Positions 1-64,000 of a DNA stretch of 64,000 nucleotides are shown here, piece after piece. Within the stretch, counting starts at the first letter, position 1; each line of letters starts with the position of its first letter. Position numbers and translations under genes: made by a program. The notes beneath the pieces are model-generated. The model worked only from the letters and a program-made list of their open reading frames with translations. It was not told the origin of the DNA and did no database searches. The stretch is from positions 12,484,294 to 12,548,293 of the forward strand of contig NC_069131.1 of the NCBI RefSeq assembly GCF_026914265.1, written 5' to 3'. The stretch is from Mya arenaria. Taxonomy: Eukaryota; Mollusca; Bivalvia; Myida; Myidae.

Positions 1-513
1 TGTGTAATTTTGTCATTCAGGGTAAGTGTGTGGTTTTGTCATTCAGGGTAAGTGTGTGGTTTTGTCATTCAGTGTAAGTGTGTGGTTTTGTCATTCAGTG
101 TAAGTGTGTGGTTTTGTCATTCAGGGTAAGTGTGTGGTTTTGTCATTCAGGGTAAGTGTGTGGTTTTGTCATTCAGGGTAAGTGTGTGGTTTTGTCATTC
201 AGTGTAAGTGTGTGGTTTTGTCATTCAGTGTAAGTGTGTGGTTTTGTCATTCAGGGTAAGTGTGTGGTTTTGTCATTCAGTGTAAGTGTGTGGTTTTGTC
301 ATTCAGTGTAAGTGTGTGGTTTTGTCATTCAGTGTAAGTGTGTGATTTTGTCATTCAGTATAAGTGCCTGTTTTGTAATTTAGGGTAAGTGTTTGGTTTT
401 GTCATTTTTGTTATTTATGGTAAGTGTGTGGTTTTGTTATTTAGGGTAAGTGTGTGGTTTAGTAATTTAGAGTAAGTGTGTGGTTTTGTAATTTAGGGTA
501 AGTGTGTGGTTTG
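1..513. repeat. 26-bp minisatellite with splice-site-like unit
   Basis: About 20 copies of a 26-bp unit of the form gtgtgtggttttgtcattca followed by gggtaa. The array starts at or before the window edge and decays after about position 350. Each unit contains a pyrimidine-rich tract ending in CAG and, directly after it, a GTAAGTG match to the 5' splice-site consensus. It lies in the intron upstream of the metallopeptidase exon at 660. Confidence 0.95.
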
Positions 514-659
514 GACATGAAATTGGATTTTCGACCAAATTTGCAAGAATTATATCAGTTCTTATTCAAAAAGGTTATGTGGCATTTCGTAGTGAGTTTG
601 TTTGCATATATATTCAAACTATTTTCCCTTTTATGATTTACACGTCTTTAAATTTACAG

Positions 660-2335
660 GCGTACCGAAAATGGGTGGATTCGGTTGGCAAGGAGGAACT
701 TCCGTTACCAGGGATGAATTTATCACACAACCAACTGTTCTTTATCAACTTTGCTCAGGTACAGAAAACCGTATGCGTAAAATTACAATTAAAGCATTAC
801 GAGTCGTTAAAGTTATGAAACCACTACATGGATACAGTATATTTTATGATAACGACATTTTAAGGTATCAGATGAAAACTATTGTAAAATGTAAATGCCA
901 GGAATCAACATGTTATTTGGGTATTATTTAAAATGGTTTAATGTGTAAAAGAAGAAAATATGTAAATATTATACCGAAAAGGATATTGCAGCACACTGTC
1001 TTGACTTGGAAAGTTGAACGAAACAAAGAATAAAATTAAAAGGAAATGTGATAACTGTTTGCGCATTGAATTTCCGTCATTTATATCCCATATTAGCAAT
1101 GTGTATATTGATATCATGTCAAATGATACAACACTTATATGATACCCAGGCCTCATAGTGTAACACCATTGCCAATTGCTGGATGACAAAAATTATTGTG
1201 TATCGGATGGCTTTATTATATGTCGCATTGGTAATCTTCAGATTTGGTGCGATAAAGAGAAGCCGGAGGAGCTGAAAAACTCCATTAACACTGACCCTCA
1301 TAGCCCCGCACAGTTCAGGTACGGTTTAGCACTCAAAGTGGTTTAAAGGAACTAGACACCAGGTGGTCGCAAAGTCGGCAAATACAGTATTCCCTAAAAC
1401 AAGCCAATTGACTAGTCAATACAAGCTAGTATAAGGCCGATAATGCTTTACATTTTACATGATTAAAAGAATATTTTGAAGCTATCTCAGCTGAGTATAC
1501 CCGTTTTAAAATAGCGTTTAATGGTTTCCCAGTTTATAGTGTGTATATTAAGCAAGTGAACGTCACGTGATAGTACAGATACATTAACCGACGAAATTTT
1601 GAAATGGAAAAATCCGCAAAAACTGCGAAAGATAAATGTGTAGTTAGCGAGGTTATTCATCAGAAAGTAAGTTTTTGACGATTTTCTTGCAATGGTATCA
1701 TCTGGTGTTAAGTCCCTTTAAACGCAATGAGAGTTCCTTATTATCCCAAACTGAGCTTGCTACCACGGTTGCTTTTACGGTATTTTGATTACTGTGGAAT
1801 GCGCCTCTTTTCTTGCCACGCTATGTGGCTGTCTGGCTCTATTTTCTGTGCGTTTAAACAAACTATTGGTTACGTTTTAGGCTTTTGACTCTGAATGCTT
1901 CCCGGTTGTTTTTGTGCGTCGTCTTTTTCAAAAGATGTTTCTGACAATTCAAAATCGTTTTTTTTGATAATTGATTTAACACATTTTACATTCCTTGTAA
2001 ATTAGACTGTACATGAACATAGCATCATGTACGAATCTAATATCGACAGCGTGCTTTGCAACTCATAGCAATTGAAGTCACACTACCTTGTTCGTGATAA
2101 GTTGTATCTGAGCATATGTTCAAAATAGCGCAATATTTCTTGTAACTGGATTACAACATATATATATAACATTATGGCAATGCTGTGAACTCCGTTTTAG
2201 TAAGAATCCTCTTTTATTTATTGCAGGGTTATAGGAACGCTACAAAACTCACAAGAGTTTTCGGAAACGTTCCAATGTAAGCCGGGATCCTTTATGAACC
2301 CGAAAAAGAAATGCTCCGTCTGGAAAAGAAGATAA
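660..2335 (+). CDS. M13 metallopeptidase (neprilysin/endothelin-converting enzyme family), C-terminal three exons
   Basis: Coding exons are 660-758, 1242-1318 and 2227-2335 (285 nt, 94 codons plus TAA at 2333-2335). All have AG/GT borders and consistent phase. The translation runs from AYRKWVDS through [14 protein letters not shown], then [10 protein letters not shown] and [11 protein letters not shown], and ends [30 protein letters not shown]. The NQLFF-x-x-FAQ segment, the DPHSP-x-x-FRV segment (holding the family's transition-state His and substrate-binding Arg) and the C-terminal CxxW box identify family M13. These are type II membrane ectopeptidases that cleave peptide hormones. The zinc motifs HExxH and ExxxD would lie upstream of the window. 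The ITDPHSP/RVIG wording looks slightly more ECE-like than NEP-like, but the subfamily is not settled. The chain continues three residues (KRR) past the usual terminal Trp. The longer open frame to the left of 660 is intron. Confidence 0.93.
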
Positions 2336-2849
2336 GCTTCTGAAGGGAGATAATAGTTTAGTTTAACAAGGGAAATAATAGTTGACGTTATTAAGTTTTA
2401 CAAGGGAAATAATACAAGACAAAATATAGTTTCACAAGGGAGATACTATAATAAGTAATTTAGTTCCAAAAGGGAGATAATTCAAGACAAAATATGGTTC
2501 CACAAGGGAGATCATGTAAGACTTAGTATGGTTCCACAAGGGAGGTCATGTAAGACTAAATATGGTTCCACAAGGGAGATAATATAAGACTAAATATAAT
2601 TCTACAGGAGGAGATCAACTTTACAAGGTACATTTGACAAGTGTTGATAGTGCTGTCTGTTTGTTTTTGTGATGTTTTTGGAACGGTCAAACTAGTATGT
2701 TTGTGTGTTTGATGATCTGGTATTTTGATATATTTGTATAATTATCGTTCTGTCTGGTATACTGTTTGGTATAAAAAAGTTTTGAAAATGAACGTGTACG
2801 TTTGAAACTTATACTTATTCTAGTGTGTGTATATGTAATGGAAAATAAA
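2336..2849 (+). other. 3' untranslated region with 38-40 bp tandem repeats and polyadenylation signal
   Basis: Downstream of the metallopeptidase stop, about eight imperfect copies of a 38-40 bp unit centred on ccacaagggagataat run from about 2345 to 2625. An AATAAA polyadenylation hexamer lies at 2844-2849. No coding potential is seen. The transcript end is inferred. Confidence 0.6.
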
Positions 2850-2886
2850 CTTAACAAACCCAACTAATGAGTAGTCCTATTTTTAA

Positions 2887-3691
2887 CCAGGTTTTCAACG
2901 AAAACCGGGTTATTAGAATGAGGTTGTCGTTGGGCTGGCGGGCGGGCGTCAAACATTGGTTTCTGTTCAATAACTTTAGTTAGCATTGATAGATATTAAT
3001 GAAACTTGGTGTGTAGGTAGCTTATGGAAAGAGCTAGCTTGGGTTTGCTTTTGAGGGGGGTGGGGCTAAGGTCATGGTCACTGTTACTAAAAATAGAAAA
3101 ATGGTTTCTGCCCAATAACTTTAGTTAGCATTGATAGATATTGATGAAACTTGGTGTGTAGGTAGCTTATTGAAAGAGCTAGCTTGGGATTGCTTTTGAA
3201 GGGGTAGGGGCTAAGGTCAAGGTCACTGTTACTAAAAATAGAAAAATGGTTTCTGCCCAATAACTTTAGTTAGGATTGATAGACATTGGCGAAATTTTGT
3301 GTGTAGGTACTAGTAGCTTATGTGAAGAGCAAGCTTGGAATTTCTTTTGAGGGGGGTGGGGTCAAGGTCACTGTTACTAAAAATAGAAAAATGATTTCTG
3401 CCCAATAACTTTAGTTAGCATTGATAGATATTGATTAAACTTAGAGCGAAGGTAGCTTATGTGAAGAGCTAGCTTGGGAGGTGGGGTCAAGGTCACTGTT
3501 CCTAAAAATAGAAGAAAAAAATCTGCCCAACAACTTAGTTAGAATTGATGGATAGTGATGAATCTTAGTGTGAATATAGCTTATATGAAGCTGCAGATTG
3601 AACTTGCTCATACAACAAATTAATTGGCTATAATTTCTGATTGCCCATAACAAAAACCTGGTTTCGTCGCATTGCGGCGCTTCTAGTTTTA
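2887..3691. repeat. Interspersed element with internal ~140-150 bp tandem units
   Basis: The left edge, aaccaggttttcaacgaaaa, and the right edge, acctggtttcgtcgcattgc, look like the ends of one interspersed element. Between them are four copies of a unit containing tttctgcccaataacttta, ttagcattgatagatatt and ctaaggtcaaggtcactgtt. The last copy is shortened. Open frames on the minus strand here follow the repeat and are not genes. The rest of 3692-5295 holds nothing I recognise; it is the presumed upstream region of the gene starting at 5296. Confidence 0.7.
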
Positions 3692-5295
3692 AAACGGTAA
3701 ACGTGTATTCCGCTTCTGTATTACAAACAATGCTATATTTATGATTGTTTACACTCGAAACGAAACCAAAACCATCAATGGAAAGAAGCATAAATAAATT
3801 ATAAATATAATCCACGTATACACGCATGTAAGCAACATGTTCATGCAATAGTTTATACATGTAATTGCATGAAAACAGCACACGAATACAATCCGTATCG
3901 GGCGCGTGGCTGTACGCAAATACGCAGTTGCGTAATGAAATTTTTACAGGTGTAAGTTTTTGTCATACCAAAACCCCGAATTTGGAAGAAATACGGGGGT
4001 AAGGGGTGAAGGTGGTAATATGCTGTCCGCCATTGATCTGCCTAATCCGAAATTGGCCCTAGCTACGCACCTGCGTGTAGAATTATATATGTATATGAGC
4101 CGGATTGCGTGATTTCGGCCCTTAAGACAAACTAAGGAGTGTTTTATAGGAAATTTTATGTAGATGACAATTCCATGAAGAAATTCTGAAAGTATATAAG
4201 GGGTTACAAGTAAAACCATACATTCTGCATTTTAAATATTTTACATGGCGTCACACACATGACGTCATTAATACATTTTGACATGTCACCCATTCACGTA
4301 TCAATATTCCAACTAGCTTGTAGTTTTACATATTATCATAACACGAAATCTTTATAGTACAAAATCAGGAATACCTTTCATGTTTCATGTTTGTATTTTT
4401 AAACAAACGGACCGTTTTAGATCAAGTCGGACAGGGATCCGTGGTTACTTTGGAAACATTTGAGAAGTAATCATCATTTAAATCGTCACGAAAACAATGC
4501 ACCAGTGACAATGCTTTTAGATTAGGCTGTTTTTGAGAGATTAAATCAAAACTGAAAAAAAACATTAGCTTTGACATTTTATATCAAGTATCATTTTACT
4601 TATAATAATTATGTCCGAATACTCAAAGTGGTAGGTTCACGATGCCTCAACAAAAAATAAAAAAAATGTTCGCCCTTAAAGTTTATGTATTGATAGATTG
4701 ACCTTAATAAATGCAAATATAAGCTTAATGCGTTTTTTTCGTTACAAAACAATTTGCAAAATACAAAGACCGCCGTCGTAAATGAACTCAAATATCATTA
4801 CGCTGAGCATATTGTTTATATCATTTTCTTGCTAATTTTTCAAATATTTAGTGGACAAACATTGTTAGTTGTTTTTTTAAGTTCAAATTTAAAAAAGGCA
4901 ATTTTCCACTTATTTTTTCACAAAGATGCTTAACGAAAACGGTCCATGATTCATAAACTTGGAAAAAACAAACATTTTCAGCTCTATTTCCATCCGTATC
5001 AAAATGTCGTGTATATATTAGTATAACATATATTGCAGCAGTCTTATTTTTAAACTAAAAATCATATAATGTAACAATGATTCACGCGCCTTCCTTTTCA
5101 TAATTAACCCTATTGATTAAGAAAACAAAAGAGAGTTCCTCTTCGTTGATCGTCAAACGTCAGGAGAAATTCAAAACCATGGACGATTTCTCCACTTTGA
5201 ATAAAACAATGTGTTCAATATTACACCCTACAATCATGATTACGCTACTTTACTATGACTTCATTTTAGTTTCCAATTGATACCTTAATACAATT

Positions 5296-8200
5296 ATGCT
5301 GTGTAAAGGTACCACCTTTCTTGTACGTGTATTTTGTCTCATATTTGGATATCTTACATTTACGAAAGGTAAGGCTGCAGTGTTACTTCTTTCAAACTAC
5401 AATCGAACCTCGTTAGCTCGAGCTCCTAAGTTCGGCAACAATACCTCGAGCCTCGGAAAAAACCGAGCCAAGCGGGAATGCTTACATTTAGTATAAAGAA
5501 ATCGTTAGTTTTCATCCATTTCCAGCTAACGAGGAATTCGAGCCAAGCGAGTTCGAGCCAACGAGGTTCGACTGTAAACTCATGATAAGAATATACGTCA
5601 TTAGATACGTTGAAGATCGGCAAATATTCTTGTAGAACCGTTCATACTCAAAAGATATGTTTCTATGTTTCAGCTATTAACTACTTTCTCCTTAACAGTG
5701 TGTGTATACCACGTGATAAATTGCGTCATAATTGCTACATCGGAAGGCAATATTTTGCTTCGAATGAAGACTTTAAACAAAGATAACTTCACTATTTCTT
5801 TACCATGAAACATAGCGCAGTCTACGCAGCTTACAGAGCCCCGTCTTCTGTCTTTTACCAGAGATGGAATGAGAGTTTAGTTTCTTAAAACACCTCGACA
5901 AACCTTTCCACAATACGGCCGTCAGACGGAGCATTGCCAAAACATTATTTTGAAAACAGGTTTGTCAAAGTGTTTGATGAAACTAATCACCTTATTAAAC
6001 TCCGGTAATAGAACTAAAGCGGGGCTCTTTAAGCGGCATAGACTGCCCTTTGTTTCATTAAAAATGGTGTAGTAAAATAAAAGTTATCTTTGATTTAAGT
6101 TTTCAGAATTAGCAAAATGTTACCTTCCGATGTAGCATATATGACGTAATTTGTCCCGTGGTATACACACACTGCTTAAGCTCAAATGCTATTAAAATGT
6201 CCAAGGAACATAGTCCATACCGGTTCAGTTTATTAACCATTACAACGTCTGAATATTAAAAAGGAGAAATCAAAGCGCCGACAGTGCTGAGAGAGCAGGG
6301 GGGGGGGGTACCTTCAGGGCCTTGTAAAAGGAATGCTTGGCATAATAATTCCCTGCTGTGTATCTCCTGCTAATTGCGCTGGTGTCACAGTAGGGGCCAT
6401 TTTCCCGTGTATTCGTTTATTGGCTCAGGGCCATTTAGGGTCCATTTCTGAAACACTTTCAAAACTGCACAGCAGGATACTCAGATCAGAAAACTGATAA
6501 GAGAGATAAATGCAAGTAGATTAAGATCAATAAATAGAGGTTGTGTATTGTACAGTTTGTTTGGGGTTTTTTTTTGGGGGGGGGTTGTTGTTGTTTTTGT
6601 TGTTGTTGTTGTTGTTGTTTTTTGGGGGGGTCACTTAGAGAAGGCTTAAAAACTAGGCCTTTAATGGACGTTCTGGCGTAGTGATGTTCTTGAATGCAGT
6701 TGATTGGTCGCTTCCTTTTGCGTTAGGTGCTGCCCCGGTGTGCTCGCCAGACACGTACACAATCACAGCGGGGATAGCGTCAACGATAAACACGGTATTT
6801 ACGTCAATAACGTGCACCGACGCTGACGACCCAACTTTAACGTATACGTTGGATACAACCAAAGGTGTGAACGATTTTGACCATAATCAAAACTTAAATT
6901 ACAATTTAGTTTAAACTTATTTATTTTACAACGATTGTGAAACCAATTATTTCAACTTATATTAATCACTCTCGTTGGCACAATGTTGCGCGAGAGTGTG
7001 ATCTTGAGTTGTGGGGAGAACCTGAGTACCCGGAGAAAACCCACTTCTCCGTCTTGGTGACGACAATCAAAACGCACATGTGCACAGGCCGGGAATCGAA
7101 CACGGGTCGCCTAGGCGAGAATCAAGTGGACTAACAACTGCGCTAACCGGACAACCGGTAACTACAATTTGTTATAAAGTCACAAGATTTGTGCGAACTC
7201 CGAATAGAAATGCAGCTGAGTAGATGTAATGAAATTGTTTTTTTTAACAAATATACGGATTCGTTTAAAACACGGACATGCATTGATAACGAGCGCGGTG
7301 TGCGATCGTTTATTCGAATCCTTTATTCCTGTAAACACGGACATGCATTGATAACGAGCGCGGTGTGCGATCGTTTATTCGAATCCTTTATTCCTGTAAA
7401 CACGGACATGCATTGATAACGAGCGCGGTGTGCGATCGTTTATTCGAATCCTTTATTCCTGTAAACACGGACATGCATTGATAACGAGCGCGGTGTGCGA
7501 TCGTTTATTCGAATCATTTATTCCTGTAAACACGGACATGCATTGATAACGAGCGCGGTGTGCGATCGTTTATTCGAATCCTTTATTCCTGTAAACACGC
7601 ACATGCATTGATAACGAGCGCGGTGTGCGATCGTTTATTCGAATCCTTTATTCCTGTAAACACGGACATGCATTGATAACGAGCGCGGTGTGCGATCGTT
7701 TATTCGAATCCTTTATTCCTGTAAACACGGACATGCATTGATAACGAGCGCGGTGTGCGATCGTTTATTCGAATCCTTTATTCCTGTAAACACGTACATG
7801 CATTGATAACGAGCGCGGTGTGCGATCGTTTATTCGAATCCTTTATTCCTGTAAACACGGACATGCATTGATAACGAGCGCGGTGTGCGATCGTTTATTC
7901 GAATCCTTTATTCCTGTAAACACGGACATGCATTGATGACGAGCGCGGTGTGCGATCGTTTATTCGAATCCTTTATTCCTGTTTTTTCGCGATATATTTT
8001 GATACAGATAGGCTGAAAGCAAAGGTTGCAATGTGTCAAATTAATTCGCAATTTAAAACATGAATTCTTTGTATGGATATGGCATACAATTCAGTCGAAT
8101 TTCTCGATATTACGGTATTTTGCCCAATATTCTTTGATATGAGTGATGAGATGGCACTAAAAGCCTTGAACACATAAGAAATTAATCTGGGGACGTATTC

Positions 8201-11200
8201 GTAAAACATCCACAGTCAAATTCAAAGAAATGTATAAGTGTTTAACATTATAATTAAGGTATGTGTGGGGTTTTTTAATACGGTCAATGAAAAAAGAAAC
8301 GTATTTTTGGAAATTCTTAAGTGTTTATTTCATATCATTAAAGATATACTTAATTTAGGAATGTGACTGAAGTAAGGAAATGACTTAAGAAGTTATATTA
8401 ATACCACCCCTGTACCAAAAAATTATAGTTGCTTTTAATCATCGAAAAATACATTCTATTTGTGAACGCTCAAGATGGGTACGAATATTTCACAATGGAC
8501 TCGAACCAGTTGAAGCTGGTGAACCGTATCGACGTTGAGGACGGGCTGAACTCCTGGCAGATAGAAGTCATTGTGGCGGACTCCGAGGGAGATATGGGTA
8601 TGTATGTAAACCACATTAAAGTTGTATGGTTTATATAATTAAAAAAAAACTTCAAACCATACATCTTTTATTTATTATTTCGGAGTAGTGTATGGAACCA
8701 AGACAATTTTAACACATGTATGTGACTTTGAATTAAGCATGTTATAAATTTCAGAACGTTAAAAATTCAAATTATTAAAAAATAAACACTGGGGCAAATC
8801 TAACTAAAATGTTTTATATCCAGGATTTGTTGGACAATATAAACATGATATTTCGACCAGTGAACTTGTTGAACATTCATAAAATTCACGACATTAGTAC
8901 ACAGCATTATTGTTCATTTAGACTGTATAAAGAAAGGCTCAAATTCATTATAATGGCCATTACGATGATGGTGATTTAGATTTGAGCAATGGACCCAACA
9001 TTCAGATAATTTTAGTGTGCCCATCTTTGATCGTTCATACTATTTTCCCACAGACACAGCAACGGTCACTGTGTCCACGTTCACGTCCACAACGACCACT
9101 ACCACCACTCCCCCACCCCCGGGCTACAACTGGTTCGATGACTCCAACAACACCATCCTCTTTATTGTCGCCATGGCAACCGTCGCCATCATATCTGGTA
9201 AGGGCTGAATACCTCTGTGTTTTTTAATTGAGTCTATTGACATTCAATAATAACAGCTCTAATATTTTTAGACGGCAGACGTTAGCTAAGTCATAAAACG
9301 TGTTTTGCGAATACACTTGAACATAATCGTAATACACAAAGTCAATGCTTGATTTTGGGTTTAAGCAGTGATCCAATTCTGCTCATCAAACTATATTAAG
9401 AAATTAAGCGGTCAGAATGAAACAAAAACATCAATTTACCCGAAAGGGTAGCTCATGGGAGTCCGAACGCGAGAAGCAAATCATTGCCAGACAAGAAACA
9501 ACTTGTTATTTTCGTTTACGAAAAAAGCAATGGTGTACTGCAGGCGTGTGTGTGGTGATGTGTATCCGGTTCCGGCGGAAGGGAACGTGCCTGCCCTCCA
9601 ACTGCCCGGAGTTTAACAAGTGCAAGGCCAGTTTCGGTCGCCAGGTCACGTGTTGTCCCCTGTGAGTAGACACGCATACATGTGTGGATGTCATTGCCGC
9701 CTTGTAATGTGGACAAGCGCAAATGTTCTGCTCTTTATTGCTGATTTTATAAATTTAAACTGCATGATATTTAAATGACAAATTCGGAAACCCCGGTCGA
9801 ACCATAGCGGTACATGGTCTCGATTCATCGGAAGGAATTATACATGGTATCCGTAGGTCATAAAGCGATTGATATGCAATACAAAATGTATATATATTTT
9901 TCTATAATTTTTGTGCATATAGAGTACAACCATTTTCTAGCACCATTTTGACTATCACTACAAAGTACTACAGCCGAACCCCGTTGGCTCGAACTCCGAG
10001 GTTCCGGTGAAAATACCTCAAGCCTCAGAAAATTCGAGCAAAGCAGGAATGTTTTCCTTCAGTAAAAAGAAATCAGTCCCTTACAACAAGTTCGAGCCAA
10101 CGAGGAAATCAAGCCAAGCGAGTTCGAGCTAACGGGATTCAGCTGTAATATTCAGTTCCTTTTACGCATCTCAAATGTTACTTTTCGACCCTTTAGACCA
10201 TGTGACTTCTATGCGGAGCGACTGGAGGGCCCGGAAGAAGAGAAAGAAGACGTAGTATACGAGGACGCCTTCCTCGGCTCGACGACTGTGTACGTATATA
10301 CTAGCATTGAGTGTTCAGTGGTTTGAAAACCGTCTGGTAAATGAAGGACCCACATGGGGTTGAAAAGGAATGTAGTAAATGGGGACCCCTTCCTGGCCTC
10401 TAAGACTATGTACGTATATATTGAGTGTTCAGTGCTTTCAAAATATTCAGGTATATGGAGGACCAGCATGGGGTTCAAAGAGGATGTAATATATGGGGAT
10501 CCTTTCCCGGCCTCTGAGACTATGTACGTATACAATGAGCGTTTGTTTATTTAAAAAAGGCATGTATATGGAGGACCCACAATGCGTTGAAAACGAATGT
10601 GCACAGGCCGGGAATCGAACACGGGTCGCCTAGGCGAGAATCAAGTGGACTAACAACTGCGCTAACCGGACAACCGGTTACTACAAATTGTTTTCAAGTC
10701 ACAAGATTTGTGCGAACTCCGAATAGAAAAGCAACTGAGTAGATGAAATGAAATTGTAATGAAAACGAATGTAGAATATGGGGACCCCTTCCTGGCCTCT
10801 AAGACCATGTGCGTCTGCATTAAGTGTTTATTTGTTTTAAACATGGCATGTACATGGAAGACCTGCATCGTGGTGAACGAGGATGTTGTATGTGGGGACC
10901 CCTTCCTGGCTTCTAAGACCATGTGCATATACATTGAGTGTGTATTTGTTGCACAAATGTCATGAATATAGTTTGTGGGGACCTCTTCTTGGCCTTTAAG
11001 ACAATGTACGTATACCAACCCATGAGTTTCACGTGCCTCAGTTTACTTCTCTGCTTCAGAGATGAACAATAATGACGTACGTGTAAATGGGAACGCCTAC
11101 TTTCATCCATATGACGAAAATTCTTTTTGTTGTATGTATGGTGTTCAGTTCTATGGACCGCATGCTTTCATTGATGCATATACGCCCTTCATGCTAAAGT

Positions 11201-11994
11201 AGCTATTTTCTTAGTTTAGACACGAAAGCGCAATAGGGATGGGGCACATTATTCAGGACAAGGAACGTGTTCATACATAAGTTTTAGTGATTATATCCTA
11301 TTTAACATGTGCAACAGGAAGCATTGTTTTAAAATGACAATTGCTCTTAACTAGGTTTAACTATCAGATGTTTGCTTAGGACGTATGCATAAGAAATATG
11401 TGTGTCCAATGAGATTTCAAATGAAGAGCTATAAATTATTTATTAAAATTATTATTAGAAGAACTATTTATATGAATTTTAAAATCACATCGGTTCTTTA
11501 TATTTCAGAGAAAAGGTGAAAAAGGTGAAAAATAACAAAACTAACGAACCGAAAATTGAGGAAAACGAAACAGGTAAATGGGTAACAGCGCTTCTTATTT
11601 CTTTTGCTCAAACATTTTGATTTGTTTTTCTTCCAAATTTGCACAAATGGTGATGTAACAATCTTGACCAAGCTCGATAAAAAAAACATTAAATTCGATA
11701 TTGCCAAAGTACTGTAGTACTGTTATTATTCGTATATACAAAAATATTGTTTTTTATCCTTAAATGTAATGTAAGACATTTTCCTTGAAACTGGAAATAT
11801 TTTAGCACTGATTTTGTATAAATGTATAAGTCTTTATTTGTTTTGGTGTCTTAATCCATACAGAATTCTCCCGCCTTCCCTCAGTATCGCCAACGTTGAT
11901 CACGAACTCACGTTTGCGTGACGTTGGCTTTGATGGCATGAGGGAACCCGGATTTAACGCCCCGATGCACACGTCGTACGGCGGAAAGCAATGA
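5296..11994 (+). CDS. Single-pass membrane protein with one cadherin-like repeat (CDHL-A), complete, 294 aa
   Basis: Eight exons: 5296-5368, 6727-6864, 8475-8597, 9054-9197, 9544-9661, 10197-10289, 11509-11573 and 11864-11994 (885 nt). All junctions keep phase. Exon 1 is a signal peptide (MLCKGTTFLVRVFCLIFGY). Residues about 25-118 form one cadherin-like beta-sandwich: TYTITAG, TCTDADDPTLTYTL, YFTMDSNQLKLV, WQIEVIVADSEGDMDTATV. A Thr/Pro-rich stalk follows (TSTTTTTTTPPPP), then a transmembrane helix at about 145-168 (TILFIVAMATVAIIS) split by a phase-1 intron. The tail is Cys-rich (CLPSNCPEF, QVTCCPL), then acidic, then basic (EKVKKVKNNK), ending HTSYGGKQ. One repeat is very few for a cadherin, and the usual LDRE and DxNDN calcium motifs are weak, so adhesion is only inferred. 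The exon-6 donor was chosen as ACTGT/gtacgt because it is the one that keeps frame. The gene resembles the one at 28686-40807. Function unknown. Confidence 0.82.
5398..5576. mobile_element. MITE with TIR TACARTCGAACCTCGTTRGC
   Basis: A 179-bp palindromic element in intron 1 of CDHL-A. The left end TACAATCGAACCTCGTTAGC mirrors the right end GCCAACGAGGTTCGACTGTA. TA termini suggest a Tc1/mariner-type mover. A diverged second copy is at 9969-10147. Confidence 0.75.
5696..6174. mobile_element. MITE with TIR CAGTGTGTGTATACCACGTG and 5-bp target duplication
   Basis: A 479-bp element in intron 1 of CDHL-A. Its ends are long inverted repeats, with CAGTGTGTGTATACCACGTG on the left and its complement on the right; pairing extends inward well beyond 60 bp. 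CTTAA occurs at both 5691-5695 and 6175-6179, a 5-bp target duplication. A second copy lies at 19361-19846. It has no coding capacity. Confidence 0.85.
6310..6663. mobile_element. Small inverted-repeat element (AAAGGCCTAGTTTAAGC family), copy 1
   Basis: Shares ctgcacagcaggatactc, tcctgctaattgcgctggtg and ggttgtgtattgtacag with 42755-43330, and ends in gcttaaaaactaggccttt. It carries a poly-G run at about 6299-6308 and a GTT microsatellite at about 6580-6620. It sits directly before exon 2 of CDHL-A. Confidence 0.7.
6960..7240 (-). mobile_element. tRNA-derived SINE, minus orientation
   Basis: On the minus strand, a tRNA-like head has an A-box-like ggttagcgcagttg and a B-box ttcgattcccggc (plus-strand complement at about 7085-7150). 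A body shared with 40440-40640 and 54880-55000 continues leftward (gtgtgatcttgagttgtggg). The segment about 7073-7231 is nearly identical to 10596-10755. Confidence 0.75.
7262..7985. repeat. 65-bp minisatellite, 11 copies
   Basis: Eleven almost identical 65-bp units (cacggacatgcattgataac, gagcgcggtgtgcgatcgtt, tattcgaatcctttattcct) in CDHL-A intron 2. Only a few scattered single-base differences are visible, so the array is recently homogenised. Confidence 0.97.
9969..10147. mobile_element. MITE, second copy of the CGAACCTCGTTGGC family
   Basis: Left end TACAGCCGAACCCCGTTGGC mirrors a right end with GAGCTAACGGGATTCAGCTGTA-type sequence. The length matches 5398-5576. It lies about 50 bp before exon 6 of CDHL-A. 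Confidence 0.7.
10245..11015 (+). repeat. Degenerate ~115-bp tandem array derived from CDHL-A exon 6 end and its donor
   Basis: The exon end and following intron (GACGTAGTATACGAGGACGC, CTTCCTCGGCTCGACGACTG, tgtacgtatata) recur in the intron in five diverged copies. Their ggggaccccttcctggcctc cores begin near 10380, 10496, 10779, 10896 and 10978. Most keep a gtacgtat or gtgcrtat donor-like site. A SINE fragment interrupts the array at about 10596-10755. Confidence 0.8.
10596..10755 (-). mobile_element. SINE fragment inserted in the exon-derived array
   Basis: The tRNA-like head (B-box complement gggaatcgaacacgggtc) and body are close to 7073-7231. The host sequence gaaaacgaatg appears on both sides (ending about 10600 and again about 10758-10769), which looks like a target-site duplication within the array unit. 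Confidence 0.7.
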
Positions 11995-12119
11995 TCTGTT
12001 ATGCGTGAAGGAAGTCACTAGATAATGGTGAATGGGCGTCATTGAAAAAAAACAGAACTGTGACATGAGTGCGGGCTTTATTGTTGATTTTCCACTTCCA
12101 CCTTCGTTGTGATATTGAG

Positions 12120-13010
12120 TTTTAACTGTGTCTTCTATTGTTATTAACAGTGGACTTGACCTTGACCCTAGGGGCCCCAAATGCAACCTAATGTTATTCA
12201 TCCATAAACACTTCCTCCATACATAGTTTCGTCACAACATGTCGACCGTAACTAAAGGTATTCAGTTTCAAACATTTATCTATTTTTAATTGACCAGGAC
12301 TCTCGGAGCCCCAAACACAATCCCATGAAATGTGTCTATAAACTCTTCTATATACCAAGTTTGGTTGCAATATATCAACACTAGCTAAAGTTTATCAGTT
12401 CCAACCACGTTTCTATTTTAGAAACAAATACCTTGACCTTGACCCTACGGGCCCGAAACGCAATTTCTTGGAAGGGTTCTATAAATTCATCCTATATGCC
12501 AAGTTTGGTCACCATTTGTCATACCTTACTGAAATCATTTAAACCATAGTTGATTTTGTCGCCGCCCTCATGCCTGTGCGCACTAACAGCAGCGTACATC
12601 ATTCTAATTACCAGGTTTCACTTTGGATAAAAATATGAAAAATGTGCTCGTCAAAAGCAATAAAAAAACAAGGGTCATACATAATTTGTATTCAGGGTTA
12701 ATATGGAGTTATGTAACCTTATTGTCGTTAACAACTGTGAGAAGTATTAAGTCTATTGAATGAAGGGCATAGAAGTATTTATAAAATCCAAACTTGCCCT
12801 TAAACTTTAAACAGACCCAATGTGCCCTAACACTTCAGTTCTAAGTCACCCAGGGGCCATAATTTGTATCTATGATAATATGGAGTTATGTAACCTCAGT
12901 GTGTGATGGCCCTAAACCTGAAGTATTAAATGAATGAAGGGTATTGGAGTTATAAGTGAAAATGCCGACTTGCCCTAAAACTTAAATCGGACGCCGACGC
13001 CGACACAAGC
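12120..13010. repeat. Two degenerate interspersed repeats
   Basis: 12140-12560 holds three diverged copies of a unit with ccttgaccttgaccctaggg and tatatgccaagtttggtcac. 12655-13010 holds two copies of a unit with aatatggagttatgtaacct and aatgaatgaagggtattgga. There is no coding signal. The minus-strand frames here are not supported. Confidence 0.55.
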
Positions 13011-13639
13011 GCCGAAGAGTTAAGCATTCTGCAAATAGTCGAGTTAAATGAGACACATCAGTTGATTGCCAACTTTTTCGGTTTACAAAGACATACCTTA
13101 TGCGGGTGCAGTGGTATTGCGCCCTTTTAGTTAAAAACACTAATGTTTGGCTGAATTTCACACATGACGTAAACTCACGAGGAATGTACAATGTTGAAAT
13201 GTAGCATTGCTGTGTTGAAGGCCTCCAAATCACGCCCTTGGTAAAGATTTGATTAAGAGTGATCCGGCTTCGATGGACAAAAGATATAAAAAAGTAGTAT
13301 TGAACACAGCTGACATTGAGATCATTTTGAATACTCGCAGTATTACGCTACATAATCTTACCATCTTTCCTTACGAATACGAGTATTATTCGGAAAAATA
13401 ATCGTGAGACAAACATATTTAACTTTTTTTATATCTCGGATATTTTAACAAAGTTCTACCGTGTGAGTTTACATTAAGCATAATAAAGTGTGGACTATCT
13501 GCATATGCTAATAACAATTAGTGAAATCAATTTTTGCGGTCGTGTTCTGCTTTCGTATTTGCAAAGTTAAGTTATCACAGCAAAACACCAAAAAAGTAAA
13601 TATGAATTCTACAAATGCATTTTTTTCATAGTTCAATGC

Positions 13640-13655
13640 ACAGGGGTTTCTCTCG

Positions 13656-13753
<98 letters not shown>

Positions 13754-14535
13754 GACAAGGGGTTGAACTCAAATTTTGCAATCCTGACACAAACGGAAAC
13801 AACGTAGGTAAATGTACCTTTTTCTACGAAATGACGAATATTTAACGCTATAATTCATTAAAATAACAAATAATAATAATAATAAATGCGCAATTTTTAC
13901 CGATGCATTCCGAAGAAGAGCACAAAACACCGAAAATTCCCTCAGCATAGTTAATCTGTCAAACTCGCCATTTTCTGCGCGTGCGTTAAACTTTGTTACG
14001 AATTAATTTATTGGCTATTGTAAAAACCACCGCCGTGACGGAGCCAGTCATCAGCCATTGAAAACGCTGGATACAACTGTGTGGAGTGTTGGAAATCAAA
14101 ATGGCCGAGGAAAGACAAAAATAAACTCGATGTTTGTTTTTCGCCAATTATAGTGGTGTAAATCATTCAATTACAACGAACAAAGTGGTTGGTGTTCAAA
14201 TTTATGATACTTCAACGAACTGGATACATGTAATCGTACAATATTACACGCATCGTGATATTTACTGAGGTAATTTCATATATTGGATTTTTGCGAACGT
14301 GTGTCCAAATGCGATGATATATGGATTTTTATGGATAATTTAATACTCTGTTGATTTCGGTCTTTTAAAAGTCATTTGTATATTGACATTAGTCACTTTA
14401 TTTATAACAAAAACATTAATTTAACTGTAATACCTTGTTTACTTCATTTTTTGGGGGATTGCAAAATTTGAGTTTAACCCCTTGTCTATATAATATATAT
14501 AAGATTTTTTTTTAGAGAGAAACACCTGTGGTTCA
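13640..14535. mobile_element. Inverted-repeat element with embedded (TA)n
   Basis: Left end (caggggtttctctcgaaata, then (TA)n, then tatagacaaggggttgaact, caaattttgcaatcc) is mirrored on the right by ggattgcaaaatttgagttt, aaccccttgtctatataata and agagagaaacacctgtgg. The outer tag ttcaatgcac occurs at both ends. The interior of about 640 bp has no convincing ORF. It lies between the convergent 3' ends of CDHL-A and the oxidase gene. Confidence 0.65.
13658..13748. repeat. (TA)n microsatellite
   Basis: About 45 uninterrupted TA dinucleotides, inside the left arm of the inverted-repeat element. Confidence 0.99.
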
Positions 14536-14641
14536 ATGCACCACCCTAGAGCTGTGCAACAGGCATGCTGACGTCACGAATCTTTGAAACAACTCTTAGC
14601 CGGGCAACAGGCGTAATGACGTCATGAATCTTTGATACACC

Positions 14642-17600
14642 TCATAGCCGGGCACCAGGCGTAATGACATCACGGACGTAGCGCGCGGCCTCAAGGGCGG
14701 TTCCCCAGGAGTATGCGACACCGCCTGTTCCGTGCCCATAGTTGTGAATAACCTTCATTGAAAAAAAACGTTTAATAAAACATTAAGGTAGACTATAAAA
14801 CTTAAGAATACATAATCATATCGTTAACCACTCGCGATCCACTAAGCGAATAAATAAAAAATGTTGAATTCACGACTGACCTTCATTGATCTGCCTCCGG
14901 TTGACAATGTCTGAATCTCCAGGCGGATGCCACCCTTCCTGCACGGCCTCAGGCCTACCCACTCGTGGTCAGCTTCCGCACACTAGACAGTAATAACAGA
15001 CTTACTGAGAATGTCGTGTAATGTGCCCCCCCCCCCCCCCCCAGAGGGGAGAGGGCGGTTTCATAATGGAAACCTCAGAAACAAAGTGGATTTTGTTCAT
15101 ATCAAAAGGAAAAGTACATGTTAAGAGTGTTCAATTTACTGAGACTTTTCCGATGTGGTTTAGCTAGTCGTGTCCGACTCTTAAGTACATTATAAAGGAG
15201 TCATTTTATAGAAGCATCTTAAGATGAAATTGTACATATTCCTTACATTTAATTAATTTCGTTGGCTGTTTTATTTCACTGGTAGAGAGTTTTATGCGTA
15301 GTGTACTAGTATATTCTGCAATAACAATATGGCAAACTCAGTTGTTGTTTTTTAAATTAAGAAGAAATCTTGAATACTGAGGGGTTTTTTCCCAAAAAAA
15401 CAAACAATTTCAATGTTCTCACTTATGTTGAAAAATGTTAAAATTTTCTTATGATGCTTCTGTTATACGGACCAGAGCTCAAAGCTTGTTTCACAGATAG
15501 GTACTTCCTAAATGTCTCATAAATAAGTTGATATTTGAATTTTTTTCCAGAAGTCTAATCTTAGAAAAATGTGCTCGTCAAGCAGTTTAACAAAATACGA
15601 TCGCACAAAACATTCTGTACCGAAGAGAATATCAACATATACTGCCTCAACGACGGCTTCATTTCAACTCTTCAAAGAGCTTCGTTTGTCACATCGTCGT
15701 TGTTGCAAGCGTTATTTAACGCAACGAAGTATGCACCAGTCAATTGTAACCACGGCCCCCAGGTCCGGGGTATACCGGGAATAGCCGGGGAAATGGGCCG
15801 TGTTTTACCTTTTCAGGTGGCCACGCAGTGTCGGGTGAATGCGTTTGTCTACGCGCAAAAAATAGCGGGGAATGGGCCATACCCGGGGTCCCTTGGTGCG
15901 GGGACATTTGGCGGGGATTTTACCAGCAGTTCATCCCCGCAGGGGATCTTACCCGGACTTGACTGGACCGAATGTCAAAGTCCCCGCTATTCATCGGACC
16001 TGTGGGGGGGGGGGCGGGGGGGGGGGAGGCGTGTTTACAATTGACTGGTGCATTAAATAGGCCGGTTAAAATGAAAATAATACAAGCTGTACATATATTG
16101 ATGCTTTGCATGGCAAAGAGCCCGCCCCTTCAGAAGTTAGTTTCACGTGACTCATAAAAGAAAAAAAATGCAAATCGATGACAGCGATAAACAGGGTTTT
16201 TTCTTCATGTGTGAACTTGATTTACAGGTCACCCATATTACACTTTTTTCTATATTCACTTTGTGATTCTTGGCTAGAGCAAACTCCACGATCGTGTAAT
16301 GTATAAAAAATAACTTAAGTGTCACTCTTATTCAAAATCAATACATACACATGAATTGCAAACCTAAATTTTGAGTGATAAACCTTTAACTACTTACTAA
16401 ATAATGCATTTATGGAAAATATTGATTTCTGATAACATGACTGTAACTGTGTATTTCATTGCTGAAAATGCAAAATTATTAAATGATTGGTAAATGGTAA
16501 AAGATTTACAGTGATCTAATGTAGTCTCATAAGGTAGAAATACTGTGTTTTCTGCACCTTTCTTTCAAATCAAACTCAGTATCCTTCATAAGAACATACT
16601 AGTAGTTATTTACATGTATTTATTCTTTTTGGTATATTTAAACAATTGTATTAACTGAGGTAAATTTTATTTGAGAGTAAGAGTACATTCTTACGAATAA
16701 TAGTTTAAACCTATATTTAGACCGATGAAACTCATTGTAAACCCTAAAATGCATAAGTAATTGTATATCAGCGAGTGTATGACGTACCTTAATGGCGGGA
16801 CAGAGCCGCTCACATCGATCCCTTATTTCCCGGCCTCTCGCGGGATCAGGGATCAGAGTCTCGTCCCCTTCCACCTTAGAACCACCAAGAGCAACCAGGT
16901 CTTCACTTGAAAATCAGAAATTTTCAAATAACAGACTTATTGCAAAAAAAACTGATTAAATTGAAAAGTTATCCTTTTGATAACCTTTCGCTTCTTTGCG
17001 TAATGATAACAGTACTGTTTAATAGTGATTATTGGATGTATACACATGTTTTTAATAGAAAATTTACTTCCCCGCTTACGTTATCACTTATGGAACCGGG
17101 ACACCCCCCCACATCACCCATCAATCACCTAAAATCGTCCGAGTTTACTTTTATTTCAAAATCGAAGTACCACCATACCCCGGAATGATATAACAGTACC
17201 ACCATACCCCGGAATGATATAACAGTACCACCATACCCCGGAATGATATAACAGTACCACCATACCCCGGAATGATATAACAGTACCGCCATGCCCCTGA
17301 ATGAAATAACAGTACCACCATACCCCAGAATGATATATCAGTAAAACCGCACCCCGGAATGATATATCAGTACTACCATACCCCGGAATGATATAACAGT
17401 ACCACCATACCCCGGAATGATATAACAGTACCACCATACCCCAGAATGATATATCAGTAAAACCGTACCCCGGAATGATATATCAGTACTACCATACCCC
17501 GGAATGATATAACAGTACCACCATGCCCCTGAATGAAATAACAGTACCACCATACCCCAGAATGATATATCAGTAAAACCGTACCCCGGAATGATATATC

Positions 17601-20600
17601 AGTACTACCATACCCCGGAATGATATAACAGTACCACCATACCCCTGAATGAAATAACAGTACCACCATGCCCCTGAATGAAATAACAGTACCACCATAC
17701 CCCGGAATGATATAACAGTACCACCATGCCCCTGAATGAAATAACAGTACCACCATACCCCAGAATGATATATCAGTAAAACCGTACCCCGGAATGATAT
17801 ATCAGTACTACCATACCCCGGAATGATATAACAGTACCACCATACCCCTGAATGAAATAACAGTACCACCATGCCCCTGAATGAAATAACAGTACCACCA
17901 TACCCCGGAATGATATAACAGTACCACCATACCCCGGAATAATATATCAGTACCACCATACCCCGGAATAATATATCAGTACCACCATACCCCGGAATAA
18001 TATATCAGTACCACCATACCCCGGAATAATATATCAGTACCACCATACCCCTGAATAATATATCAGTACCACCATACCCCGGAATGATATATCAGTACCA
18101 CCATGCCCCGGAATGATATAACAGTACCACCATACCCCGGAATGATATATCAGTACCACCATACCCCGGAATAATATATCAGTACCACCATACCCCGGAA
18201 TGATATATCAGTACCACCATACCCCGGAATGATATATCAGTACCACCATACCCCGGAATAATATATCAGTACCACCATACCCCGGAATAATATATCAGTA
18301 CCACCATACCCCGGAATGATATATCAGTACCACCATACCCCGGAATTATATATCAGTACCACTATACCCCGGAATAATATAACAGTACCACCATGCCCCT
18401 GAATAATATATCAGTACCACCATACCCCGGAATGATATATCAGTACCACCATGCCCCTGAATAATATATCAGTACCACCATACCCCGGAATGATATATCA
18501 GTACCACCATGCCCCTGAATAATATATCAGTACCACCATACCCCGGAATAATATATCAGTACCACCATATCCCTGAATAATATATCAGTACCACCATACC
18601 CCGGAATTATATATCAGTACCACTATACCCCGGAATAATATAACAGTACCACCATGCCCCTGAATAATATATCAGTACCACCATACCCCGGAATGATATA
18701 TCAGTACCACCATGCCCCTGAATAATATATCAGTACCACCATACCCCGGAATAATATATCAGTACCACCATATCCCTGAATAATATATCAGTACCACCAT
18801 ACCCCGGAATAGTATATCAGTACCACCATGCCCCTGAATGATATATCAGTACCACCATACCCCGGAATGATATATCAGTACCACCATACCCCGGAATAAT
18901 ATATCAGTACCACCCTACCCCGGAATAATATATCAGTACCACCATACCCCGGAATGATATATGTGTCGTGGTCGACGTACACCCAGTGTTTGATCCACGG
19001 TGCACGGACCTGCGAAATAAAAAGTAGGAAATGTACAAGTACAATTTCCGATATAAATCATTGAAGTTTACTTAATACATCAGACTTTGATTTCTTTAAA
19101 ATAAAATGAAAGGTCAGTATTCATGTTAATGCAAAAAGGTTGCTAAATATACACGATAGTGGCCATACAAGTGGTTTAGGTTCCGCCTCTCACTCAAGAG
19201 GTCTTGGATTCGAACAGCCCAAGGATATTTTCAATTGGCGTCTCAAAAAGACAAGTGAACTGGTTTTATCCAGGAAATGGACACGAGGGTGATAGCTGTC
19301 TTCATATTGACTATCGAGCTCATCACGATAACGCATATGCTAACTATACACGAGCTAAATCAGTGTGTGTATACCACGTGATAAATTACGTCATACATGC
19401 TACGTCGGAAGGCAACATTTTGCTGAAAATAAAGACTTAAATCAAAGATAACTTTTCTTTTACTACACCATTTTAAATAAAACAAAGGGCAGTCTATGCC
19501 GCTTTAAGAGCCCCGCATTTGTTTTTTACCAAAAATTGTTAAGGTCATTAGTTTCATCAACTACTTCGACAAACTTGTTTCCAAAATAATGTTTTGACAG
19601 TGCTCCGTCAGACGGCCGCATTGTGAAAAAGGTATGTCGAGGTGTTTAAAGAAACTAAACTCTCAATCAAACTGTGGTAAAAGACCGAAGGCAGGGCTCC
19701 TTAAGCGGCGTAGACTGCGCTATGTTTCGTTAAAAATGGTGAAGAAATAGTGAAGTTATTTGTATTTAAAGTTGTTGTTTTAATCAGAATATTGCCTTCC
19801 GATGTAGCATTTATGACGCAATTTATCACGTGGTATACACACACTGTAAGTACAACACTGGAAGAATGAGGAATGAGTTGACATAAAGTTTCAATGACCT
19901 CAAAATCAAAATGAATTTTGTATTATTTAAACTAAATAAATGTTGGTGTAAGTGGTAAATTGACCTCACCCTAACCATGTGTCCTCGAAGTGCGTATAAT
20001 TTCCGGTCCCCGCAAAGCTCCCGGCTGCCGAGGCTTGTACAGTTCACCACTGCCCCGAACTGCCCGCACAGCTGTGAAAGAGGTAGAAGCAATGATTTAT
20101 CATGTCGTATACTTCTTGAGGTATCTGGGCGTTTGTCAAGTGATCGAACAGTTGGTCTGAGAGAAGTTCGATGCGTATGGATCCTCATTATACGACCTGC
20201 AGACTTCTCGCAAACATGAACTTTGTGTCAGGTCTTTCTATGCCCATATATGAACAGAGTAAACAATTTTCCAAGACAAACGTTGTGACTGTAGTCTATT
20301 GCGACTATTCGAAAGTTGGAAATATTAAGAAACGTTATAAAAGGGGTAACTCTTGAACATAAAAAAATCTTGAACATAAAAAAAGTATTTTTTCACTCGT
20401 GGCTTTGCCACTCGTAAATATTTATATCCTATATCTATACTATGCTTTCCGGTGATTTTACAGAGATTTATCAATGAAATTACAAATATAAAATTAATAT
20501 ATGTATTGTACATGTTTAGTGTTTGTAATGTATACAACCTCTGATAAATCCGTGAATCTCTTCTGAATAAACGTCACGCCCCTTTTTTCAAGACTGCAAG

Positions 20601-23600
20601 GAAACGTGGTTGTTTAATAAAACTATAAAATTTCTGAATATTAGTATACGTGTAAAATAAGACAATCTTAAACATCCTAGCAATTCCTTCACATATTTGT
20701 GACATTTTTATTAACAAAAGGTTGTATTCTAACAATTTTAAGAAAGATGTACCACAATTAATACAAATATGTAAATGTATCTAAAAGGATAATCAAATAT
20801 CGAAAACTGTGGTTCTCATGAAGGATACTGAGTTTACTTTGAAAGAAAGGTGCAGAAAACACGGTATTTCTACCTCATGAGATGATAGTAGATCACAGTA
20901 AATCTTTTAGCGCTCACCAACCATTTAATATTTTTGTGTTTTCAGCTATTATATACATGGTTACAATCTTGTTATCAGTAATTAGTATTTTCCATGCATG
21001 ATTTAGTAAGTAGTTAAAGCTTTATCTTTCAAAATGTATGTTTGATATGTGTGTGTATATCTTGATTTTGAATGACGGTCACTTTAATGCATTATACTAA
21101 GGCTCGACTTTATGAACATTGTGGTGATAATGCATAGCTTGTGGTGCATGGCAAACATTTACCAAAAAATGGAATATAATATTAGTTTTGGGCGACGAAA
21201 GTGTCAAGTAATAAAATGAAACTTGCATTCGTTGCAAAATTTATTACAAAGTTTTAAAAAACACGTTTCTTAAATGTTTAATTTTAAAAGGCAACTTATG
21301 TAAGATCCTATATCTTTGTTTATCTATATAATCTATGTAGTGTCACTTGGAGAATGAATGTTTAATGGTGCAGCAAACTGGTATTTTCATATGTGTGTGA
21401 AGTTGGCTCAGCAATCGGCAATCGACAATCGACATTCGACATTATATAGCAAATCTTCAATGTCGAGCTACAATGTCGAGCTGGACAGAATTCAAGCTCG
21501 ACATTCGATATTATATAGGAAATATTCAATGTCGTGATGAATTGTCGAGCTGGACGGAAATCTAGCTCGACATTCGATATTATATAGCAAATCTTCAATG
21601 TCGACCTGGAACGTCGAGCTGGGCGGAATTCTAGCTCGACATTCAATATTATATAGCAAATCTTCAATGCCGAGCTACAATGTCGAGCTGGACAGAATCT
21701 AGCTCGACATTCGATATTATATAGCAGATATTCAATATCGAGCTGCAATGTCGAGCTGGACAGAATTCTAGCTCGATATTCGGTATTAAATAGCAAATCT
21801 TCAATGTCGAGCAGCAATGTCGAGCTGGACGGAATTCTAGCATTCGATATTATATAGGAAATATTCAATGTCGTGATGAATTGTCGAGCTTGACGGAATT
21901 CTAGCTTGACATTCGATATTATATAGCAAATCTTCAATGTCGAGCTGCAATATCGAGCTGGACGGAATTCTAGCTCGACATTCGATATTATAAAGCAAAT
22001 CTTCAATGTCGAGCTGCAATGTCGAGCTGAGCGGAATTCTAGCTCGTCATTCGATATTATATAGCAAATCTTCAATGTCGACCTGGACGGAATTCTAGCT
22101 CGACATTCGATATTATATAGCAAATCTTCAATGTCGAGCTGCAGTGTCGAGCTGGACGGAATTCTAGCTCGACATTCGATATTATAAAGCAAATATTCAA
22201 TGTCGAGCTGCAATGTCGAGCTGAGCGGAATTCTAGCTCGTCATTCGATATTATATAGCAAATCTTCAATGTCGGGCTGCAATGTCGTGCTGGACGGAAT
22301 TCTAGCTCGACATTCGATATTATATAGCAAATCTTCAATGTCGAGCTGCAATGACGAGCTGGACGGAATTCTAGCTCGACATTCGATAATATATAAGAAA
22401 TATTCAATGTCGTGATGAATTGTCGAGTTGGACGGAGTTCTAGGTCGACATTCGATATTATATAGCAGATCTTCAATGTCGAGCTGCAATGTCGAGCTGG
22501 ACAGAATTCTAGCTCGACATTCGATAATATATAGCAGATATTTAATGTCGACCTGGAACGTCGAGCTGGACGGAATTCTAGCTCGACATTCGATATAATA
22601 TGGCAGATATTCAATGGCGACCTGGAACGTCGAGCTGGACAGAATTCTAGCTCGACATTCGATATTATATGTAGCAAATATTCAATGTCGCGCTGGACGG
22701 AATTCTAGCTCGACATTTGATGTCATATAGGGAAAATTAAATGTCGCACTGAAATGACGAGCTGGACGCAATTCTATCTCGACATTCGATAAAATATAGG
22801 AATTTTTCAATGTCGAGCTCGAATTGCGACCTGGACGGAATTTCCGCATGACATATGATATAATTAAAGGAAATCTTCAATGTCCAGCTCGATATGGATG
22901 TGGAGTTGGACGGTATCCATCTCGATATTTCAAATATATATAGCTAATTTCTATGTCGAGCTGCAAGGGATCTAAGACTTTCTTAAAAAATACTTGTTGT
23001 TTTTTATCGAAGTTTGACCCCTGAATTGTTAATTTCCTTATTTAAATTATTTTTAAAAACCATGGCTACATTATGGCTTGACCCCACCGTGAAACTTTAA
23101 CGTCTTTTTGTATCTTAAAATGCCAAAACTGGCAATCAATTTTATTTACCTGCATTTCCTTCAGAAATATACAAGCAACAGCCTTTGTTAGCTTCTTGTT
23201 CCGATATTTGTATCCATGTTTTCTTGTTATCATACACAAGACTTTAAATTAAAAAAAATGTATCTTGTATATTTCTGAAGGAAATGCAGGTAAATAAAAT
23301 TGATTGCCAGTTTTGGCATTTTAAGATACAAAAAGACGTTAAAGTTTCACGGTGGGGTCAAGCCATAATGCAACGACATTGAAGATTTGCTAAATAATAT
23401 CGGCTGTCGAGCTAGAATTCCGTCCAGCTCGACATTGAAGCTCGACAATGAAGATTTGCTATATAATATCGAATGTCGAGCTAGAATTCTGTCCAGCTCG
23501 TCATTGCAGCTCGACATTGAAGATTTGCTATATAATATCGACTGTCGAGCTAGAATTCCGTCCAGCTTGACATTGAAGCTCGACATTTAATATTATCTAT

Positions 23601-26600
23601 ATAATATCGAATGTCGAGCTAGAATTCCGTCCAGCTCGACATTCCATCTCGACATTGAAGATTTGCTATATAATATCGAATGTCGAGCTAGAATTCCGTC
23701 CAGTTCGACAATTCAGCACGACATTGAATATTTCCTATATAATATCGAATGTCGAGCTAGAATTCTGTCCAGCTCGACATAGCAGCTTGACATTGAATAT
23801 TTCCTATATAATATCGAATGTCGAGCTAGAATTCCGTCCAGCTCGACATGGTAGCTCGGCATTGAAGATTTTCTATAAAATATTGAATGTCGAGCTAGAA
23901 TTCCGTCCAGCTCGACGTTCCAGGTCGACATTAAATAACTGCTATATTATATCGAATGTCGAGCTAGAATTCCGTCCAGCTCGACGTTCCATGTCGACAT
24001 TGAAGATCTGCTATATAATATCGAATGTCGAACTAGAATTCCGTCCAGCTCGACGTTCCAGGTCGACATTGAAGATCTGCTATATAATATCGAATGTCGA
24101 GCTAGAATTACGTCCAGCTCGACAATTCATCACGACATTGAAGATTTGCTATATAATATCGAATGTCGATTGTCGATTGCCGATGGCTGAGCCAACTTCA
24201 CACACATTATTTACATGTTAAAGCAGCACTCTCACAGATTGACAGTTTTGACATTTTTTTTTGTCTCAAAATCAGTTGATTTCTGGTATCAATACCATCA
24301 ATTCAGTCATTTCACATAACAATAGAACAAATCTCAATTCTGAGGGAAACTGCTGAAAATTTCATTTTCTTAAAGCGTTAGTGACGCTTTTAGTAATTAA
24401 ATATCATTTTTCGAACGTTAATATGAAAACTGCGATCAGATATTCTGTCACCAGTCATATATCACTGGTTTCCAGACATTTACGCAAAAATTGGTTCATT
24501 CGAAGAAAAAAAAACATATAAAAAGTGACCTAAACGGTGAATCGGTGAGAGTGCAGCTTTAATGTAGCAATGTGAATTATTGTTGCATTCATTCATTCCA
24601 TTCATTCATAAAGTTGCTATTAAAATTAATGTGCAATGTATGAATATGCATAATTATGTTACAAATGGTCCATAAACTCTGCCTACTTCTTCTGCATCCA
24701 TTGCAGGTATTTGCTCTGGTTTATGATGTAGGTCGTTATCGCATAACCGTGTCTGAAAAATATAATAAACATCTGATAATAAATATAGCAATCCTAGATG
24801 TAATAAACTGTAAAGACGATGAGAATTCAAAATTTCGGAATTCGCCTTGTGGCAAAACGGCTTGAAATTGGCGGTCTTGTGGTCTAGCGGCTTGAAATAA
24901 GCAGCCTGTTGGCCAAGCGGCTTCAAATAAGCGACCTGGTGGCCTAGCGGCCCAGTGGCTTGAAGTTCAGCGTGACATTTGATTATATTCATTGCAAACA
25001 GAGCTGAATACGTCAAATCAAATCGATTCTCATAATTTACAACCATTACATGCTAAATTTGATTGGGGGGGGGGGTGCATTTTATTTTAAAAGACGGGTC
25101 TGATGGGGTAGAAATATCATTAAAATCAGAACCCCAATGCCCGTTTTAATGCCGTATACAGCGCAATGAAATGAAGTGAACGTCACGATATGATTTTAAT
25201 TAATAAGATTTGTGGCCTAGCGGCCTAAATACGGCATGACGTTTGCGGATTATTTATACATGTATAAACAACTTTTTGACTAACAATTGAATTTACGTTT
25301 TCAATACAACATACTTGTACTCCGATAACCCAAGCCTGTGAAGTTCTTGTTTAGTCATTTCTCTAAAACTGATGACGTCATCTCTATAAGGTGGTTCTAC
25401 TTCAATGTCTTCTTCCGTCCTCGCGAGCAGAAATCCGGACAAAGCCATGGCCCCTGCCACCCCGGCCTCTGGTCCTGTCAAAAGCTCGCGAAAGTAGCTT
25501 CCCGATTCCCTCATCCATTGCCTGGAAATATAAAATGACATTATGTTGGTTTTCCGTAAAACTCATATTATACAGTCGTATACACGTGAACGCGGATCAG
25601 GATATGCTAACTATATTCTACTAGTGTTTACTCTCATCGCTCTGCCAATGCGATCGCCGGACGGATTCATTTACAAAGCATCTGACGAAAATACTGCCAA
25701 GCTGTGTAAGCTTATCTATACTCGCCCTCGGGTCTTGCCCATTTGGCGAGTGCTCCGACAAGAGCGTTAGTCATGTTATATTTTTTTGGAACATAGTGCA
25801 AAGACAGAATGTAAACCTGGTAAGAGCTACCCTGGTTCTTTAACGTGCACCAATGTATAGCACTGTCACACGGGACCCGTCCATTTAACGTCCATCCCGG
25901 AAGACGATTAGTATTTGTTTAGTGATGCGGTGGGGAATCGAACCCTGCCATAAGGCTGCCAATTTTCCCGAAATTTGTTTTATTAAGTGGCCTTTTTAGA
26001 CGTTCGCACATGCGTGCTAGCTGATACAGAGACATTCGCGCAAAACAAACACTAAGGAAGTTACTATCTATGTTACTAAACAACCCAGCTTATGCCGAAT
26101 TAGTTGTGTAATCAAACAAACAATAACAACTATTTATAGATTGAGTCGAAAAGCATTCGGAACTCCTCGGCCATTTTATCGAAAACAACCTCGGATGTAC
26201 GGTTTACGGCCCCCAGGTCCGGGGGTATACCGGGGATAGCCGGGGAAATGGGCCGTGTTTTAACCTTTCAGGTGGCCCCGCAGTGCCGGGTGAATGCGGT
26301 GGTTTTGTCTTCGCGCAAAATATAGCGGGGAATTTGCCTTACCTAGGCTCCCTGGAGTGCGGGGGCATTTGGCGGGGATTTGACCATCAGTTCGTCCCGG
26401 GGTTGGCTGGGCCGAAAGTCAAAGTCCCCGCTATTCCCCGGACCTGGGGGCCGTGGTAACAATTGACTGGTGCATTACTCTAGGGAATCTTAATTATGTT
26501 TGCAATAATACACTTCACTGGCAATCAATTTAAACTGAGATCAATAAATATAGATTATGCAACTCTAAAACACTACATTTAATTTATGATAGAATTCAAA

Positions 26601-27004
26601 AAGTTACGAACTACTTCAACTGATGTACCGGCATACATCCGAGGTTATTTTCGATAAAAATGGCCGAGGAGTTCCGAATGAGTCGAAAAGCACCCTTTGA
26701 TAAAAAATATTTTGAATCATATTACTGCTTAAATGGGTTGATTTTAACGTAGCTCCCTTATGCAATACATACATGGTTCATACAAAATTCTTATTCACCT
26801 GTATCTATGTTTATTATCCTCTCCTGCCGAAAACAACGACGGTACAAACAGACCGCCACTTCCGTAGCTCGTCGTGTCCGCGCCGAACTTGTCCGCCATC
26901 ACGGTGACCTTGACATCGGGTAAAAGGTCGAGGACTGCGGCGGCCGTGGATAGACCGATCACTCCAGCGCCCAACACGGCCACGGAACCGGAAGTGGACA
27001 TCAT
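14642..27004 (-). CDS. DDO: D-aspartate oxidase-like FAD enzyme (DAAO/DDO family), complete, 342 aa
   Basis: Nine exons in transcript order: 27004-26799, 25521-25315, 24752-24687, 20593-20539, 20071-19970, 19009-18948, 16905-16788, 14982-14881 and 14752-14642 (1029 nt, TGA at 14644-14642). Family enzymes oxidise D-amino acids to 2-oxo acids, ammonia and H2O2 in peroxisomes. The N-terminal VAVLGAGVIGLSTAA is the dinucleotide-binding Rossmann motif. HGYAITTYIINQSKYL, VVNCTSLGSREL, VRAPWIKHW, TYIIPG, VALGGS, HEWVGLRPCR and VIHNYGHGTGGVAYSWGTAL follow in family order. GLRP carries the substrate-carboxylate Arg. The short loop before TYIIPG and the GTALEAAR ending favour DDO over DAAO, but substrate is not proven. 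The C-terminus GARL fits the type 1 peroxisomal signal (A-R-L). The length matches the family (about 340). Two Met codons start the ORF; the first is used here. Introns are loaded with mobile elements, and exon 6 abuts a 1.8-kb array made from its own donor. Confidence 0.95.
15729..16056. mobile_element. GC-rich MITE with TIR TGCACCAGTCAATTGTAACC, copy 1
   Basis: Left TGCACCAGTCAATTGTAACC and right ACAATTGACTGGTGCA are inverted. The interior is GC-rich (ggtccggggtataccggg, agccggggaaatgggccgtg) and ends in a poly-G run near 16005-16026. It is in oxidase intron 7. Other copies: 26195-26478 and 63484-63726. The ORFs inside are by-products of high GC. Confidence 0.85.
16314..16693. mobile_element. 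MITE of the AGTGACACTCTTATTC family, copy in oxidase intron 7
   Basis: The left end gtgtcactcttattcaaaat and right end ttatttgagagtaagagtac are imperfect inverted repeats. The same family occurs at about 20745-21087 (inverted), 27280-27655, 31200-31373 (partial), 43572-44108 and 47073-47421. Confidence 0.75.
17163..18965 (-). repeat. 29-bp minisatellite (~62 copies) made of the oxidase exon 6 / intron 6 junction
   Basis: The plus-strand unit is ataccccggaatgatatatc plus agtaccacc. Read on the oxidase strand it is TATATCATTCCGGG/gtatggtggtactga: the last codons of exon 6 (YIIPG) followed by its 5' splice site. The true exon (19009-18948) runs straight into the first unit. Variants (atgcccctgaatgaaataac, ccccggaataatatatcagt) form higher-order blocks. 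A 29-bp period with no stops in the consensus keeps minus-strand frames open, so the apparent 70-130 aa repeat proteins are artefacts. Confidence 0.97.
19361..19846. mobile_element. MITE with TIR CAGTGTGTGTATACCACGTG, copy 2
   Basis: Second copy of the family at 5696-6174, in oxidase intron 5, with both inverted ends present. The flanks TAAAT and TAAGT match only in part. A tRNA-like stretch (gaggtcttggattcgaacag, about 19155-19225) lies just to its left and may be a SINE head. Confidence 0.8.
20745..21087. mobile_element. Diverged MITE of the AGTGACACTCTTATTC family, inverted
   Basis: In oxidase intron 3. Contains ttctcatgaaggatactgag, ggtgcagaaaacacggtatt and gattttgaatgacggtcact, the complements of parts of 16314-16693. 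The right end matches the family better than the left. Confidence 0.6.
21391..24207. mobile_element. 2.8-kb foldback element with tandem-repeat arms, in oxidase intron 3
   Basis: Outer ends are inverted: ATGTGTGTGAAGTTGGCTCA at 21391 and GAGCCAACTTCACACACAT ending at 24207. Each arm is an array of a unit of about 65-70 bp (cgacattcgatattatatag, caaatcttcaatgtcgagct, gcaatgtcgagctggacgga, attctagct). The left arm is about 21416-22965 and the right arm about 23372-24180, in opposite orientation. A core of about 400 bp holds a second perfect-looking inverted repeat (about 23073-23175 against 23263-23364) built on ccaaaactggcaatcaattt. The element could fold into one giant hairpin. There is no transposase; long arrayed arms are typical of foldback transposons. 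Confidence 0.85.
24220..24562. mobile_element. MITE of the AAGCTGCACTCTCACAGA family, copy 1
   Basis: Left aagcagcactctcacagatt and right ggtgagagtgcagctttaa are inverted. In oxidase intron 3. Other copies: 27757-28108, 30368-30730 and the cluster at 41729-42397. Confidence 0.8.
24843..24972. repeat. ~33-bp imperfect tandem repeat, ~4 copies
   Basis: Copies of a unit like gtggcctagcggcttgaaat in oxidase intron 2; an isolated copy recurs near 25212. Confidence 0.75.
25810..25965 (-). mobile_element. SINE fragment with conserved central domain
   Basis: Contains ctggttctttaacgtgcacc, the complement of the gcacgttaaagaacc core seen at 47750-47775, and a B-box-like complement ggggaatcgaaccct. 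In oxidase intron 1. Confidence 0.6.
26195..26478. mobile_element. GC-rich MITE, copy 2
   Basis: Shares cggcccccaggtccgggg, atagccggggaaatgggccg and the right end acaattgactggtgcat with 15729-16056. The outer left end is missing or diverged. In oxidase intron 1. Confidence 0.8.
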
Positions 27005-27279
27005 GAACAGTTTGTGATTGTATTATAGTTCCTTCTTTTATTAGTTTATAATCACACACAAAAGGAATTAAGAATTTATACTTAAATGACTGCCCTAGTT
27101 GATTTATATATACTCAACGTTCATTCACTACAGTTGGTTTATTTTGCTTTAGCGTAACAGATATCAAGCATGTACATGTATAGATAGCCTGTGTATAAAT
27201 GCCCGTCCTCACGTATACCGTATGCTTTGTAAAAACCGATGTTGATAGCGACATCCTTTTTTGCGAGGGAAATTATTTT

Positions 27280-27655
27280 AAAGTGACACTCTTATTCAAA
27301 ATCAATACATACACAAGTATAACAAACATCAATTTTGACTGATAAACCTTTAACAACTTACTATGTAATGCATTTATGAAACATATTAATTACTGATTAC
27401 AAGATTGTAACCGTGCATTTAAAATCAAAAAGCACAAAAATATTAAATGATTGGTGAATGCTAAAAGATTTACTGTGGTCTACTTTTGTCTCATAGGTAG
27501 AAATACTGTATTTTATGCGCATTTCATTTAAAATTAAACTCAGTATCCTTCATAAGAACCATCGTTTTTGACATTTATTCATCCTTTTTGGACTATTAAA
27601 ACAATAATATTAAATGTGGTAAATCTTATTTGGGAGTAAGAGTGCATCTTTAAGA
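27280..27655. mobile_element. MITE of the AGTGACACTCTTATTC family
   Basis: Left aaagtgacactcttattcaa, right ttatttgggagtaagagtgc. It lies just upstream of the oxidase start, in the gap between the divergent oxidase and CDHL-B genes. Confidence 0.8.
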
Positions 27656-27756
27656 GAAAAAGTATGCATAAGCGAGCAAGCGTCGCAATTTATTTGTGAT
27701 GGAACATTCTATATATTATATTATCTTGACTTGAACATTTATTGACTCTTCGCCTT

Positions 27757-28108
27757 TTAAGCTGCACTCTCACAGATATACCGTTTTTACAACATTTTGT
27801 CTTTAAAAGAGCATTTTTTTTCGTAATTATCTGCAAACCAATGCTAAAAGATTGCTGACAAAAGATCCGATCTCTGATTTTCATATTTCTGTTCCTAAAT
27901 TAATGTTTTAATGGCTAAAACAGTTACTCACGGTTTAAGAAAAATGCATACAACAGCAATTTTTTAACTAAAAAAATCTGCAATCTAATGTTTTGTCAGC
28001 AGTCTAGTATCACAGGTTTCCATGCATTTTCGCATAAATTGGCTCGTTCCAAGGCAAAAAAATAAAAATGTTTTCAAAACGTTCAATCTGTGAGAGTGCA
28101 GCTTTAAA
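27757..28108. mobile_element. MITE of the AAGCTGCACTCTCACAGA family, copy 2
   Basis: Left aagctgcactctcacagata and right caatctgtgagagtgcagct are inverted; the interior matches 30368-30730. Confidence 0.85.
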
Positions 28109-28685
28109 GTTAGTATAGTATCTCCACAATTAAATCAAAGTAATATTCGAATATCTGATTTCTAATCTTCAGCATGGATTTAAACAGAGCTTACTGGCTT
28201 CGTTCAATGTGCGCATGTACTTATTCAGTTTAAACATTATTCATATCATGCAAAAATAAAATAAAACATAAAACAAAGATTTCTAAATTAAGATCAAGAT
28301 AGTGTCCTTTTTCATATGCTTTTTAACACAAGGTTTTTTAGATATACATGCTCACAAACAAGGAAAAGAAACTCAAAACCGATCTTGGACGAATTGAACT
28401 ACTTATAAGCTAATTATACCATAAAGAACTCAGATTGCATTACTTATTTTATCTGTTAGTGTGTCATATATTGTTCAATGTGTCATTTTGGACAACGAAC
28501 AGGCATTGAGACGTGGAAGAATGAATTGATCAACAACAATAACTAAATCAGTCGAGTGAATGTGAAAAGAAGTATTATGAGCTGAATAAGCTCAAGATTA
28601 TGTGTCAACATACATATATGTGACCGTTTACTGAGATAATAAACTTTAAATGTCACCGACAATTCACAAGTGATTTTTTTACAAA

Positions 28686-31600
28686 ATGAATGCTTTCGGA
28701 TTGTTATTATTTTTCGAACTTCTTCACATAGTTTATGGTTCGTATTGAATTGTGTGTGGTTGCATATTTCATTTTCGTATAGATCAGATTATAAGTATCT
28801 TCCATTTCCAAGAATGAAAGATAAGTACATCACAACCCGAGCGTAGGTGTGTGTTTTTGCGACACGAGGTTTACCGAGGGTCGGGATGAACCTAGCTTTC
28901 ACGATTGGCCATGGTAGATGTTTTTTTATCCCACCTCAGTTAAACAAAAAATAGTAAAAATGTATTGTTTTCGCTGTAACTATTTTGTGCGTTGTTTATA
29001 AAAAGTAGGTCCATACGGGTGCTGTTTATCTTTGCCCGTGAGCAATTTCTCGAAACTTCTAACTGGCTTAAGTAGCCTATTTCAATAGTTCAAAATACAT
29101 ACTTAAATTGAATTTTGATAGATGAAAAATGGTGAATTGTAATTATCATAAAGCTTACTCCTATTTAAAGTATTTCAACTCTTAAAAAAGTAAATTTTAT
29201 GCAAATTATTAAAAAGAAATAGTGAGCTAAAAGGAACTTATGAAGTTTCGAAAAAATTAGGGCCAGAAAAGCAAGCTATTAATAGTGTTGTAAAAATGCA
29301 TTTTAAGGAGCGATGTTAACATTTGCTGCATCTGTCAGTTATAATCTGCTCAAAGTCAGTGCATATATCTTTTTTGTCAAAATTACTTACATTATTGAAT
29401 AATTACATATTTCCAAACATTTAAGAACTCAGTTCTCTGAGCTTGTGTTTGAAACTCAGAGTTAAGTTAAAGTTGTTGACGAAATCGTTGTTAACTTTCA
29501 AATCTGTACCGCTCTGTACGTTTAATTGATACACTTTTGATCTACAGTATTTCAATCAAATCTGTACCGCTCTGTACGTTTAATTGATACACTTTTGATC
29601 TACAGTATTTCAATCAAATCTGTACCGCTCTGTACGTTTAATTGATACACTTTTGATCTACAGTATTGCAATCAAATCTGTACCGCTCTGTACGTTTAAT
29701 TGATACACTTTTGATCTACAGTATTTCAATCAAATCTGTACCGCTCTGTACGTTTAATTGATACACGTTTGATCTACAGTATTTCAATCAAATCTGTACC
29801 GCTCTGTACGTTTAATTGATACACTTTTGATCTACAGTATTGCAATCAAATCTGTACCGCTCTGTACGTTTAATTGATACACTTTTGATCTAACAGTATT
29901 TCAATCGAATCTGTACCGCTCTGTACGTTTAATTGATACACTTTTGATCTACAGTATTGCAATCAAATCTGTACCGCTCTGTACGTTTAATTGATACACT
30001 TTTGATCTACAGTATTGCAATCAAATCTGTACCGCTCTGTACGTTTAATTGATACACTTTTGATCTACAGTATTGCAATCAAATCTGTACCGCTCTGTAC
30101 GTTTAATTGATACACTTTTGATCTAACAGTATTTCAATCAAATCTGTACCGCTCTGTACGTTTAATTGATACACTTTTGATCTACAGTATTTCAATCAAA
30201 TCTGTACCGCTTTGTACGTTTAATTGATACACTTTTGATCTACAGTATTTCTAACGAGAATTGAGACAACTATGATAGCTGTAACTGTTTTATTTAAATA
30301 TATGAACGCATTATCAAATAATTCACGTTAAAACATAACGATGATCTAACTAATAACGTTGGTAACTTTAAAGCTGCACTCTCACAGATTTACCATTTTT
30401 ACAGCTTTTTTTAAATATTTTTTGGTCTTGGAAAGAGCATATTTTTGAGTAAATGTTTGCAAACCAATAATATAAGATTGCTGGGAAAAAAAATCAGGTC
30501 GTAGATTTTCAGATTTCCGTTCGAAAATTAAAGGTTTTATGGCCTAACGGTTTAAGAAAAATGCATAAAAGATCAATTTGTGAACTGAAATATAAAAATC
30601 TGCGATCTGATGTTTTGTTAACAGTCTTATTAAACTGGTTTCCATGGATTTTCGCATAAATTGACTCGTTCCAAGACAAAAAATAAAAAAAAAGTTGTCA
30701 AAACATTCAATCTGTGAGACGCAGCTTTAACAGCGGGCCAATGTATTTATGTTTGGTGAACAATTTTGGCAGTCCTTTATATTCTATTTGACGCGCAATG
30801 ATGACATAATCAATGTACAAGTTTACATTGTTATACGTTTTTGTGCGTAATCGTATAACTAGGCAAAAAAAATATACTTTATTTCACAATTATTGAATAA
30901 AAAAAAGCCATCCGCTTGGTAAAATCGATATCCGCTAGGAAAACCGAATTGCGCTACGAAAACCGAACTGAATCTACAAATAAGTTTGAGCTCCTTTAAC
31001 TCTCATGTGAAATTTTGCTGTCTGATGACCCCCATTTAATGTTTTATTAAATAAAAGGTGATTGCTTGCTTATTATTAATGTGTTAATAAATTAGCCAGA
31101 CTTAGTATTAATAAATTTATTACTAAAGTGTATACCTGCTCTTTATTGTTCTGTAATCGAATTTCAAATGACCTATTTTTGCTAAATTTACAGTGATCAA
31201 CTACCTTTCTCAAAAATCAGAAATACCGTGTTTTCTGCACCTTTCTTTCAAATTTAACACGGTATCTTTCATAAGAACCATTGGTTTCGATATTTATTTT
31301 TCCTTTTCGGTAAATTAAAACAATTGTATTAATTGTGGTACTGCTTATTTAGGAGTAAGAGTGCATCTTTAAATATCACCTCATTCTTTGTAAACATAAC
31401 GCCATTTTTCCCAAGGTAACGAGAAGCCGGTGTTTACGGTGACACAACCGACGACGGTGTTTTTTGACGAGGGCACAAACACACCGGCGGGGACGTCCCT
31501 GTACACTTTCACCGCAACCGACAGCGACCTTACGCTGGTATACCTTAGTTACGAGTATGATCCGGTGGAAAGCAGCGACATGTTTGAGATAAATGGTAAG

Positions 31601-34600
31601 CTGAACGCTTTGTGCATTTGTCCCTCAGCTAGTGCGGTGTACCATTATGTGTTATGTTGCACGCTTGCGCTTTGTGCTACAGCTAGTGCGGTGTATCGTT
31701 CTGTGTTATGTTGCACGCTTGCGCTTTGTGCTACAGCTGGTGCGGTGTACCGTTATGTGTTATGTTGCACGCTTGTACTTTGTGCTACAGCTAGTGCGGT
31801 GTACCGTTATGTGTTATGTTGCATGCTTGCGCTTTGTGCTACAGCTACTGCTGTGTACCGTTCTGTGTTATGTTGCATGCTTTGGCTTTGTGCTACAGCT
31901 AGTGCGGTGTACCGTTCTGTGTTATGTTGTATGCTTGCGCTTTGTGCTACAGCTAGTGCGGTGTACCGTTCTGTGTTATGTTGCATGCTTGCGCTTTGTG
32001 CTACAGCTAGTGCGGTGTACCGTTCTGTGTTATGTTGTATGCTTGCGCTTTGTGCTACAGCTGGTGCGGTGTACCGTTCTGTGTTATGTTGCACGCTTGT
32101 ACTTTGTGCTACAGCTAGTGCGGTGTACCGTTCTGTGTTATGTTGCATGCTTGCGCTTTGTGCTACAGCTGGTGCGGTGTACCGTTCTGTGTTATGTTGC
32201 ACGCTTGTACTTTGTGCTACAGCTAGTGCGGTGTACCGTTCTGTGTCATGTTGCATGTTTCCGCTTTGTGCTACAGCTACTGCTGTGTACCATTATGCGG
32301 AATGTTGCACGCTTGCGCTTTGTGCTACAGCTAGTGCGGTGTACCATTATGCGGAATGTTGCATGCTTGCGCTTTGTGCTACAGCTAATGCAGTGTACCG
32401 TTCTGTGTTATGTTGCATGCTTGCGCTTTGTGCTACAGCTAGTGCGGTGTATCGTTCTGTGTTATGTTGCACGCTTGCGCTTTGTGCTACAGCTGGTGCG
32501 GTGTACCGTTCTGTGTTATGTTGCACGCTTGTACTTTGTGCTACAGCTAGTGCGGTGTACCGTTCTGTGTTATGTTGCATGCTTGCGCTTTGTGCTACAG
32601 CTGGTGCGGTGTACCGTTCTGTGTTATGTTGCACGCTTGTACTTTGTGCTACAGCTAGTGCGGTGTACCGTTCTGTGTCATGTTGCATGTTTCCGCTTTG
32701 TGCTACAGCTACTGCTGTGTACCATTATGCGGAATGTTGCACGCTTGCGCTTTGTGCTACAGCTAGTGCGGTGTACCATTATGCGGAATGTTGCACGCTT
32801 GCGCTTTGTGCTACAGCTAATGCAGTGTACCGTTATGTGTTATGTTGCATGCTTGCGCTTTGTGCTACAGCTAGTGCGATGTATCGTTCTGTGTTATGTT
32901 GCACGCTTGCGCTTTGTGCTACAGCTGGTGCGGTGTACCGTTCTGTGTTATGTTGCATGCTTGCGCTTTGTGCTACAGCTGGTGCGGTGTACCGTTATGT
33001 GTTACTTTGCACGCTTGTACTTTGTGCTACAGCTAGTGCGGTGTACCGTTCTGTGTTATGTTGCATGCTTGCGCTTTGTGCTACAGCTACTGTTGTGTAC
33101 CATTATGCGGAATGTTGCATGCTTGCGCTTTGTGCTACAGCTAGTGCGGTGTACCGTTATGTGTTATGTTGCATGCTTGCGCTTTGTGCTACAGCTAGTG
33201 CGGTGTACCGTTCTGTGTTATGTTGCATGCTTGCGCTTTGTGCTACAGCTAGTGCGGTGTACCGTTATGTGTTACTTTGCACGCTTGCGCTTTGTGCTAC
33301 AGCTAGTGCGGTATACCGTTCTGTGTTATGTTGCACGCTTGCGCTTTGTGCTACAGCTAGTGCGGTGTACCGTTCTTTGTTATGTTGCATGCTTGCGCTT
33401 TGTGCTACAGCTAGTGCGGTGTACCGTTATGTATTATGTTGCACGCTTGCGCTTTGTGCTACAGGTAGTGCGGTGTATCGTTATGTATTATGTTGCACGC
33501 TTGCGCTTTGTGCTACAGCTACTGCTGTGTGCCATTATGTGGTATGCTGCACGCTTGCGCTTTGTGCTACAGCTACTGTGGTGTGCCATTATGTGGTATG
33601 TTACACGCTTGAGCTTTGTGCTACAGTTGCTGTGGTTTACCAGTAGGTGTTATGTTGAACGCTTGCGCTTTGTGCTATAGCTACTGCGGTGTGCCATTAT
33701 ATGGTAGGTTGCACGCTTGCGCTTTGTGCTACAGCTACTACGGTGTACCATTATGTGGTATGTTGCACGCTTGCACTCTGGTCTACAGCTGCTGTGGTTT
33801 ACCAGTAGGTGTTATGTTGAACGCTTGCGCTTTGTGCTATAGCTACTGCGGTGTGCCATTATGTGGTAGGTTGCACGCCTGCACATTTTGCTACAGCTAC
33901 TGCGGTGTACCGTTATGTGGAATGTCGCACGCTTGCACTCTGGTCTACAGCTGCTGTGGTTTACCAGTAGGTGTTATGTTGAACGCTTGCGCTTTGTGCT
34001 TAAGCTACTGCGATGTGCCATTATGTGGTAGGTTGCACGCCTGCGCTTTGTGCTATAGCTACTGCGGTGTACCATTATGTGGTACGTTGCACGCTTGCAC
34101 TCTGAGCTACAGCTGCTGTGGTTTATCAGTAGGTGTTATGTTGAAAGCTTGCGCTATAGCTACTGCGTTGTACCATTATGTGGAAGGTTGCACGCCTGCG
34201 CTTTATGCTATAGCTACTGTGGTGTGTCATTATGTGGTAGGTTGCACGCCTGCACTTTGTGATATAGCTAGTGCGGTGTGCCATTATGTGGTAGGTTGCA
34301 CGCCTGCGCTTTATGCTATAGCTAGTGTGGTGTGTCATTATGTGGTAGGTTGCACGCCTGCACTTTGTGATATAGCTAGTGCGGTGTGCCATTATGTGGT
34401 AGGTTGCACGCCTGCACTTTGTGATATAGCTAGTACGATGTGCCATTATGTGGTAGGTTGCACGCCTGCGCTTTGTGATATAGCTAGTGCAGTGTGCCAT
34501 TATGTGGTAGGTTGCACGTCTACGCTTTGTGATATAGCTAGTGCGGTGAACCATTATGTGGTAGGTTGCACGCCTGCGCTTTGTGATATAGCTAGTGCGG

Positions 34601-37600
34601 TGTGCCATTATGTGGTAGGTTGCACGGTGTACCATTATATATTGCACTTTGTGATTTAACGAGTATGTTGTATCATTATATGTAATGTTGTACGTATGTA
34701 CTTTGTGCTATACTAGGTTAATGGGACGGTGAGACTATTATAATCATGTCTTTACGGGTTGACATTCATTATTTTACGTATGTTTGGTGTTTTTCTTTAG
34801 AAACTCAGACCGCAGGCGAAATCACAGCCGAAGTTAAACTGAAAGACCTCCGTGAATTTGATTACGAAGTACAGAACGCCTACAAGATATATGCGCGCGC
34901 ATACGACGGCGTCCAGTACTCGGGGTTAAGCGGGGTGCTGCTTAATATCGTGATTAATGACATCGGGGAAACTCCTACACTTGACCCCCCAACGACGTCC
35001 CAATCTTTTAGTGCGGAAGAGGGACCGGTAGGTGTTGTCACCTTGTTGCTCTTTACATTATAAGACAGAAAATTATTATTTTTCGCTACGTTTACTACGT
35101 AAGAGGACATATTGGTGTACTAAAACGTAGCTTTTTGTCGTGCTGTGGTGACACATTTGGTAATGATATGCAGAGTAAACAATAAGCTGTCTTAGTTTAT
35201 GCCTGCCATTATATAATAGAATTAAGAAAATAGATCTATTTTATATCTCCTCTACCCTAAACCCTGCAGGCTGGCAGTAAAATCGGTGACCCGAGCTTCG
35301 TTGTGGTTGACGCGGATAGCGCCGAAATTCATACCTGGACCGTTACCGGGGGAACAGGTCTGTAACGTAATACAACTTTTAATGCAATATTTCTAATTTG
35401 ATGAACTGGATTTCTTGCTGATTTTCAGACATCGAATCACCTCTTGGTGGCCATCAGGATACGGGCGCCGATGTTTTCAAAATACTAGCTGCTTGATGAT
35501 TTTTTTCCAAACTAAGCTATTTAAATCTTACGACAACTAGTTGTGTATAAAACAACTAGCTCAAATGAGATATACTGTGATGATCGTGAAAAGTGTTTAA
35601 CATCACTATGTTTATCACCAGGTGAAGACTTTGTCAACGTGAACGTCTTGAACGGCACTTTGACGTTGAGAAAAACGTACGATCGAGAAAACACCGCGTT
35701 AACGGAGGAAGTTTACGTCAATATCTCCATAGCGGACCGCTTCGGGCTTACGTAAGTTGATATAACAAATCTGTCATTAAATGCATAGTTTGTATACAAA
35801 TGTATATGTACAAAAGCGTATTAAAATTCTGGTTGGAATACATAAAGAAATATGTATTATTCACTGTAGAAGTCCAGGAACAAGTTTAAAATGTAGATCC
35901 TATATTAATAATTTATTAAACTCGTAAAAATAACCACAGCGCTTAGCCTGTATAGTCATTAGCTATGTGTCATTTCAGTGTCGAAACCGCTTACTACGTG
36001 ACGTTTAGCGACACGAACGATAACATACCGACGTTCAGCCCCTCTTACTATACGTTTGACGTAAGTAAAATCACATGGTATAACATGCTGAAACGGTACA
36101 CGTTGTGATTAACGCATTTTTTTCACTATAATAAAAAAACAATTTCTAGACTTTAAGCCAACGAAATCGCCTATCGACCTCGAAATAAGTTACACGCTTA
36201 AGAGACATGGCGATTTAATTTGGTTCCCCGCCTGATGAAAACATATTATATAATAAAACATGTTGTGTTATTAAATCTGTATTGCTTTAATGGGCTTGCT
36301 TGCTCCACCCTTCGTAATACTTATGATTTTATAACTTTCTTCACAATCTTTGTAAAATATATACTTTCGTTGTTACATTGACGTCTCATTATTACACAGA
36401 TGAACAATGAAAACATCTCTGTCGGTGACGTTCTTGTGACGTTAACGTACACGGATCTGGACGCTGACAGTCCAAACAATGAGGTCACACTGTCCCTCGA
36501 TACGTCGAACAGCTACACGGACTATTTCGAACTTGTTGAATCCAACATAACGCTCTCGGTTAGTTTTAAACGTAGTGGTTTGCGTTTAAAATAACAGATG
36601 GATTGCGAATAATTAGTATATTCAATCGACGTAAAGTAGAAATAAAATCAAGTAGCGGACATAGGTGGGGCGTAGGTGGGGCTTATCATATACGTCACAC
36701 TGGTTAGGGTTAGGGTGGTTAAGGGTTAGGGTAAGGTAGTAGCACATAGCCGCTGCCTTATTTTAAGATTTATATAAGTATTTATACAAGGCGTTATTTA
36801 GCGGACGTAGGCGCTGCGTAGGCGGGGCTTATTGTATGTGTCACACGGGTTGAGGGTATGGTTAGGGTAAGGGTAAGATAGTGGCACATAGCCGCTGCCT
36901 CATTTTAATATTTATTTAAGAAGGTGTGCTATTGTCGCCCCCTACCGGATGTTATATTAGGCGTTATGTAGCGGACGTAGGCGGTGCGTAGGCGAGGCTT
37001 ATTATGTACTTCACAAGGCAACGTAAGGGTGGGTTAGGGTTGGTTAGGGTAAGTACAATGTAGTGACACATAGCCGTTGCCTTATTTTAAGATTTACATA
37101 AGTACACGTGTTTTACCGCATTCTACGGGATATTATACAAGGCGTTATGTAGCGGACGCAGGCGGTGCGTAGGCGGGGCTTATCATATGCGTCACACGGG
37201 TTAGGATTAGGATGGATAAGGGTTAGGGTAATGTAGTGGCACATAGCCGCTGCCTCATTTTAATGTTTTATATAAGTAGGAGTGCTCATTTTGCCTTCTA
37301 CGGGATGTAATATAAGGCGGTTTGTAGCGGACGCAGGCGGTGCGTAGGCGGGGCTTATCATATGCGCCACACGGGTTAGGATTAGGATGGATTAGGGTTA
37401 GGGTAAGGTGGTAGCACATAGCCGCTGCCTTATTTTAGTATTTCATATAAGTTAGCGTGCTATTTTCGCCCTCTATGGAATGTTATATATTTATCTTAAG
37501 ATTTATATAAGTGGCGTGCTATTTTAGCCTTATACGGGATGTAATGTAGACATCATGAAGTATCTACTATCCAGACGCTTGAATGTATGGGGCGGGATGT

Positions 37601-40600
37601 TTTTGGACAGTTTTGTAGCTATATGCCCAATAAAAAGTGCATGCTTAAGCGCAAAATATATATCGTTCAAAACAGATTTTCGTTTTTGACGTTCTAAATA
37701 AACAGCATGTTTCGTTTATAATGATCCAATTATTCTGAATACATTTTTTTATGTAATCGCCCACTGACGTTAGACACAACAGCCGCTGTTTTTAATAAAA
37801 TGACGCAATTATCTCAATATAATGGTAATTTTTTTTTTAAATATTATTGTTTTGTAAAATGTACTGTTCTCCCAATCAAGCAACTTTATGAATTTCAGAT
37901 CATGAATGACCTGGTATACGGCGACGGACCATTCACCTTCTACGTGTTGGCTACGGACGACGGTGACACTCCGCTAACAGGAACCGCAACCATAGAGTTC
38001 GGGTTGCCAACAGCCACCGACCCAACCCACACGACCACGACTCTTATACCTCCTCAGTCCACGGGTGGCGATGAGATGGCCTCCAACACGGAAATGGTCG
38101 GCGTCATGATTGCCTGCTGTTTTATTGCAGGTAGGTTAGGTTTACCTTTTGATATATATCCGACTACTTCTGTTTTATTTCAGCGGTGATAACAAACTGT
38201 ATGTTCCAATGTGATATAACAACGGTGATAACCAGTTATCTTTTCTATCCCAGCGGTGATACCTACCTGTTATGTTAAAACGGTGTTAACCAGTTAACTA
38301 TTTTATCACAGTGGTGATACCTATCTGTTATGTTACAACGGTGATAACCAGTTATCTTTTCTATCACAGTGGTGATACCTACCTGTTATGTTACAACGAT
38401 GATAACCAGTTATCTATTCTATCACAGTGGTGATAGCGAGTCAATTATAATAATCAGCTACCTGTCATATTGCAGCTGTAATAACCAGCTACCTGTCATA
38501 TTGCAGCTGTAATAACCAGCTACCTGTCATATTGCAGCTGTAATAACCAGCTACCTGTCATATTTAAGCTGTGATAATCAGCTACCTGTTTTATTGCAGC
38601 TGTGATAATAAGCTACCTGACATATTACAGCTGTGATAATCAGCAACCAGTCATATTTCAGCTGCAAATATCAGCAACCAGTCATATTTCAGCTGTGATA
38701 ATCAGCAACCAGTCATATTTCAGCTGTAATGAACAGCAAACAGTCATATTTCAGCTGTGATAATCAGCAACCTGTTTTATTGAAGCTGTGGTGTTCAGCT
38801 ACATGCCATATTGCAGCTGTGATATTTAACTAACTGTTTTATTGCAGTTGTGATAATCAGCTACCTGTTTTTTGCAGCTGTGATAATCAGCTACCGGCCA
38901 CATTGCAGCAGTGATAATCAGCTAACTGCTACATTGCAGCTGTGATAATCAGCTACCTGACATATTGCAGCTGTGATAATCAGCTACCTGTCACATTTCA
39001 GCTGTGATAATCAGCTACCTGTCATATTGCAGCGGTGGTAATCAGCAACCAGTCATATTTCAGCTGTTGTAATCAGCTACCTGTATATTTCAGCTGTGAT
39101 AATCAGCTACCTGTTGGTATTATGTTGGCGATGGCACACGTACGGACAGTGTCTACCGAACTCTTTGAGATCTGCCGATTGCTGCTCTCTTCCCAACAAT
39201 GACGAGGAGTAAGTATCCGTGTTGTACCAAGCATCGATATGTTTGCATGGCATTGATGTATGACTTCCCTGAGAAATGAATGAATCGCATAATTTATATA
39301 TGGAAATGAAAGACAGATCGAAGGGGTTTTATTTGAAATCATTGCAGCGCTTTATAAGCTATCCGACTCACAACTGTTTAGTTTATGGATGCTTTGTGAC
39401 ACAACATTATTTTGGTAGCATTCGAGCTTGGTGAGCCACAAAAGAAAGTGTGGTTACCCGAAATTATTAGTTTGGGCCTTCAAATATTTAAAAATATGTT
39501 ATTTCAAGTCCTTTTTCAATGGAAATAATGAACAAATATGGAAACTGTAATACACTTATGTATACTGTTTTTGTTTTTTAAATTATTTTAAATATAAAAA
39601 CATCAAACGAATCCCGATCAAAGGATACGAAAACTTTATAAGTCTACCTGGCAGATGCATTACAATTAAAGGTCATTGTAACTATCAGAAAACCAATCGA
39701 TTTGTGGGTCAGGCACCATAGCACAGATGCTGTTAATGCGATATTTTATGCATGAGGAACTAACAAAGGATCAAAATATATTTCGAATGACATGTTTCAT
39801 TGATATGAAAGTTACATCATGTCAGGGGGTACTTAAATTTAGAATTTATCCTGAAATGAGGATTGAGAGTTTCAACTTGTAAAGATTATTTTTGCTCTGA
39901 CATAAGCATAAAAAATAGAAAATAGGACACGGACAAAATACCCTGGATTGTATAAAAAAGACTTTGGAAATAATTTCTTTGGGACAAGCCCAAGTATCTG
40001 CCATTTGGGCAACGAACAAAGAAATCAAACGTCCGAACCGGATTAAAACTAAAGATAAAGAAGGGCGGACAGCCAAACCTACGACAATGAGAAAGAGTTT
40101 TCTCCCTTAATAATTATCAGATTTCCTCAAAAATTGCTAAACGAAGTATTCGCCCCTTTACCCTGCTACTGGCATGGTTCCCTTATTACCAACGGATCCC
40201 CGTATCTAGCCCTTACCCTTTCCAGGATCGACAATTATCAGGTGTTTGAACTCCGCAATACATATTGTGATTCATTTTAACATGTTTGAGAGAGGCTTAT
40301 ATTTTGTTTATTATTATTTTCAGCGAGGATGAACAAATTATTGCCAGCATCCCGAATGTACACGGAAAAGATGGTAGATCATTTTAATTACATGTTTTAT
40401 TTCGTTTAAACTTTTTATTTTATAATGATTGTGAAGAAAGTTCAATCACGATTTTGCGCGATAGTGTGGTTTTGTGTTGTGGGGGACACAGAATTGCCCG
40501 AAGAAACCCCTTTTGTCAGACTTGGTGACAACCAGCCAATCTCACGTAAACCCAGGCTGGTAATCGAACCCGAGACGCCTTGGTAAGAAGCAAGAGCGAT

Positions 40601-40807
40601 CACCATTGCCCTAACCAGACAACCAGATGTTGTTGTGTTTTGTTTTTGTTTTGTTTTTAAATCTGTACATATACCAAATAACACAAACTGTCGTCAACCG
40701 TCAAAAGTATTTTTTTTACGATTCCATCAAACATTAGCGTTATCAAAAATAAACTTTTCTTCTTTATTTCAGGTTCGGGACTAGGAAAACAGTATGGTAA
40801 CTACTAG
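28686..40807 (+). CDS. Single-pass membrane protein with three cadherin-like repeats (CDHL-B), complete, 449 aa
   Basis: Eleven exons: 28686-28737, 31416-31595, 34801-35027, 35270-35357, 35622-35751, 35979-36060, 36400-36558, 37899-38130, 39094-39208, 40324-40373 and 40773-40807 (1350 nt, TAG at 40805-40807). Phase is kept throughout. Exon 1 is a signal peptide (MNAFGLLLFFELLHIVYG); it was picked because it is hydrophobic, ends in phase 1 at a GT and joins NEKPVFTV, but its donor (gttcgt) is weak. Three cadherin-like repeats follow, at about 19-135, 136-242 and 243-345. Calcium-type motifs are INDIGETP, TYDRENTALTEE, SDTNDNIPTF and TDLDADSP. After a Thr-rich stalk comes a transmembrane helix at about 371-396 (VGVMIACCFIA, then VIISYLLVLCW) split by an intron. 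The tail has QCLPNSL and DCCSLP, then an acidic run and a GKQYGNY end. Intron position in the helix and the CLP/CC tail motif match CDHL-A. Cell-surface adhesion or recognition is inferred. Confidence 0.85.
29505..30251. repeat. 58-bp minisatellite, ~13 copies
   Basis: Near-identical units (aatctgtaccgctctgtacg, tttaattgatacacttttga, tctacagtatttcaatca) in CDHL-B intron 1. Few single-base variants and two one-base insertions, so recently homogenised. Confidence 0.97.
30368..30730. mobile_element. MITE of the AAGCTGCACTCTCACAGA family, copy 3
   Basis: Left aaagctgcactctcacagat and right caatctgtgagacgcagctt. In CDHL-B intron 1. A partial copy of the other (AGTGACACTC) family follows at about 31200-31373. 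Confidence 0.8.
31605..34655 (+). repeat. 54-bp minisatellite, ~56 copies, in CDHL-B intron 2
   Basis: The unit is gctagtgcggtgtaccgttc, tgtgttatgttgcatgcttg, cgctttgtgctaca. The array starts about 10 bp after the exon-2 donor and ends about 145 bp before exon 3. Because 54 is a multiple of 3, an 18-residue repeat (ATASAVYRSVLCCMLALC) stays open from the coding exon to about 33646. Other frames on both strands are also open, so this is a property of the repeat and not by itself evidence of protein. Each unit has a pyrimidine-rich stretch ending in CAG. Confidence 0.96.
36640..37535 (+). repeat. ~175-bp tandem repeat with TTAGGG-like core, ~5 copies
   Basis: In CDHL-B intron 7. Each unit has tagcggacgtaggcggtgcg, taggcggggcttatcatatg, gggttagggttaggatgg and gcacatagccgctgcctcat. 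The gcggac marks are at about 36654, 36799, 36972, 37151 and 37328. The TTAGGG-type runs are short and interrupted. Confidence 0.9.
38172..39093 (+). repeat. 31-bp minisatellite (~30 copies) made of a CDHL-B intron 8 / exon 9 junction
   Basis: The unit is ctgtgataatcagctacctg plus tcatattgcag. Exon 9 (39094 onward) starts CTGTGATAATCAGCTACCTG after a final ttcag, so the unit is the 3' splice site plus the first codons of exon 9, which encode VIISYL of the transmembrane helix. Copies are diverged at the left (ggtgataaccagttatcttt) and close to consensus at the right. Confidence 0.95.
40440..40640 (-). mobile_element. tRNA-derived SINE, minus orientation, diverged
   Basis: Contains ggtaatcgaacccgagacgc (B-box complement) and accattgccctaaccagaca (A-box complement), plus the body gatagtgtggttttgtgttg shared with 6960-7240. 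In CDHL-B intron 10. Confidence 0.65.
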
Positions 40808-41274
40808 CCACAACTCTGACCACAGACATTGGATTAACACTAACGAAAGTAACAAGCGACTTACTGGATAAGCGGGTCTTTTCAGACGGACTTGTGATAT
40901 TTGATATTGTTTTTGTGTGTGCATGTTTCATACTAGTCATTAGAAAAGTTGCGTGCACATTAAATTTGTAAACATGTTTAAACGGTCAATTCATAGAGTA
41001 ACCATGCATAGTTCCATAGATACCCATTCTTAACAGATTCTCACAATTGATTAAATTTAGGTTTAGTGGTCAACATTATATTTTGTCCAATGAAAATGCA
41101 TTTTTTTCTCAAGTTTTCCAATACATATATTTCAGTTAGTCAGCAGTCAGCCGTTATTGGTTTATATCAAGTGAATCGGTATATATAAACAGTAACTTGG
41201 GCAGTTTGTTGGTAGTTTACATAATATAATGTAGACCACTTAAAATTAAAGATTGTTGGTATGTACTTACACAA

Positions 41275-41280
41275 AATAAA
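41275..41280 (+). other. Candidate polyadenylation signal of CDHL-B
   Basis: An AATAAA hexamer about 470 bp after the CDHL-B stop. It is a plausible transcript end; no other support. Confidence 0.3.
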
Positions 41281-41728
41281 TGGTTCTGATCTTAAATCAT
41301 TACTTAATGTTCAAAATACTAAATACAAGAATCTGCTGTAAGACTGTGTTTGGAGGCAATTTAATTGAGTATCCAAATTAGATAGTAAACAGTTCATTTT
41401 AGTGATATATGTCATGTACCCTATGGATGTTAATAGTGAAGTATGCTTTGCTGTTTTAAACCGACTTTCAGTGACAATTTTATACAGCTAGTGATTAAAC
41501 GGTAACGATTCAAATATTACTCTATTTTTGTGTATAACTATTTAAAACCAAACTATTTAAACATCGTAAGAACTATGAACCAAAGACGCTTAATCACGCA
41601 TGCGCGAGAGTGTCAAACGTGTAACTCACAGGGGGTAGACAATGAGTTTCACTCCCTTCCTTCCTAAGAAGACTAGTTAAAATACACTTTACGGTAAATC
41701 CCATGCATATGAACCGTTACAGTTGTTT

Positions 41729-42397
41729 AAAGCTGCACATCACACAAATTCACCGTTTTTACAACTGTTTTTATTTTTTGTCCTGGAATGAGAAAATGTG
41801 TGCATAAATATCTGCAAACCGGAAATAAAAGACTGCTGACAAAAATCAGATCGCAGATTTTCATATTTCCATTCGAGAATTAATGTTTAATGGCTAAAAG
41901 CGTTACTAACGGTTTAAAGCTGCACGCTCACAGATTTACCGCTTTTACAACTATTTTTTTATTTTTTTGTCTTTGAAAGAGCAAATTTTTGAATAAATAT
42001 CTGCAAACTAATGACAAAAGTAAGCTGACAAAAGATCAGATCGCAGATTTTCATATTTCCGTTCGAAAATAATGTGTTATGGTTTAAACCGTTACTAACG
42101 GTTTAAGAAAAATGCGTGAAACATCAATTTTTGAACTTAAATATATAAATCTGTGATCTATTTTTTTGCCAGCAGTCTTTTTTAACTGGTTTCCATGCAT
42201 TTTCCCAAAAATTGGCTCGTCCCAAGACAACAAAATAAAAAAGTTGTCAAAACGCTCAATCTGTGAGAGTGCAGCTTTAAGAAAAAATCATAAATAAATA
42301 AGCATTTTTTACATGCAGTTTTGCATAAATTTGCTGGTTCCAAGACAAAATATAAAAAATGTTGTCGAAATGTTCAATCAGTGAGAGTGCAGCTTAA
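41729..42397. mobile_element. Nested cluster of AAGCTGCACTCTCACAGA MITEs
   Basis: A broken copy begins at about 41729 (aaagctgcacatcacacaaa). A full copy spans about 41917-42281 (left aaagctgcacgctcacagat, right caatctgtgagagtgcagct). A further right end follows to about 42397 (tcagtgagagtgcagctt). The pattern fits one copy inserted into another. Confidence 0.75.
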
Positions 42398-42754
42398 AAT
42401 ATTAATATATTAATATTAAGATATGATTTCATGCTCGTTAATTTCAAAAGGTAGATTATTGTTTATTGTACGTAATGAAGTTGAAATGTATACATATATA
42501 TTTATTTCATTTTCCTTTTCAATTCTATTTCAACATAAACATATAAAACGTCACAAACATGCATATCAAAATCACTTACCGTAATATTTTTCCTGTACAT
42601 GTATATTACGCCCTAGGTATTTACATTTACGCCCTTAGATTGAAAGGGAAGATGTTTTATAAACTGTTATCAATTGTATTTGTCAACCATTGTACACTTT
42701 ATGCTTCACTGGTTTACGACCTACTGGTTTATCATAAATAAAACTTGAAACTTA

Positions 42755-43245
42755 AAGGCCTAGTTTAAGCAATGTTTGGCATGATGATTCCCTGCCGTGC
42801 ATCTCCTGTTAAATGCAGTGGTGTCGCAGTAGGGGCCAATTTCCTGTGTGTTTGTTTATTGGCCCAGGGCCATAAAGGGTTGACTATTTCTATAACCAAA
42901 CTTGAACTGCACAGCAGGATACTCAAATCAGAGATCTGATAGACAGCACAAGGCAATAAAGGTTAAGATCAAAACACAGAAGTTGTGTACTATACACAGT
43001 TTTAGGTCACTTATAGAAGGCTTAAACTAGGCCTTTAAATGCTGGGCATCTTCTGCTAATTGCACTGGTGTCACAGTAGGGACTATTTTCCTGTGTAATC
43101 GTTTATTGGCTCAGGGCCATTAAGGGTCCATTTCTATAATAAAACTTCTAAAACTGCACAGCATACTCAATGCAAGTAAATTAAGATCAATAAACAGAGG
43201 TTGTGTACTATACACAGTTGTTTTTTTTTTGTGTTTTTTGTTGTT

Positions 43246-43287
<42 letters not shown>

Positions 43288-43330
43288 TTGGGGGCCACTT
43301 ATAGAAGGCTTTAACTTGGCCTTTCAAATG
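42755..43330. mobile_element. Two adjacent copies of the AAAGGCCTAGTTTAAGC element
   Basis: The first copy runs from aaaggcctagtttaagc to gcttaaactaggccttt (about 42755-43037). A second, partly truncated copy follows to about 43325 and holds a (GTT)n microsatellite at about 43240-43285. The right end of the first copy may be the junction with the second. Confidence 0.7.
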
Positions 43331-43571
43331 CCAAATGCTACTGAACTATCGTGTTAAAGAGCGTTCGATAGAATTATAATACTCATGTCAATTCATTCTT
43401 ATTGATGTATCCAACATCATTGTATTTCCTGTCTCAGTCTTGACGTGAAATGAAATAGGTTTTCATTTGTTAATATGTGTTTATATTTTATATGATTTGT
43501 TCATATAGAAACCATGTATAGTTTAAGTAAATACAAACTTTGTTCTGTTTTAATGTTGGCAAACTATTTAA

Positions 43572-44108
43572 AGTGACGCTCTTATTCAAAATCAATACAC
43601 ACACATGCATAACAAACAGTTTTGACTACCACTTACGAAATCATGCATTTATGGAAAATATTAATTATAATAAGATAGTAACGGTGTATTTATTAGCAGA
43701 AAGCTTAAAGATTTATTTCGGACTATAGTCTCATAAGTTAGAAGTACTGTGTTTTAAGCTTATTTCTTTCAAATTAAGCGCAAACATATTAAATGATTGG
43801 TGAATGTTAATAGATTTACTGTGGTGTACTATAGTCTCATAAGTTAAAAGTACTGTGTTTTAAGCTTATTTCTTTCAAATTAAGCGCAAACATATTAAAT
43901 GATTGGTGAATGCTAATAGATTTACTGTGGTGTACTATAGTCTCATAAGGCAGAAGTACTGTGTTTTAAGCTCATTTCTTTCAAATTAAACTCTGTATCC
44001 TTCAAAAGAATCATTGTTTTCGACATTTATTCATCCTTTTTGGAATATTAAAAAACACTATTATTAATTGTTGTAAATTTTATTTGGGAGTAAGAGTGCA
44101 TCTTTAAC
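43572..44108. mobile_element. MITE of the AGTGACACTCTTATTC family with internal duplication
   Basis: Left aaagtgacgctcttattcaa, right ttatttgggagtaagagtgc. An inner segment (tagtctcataagttaaaagt, actgtgttttaagcttattt, ctttcaaattaagcgcaaac) is repeated about three times, which explains the extra length. Confidence 0.75.
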
Positions 44109-44654
44109 TTCTTAGTTGTATCTGACACATAAATGGGCATATGTTTGTGGGCTAAATTATACATCAAATACACGGGCATTCATTTGTAAATATTCGTGTT
44201 TTGTGCTATTAGTATTAGTTTCAGTCAGTTTATATTTATTTCATTATCATTTGTTTTCTTTGTTTACATTAAATAATTTATTATTTATCGAAACGGTCAT
44301 GTTTTATTTATTCAACCATTATTTACCTCATGTTATTTTATGTTGAGAACCAAGCGATTGATTGTTTTTATGGGTGTAAATAAAAACCACAATATAAAAA
44401 ACAATCGTTTTTTTTTGTTCATAGCTGTGTTCAAAACAATGCAATGGAAATTACACCGTACACGGTAAAAAAAGGTCTGCTCTCTTTTCAGCAACAACAG
44501 AGAACCTCAGTATAGTAAACTTCCATCAAAATATATAAATAATATACACACATACATCGCACGGACAAGCCCTGCCACATAACAGGGGCAACACTAGCAA
44601 CTGCACAGGGACACACTTGTGCACAATAACCATCATGGCAACTGTAGAAAGACA

Positions 44655-45345
44655 AACCGTGTAACTCGACATGGATGATCCTAGCCACCGTGTAACTCGA
44701 CATGGATGATCCTGGCCACCGTGTAACTCGACATGGATGATCCTGGCCACCGTGTAACTCGACATGGATGATCCTAGCCACCGTGTAACTCGACATGGAT
44801 GATCCTGGCCACCGTGTAACTCGACATGGATGATCCTGGCCACCGTGTAACTCGACATGGATGATCCTAGCCACCGTGTAACTCGACATGGATGATCCTG
44901 GCCACCGTGTAACTCGACATGGATGATCCTGGCCACCGTGTAACTCGACATGGATGATCCTGGCCACCGTGTAACTCGACATGGATGATACTGGCCACCG
45001 TGTAACTCGACATGGATGATACTGGCCACCGTGTAACTCGACATGGATGATACTGGCCACCGTGTAACTCGACATGGATGATCCTGGCCACCGTGTAACT
45101 CGACATGGATGATACTGGCCACCGTGTAACTCGACATGGATGATCCTGGCCACCGTGTAACTCGACATGGATGATCCTGGCCACCGTGTAACTCGACATG
45201 GATGATCCTAGCCACCGTGTAACTCGACATGGATGATCCTAGCCACCGTGTAACTCGACATGGATGATCCTAGCCATCGTGTAACTCGACATGGATGATC
45301 CTGGCCACCGTGTAACTCGACATGGATGATCCTGACCACCGTATA
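44655..45345. repeat. 31-bp minisatellite, ~22 copies, intergenic
   Basis: Unit catggatgatcctggccacc plus gtgtaactcga, with two main variants (cctagcc, tactggcc). The long minus-strand frames here follow the repeat (31 bp, all frames open) and are not genes. Confidence 0.97.
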
Positions 45346-45992
45346 GAGGCACGCATGCCAACTGTTTTCATTCACAAGGGTAGTAGTTGAAATAACTGTA
45401 TTGAACCAAGTTGCCAAAAACATCGTTCAATTACTAATGTGCGTATAAGTGAAAATCGTTTTAATCTGTTCACACGATAGTTATACACGTTTTAGCCCCG
45501 CCTTCTTGTCATCGTTCGGATATAGACAAAAGCAAAAAAAAAACACTTTTCAACAGTGTACAAAGGAAATTTAATTTACGATAAACTCGTTTGTATTTGT
45601 TAAAGTAGTTTGCTTAAATGAAATAAGACACATGGTGGTGACATGCTTAAGAATTTTCGAGATATTGGAGCTAGGATATCTAAATGAAAGCAAACTACAC
45701 AATACATATGTGGACACATGTTGATAAAACTCTTGTTGGTAACTCAAATTAAGTATATTGTGAACTAACTACTAACGATGGCCCACGGAAGCCTCTTTCA
45801 AGCGGGGCCATGGTTTTTAAAGTTACTATTGAAAGAAAATACAAGTAAAAGAATGACGAATGAATACAATTAAGACATCGTTATAAGACAAAGGAATCAT
45901 GTAGTTCGGGAACTAGAACTTGAAGTTTGTCATACTATATGTTGTGTATATGTTATAAAAAACAGTTCTGACATTTCTATTGGAGTGAGTAT

Positions 45993-46336
45993 TACACTTA
46001 ACAAAACTTATAAGTATACAGGTATAAATATGCTCATATCTCAGTAAATACTGGCCTGATTTGGCTGATATTTTCAACAAATATTGCTTAGATATACGGT
46101 ATGTTGTTTTATTTATTACATTTCATAAACAGTCAGATTTGAACAAACAAAAATCAATAAATGTGATGACGCGTAAAATGCAAATGTCAAATCTGATCGT
46201 TTATGAAATGTAATAAATAAAATAACATACCGTATATCTAAGCAATATTTGTTGAAAATATCAGCCAAATCAGGCCAGTATTTACAGAGATATGAGCATA
46301 TTTATACCTGTATACTTATAAGTTTTGTTAAGTGTA
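45993..46336. mobile_element. Hairpin MITE with ~150-bp near-perfect arms
   Basis: The left arm (tacacttaacaaaacttata, agtatacaggtataaatatg, ctcatatctcagtaaatact) is mirrored by the right arm to 46336 with very few mismatches. The loop is about 45 bp (around atgtgatgacgcgtaaaatg). TA at the ends fits a Tc1/mariner-type target. High arm identity suggests a young insertion. Confidence 0.88.
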
Positions 46337-47072
46337 CATGTACGACGATGAATATGTACTTTGATTCATTTACCTTTTCAGCAAATGTATTTTAGCATAT
46401 AATGTTGAAATGACAAATATCTGAGATCATTTTTATATCAACTGGCAATGGATTGCGTATATGATTGCACTATAAAAGAATTGTTGTATCTCCAAATTGG
46501 AAGGAAAACAAATGTGACTGTCTTTGGACCGAGTACTGCCATTTGTTTCTGAAGATTCTGCGATTGGCGTATCACCATCGGGATTATTAACAATTCGTAA
46601 AATTCCCTTTTCATTGGTCAATTGACACCACGCTGATAGCAATAAGGCTTCGCCTACAGTGTCACGTGACTCCTTAGTAAGAGCCCTCCGACAAAAAACG
46701 CAGAAGCAGACGATGATAATTATACAGAAGTTATGCTTGACAATCTTAAAAAAACCCATGGAACTTGGTAAAACATCGCAATAAAAGCAAGCTCAACATG
46801 AAAATAGTCCATTATTATTTATTGAATCCAATGTATGAATCAGGTAGAAATGATTTAATGCCGAAACTTTTAAGAAAATCCAAATAACATCGGTATTTTC
46901 TTACAGCGAAAGTCTCATTTTAAAACTCAAATGTATGGAAACAAAAGTTGTATTAATTTCCGTTACGAAATAAGTAAAAAAAAATCACGTTTGTTTATAT
47001 CAAATGCCAAAACTCAATGGAGTTTGTATTTTACTTCGTTTCTCCATTAAGAATCACCTATTTTATACAAGT

Positions 47073-47421
47073 TTAAAGTAACACTATTATTCAAAATCAA
47101 TACATACACATTTATAACAAATATAATTTAATAGTGATAAGCCTTTAACCACTTACTAAATAATAGGATTGTAACCGAGTAGTTAATAGCTAAAACGGCA
47201 AAAAAATATATTAAATGATTGGTGAGTGCTAAAAAATTTACTGTGATCTACAATAGTCTCTTAAGGTAAAAATACCATATTTTTCTGCACCCTTCTTTCA
47301 AATTAAGCACGGTATCCTTCATGAAAACCATTATTTTCGACATTTATTCATCCTTTTCGGTATATTAAAACAAGTGTATTGATTGTAGTAAATCTTATTT
47401 GGGATTAAGAGTGCATCTTTA
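47073..47421. mobile_element. MITE of the AGTGACACTCTTATTC family
   Basis: Left aaagtaacactattattcaa, right ttatttgggattaagagtgc; the interior matches 27280-27655. Confidence 0.75.
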
Positions 47422-47544
47422 AAGAATTTTCTCTCAATGTATCAAAAATCGTAATTACACTACTGTTGATAAGTGTAGATTGCCGGAGGCCATGGCGGAT
47501 AGAAACGGGGAACTGATAAACCCCGCCTGATCTAGACGCTGATT

Positions 47545-47835
47545 GGTCAGTCGAGTGTCGACTGGCTATTATGGAGTGGGAGGTCGTGGGTTCGATCCCG
47601 GGCCGCGTCATACCGAAAGACGTTAAAAGTTGGTACAAGTAGCTCTCTTGCCTGGCGCTCGGCATTTGAAAGGGTAGTGCTTGAATAAGTGGTGTACTCA
47701 CTACTGGTTCAACCCAGGAAAGTTGTATCCCGTGTATCGGTGCTTTACACCGAGCACGTTAAAGAACCAAAAGGTCTCTTCGCAAAGAGCTAGGGTATCG
47801 CACCCGGATCTCTTGTATCTCACTCTGTTTCTTCA
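47545..47835 (+). mobile_element. tRNA-headed SINE with conserved central domain
   Basis: The head has the B-box gggttcgatcccgggc. A central domain (gtagctctcttgcctggcgc, tcggcatttgaaagggtagt) follows, then gcacgttaaagaacc shared with 25810-25965. The order resembles SINE superfamilies that share a central core in molluscs; the family name is not assigned. Confidence 0.7.
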
Positions 47836-49034
47836 AGTCTTCTAGATTTGACTGCGAATTGCTGTTACTTCTATCACATGTCACTTATGGCATTTAAACA
47901 CAATTCAAGTCGTGATGGCGTCACGGCGGGGTCAAGCCATAATGCAGCCAATGGGCGCGGGCAGACCTTGATAAACTCAAATAAAACAAAGGAGGATCTG
48001 GGACCAATAACATTCATCGATAACATCAATCATTATAGATCTACAATCTTATCATTTTTATTATCTTGTTTTCTATTATGTGTTGTATTATCTATATAAC
48101 AAATAATATGTGTGCATAGCGTACACTTATCTTTAAAATATATAAGCCTTTCACGAGAAGGTAAGGTACAGATCGATGATAACCACTCACTTCCCATCAA
48201 GTTGTAAACTAACTCCAAGTACTCGACGACTTTTTCTGATATATCCGGCATGAAACCATCAAAAATAACAAATTCTTTGAAATCTTGACCTAAAATGTAT
48301 CTGTGAAACCACAGGTGATCGTGATATAGCTTTGACACTAAAATATGGCCCTTCAGTCCTTAATTGATATTGATATGTGATATTCTAAGAGCTTTATTTG
48401 AAAAAAAATATCTTGGTATATAATATGAAATGTCAAATTATTACTTTTTAAAATATATCACATCACTCAGGAATGCCCCTTTTTAATGTCCAAGCTATGT
48501 GACGATCACCTGTGAATGAAACAAGTTGTGCCCCATTAACACAATTCATTCAGGATAATAAATAGTTGTATGTAGCCTAAATTACAAAAAGTTGTGTGTA
48601 GCCATAATTACAAAGTTACATCCCTTGTATGTAAAGTTGCCACATACTTTCCAAAAACATGTCACGGTCATGGTTGTTTTGTTGTAGCATGAACAGCCAT
48701 TTTAGAAAGAAAAAGTGTATTAACCTTATAGATACGTTGAGCAAAAGCTATTCTCAAGTATCGGTTAGTTGTCACTTCAGAATATAATTGTTTTGGGTTA
48801 CTGTATAAACAGTTCTGACCATTGTCATTGAAAAATGTTAATCTTGTATTCTTGATGATATTGATAATCAATAAAAAAAACGACTTGCATGGTTATGTTC
48901 ACAGCGAAAAGATCACCTGTATCTTGTGTTCAAAATAAAATATATACCATAATTTTATTATTAATGCTGTAGTCCTTTTTTATAAGAAGTCATGTGTACA
49001 TTTACATGTATTAGTAAAGTAAACTTTGGAGGAA

Positions 49035-49135
49035 TAGTGCACCCAGTGTGGGCTCGAACCCACGACCGCCGGAACACTAGCATGGAGCTCTAACCAACTG
49101 AGCTAACCAAGCGGCTGGTTCTAGCCCACACACAC
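49035..49135 (-). mobile_element. tRNA-like SINE head or tRNA pseudogene
   Basis: The minus strand reads ggttagctcagttggttaga (A box), then a C-arm-like stretch and cgtgggttcgagcccacact (B box). The T loop is one base short and the acceptor stem does not pair, so it is not a functional tRNA. About 155 bp before the first found lyase exon. Confidence 0.7.
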
Positions 49136-49290
49136 TACACTAGGTTGCACTACATTATTGTAAAAACAATAGTGTCCAATTATTTGCATGTGAAGTTTAC
49201 AATCTAAAGAAAAGTTGTTGTGACATAACAGTCTTAACATACATTAAAAGGCTGTACAGAACAATATGAAAATATAATATTTCATCACAG

Positions 49291-52200
49291 ATAGCAGGAA
49301 TTCCATCCTTTGTCAAAGTTGTTGAAGTGGGTCCTAGAGATGGCCTGCAGAATGAGAAAGAGCTTGTCCCCACAGCCGCCAAGATAGAACTGGTTAACAA
49401 GCTGTCCCTGGCTGGCATCAGAAATATAGAAGTGACCAGCTTTGTGTCTCCAAAATGGGTGCCACAGGTATTTTACATTAAATGTGAATTGGTAAACATG
49501 TATAAAAAATACATGCTGGAATTCCATAGAATATTTCATAACAGTGCAACCAATATGAGTGTTTTTTATGCCCCAAAGACCGTATCATATGTCTCTCTTG
49601 TACAAATGATAGTTCCATATAGTTTATAATTATAATTTGGCCTAATCATATACTCATAATATAATCATAAAATTATTTTTATTCCGTATAATACTGCCAT
49701 TAAAATCTAGAAAAATAATAGCAGACATTTTTAACTTCATTTACTCGTGTGATATTAATTATGATGTATTTTATTTGCATTAATTGACTAATTTTTTACT
49801 GTACACATAGATGGCGGACCATACAGAAGTGATGAAAGGGATCACCAGATATGACAATGTTGTCTACTCAGCCCTTACACCTAACCTCAAAGGCTTTGAA
49901 GCTGCTGTATGTACGGGTATATCTTATCTATTCACAATTCAGAATGAGTGAAATAAATACCATAAACAAATAATGCCTTTATAAAAAAAAATGCAGATAA
50001 AACGGTACACTGTGTGACGTCAGAGCACGCGCGGTGAAGAGATTTCGTGTTGTTGTTTACTTAATTGCCCCATACTTGCATCAGCAGATGATATAACGGT
50101 AAGTTGAAGACCCTATGTAAAATATTATTGATTTTGACTTGAATCTTTTTTTATTTTTTTTAAATATTTTATTGACTCGCTTATAAGACTACTTTCAGGT
50201 TAAAAATCGGAAGCCATTTTCCCTGTCTTATAGTCAAGGAAATATGGTACTTGTAAGCATTCATCAAAATAAATAATTTGAATCATCAAGCCCAAAATCT
50301 AACATTAATACTTAGATAAAGATATTGTAGCAAGCACCAACTATGCAACATTCAGCCAGGCTTTGCAAACTTCAACCACTTTCTAAGTGCAATTAGTGAT
50401 TTTGAAGTTATTAGACTATTTAAGTTATTTCAGCTAAATGAACTCTGACTCTTTAATTGTTTTTTCATTGCATAGTTGATTATGTTTTGAGAAACATCAA
50501 CTTGATCGAGCAGGGTCGTGAGTGACTTGTGACTAACTCTTTACCAAAAGCATGTCATACTGAAAGGATAGATAGCAAGCATTTATCCCATTCCAGTTGG
50601 AGGCGGGTGCAAGTGAGGTGGCCATTTTCGGAGCAGCTTCAGAGAGCTTTAGCAAGTAGGTTGCTGTAGTTATTGATGAATAACAAGTTTCATTATTAAA
50701 TATGAAAAAAAAACATACAAGTTCTTATCAAATAGATAAAGTTCAAGACATGATATAAAAAAGAAGCAAACATTCTTTCAAGATATATTGTGCATATTTT
50801 ACAGACAGTTATAAAAATATATATTTGTCCTTTTAAATGTCATACTTAATGTTATAAGTTAGTTGATTGTAAAAAAGAACAGATCAATCACAGGCTTAAC
50901 TTCTCCTTGGTATGAAACCACTCCTAAAACTATTGATAAATTGGTTTTCCTACCCTGTTGAAAATTTCTCCTTGGTATGAAACCACTCCTAAAACTATTG
51001 ATAAATTGGTTTTCCTACCCTGTTGAAAATTTCTCCTTGGTATGAAACCACTCCTGCCCCCCTTTCAATAAAAAATCTCTCGTTGGACTCTTGATAAAAG
51101 TCTGGCTTGATTTTAATTTTCAACAATCTTCTATTTAATTAAAGAACTAAGTTCTGAACCAGAAAATGATCATTTGTTCCAGGAAGAACATCAACTGTAC
51201 AATAGCTGAGAGTATAGATAGGTTTGGGGCGGTGGTGACAGCTGCCAGCAGGGCAAGGCTACCTGTTAGAGGGTGAGTTCTGATTGGAAAAGAGATCTAT
51301 TCAGCTATGAGTGAAAAGGACCTAAATCAAAATAGGAAAACATTATCAGTATATTTGGACAATCTTAGCATTTATTTTGAAATTATTATAATTACTCTAC
51401 AGTTTTTAGTGATTGTTTGTGTGCATAATTCTTTGATAATCATATAAATAATGGGTGAAGATATCTCGGTGTCATACCTGTTAATACTTTTCTTCACTGT
51501 GAATATGGCTAAACATATAGCTGTGGTTCCAATGTAAGAACTCAGCATCACACTCCCTTCTTTTTAGGGGACAGTGGAATATCTTGGAGTCTGCATGTCA
51601 GATACATGTACTTTCTACTTGCAACTAAAAAAGACACATTATGCTCTTGTTAGGTTATGAGTTATGATTTTTTCTTGTGTTCAGGTATGTGTCATGTGTG
51701 CTTGGTTGCCCGTATGAGGGAGACATTGCCCCGCAGAAGGTGGCTCAAGTTGCCAAACTTATGTATGATCTTGGTTGTTACGAGATCTCGTTAGGTGAGG
51801 AAGTATGTGTAAACTAATATGGTATATCAAGTGTTTGTTTAAATGATCATGTCAAGTAATATATTTATTTTTGACAATTAAGCTAAACATTAGGAATGAT
51901 TACATCTTTATGATTTAGGTCCTGGTGGCTAGAGGTCTGAAACCTATAACTTCTTAAAACACTACCTGTATAATATATCCATAATCGGAATGTTTAACGA
52001 ATACTTAAGGAATGAATTGCGGGGTTGATGTCATTATCGGGGCATGAACGCAATTGGGCTGGTCTAAGTGTGTGTAGTCCGAAGGACTCCACGCATACTT
52101 TGACCAGCCCAATTGAGATCATATCCCCGATAATGACATCAACCCCGCAATTCATTCCTTATATTTACACCAATAGTTCATTATTTCATTCAAGAAACGT

Positions 52201-54009
52201 TAAAAAAAAAGACTTCATTTCATTTAGGATAACCTTTCAGTAATCCTTTCTTCCCGATTCTGTAAATAAAACGACCCGACTGTAACCGGAAACATTTTTT
52301 TCAAATGACGTCACAATAGCGCGGGAAAAGATCAACCACTTGAAATCACTTTTAAACGTAAAATTGGAACACTTTTGGCAACAATATGTTTAAAATATAA
52401 TAACTTAACACTTTATAAAATGTTTATTTATATTTTACGGGATCTGCTGACACAATACAAACAATAACAAGATCAATAGTTTTCATGTATATTGTTATGC
52501 GATGATTTGCAATTCGAACATATCCGAAGATGTTGCATTCATCGATTGATAAATGCAGTTGCCGAAAGGCAGTTCATTTAAGGAATGGAAGTTGAGGTGT
52601 AAATATAAGTTGTTAAACTAGACTCCACATAATTATTCCAATAATATTTCTTCAAGGTGACACGATTGGTGTGGGTACCCCAGGGGCTATGAAAGCGCTG
52701 TTGGCTGAGGTCAGCAAGGTCATTCCCGTGGAGAAACTCGCAGTCCACTGTCATGACACGTACGGCCAGGCACTCGCCAACATTCTGGCTGCTCTACAGG
52801 TACTTTGTTGTTCACATCTGTGTTAAGAATCCTTTCATTGTAAAAGTCCTTATTTAAACTCTGAGGTATTGTAATCATAACCAGTACTTGATACCAACTT
52901 ACTTCATCATGTTTTCTTGGGTGTTGGGGCCTGAGAAAATAAATATTAGATTCTCATCTGGATTTTTAAGAAAGATGGGGCCAGTTGGTGGGTTAATTTT
53001 TTAATAGAGAATGTATGTTAAAGTTTAAGTGTTTTTTCTCAATTTTCGACACTTACAGCTTAAGGAAATCTTTAAGATATGTAACAAAATTTCTCTGGCC
53101 TTAGCATTTTAGAATGTCAAACTTTGACATTTTCTTACAGATGGGTGTAAGTGTGGTTGACAGCTCAGTTGCGGGGCTGGGTGGATGTCCATACGCCAAG
53201 GGTGCGAGTGGTAATGTCTCTACGGAGGACGTCGTCTACATGCTGCATGGGCTCAACATCAAAACGGTACTTCAGGGATTGTTTTACATATTGTTGAGAT
53301 TAAAATAATCAGTCACTTTTAAAAAATTTGCACCAGTATCTTATGTTTGTTATACAAGTTCTATTGACAAATGACTTTCATTTAATTGTTCATCGGGATT
53401 TTGTTGATTACTAAAACAAATTATTACCATAACAGTTGTAATTGATTTTAACCACTTTTCTAACTTAAGTTGCTTTAATTGTTGTGATTTTTTTTGCGAA
53501 TATATAACCTTGCGAAAAAACGTTTTAAAAAACAAAACAAAAACATGAGAAAGTACCTTGCAAAATTTGAACAATCTGTAGTATTTAAATTCTTTTCTAT
53601 TAACTGTGATTTTCTTATGTGTATTTTTAATTTTTTTTTTATCTAGTCTGTTTTTCTATTAAAAGAAGTTGAGAGAAAGTTTTAGTGTTGAGTTTGCATT
53701 TGTAGAGCAAAATCTTTAATTGTTCAAAATATTCTTTGAAACTTAGTATACATTTTGCCAGAGACAATATACTCTTATGAATAGCAAAGCGAATGACTGA
53801 CTTGTTATAGTTATGTTCCTTGTTTGACTGAAAATGGGCATGTGTGGGCATTTTCGCCCCAGCTCGTTGTTTGTTATTCATGAGTTCTCACCTTCTCTTT
53901 TCAGGGTATACATATTGAAAGATTGATAGAAGCCGGCCAGTTTATCTCCAAAGTGTTAAAGCGACCAACACATTCCAAGGTTGCCCAAGCAACAAAGTCT
54001 TCACTGTAG
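49291..54009 (+). CDS. HMGCL: Hydroxymethylglutaryl-CoA lyase, exons 2 to last (leader exon not found)
   Basis: Eight exons: 49291-49467, 49811-49906, 50597-50655, 51183-51272, 51685-51794, 52657-52799, 53141-53266 and 53905-54009 (906 nt, 301 residues plus TAG). The enzyme splits HMG-CoA into acetyl-CoA and acetoacetate, the last step of leucine breakdown and ketogenesis, in mitochondria. [12 protein letters not shown] holds the catalytic Arg and metal-binding Asp; [14 protein letters not shown] holds the metal-binding His pair; [17 protein letters not shown] holds the family signature with the active-site Cys and metal-binding Asn. Exon order and phase are intact. The first found exon starts in phase 0 at [10 protein letters not shown], so about 25-30 residues of start and leader are missing from the model. 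The C-terminus is AQATKSSL, unlike vertebrate AQATCKL with its peroxisomal CKL. The last codons and stop lie in the first unit of a 33-bp array. Confidence 0.96.
50905..51057. repeat. ~64-bp tandem repeat, 2.4 copies
   Basis: ctccttggtatgaaaccact, cctaaaactattgataaatt, ggttttcctaccctgttgaa repeated almost exactly in HMGCL intron 4. Confidence 0.95.
52008..52615. mobile_element. Hairpin element in HMGCL intron 6
   Basis: A clear inverted repeat at 52008-52166: ggaatgaattgcggggttga, tgtcattatcgggg and gcaattgggctggtc are mirrored across the loop agtccgaaggact. A second ggaatg-type end with gaggtgtaaatataag near 52590-52615 mirrors cttatatttacacc at 52158-52172, suggesting a composite element. 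Confidence 0.75.
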
Positions 54010-54385
54010 AGCTCTGGATGTGGAACAAAGTCTTCACTGTCGAGCTCTGGGTGTGAAACAAAGTCTTCATTGTAGAGCTTTAGATGTGAAACAAAGTTAT
54101 CATTGTAGAGATCTGGGTGTGGAACAAAGTCTTCACTGTAGAGCTCTGGATGTGGATCAAAGTCTTCACTGTAGAGCTCTCCATGCGGAACAAAGTCTTC
54201 ATTGCAGAGCTCTGGATGTAGATCAGAGTCTTCATTGAAGAGCTCTGGATGTGAAACAAAGTCTTCAATGTAGAGTTCTGAATGTGAAACAAAGTCTTCA
54301 CCATAGAGCTCTGGGTGTGGAACAAAGTATTCACGGTAGAGCTCTAGATTTGGAACAATCATTTCACTGTAAAGCTTTGGATGTG
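53986..54385 (+). repeat. 33-bp minisatellite (~12 copies) made of the HMGCL 3' coding end and stop
   Basis: Unit aacaaagtcttcactgtaga plus gctctggatgtgg. The first unit is coding: ACA AAG TCT TCA CTG TAG gives TKSSL and stop. The rest lie in the 3'UTR. Because 33 is a multiple of 3, other frames read as 11-residue repeats on both strands; these are artefacts. Confidence 0.95.
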
Positions 54386-55980
54386 AAACTAGTCTATAAC
54401 ATAGTCATTTTGGAGCACTGAAAATACATCATCATCAGCTGTGGTGTAGTGATTTACATATGGGACCAGCTATCCAGTGACATTGGTTTGATCCCTGTGT
54501 GTTAGCAAAGATTTTGATGCATATTTAGTACCGTATTTATTATTTATACAGTGACCAAGTGTTGTTTTAATAATGGCGTGTGTATGGTGTGGGAATTGAG
54601 AACTTATTTGTGAACAAAGTCTCCACTTAAACATAATATTACAGTTTGTTGAATCTTTCCTTTGAGGATATTCTTACAAGCAAGAAGATGTTTTTGACAT
54701 CAGCTTATATTTTTATTTTGTATTTGTAATTATAACTGTCAGAATTGATCATATTGAAGGCAATGTATTCAGTGATATAAAGCAGTTAGCTTTCCAATAT
54801 TTTGTTTTTAATTATCTTAAGTTTAAACAGTATATATTTTACAATGATTGTGAAGTAAGTAATGATAACTTATACTTAGTCACTCTCGTTGGCACGGTGT
54901 TGAGGAGAGTGTGTGGTCTTGTGTTGTGGGGAAACCGGAGTACCCAGAGAAAGCCCACTTTTCCGGAATGGCGACTACAAACAAAACTCACATTTAATTA
55001 TCTTAATGTTGTTCTTTAATAGTTTTTCATTTTTATAAAATACTTTTGCTGCAATAAAACCCATTATATAAAGCAGTTTAAATGTGATATTGCCAGAAGT
55101 CTAGACATATTTTAGACAAATCGGGAAAAGAATATTTTCCAAACTGTTTTTCGTATTTTTTTGCAATTAAGGCACAAAATTCATATAACTTGCAACACTA
55201 TTCATAATGTGTGGAAGTTTGTTCTATTGTGTCAAGCTTTTGTTGTTTTATAGTATACATTTCTATTGGATTAAATATCACTATTGTTTTGAAATATACA
55301 ATAACACCATCATTGGTTTGTACGAGGGGTGTCTGGGCAGTTCGCGGAAATATATTGTAAAATGCAAATTATGTTCTTCTGAATTTGTATGTATGAGTAA
55401 CAGAGCCATATACTTATTTGAATTTCTTGCGTTGTTCATATAACCAAAAACACGCAAGTCATAGTCTAGAAACTATACAGAAATGTTAACCAGCATGTGA
55501 AGTTGTGCACATAGGGTAAAGCATGTGGCTGCCTAGGAGAGTTATGACTCTTGACTTGGTTAAAAATTTCATATAATTCATGGAATCTTGTGTCAATGCA
55601 TGGAATCGTGTGTCACCCCTATCTTGTTAAGTATATTAGCCAGAATTATGTAAAATATAAAGAATGTTGACCAGCATGTGAAGTTGCGCACCTAGGGGTT
55701 CGTTTTTTGCTGTGCCAAGCAGTTATAGCCCTTGACATAAATAAAATTTGGCATATACAGGCATAGTGGGCATGGAATTAAGTGTTTCACTTATCTAATG
55801 AAGTATTTGAGGTAGAGTCATAAACCTTCAAAAAGTTAAAACTCTACATATGAAGTTGTGCATTTAATTATGCCAAAGTTGTTTAACAACATACATACAT
55901 ACAAACCAAGTTTCATTTGAGTATCTTGAACAGCTTTGAGGTATGGCCAAGGTTAATGTTTTGCACAATGTGAACATCAA
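54386..55980. other. HMGCL 3' flank and intergenic spacer
   Basis: A SINE fragment at about 54880-55000 shares the body gtgtggtcttgtgttgtggg with 6960-7240. An AATAAA near 55053 is a candidate transcript end. A stretch at about 55320-55350 (tacgaggggtgtctgggcag) looks like a lone transposon end. Two diverged copies of a unit with accagcatgtgaagttg lie at about 55490-55700. No gene is supported. Confidence 0.4.
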
Positions 55981-55994
55981 CGACACAATGTCCT

Positions 55995-56520
55995 TATAAA
56001 CAAGAGCTGTCACAGAGACAGCGTGCTCGACTATTCCGCGGCTTTTCGGTGTATGGATTGAAAAATTTGGGCGAAACATGCATGGATCACTGTTAGATTA
56101 AATTTCAATGCAATACATGATGTGCTGAGATATTTACATAAATTGAATTGGAAAATATTTGAGGTGGTATGCAAACTTTAATGTAAATTCTAAGTCGAAA
56201 AAGGGGCATTATTCTGTCAAAATGCTTGATACAGTGACCTCCTGTGTACAGGTTGGGGGCATGATGGTGAACGAGCGTGCGAAGTTTCAAAGCCAGATGT
56301 CAATGGACTTCGAAAATATTTGAGGTGGTACGCAAACTTTAACGTAAATTCTAAGTCGAAGAAGGGGCATAATTTTGACAAAATGCTTGATAGAGTTACC
56401 TCCTCCTGTGTACAGGTTGGAGGCATGATGGTGAACAAGTGTGCAAAGTTTCAAAGCCAGATGTCAATGGACTTTGAAAATATTTGAGGTGGTACGCAAA
56501 CTTTAACATAAGTGGTTACG
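55995..56520. repeat. Interspersed repeat with ~165-bp tandem units
   Basis: Begins aagagctgtcacagagacag and carries two and a bit copies of a unit with gaggtggtacgcaaacttta, attctaagtcgaaaaagggg and ggcatgatggtgaacgagcg. Minus-strand frames here are repeat-borne. Confidence 0.75.
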
Positions 56521-56599
56521 CTGATGCTCGGGTGACTAGGATAGCTCTCCTTATTCTTAGAATAGTCAAGCTAAAAATAATGAGACATTCTAACTATGC

Positions 56600-57281
56600 C
56601 TTTATTTACTGATTATAATCAGGGTAAAAAGACAAAAGCTTCAAAGTTTCAAATATGGAATCTTTAATAATGTGAAAATGTTATAATACAGAAATGATCA
56701 CAATATCTCACAAAGAATATTAATAATGAACAGATTCTTTTTCACTGAAACCGAAAACATTATTGCTTTAATTCATATTATATTTCACATGAGTTTGGCA
56801 AAACAGGTCTAAACAACAAATCCTCAGCAGTTTTGAAATTGTTAACAGATAAACAAAATCACAGATTCTTATTTGATACAATTGAGGTTTTTTGCATATT
56901 TTTAAATTTTAATACATAACAATTCAATACATAAAGGTCTAATGAAATGTACCTTAATTTTTGCATACAATATTACTTTTTATTTTCAATATTAAATATA
57001 ACCTTCATCAGTTTAAATCAGCAGTTTTCTTAATACTTGACATTCCATTTTGACAAGTTATTTTGCCAATAATTGGCCAAAAATAAACAGTTATTGCTCT
57101 AATACTGAACAATTCATACAAATTTATTACATCATATAAACATTTTTATAATAAACTCAGTATGTTGGACGGCAATCTGTGATCACATATTTATAAACTG
57201 GAATGTTTGTAAGTAGAGCATTATCACAGAGGAAAACAAATAAATACATGTTTCTGCAACTATTGTCAGTTCACTGTCTGT
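56600..57281 (-). other. 3' untranslated region of DNALI1
   Basis: AT-rich sequence after the DNALI1 stop. TTTATT on the plus strand at 56600-56605 is an AATAAA on the gene strand; another is at about 57123-57128. Which is used cannot be told. Confidence 0.4.
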
Positions 57282-60200
57282 CTATTTCTTGGGGGCAATA
57301 ATTCCTTCCAACTGGGTCTGAAAATCAAATAAAATATTTTAGAAATAACCCAGGATTCTTACATGACCTCCAATGCTTATTAAAGCTTATAAAGGTAATA
57401 CATCATGTGAAAACAACGAAAAAATACAATGTTTATATTTATATACACAAATGGTTTTTAATAAGGAGGCTGGGGCTTCACTGTGTAGGAACAGCAACCA
57501 GTGTCTTTGAACACTGTTGTTTTGGTTCATAAGTTAAGTTTTGGTAGAGTCTAACCCTTTTCACTATCCATGTCAACTTTAAGTCACTGTTATTAATTTG
57601 TTATTGTTGGTTTTTCATTATAATTTCTTATACTTTTTTGCCATGTTTGAACCATTCACGTCGAAAACCAAGGCGGTACTGAACCAAAACACAGTTTAAA
57701 ACAACATTCAAAGGTGTTACACAGTTCAGCACATTACGGTCCATCTTTGAAAGCAAAATACGACACTGATGGAAGAACCCTGTGACTGACTTACTGTGGA
57801 CAAGATTTCATCCTGGGAGGAATTAAGTATGATAAATATGTTTTCTAAAAATACTTTCATTTTCTTTTTTACAAGGTCAAACAATGTTATGTCATTAATA
57901 TACTAGTAAAAAGTTGCAAAAAGAAATTGAGATAAATACCTACTTGTTTTAAAAACTAAATCATACACAATCAATTGTAACAATAACTTATAGGTCATGT
58001 AAGAGTGATTTGAGTCTATTTTCTCATTCATTGTCATTATGAGAGACTCTAAAAATGCCACAAGTTAAACTTGGACATACATGTATCAGTAATGAATGTC
58101 GCAGGGCAGACATCTAGACCATCTCAAACTCTCGAGTTTTATTATTCAATGTTCATATTTTACTTCAAGACTATTCTGTGTTTACCTTAAGCTGTTGGTT
58201 GGTTCTCTTGAGGAACTGGATCTCCTCGGTGTGTTTTTTCTCCTCAACCTGTCTCTGTTCCTGGGCGCGCTTCTCGATCTGATCACACTTGGCCTTCAGC
58301 TCATTCACATTCTTCTCAAGCTCGCGTTTCTCGTCTTCCAGCTCAGAAATCTAGGATGCAATGGGGAAAAGTTTGATATTCATTGGACAAATTTGGGGCT
58401 GGATTAATCCATAGACTAATCTTACTACGGTATACATGTATGTGCTTATAGTCATAACTTTCTTCCAGCTCAACAATCTGATGACTCCACAGGAGAAATT
58501 ATTGTCAGATAATTAAGACTTAGTCTAGTTTATACCATAACGTATTTATTTTGTCACTTGGTTCCTTATGCTTTTTAAACACCACCTAGGATCAGTCCAT
58601 AGTCAACTTCCTGAACTGCAAGCATAGCGCAGGATGGTGCTTACTCGATATAGAAATAGAATGAGTGACAACAGTCTTGCTCTTATTAATAAGGGAATGC
58701 AGAGTTATGAATGTAATAAAAACAATGGCTTTTAATACATTTTTTCTCAGTGTTCTTCAGTGAATTAACTTTTAACAGTATTTATCAACTAATATTCAAT
58801 CTGTATTATTAGACTGGAAACAGGTTTTAATCTCAAAAACTAGTTACGATAGACTAAAAATGTGTAAATTTTTCAAGAATGATTGAGTTAATGAAAATGG
58901 CTTTCTAAACAAAAAAATTTGTGTTAAAGTTGAAACAAGTACATTAAACAAAAAATCTAAATGACTTATTTTAGCACAAAATAATGATAAATTTAATCTC
59001 TAAATTAGAACATAATTCACAACAATCCTTGTATAACAAATAGTGAAGGGTATTTTATAAAGTTTCCCATCTTGGCAAATGTTCAAGACATTTACCCGTA
59101 GTGTACATTGTATCTGACTCATTCTTTGATATCATTTTTTGATCAGCAAAAACAATATACAACTTAGTTAGTTATATAACATGTAAAAGTGATGCATTGA
59201 ATATTAAATTCGAGATTGGACATTGGATTATAATGAACATACAGTAGCGCTTAAAAAAGCTCACCTGACATTTTTTTTATCATTTTCATCAACTGATTAC
59301 ATTTAGATGTATTACATTGGGCAAGAACATTTAGCTGTCATGAAAACTATTTACTCAATCCTTTAGTTAATTAACCATAAATAATTCAATCTGAAGAGTG
59401 TTTTTCCTTCCATCCATTCCATCAAAGTCTCCAATACAATGATTTAATTCTCTTAGAACAAACATTCGGATCATAAAATACCCAGGCACGTTTTATTGGA
59501 AGACAAATTGCAGTTTTATACAGTTCTTGCCCTAGTTGTAAAATAAGTGCTGGCGTGATGTTGGTTTATTGTCAGGCAATGTAGAAATGCCATTGTTCAA
59601 CATTTAGGATGGTACATTTTACACATTAAAATGTTTGTGATACAACATAGCAGTGTTTAAGTAATATAGTGTAATTTGATGACAAAGGGAATGGTGCAGA
59701 CATTGTATTACATTTGTATGTGAATCTTTGTTAACAACATCGAGTACAAACCTGCTCCATTAAAGAAAAATCTCAAAATATATTCCTTTTTAACAATGTT
59801 TTTCCATTTCAGAACTTGATTTGCTTGACGAAGGGCTGCAACTAAATTCTAACCTATTATTTGCTTTTCTTTATGAATTTTATTTTCTCGTTCTGATTTT
59901 AACATTTTTCTAGTTTTAGAGGAATCTTAAGTTTATATGACACTGAAGAATACAACATAATTTTGTATGTACTATTCACAACAGTTAAATGGCAGCTCAG
60001 ACATTAAACCGGTATAATTAAAAGGTCTTATCAATTATTTTATGAATTAATTCAAAACTTATTGTTTGTAATTGAAAATTATGTGAATCAGCTTATAATT
60101 TCATTTTTAAAATCATTGTCAGATAGAAATGAAGAATCTATATTATTTATTTATTTAAAATCTAATAATATTAACAACATTTTCTACATTTAACATGTAA

Positions 60201-62912
60201 AAGCTTTGATGGACAAAAAACAATATAGTTATAACAGTATGTGACGGTAAATATACTATTACCGATGAATCAACACCTTGCTGTAGGTATAGGGAAAAAA
60301 ACAATATAAGGTTTGGACAATGATGATGGGAAGATGAACTAGGGGAATTTGGAATGTACCGTACATTGTTTATAAAATGCTGACTCTGAAATCTATATGG
60401 AAGCCAAATGCACTACTGGTACTTATATGTGTTTTATATAGGTTGTATTTACGATCATATCACAGTCATCAATATTAGACTTTTGGACATACAAGCCCAA
60501 AACCTGTTATATAAGATCAAGAATTTGAGCAATCCCAAAAAACACATTACCAGGGCAGGGCTGGTTGGCTTAATCTTATTTTGACCTCTGGTATCATAGA
60601 TTTTTTTTATATATCAACTCTTGAATAACAGAGTCACATGCAAATTTAATCACTGGTTTTAAGTTAGCGGACTGGGGCATATTCAATGACCAAGAGTACA
60701 ATATTAAATAAATGGAAAAATGAGGGTGTGATTTATCTTTTGAAGGTGTTTTAAGGGCTGTAAAATGACAACATTTCAATAAATTTACATGTAACTCCCA
60801 TTTCTCTTGATGTCTCTGTAACAACAATGCTGTAAACTTTAATTCCATTTCGATAAAATTATTTAAGTAGAAATTGCAGTTTGTGACTTTTTTGAATACT
60901 TTAAATCAATACTAAAATAAGCAATTGAATATCTGTACAATATTAGAGGTTAACAGGGTCAACGGTTTCGGGACCTTTTGGGCAAGAACTATAAGACTTT
61001 TCTGAAACTATGTAGATCCAGCACTGTCTTGCTTATGACATGCATATTGGTAGTCTAGAGCATCGTATGGGAAACTGGTAGCAAACTAGCATGCATAATG
61101 ATTAACATAAAAAAATAAACTGAAGTGAAGAGGTGATATTTCTACAATTATTATTTCACCAATACTATTTAAATCATTTAGATAAATTATTAGTACATGT
61201 ACCTTTAACCCTTTTGCAATGCATTAACCGTCAATTCAAATAATAAACAAGTAACTAAATATGGCAAGGCAACAAAAAGCCCATCACAGGACACATACCC
61301 TCTTCTCCATATCCGCCTTGCCCTGTTCTGCCTGTAGAGCTTTCCTCATGCCAAAGGCCACACTACTCTCATAGAGGGTCTGGTAGGCGGCTATTGTCAT
61401 GCGGATCTCATCTCTCACACGCAGCAGCAGTAAACCACGCTCCGCACAGTTTATGGTTACTTGGCGGATCAGCTCATCTGTAAAAGTCAAGATGGATGTG
61501 ATTGGATGTAATAATTTGATTAAATAGAAATTATTTACAATTAGATTAATAATCTGTACAATCACTGGTCAATGTTCTACACTGTTGTCAGATGAATATC
61601 GTATTCTTTAAAAGCTAGTGTTAATGTGTTATTGAATGGTTAAAATGTTATTTAATTAAAAATAAGTTAATGATGGTCAATAATTAGCAAAGAATCATAC
61701 CAAAGCACTGTGAGTAGAGTTCCCGGCGTACAGGGCAGATGCCTGTCTCACGTGCTTGTCGCTGCTGGAGCCGACGGTCAAGTTCTTCTTGGAGGTTCAC
61801 CACATCAAGTCTGGTGGCGGGAGTGCTGGACACCTGCTGTACCCATAACTGACCACTCTCTGTCCACTCACTGTAAATAACACAGATACATCATACATGT
61901 ACATAATCGTTAAGTACATTTGATACAGAACATAAGGTTTGAGTTGATGTTAAAATCATGAAAAAGTAAACTGTAATAAAATCTATTTAAAACTATTCAG
62001 CAAGTAGGACATTACTAACAGGATGATTAATAAGATAAATACATTCATTCAATTCATGACTGTGTTTTAGCTGTGAAACTGTTTTCAAGAGGACAAAAAT
62101 TAGGTTCTTACCGTGGAGGCAGTATGGAGTTGAGGATTTCATCTGTTTGTTGAGCAGCCTTTGCATCTACTGGGGCCAGCTTCTGTTTCCCAGGTGGATT
62201 TGGGACAGGTCCAGAGCCTGTTGGTGGAGCTGGACTTGCTTTCAGTGCACGTGCCTGGAAATAATAAATACAGCAAATGTCACTATCAAGTGTCTGATTC
62301 TTACATTCACATAGATTAAAGTGATAATGCTATGTGTAGATTTACCATTGTCAAACCTTTTCTTTGGATTCTTACATCTTATTAATAGGACCTGAAAGTT
62401 GTTTGTTGGTTTATGATTTACCATACTGTTGTATTTTTAACCGAACACTTATTTTTAATGCTATTCTTACAAAAGATAGCATCTATTACTTGTAAAAATA
62501 CTGTATTTTTTGCGTACAGTGGATGTATGATGATGTTAAATTTACATTTGGTGTCAGGCATAAAAGGTTATGCTATGAATTGACACATTTGTGGTTATAT
62601 ACCTGCCAAAAGATCATTGCTATTAAGAGCATTATAACGAAACTATAAGTGGGTATGAAAAATGGCAACCCTCTGTTTTAGGCATACAATTAGAAACACA
62701 ACTTCAACTTTTAATGCATTGTGACACTGACACTCAATGACTCTAACTCAAAAGTCAAAACATCAAAACACAACATTTCTGAATTCATGAAATAAACCAC
62801 ACTAAAAAGCAATAAAAGTTATAAAACAAACCTTTGGAGTTTTCTTGTCCATATTTCTGCTGACAAGCACTGGATTGTCATATTTGACCAGCGAAACGTT
62901 GGGTGGAATCAT
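57282..62912 (-). CDS. DNALI1: Axonemal dynein light intermediate polypeptide 1 (p28), complete, 257 aa
   Basis: Six exons in transcript order: 62912-62832, 62254-62112, 61870-61701, 61477-61299, 58350-58186 and 57317-57282 (774 nt, TAG at 57284-57282). The protein is the p28 subunit of monomeric inner-arm dyneins in cilia and flagella, binding actin and dynein heavy chain. It starts MIPPNVSLVKYDNPVL, with a Pro-rich linker (SPAPPTGSGPVPNPPGK), then DEILNSILPPREW, QARETGICPVRRELY, the strongly conserved CAERGLLLLRVRDEIRM and TLYESSVAFGMRKALQ, and a long coiled coil (ELEDEKRELEKNVNEL onward), ending TQLEGIIAPKK. Human DNALI1 has the same order and a similar length and end. All phases agree. 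The gene lies alone on this strand; the large intron 4 (about 2.9 kb) has no recognised content. An X-box-like site lies 64-77 bp before the ATG. Confidence 0.97.
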
Positions 62913-62975
62913 TTTTGCTTGTGTATTGTAAAATAATTTGATGCAACAACCTTTTTCCAATGATGATTTACACTG

Positions 62976-62989
62976 GTGTCCCTGGTAAC
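62976..62989 (+). promoter_or_regulatory. RFX X-box-like site upstream of DNALI1
   Basis: GTGTCC-CT-GGTAAC against the X-box consensus GTNRCC-N2-RGYAAC: one mismatch (T for R), with the usual 2-bp spacer. RFX factors with FOXJ1 drive ciliary genes including axonemal dynein subunits, and sites typically lie within a few hundred bp of the start. Position and target fit; binding is inferred. Confidence 0.5.
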
Positions 62990-63483
62990 AACGAACTGAG
63001 CATGCGCGAATGAAGTCTCACATACAGTAACGCAAATCAACTTCCTGTGAGAACTTGGCGAGAATGTCTTGGGAAGGTAAACATTCGCAGTATTATTTAT
63101 TTTTAACGATAACCAGTCAAAATTTCTGAAGAAAATATCATTGAAGAGTAAAAGTTGTTCAATATGAAACATTTTAGATCAAGATTATGATAGATTTCGG
63201 AATATATCTCAAAGTTTTTAGCTGTAAACAGGGATGTACCGGTAGGGGAGGTAACTCGATATGATTTCGTCCTCAAATCGATTCGAACTATATTTTTTTA
63301 GGTATGTCTTTTTAACATGAATATGTACTCTGGGTAACCCAATTATCTGTATTTATATCACATAAATCATCCACAATTGTTTGGCATTAAGAACACGCAG
63401 TTAGATCTGCATTTTTATCAGAAACGGAGAAAGTTTTGGTAACAACCTTGATTAAATTTTTGTTAAGTATGTAAAGCTCCGGT

Positions 63484-63726
63484 CAATTGTAACACGCCCC
63501 ACCCCAAGGTCCGGGGATAGCCAGGGAAAGGGTGAATGCTGAGGTTTTGTCTTCAGCCCAAAATAGCGGGGAATGGTCATTACCTTGGGTGCTGGGCATT
63601 TTGCAGGGGGTTTACCAGCAGTTCATCGCAGCAAGGCAGGCTTTTTACCCGGCTTGACTGGATGGAAAGTCAAAGTCCCCATTATTCCCTGGACCTGGGG
63701 GAGCCTTGGTTACAATTGACTGTTGC
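63484..63726. mobile_element. GC-rich MITE, copy 3, diverged
   Basis: Left ggtcaattgtaacacgcccc and right ggttacaattgactgttgca are inverted; the interior matches 15729-16056 with deletions. The short ORF inside is not a gene. The flanks 63000-63480 and 63730-64000 show nothing else. Confidence 0.8.
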
Positions 63727-64000
63727 ATAAAGAAAATACAGAAATATAATGCTTTTTCACTGAAGTAAATTCAGAACCATAATTTATAATTAAATGGCAT
63801 GACTTGTTAAGCACATCCCAATTAATTCTATCAGAATGTGTGTTTCTCATGATGATTAGCAATATATGAAAGTGTAGTAAGAATGTCATGTTGTTTTGAG
63901 GCCAAATAAAATTGGTTTGTTTAGGGTTACATCTTTTTCAAAAACAGGAAGGATAGGTAGGCATTTTTTATTAGGCTTTATATAAGAACCATATTGTTAT

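Follow-up and report, generated by a model that had tools for sequence, protein, structure and literature searches.

A donor-spanning minisatellite derived from an exon end in a D-aspartate-oxidase-like gene of Mya arenaria

How might a functional enzyme be made from a gene in which the end of an exon, together with its 5′ splice site, is repeated in tandem dozens of times at the start of the following intron? This question is raised by an oxidase gene of the soft-shell clam Mya arenaria that lies within the 64,000 nt of genomic DNA analysed here (hereafter the window; C10:12484294-12548293, in an assembly of 18 contigs totalling 1.216 Gb). We examined the anatomy of the repeat, its counterpart in a second copy of the locus, the reading frame that would follow from each candidate donor, and the presence of similar arrays in other clam genes.

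The oxidase gene and the 29-bp array at exon 6

The gene was found to be a D-aspartate-oxidase-like gene of nine exons on the minus strand with a 342-aa product. Its exons were placed, all on this strand, at 26799..27004 (exon 1, from the ATG), 25315..25521 (exon 2), 24687..24752 (exon 3), 20539..20593 (exon 4), 19970..20071 (exon 5, with the donor AGG/gtgagg, which yields the 342-aa product and agrees with the annotated protein P0001), 18948..19009 (exon 6), 16788..16905 (exon 7, which begins T-GAA-GAC and joins in frame), 14881..14982 (exon 8), and 14642..14752 (exon 9, with the TGA and the C terminus ARL). Exon 6, of 62 nt and encoding VRAPWIKHWVYVDHDTYIIPG, was assigned by its acceptor (tttcgcag), donor (GGG/gtatgg), frame, and homology, and is flanked by introns of 960 and 2042 nt. 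The first 5′ splice site, the GT of GGG/gtatgg, lies at 18946..18947 (minus strand), as implied by the annotated proteins, while intron 6, from the exon coordinates, spans 16906..18947 on the same strand, with the array making up most of its length. A further tandem duplication, of 48 bp in 2.5 copies at 14556..14674 (minus strand), starts in the last codons of exon 9 and includes the stop codon. The top protein match of the gene was the annotated M. arenaria D-aspartate oxidase-like protein P0001 (99%; PF01266), the closest solved structure by PDB comparison was the D-aspartate oxidase 6rkf (E 6.6e-73, residues 6-334), and identity to the Mercenaria and Ruditapes proteins was 45%. Full-length homology and conserved family residues place the product in the D-aspartate oxidase/DAAO family, as a putative D-aspartate oxidase.

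Tandem Repeats Finder reported the array at 17166-18962 with a period of 29, 62.0 copies, 91% matches, and 0% indels. When phased to the exon, the minisatellite occupies 17165..18962 (minus strand) as 62 units of 29 bp free of indels. Unit 0 (18962-18934) straddles the exon 6/intron 6 junction, TATATCATTCCGGG/gtatggtggtactg, and is composed of the final 15 nt of the exon (ATATATCATTCCGGG) and the initial 14 nt of the intron (GTATGGTGGTACTG); at the other end, the final unit passes into unique intron. An earlier note on this DNA had described a minisatellite of about 62 copies built from the end of exon 6 and its 5′ splice site, and the 62 phased units, the first of them half exon, bear this out. 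The same note counted about 60 candidate donors in series, a figure that holds for the units but not for the donors themselves, as the donor position reads GT in 48 units, GC in 12, and AT in 2. Across the array 20 distinct unit sequences were detected, and the donor 9-mer of exon 6 itself was found unchanged in 41 of the 62 units (unit 0 counted).

The final 15 nt of exon 6 are an exact, in-phase match to the array unit, so that chance is not a serious account of the resemblance. These exon-derived nucleotides encode YIIPG; across a protein alignment of 16 rows (three rows being the gene's own products) the Pro of this motif never varied and the Tyr was almost constant. At the motif position, D-amino-acid oxidases of the PDB read yiipg and the D-aspartate oxidase 6rkf reads yiypg. 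The motif therefore predates the clam array, and on this comparison of the unit with exon 6 and its relatives the exon end and 5′ splice site are the source and the array is the product, the direction that had been proposed from the first reading of the locus.

A second copy of the locus

A pattern search of the genome identified another array, 1.4 Mb from the first and in the same orientation. This second array has 69 units, with 56 GT donors, 48 of which have the identical donor 9-mer. Compared with the 62-unit array its interior order is reshuffled, while the first two units are equal and the return to unique intron occurs at an unchanged position; two collinear copies of the locus differ in repeat number (62 versus 69), the unequal copy number in homologous copies that marks a minisatellite. 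Collinear matches to the second copy span 59,314 of the 64,000 bases of the window, and among the pieces longer than 150 bp, 19 of 24 matched at 96% or more and five at 87-95%. Samples taken at 12.60 and 13.00 Mb also aligned about 1.39 Mb further along, and 13.68-13.71 Mb contained no match to a sample taken at 12.30 Mb. The coding sequences of the copies differ at three codons, two of them silent and the third G316S, with P0001 being the exact product of the second copy.

The second copy is probably the other haplotype, left unmerged in the assembly; a genuine 1.4-Mb duplication is the less probable alternative. The published M. arenaria reference, presumed to be the assembly used here, is described as derived from a single clam, picked since bivalves are highly heterozygous, and as built with FALCON-Unzip and purge_haplotigs (PMC10663159).

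Reading-frame outcomes and the probable choice of the first donor

The donor position of every unit in both genomic copies was spliced computationally to exon 7 onward. Only the donor of unit 0 gave a full-length product (342 aa). The donor at n = 1 gave 259 aa with a stop in exon 7, that at n = 2 gave 252 aa, and those at n = 3 and beyond gave 256 aa, being stopped by a TGA in the third extra unit. All downstream donors of the 69-unit copy led to the same truncations (252-259 aa). Every premature stop introduced by a downstream donor precedes the final exon junction by no less than 170 nt. Retention of intron 6 and skipping of exon 6, computed for the window copy, yielded 256 aa and 212 aa, respectively. 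The strong rule for picking the first donor that the earlier note called for as one of two options is supported by these outcomes, as n = 1 to 61 all give truncated products; the note's other option, length isoforms of the oxidase, fails in both copies for the same reason. Overall, its interpretation is partly supported.

The junction made by the first donor is conserved. Exon 7 joins correctly after this donor, as had been proposed, to read YIIPGEDLV in frame; this junction is carried by both annotated clam proteins (P0001 and P0002), the same residues are found in Mercenaria P0004 and Ruditapes P0006, and two close homologues read YIIPGENLV (P0003) and YIIPGEDLV (P0005). As a caution on annotation, such proteins may have been predicted computationally, and gene-finding programs could just be favouring the donor that keeps the frame.

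A stronger or more open first donor was considered as the rule and rejected. For unit 0 and the copies identical to it the predicted U1 duplex was -7.0 kcal/mol, compared with -9.4 for unit 1, which pairs better, and no unit was predicted to be open, with donor accessibility low everywhere (0.004 for unit 0, maximum 0.051). The duplexes were computed with the U1 5′ end, and donor and acceptor score tables were used in the array scans described below. The structure predicted for exon 6 with ten units was unremarkable (z 0.42). What sets unit 0 apart is its position, nearest to the upstream 3′ splice site.

Two published proximity rules bear on this position. Under exon definition, the upstream of two competing donors is described as preferred when strength is matched (Carranza, Shenasa and Hertel 2022, PMC9225289); minigenes whose introns measured 365 nt and whose two strong donors were identical used the upstream one exclusively, and when the donors were weakened this preference was kept in smaller exons while larger exons were mostly skipped. 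Under intron definition the downstream, intron-proximal donor is reported to win (the Reed-Maniatis preference), and about 60% of all human events, with strength unmatched, favoured the downstream donor (PMC9225289). Both rules concern competing 5′ splice sites, yet they point to opposite ends of the array: the Reed-Maniatis preference predicts use of the last donor, opposite to what a functional oxidase needs, and a working enzyme is left only by the exon-centric rule. As described, the latter resembles the clam case in that equal donors compete between long introns, with the advantage going to the donor closest to the upstream 3′ splice site; the flanking introns are long here, at 960 and 2042 nt compared with 365 nt in the minigenes, although the rule was tested with two donors, in minigenes and human data, whereas the clam gene presents up to 48 GT donors (PMC9225289). 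Exon definition of clam exon 6 is assumed from its intron lengths, and the choice of the first donor, as deduced from annotation and frame, would fit the cross-exon rule.

We consider it quite probable that these elements combine as follows. A short tandem duplication across the exon 6/intron 6 junction would have come first and would have expanded, through slippage or unequal exchange, into a minisatellite of variable copy number. In vivo, we infer, the spliceosome would define the 62-nt exon 6 across the exon, pairing the first donor with the upstream 3′ splice site and picking it despite 40 later copies with the same donor 9-mer. Any messages made from later donors would carry a premature stop and would be expected to undergo nonsense-mediated decay, such that the array would be mostly tolerated, nearly neutral intronic DNA whose copy number drifts (62 and 69).

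The nearest known relative of this arrangement is human IFI6, which is reportedly a documented case of a minisatellite that supplies multiple splice donors; its unit is of 12 bp and keeps the frame. The clam array is akin to that of IFI6 in anatomy, with donor-bearing units in series at an exon end: each tandem unit has a 5′ splice-site position, GT in 48 of 62 units and in 56 of 69 in the second copy, and the array starts within the exon and holds the exon's donor (15 nt of exon and 14 nt of intron). It is set apart by its frame-breaking 29-bp unit, by its 62 or 69 copies, and by later donors that are dead ends, each truncating the frame computed from the genome and leading to a premature stop in place of the protein isoforms of IFI6. 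In that gene two downstream repeat units are described as serving as donors and giving isoforms (PMC4526556), a use of downstream repeat donors that counts against the explanation given above.

The IFI6 precedent also lends itself to a different reading, one we regard as improbable, in which the array acts as a copy-number dial: extra donors would divert transcripts to decayed messages, with allele length setting oxidase output. Downstream repeat donors can be used, to judge from IFI6 (PMC4526556), the two copies have 41 and 48 identical donor 9-mers of which the downstream ones are all unproductive, and repeat number varies between them. However, exclusive use of the upstream donor is what was reported for the minigenes with two identical strong donors (PMC9225289), and constraint is not visible in an array interior that is reshuffled between copies. 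Much less likely still is that an unrelated intronic satellite met the exon edge by chance, or that the array converted the exon; minisatellites are plentiful in the clam DNA sampled (29 arrays over 18.6 of 179 kb), but the 15 nt common to exon and unit code for a motif that distant relatives retain, exon and array are in phase, and a 20-mer from the unit gave 51 matches among those listed for the genome, all of them in the window array (21) or the second array (30). It is equally hard to credit that the locus is a decaying pseudogene in which donor choice would be irrelevant: no supporting point was found, the 342-codon frame is complete in both copies, the 45% identity with the Mercenaria and Ruditapes proteins speaks against decay, and the copies differ at 3 of 1012 aligned coding sites (0.30%) versus, with the arrays set aside, 101 of 8680 noncoding sites (1.16%; Fisher p 0.009). 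Next to no weight is left for oxidase isoforms lengthened by 29-residue multiples through donors n = 3, 6 and so on, since the frame is kept arithmetically (29 × 3 = 87 nt) but the TGA in the third extra unit ends translation inside the array, at residue 256, in both copies.

Recurrence in other clam genes

An array of exon end and donor is not unique to the oxidase: others occur in a neprilysin-like gene that straddles the window's left edge and in a KIF13B-like gene elsewhere on this chromosome. In the neprilysin-like gene a 26-bp donor-bearing array (1..512, plus strand; its start, L030:4960, is about 40 bp beyond the window's left end) begins at the end of a 66-nt exon, VDGENTLGENIADNGGLKQSFR, followed by gtaagt, and the next exon lies at 660..758 on the plus strand. 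Its 16 in-phase units have 14 GT, 1 GC, and 1 AT at the donor position, and a three-exon peptide of the gene matches endothelin-converting enzyme 1 (E 4.5e-27) and neprilysin (2.8e-26). The KIF13B-like gene (L023-L025, minus strand), to which the scan of 29 arrays described below pointed, has three more arrays (55, 88, and 87 bp), and an exon end with its donor lies in each.

Junctions of the three genes were then compared for a local second copy, which was detected at 7 of 22 donors versus 0 of 22 acceptors (Fisher p 0.009). The duplicated donors were oxidase 6, neprilysin 2 and 7, and kinesin A, B, K1, and K2; for all seven the best copy was on the intron side and the annotated junction was at the first donor, with annotated KIF13B (P0122) and neprilysin-1-like (P0241) accounting for 6 of 6 such junctions outside the oxidase. 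No copy was detected at two additional donors and three additional acceptors from the three genes (7/24 versus 0/25). Two kinesin genes on C8 and C3, taken from a family listing blind to repeats, had no tandem repeats and no copies at 11 donors and 10 acceptors, and their addition gave 7/35 donors versus 0/35 acceptors (p 0.011). However, five of the seven duplicated donors had themselves prompted the examination, and removal of these seeds left 2/30 versus 0/35 (p 0.21). When positions were drawn at random from the gene spans, 22% scored as duplicated, a figure dominated by arrays, so that a donor excess over intronic background is unsupported. In addition, the published rule would also favour the exon-proximal 3′ splice site and thus does not by itself predict an asymmetry between donors and acceptors. 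Exon edges were set by eye for the neprilysin-like, KIF13B-like, and two kinesin genes; of the neprilysin-like and KIF13B-like exons, tblastn with P0241 or P0122 matched 12 of 14, kinesin A and K2 being matched instead by their peptide in P0122, while edges in L031 and L032 were placed by eye alone.

Array units were also scanned for donors and acceptors, with 29 arrays in 179 kb (the window, L030, L018-L021, L023-L025, L026, and L027-L029; second copies of scanned loci, parts of the window, and loci added later were excluded). The best donor had a shuffle p of 0.03 or less in 4 of 29 arrays (about 0.9 expected), and an acceptor had p under 0.05 in 2 of 29 (about 1.5 expected); the oxidase's own donor (p 0.18) was outside those four. 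Donor enrichment among array units is suggestive only. The donor-copy pattern is real in the three genes examined; a wider occurrence in the genome and a bias of donors over acceptors are at most tentative.

Searches of the literature, including few subscription papers, recognised no further gene with donor-bearing repeats (among titles and abstract openings) and no match for bivalve intronic minisatellites at splice sites. What is new and of interest here is the recurrence of exon-end and donor duplications in three clam genes, which, on one chromosome, hints that mutation or selection may act asymmetrically at splice junctions. It is conceivable, though we think it doubtful, that donor-spanning minisatellites are a recurrent class across this clam's genome, arising at exon ends and not at exon starts, and are tolerated as the first donor wins, with copy number setting the fraction of productive mRNA. 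If so, such arrays would be length-polymorphic expression dials and a natural test bed for splice-site choice. Published donor competition, as described, used two donors (PMC9225289), and the clam intron offers dozens with the same 9-mer in two length variants.

In Pfam searches, L023:1-7000 gave two weak Kinesin_assoc exons, each under the curated cut-off, and window positions 34700-44600 gave no family at E 0.01 in three frames of the minus strand. The arrays at 38-39 kb of the window adjoin a candidate exon.

Donor-bearing array of a KIF13B-like gene

An 87-bp donor-bearing array was found 3′ of exon A in a KIF13B-like gene on the same chromosome (L025:5196-5602, minus strand). The reading frame is kept and remains open at four extra donors, with 29 residues added per donor. 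Since the frame is kept and open through these four donors, the KIF13B-like array would, judged from sequence, be a better candidate for generating length isoforms than the 29-bp array of the oxidase.

Donor duplications of a neprilysin-like gene and arrays at 38-39 kb

The neprilysin-like gene across the left edge of the window carries a 26-bp donor-bearing array (L030:4960 to window 512), whose units contain near-consensus donors of the form AGG|GTAAGT or AGT|GTAAGT. Use of the donor in the third extra unit (n = 3) would be in frame and open, adding 26 residues; unlike n = 3, the donor at n = 6 gives no open in-frame product. A second donor duplication of this gene (43 bp × 2.5; L030:1043-1240) starts inside the end of exon 2. 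By eye, the end of exon 6 was also noted in decayed copies within an intron of the gene (L030:3850-3910 and 4390-4475); the junction test, a search for local second copies of splice junctions, did not register these copies (13).

Arrays of 58-bp and 31-bp units with CAG|GTAG donors were located at window 38219-39114 (minus strand). These adjoin a possible exon with the peptide end CHRQHNTNR, for which a Pfam scan of the region gave no support.

Oxidase 3′ end, second genomic copy and annotated protein

A 48-bp tandem duplication spans the last codons and stop of the oxidase (window 14556-14674). Copy 0 encodes a C-terminal ARL, a PTS1-like peroxisome signal, and the last copy encodes AQL followed by a stop. 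The duplication was detected in both genomic copies of the locus. Most of the window (1-64000) is present twice in the assembly, with a collinear partner on C10 at +1.39 Mb, mostly of 96-99% identity; this doubled sequence is likely an unmerged haplotype. The other annotated clam oxidase protein, P0002 (OXDD-like, 295 aa), has part of exon 3 translated in a different frame and no exon 4; it is probably a faulty gene model.
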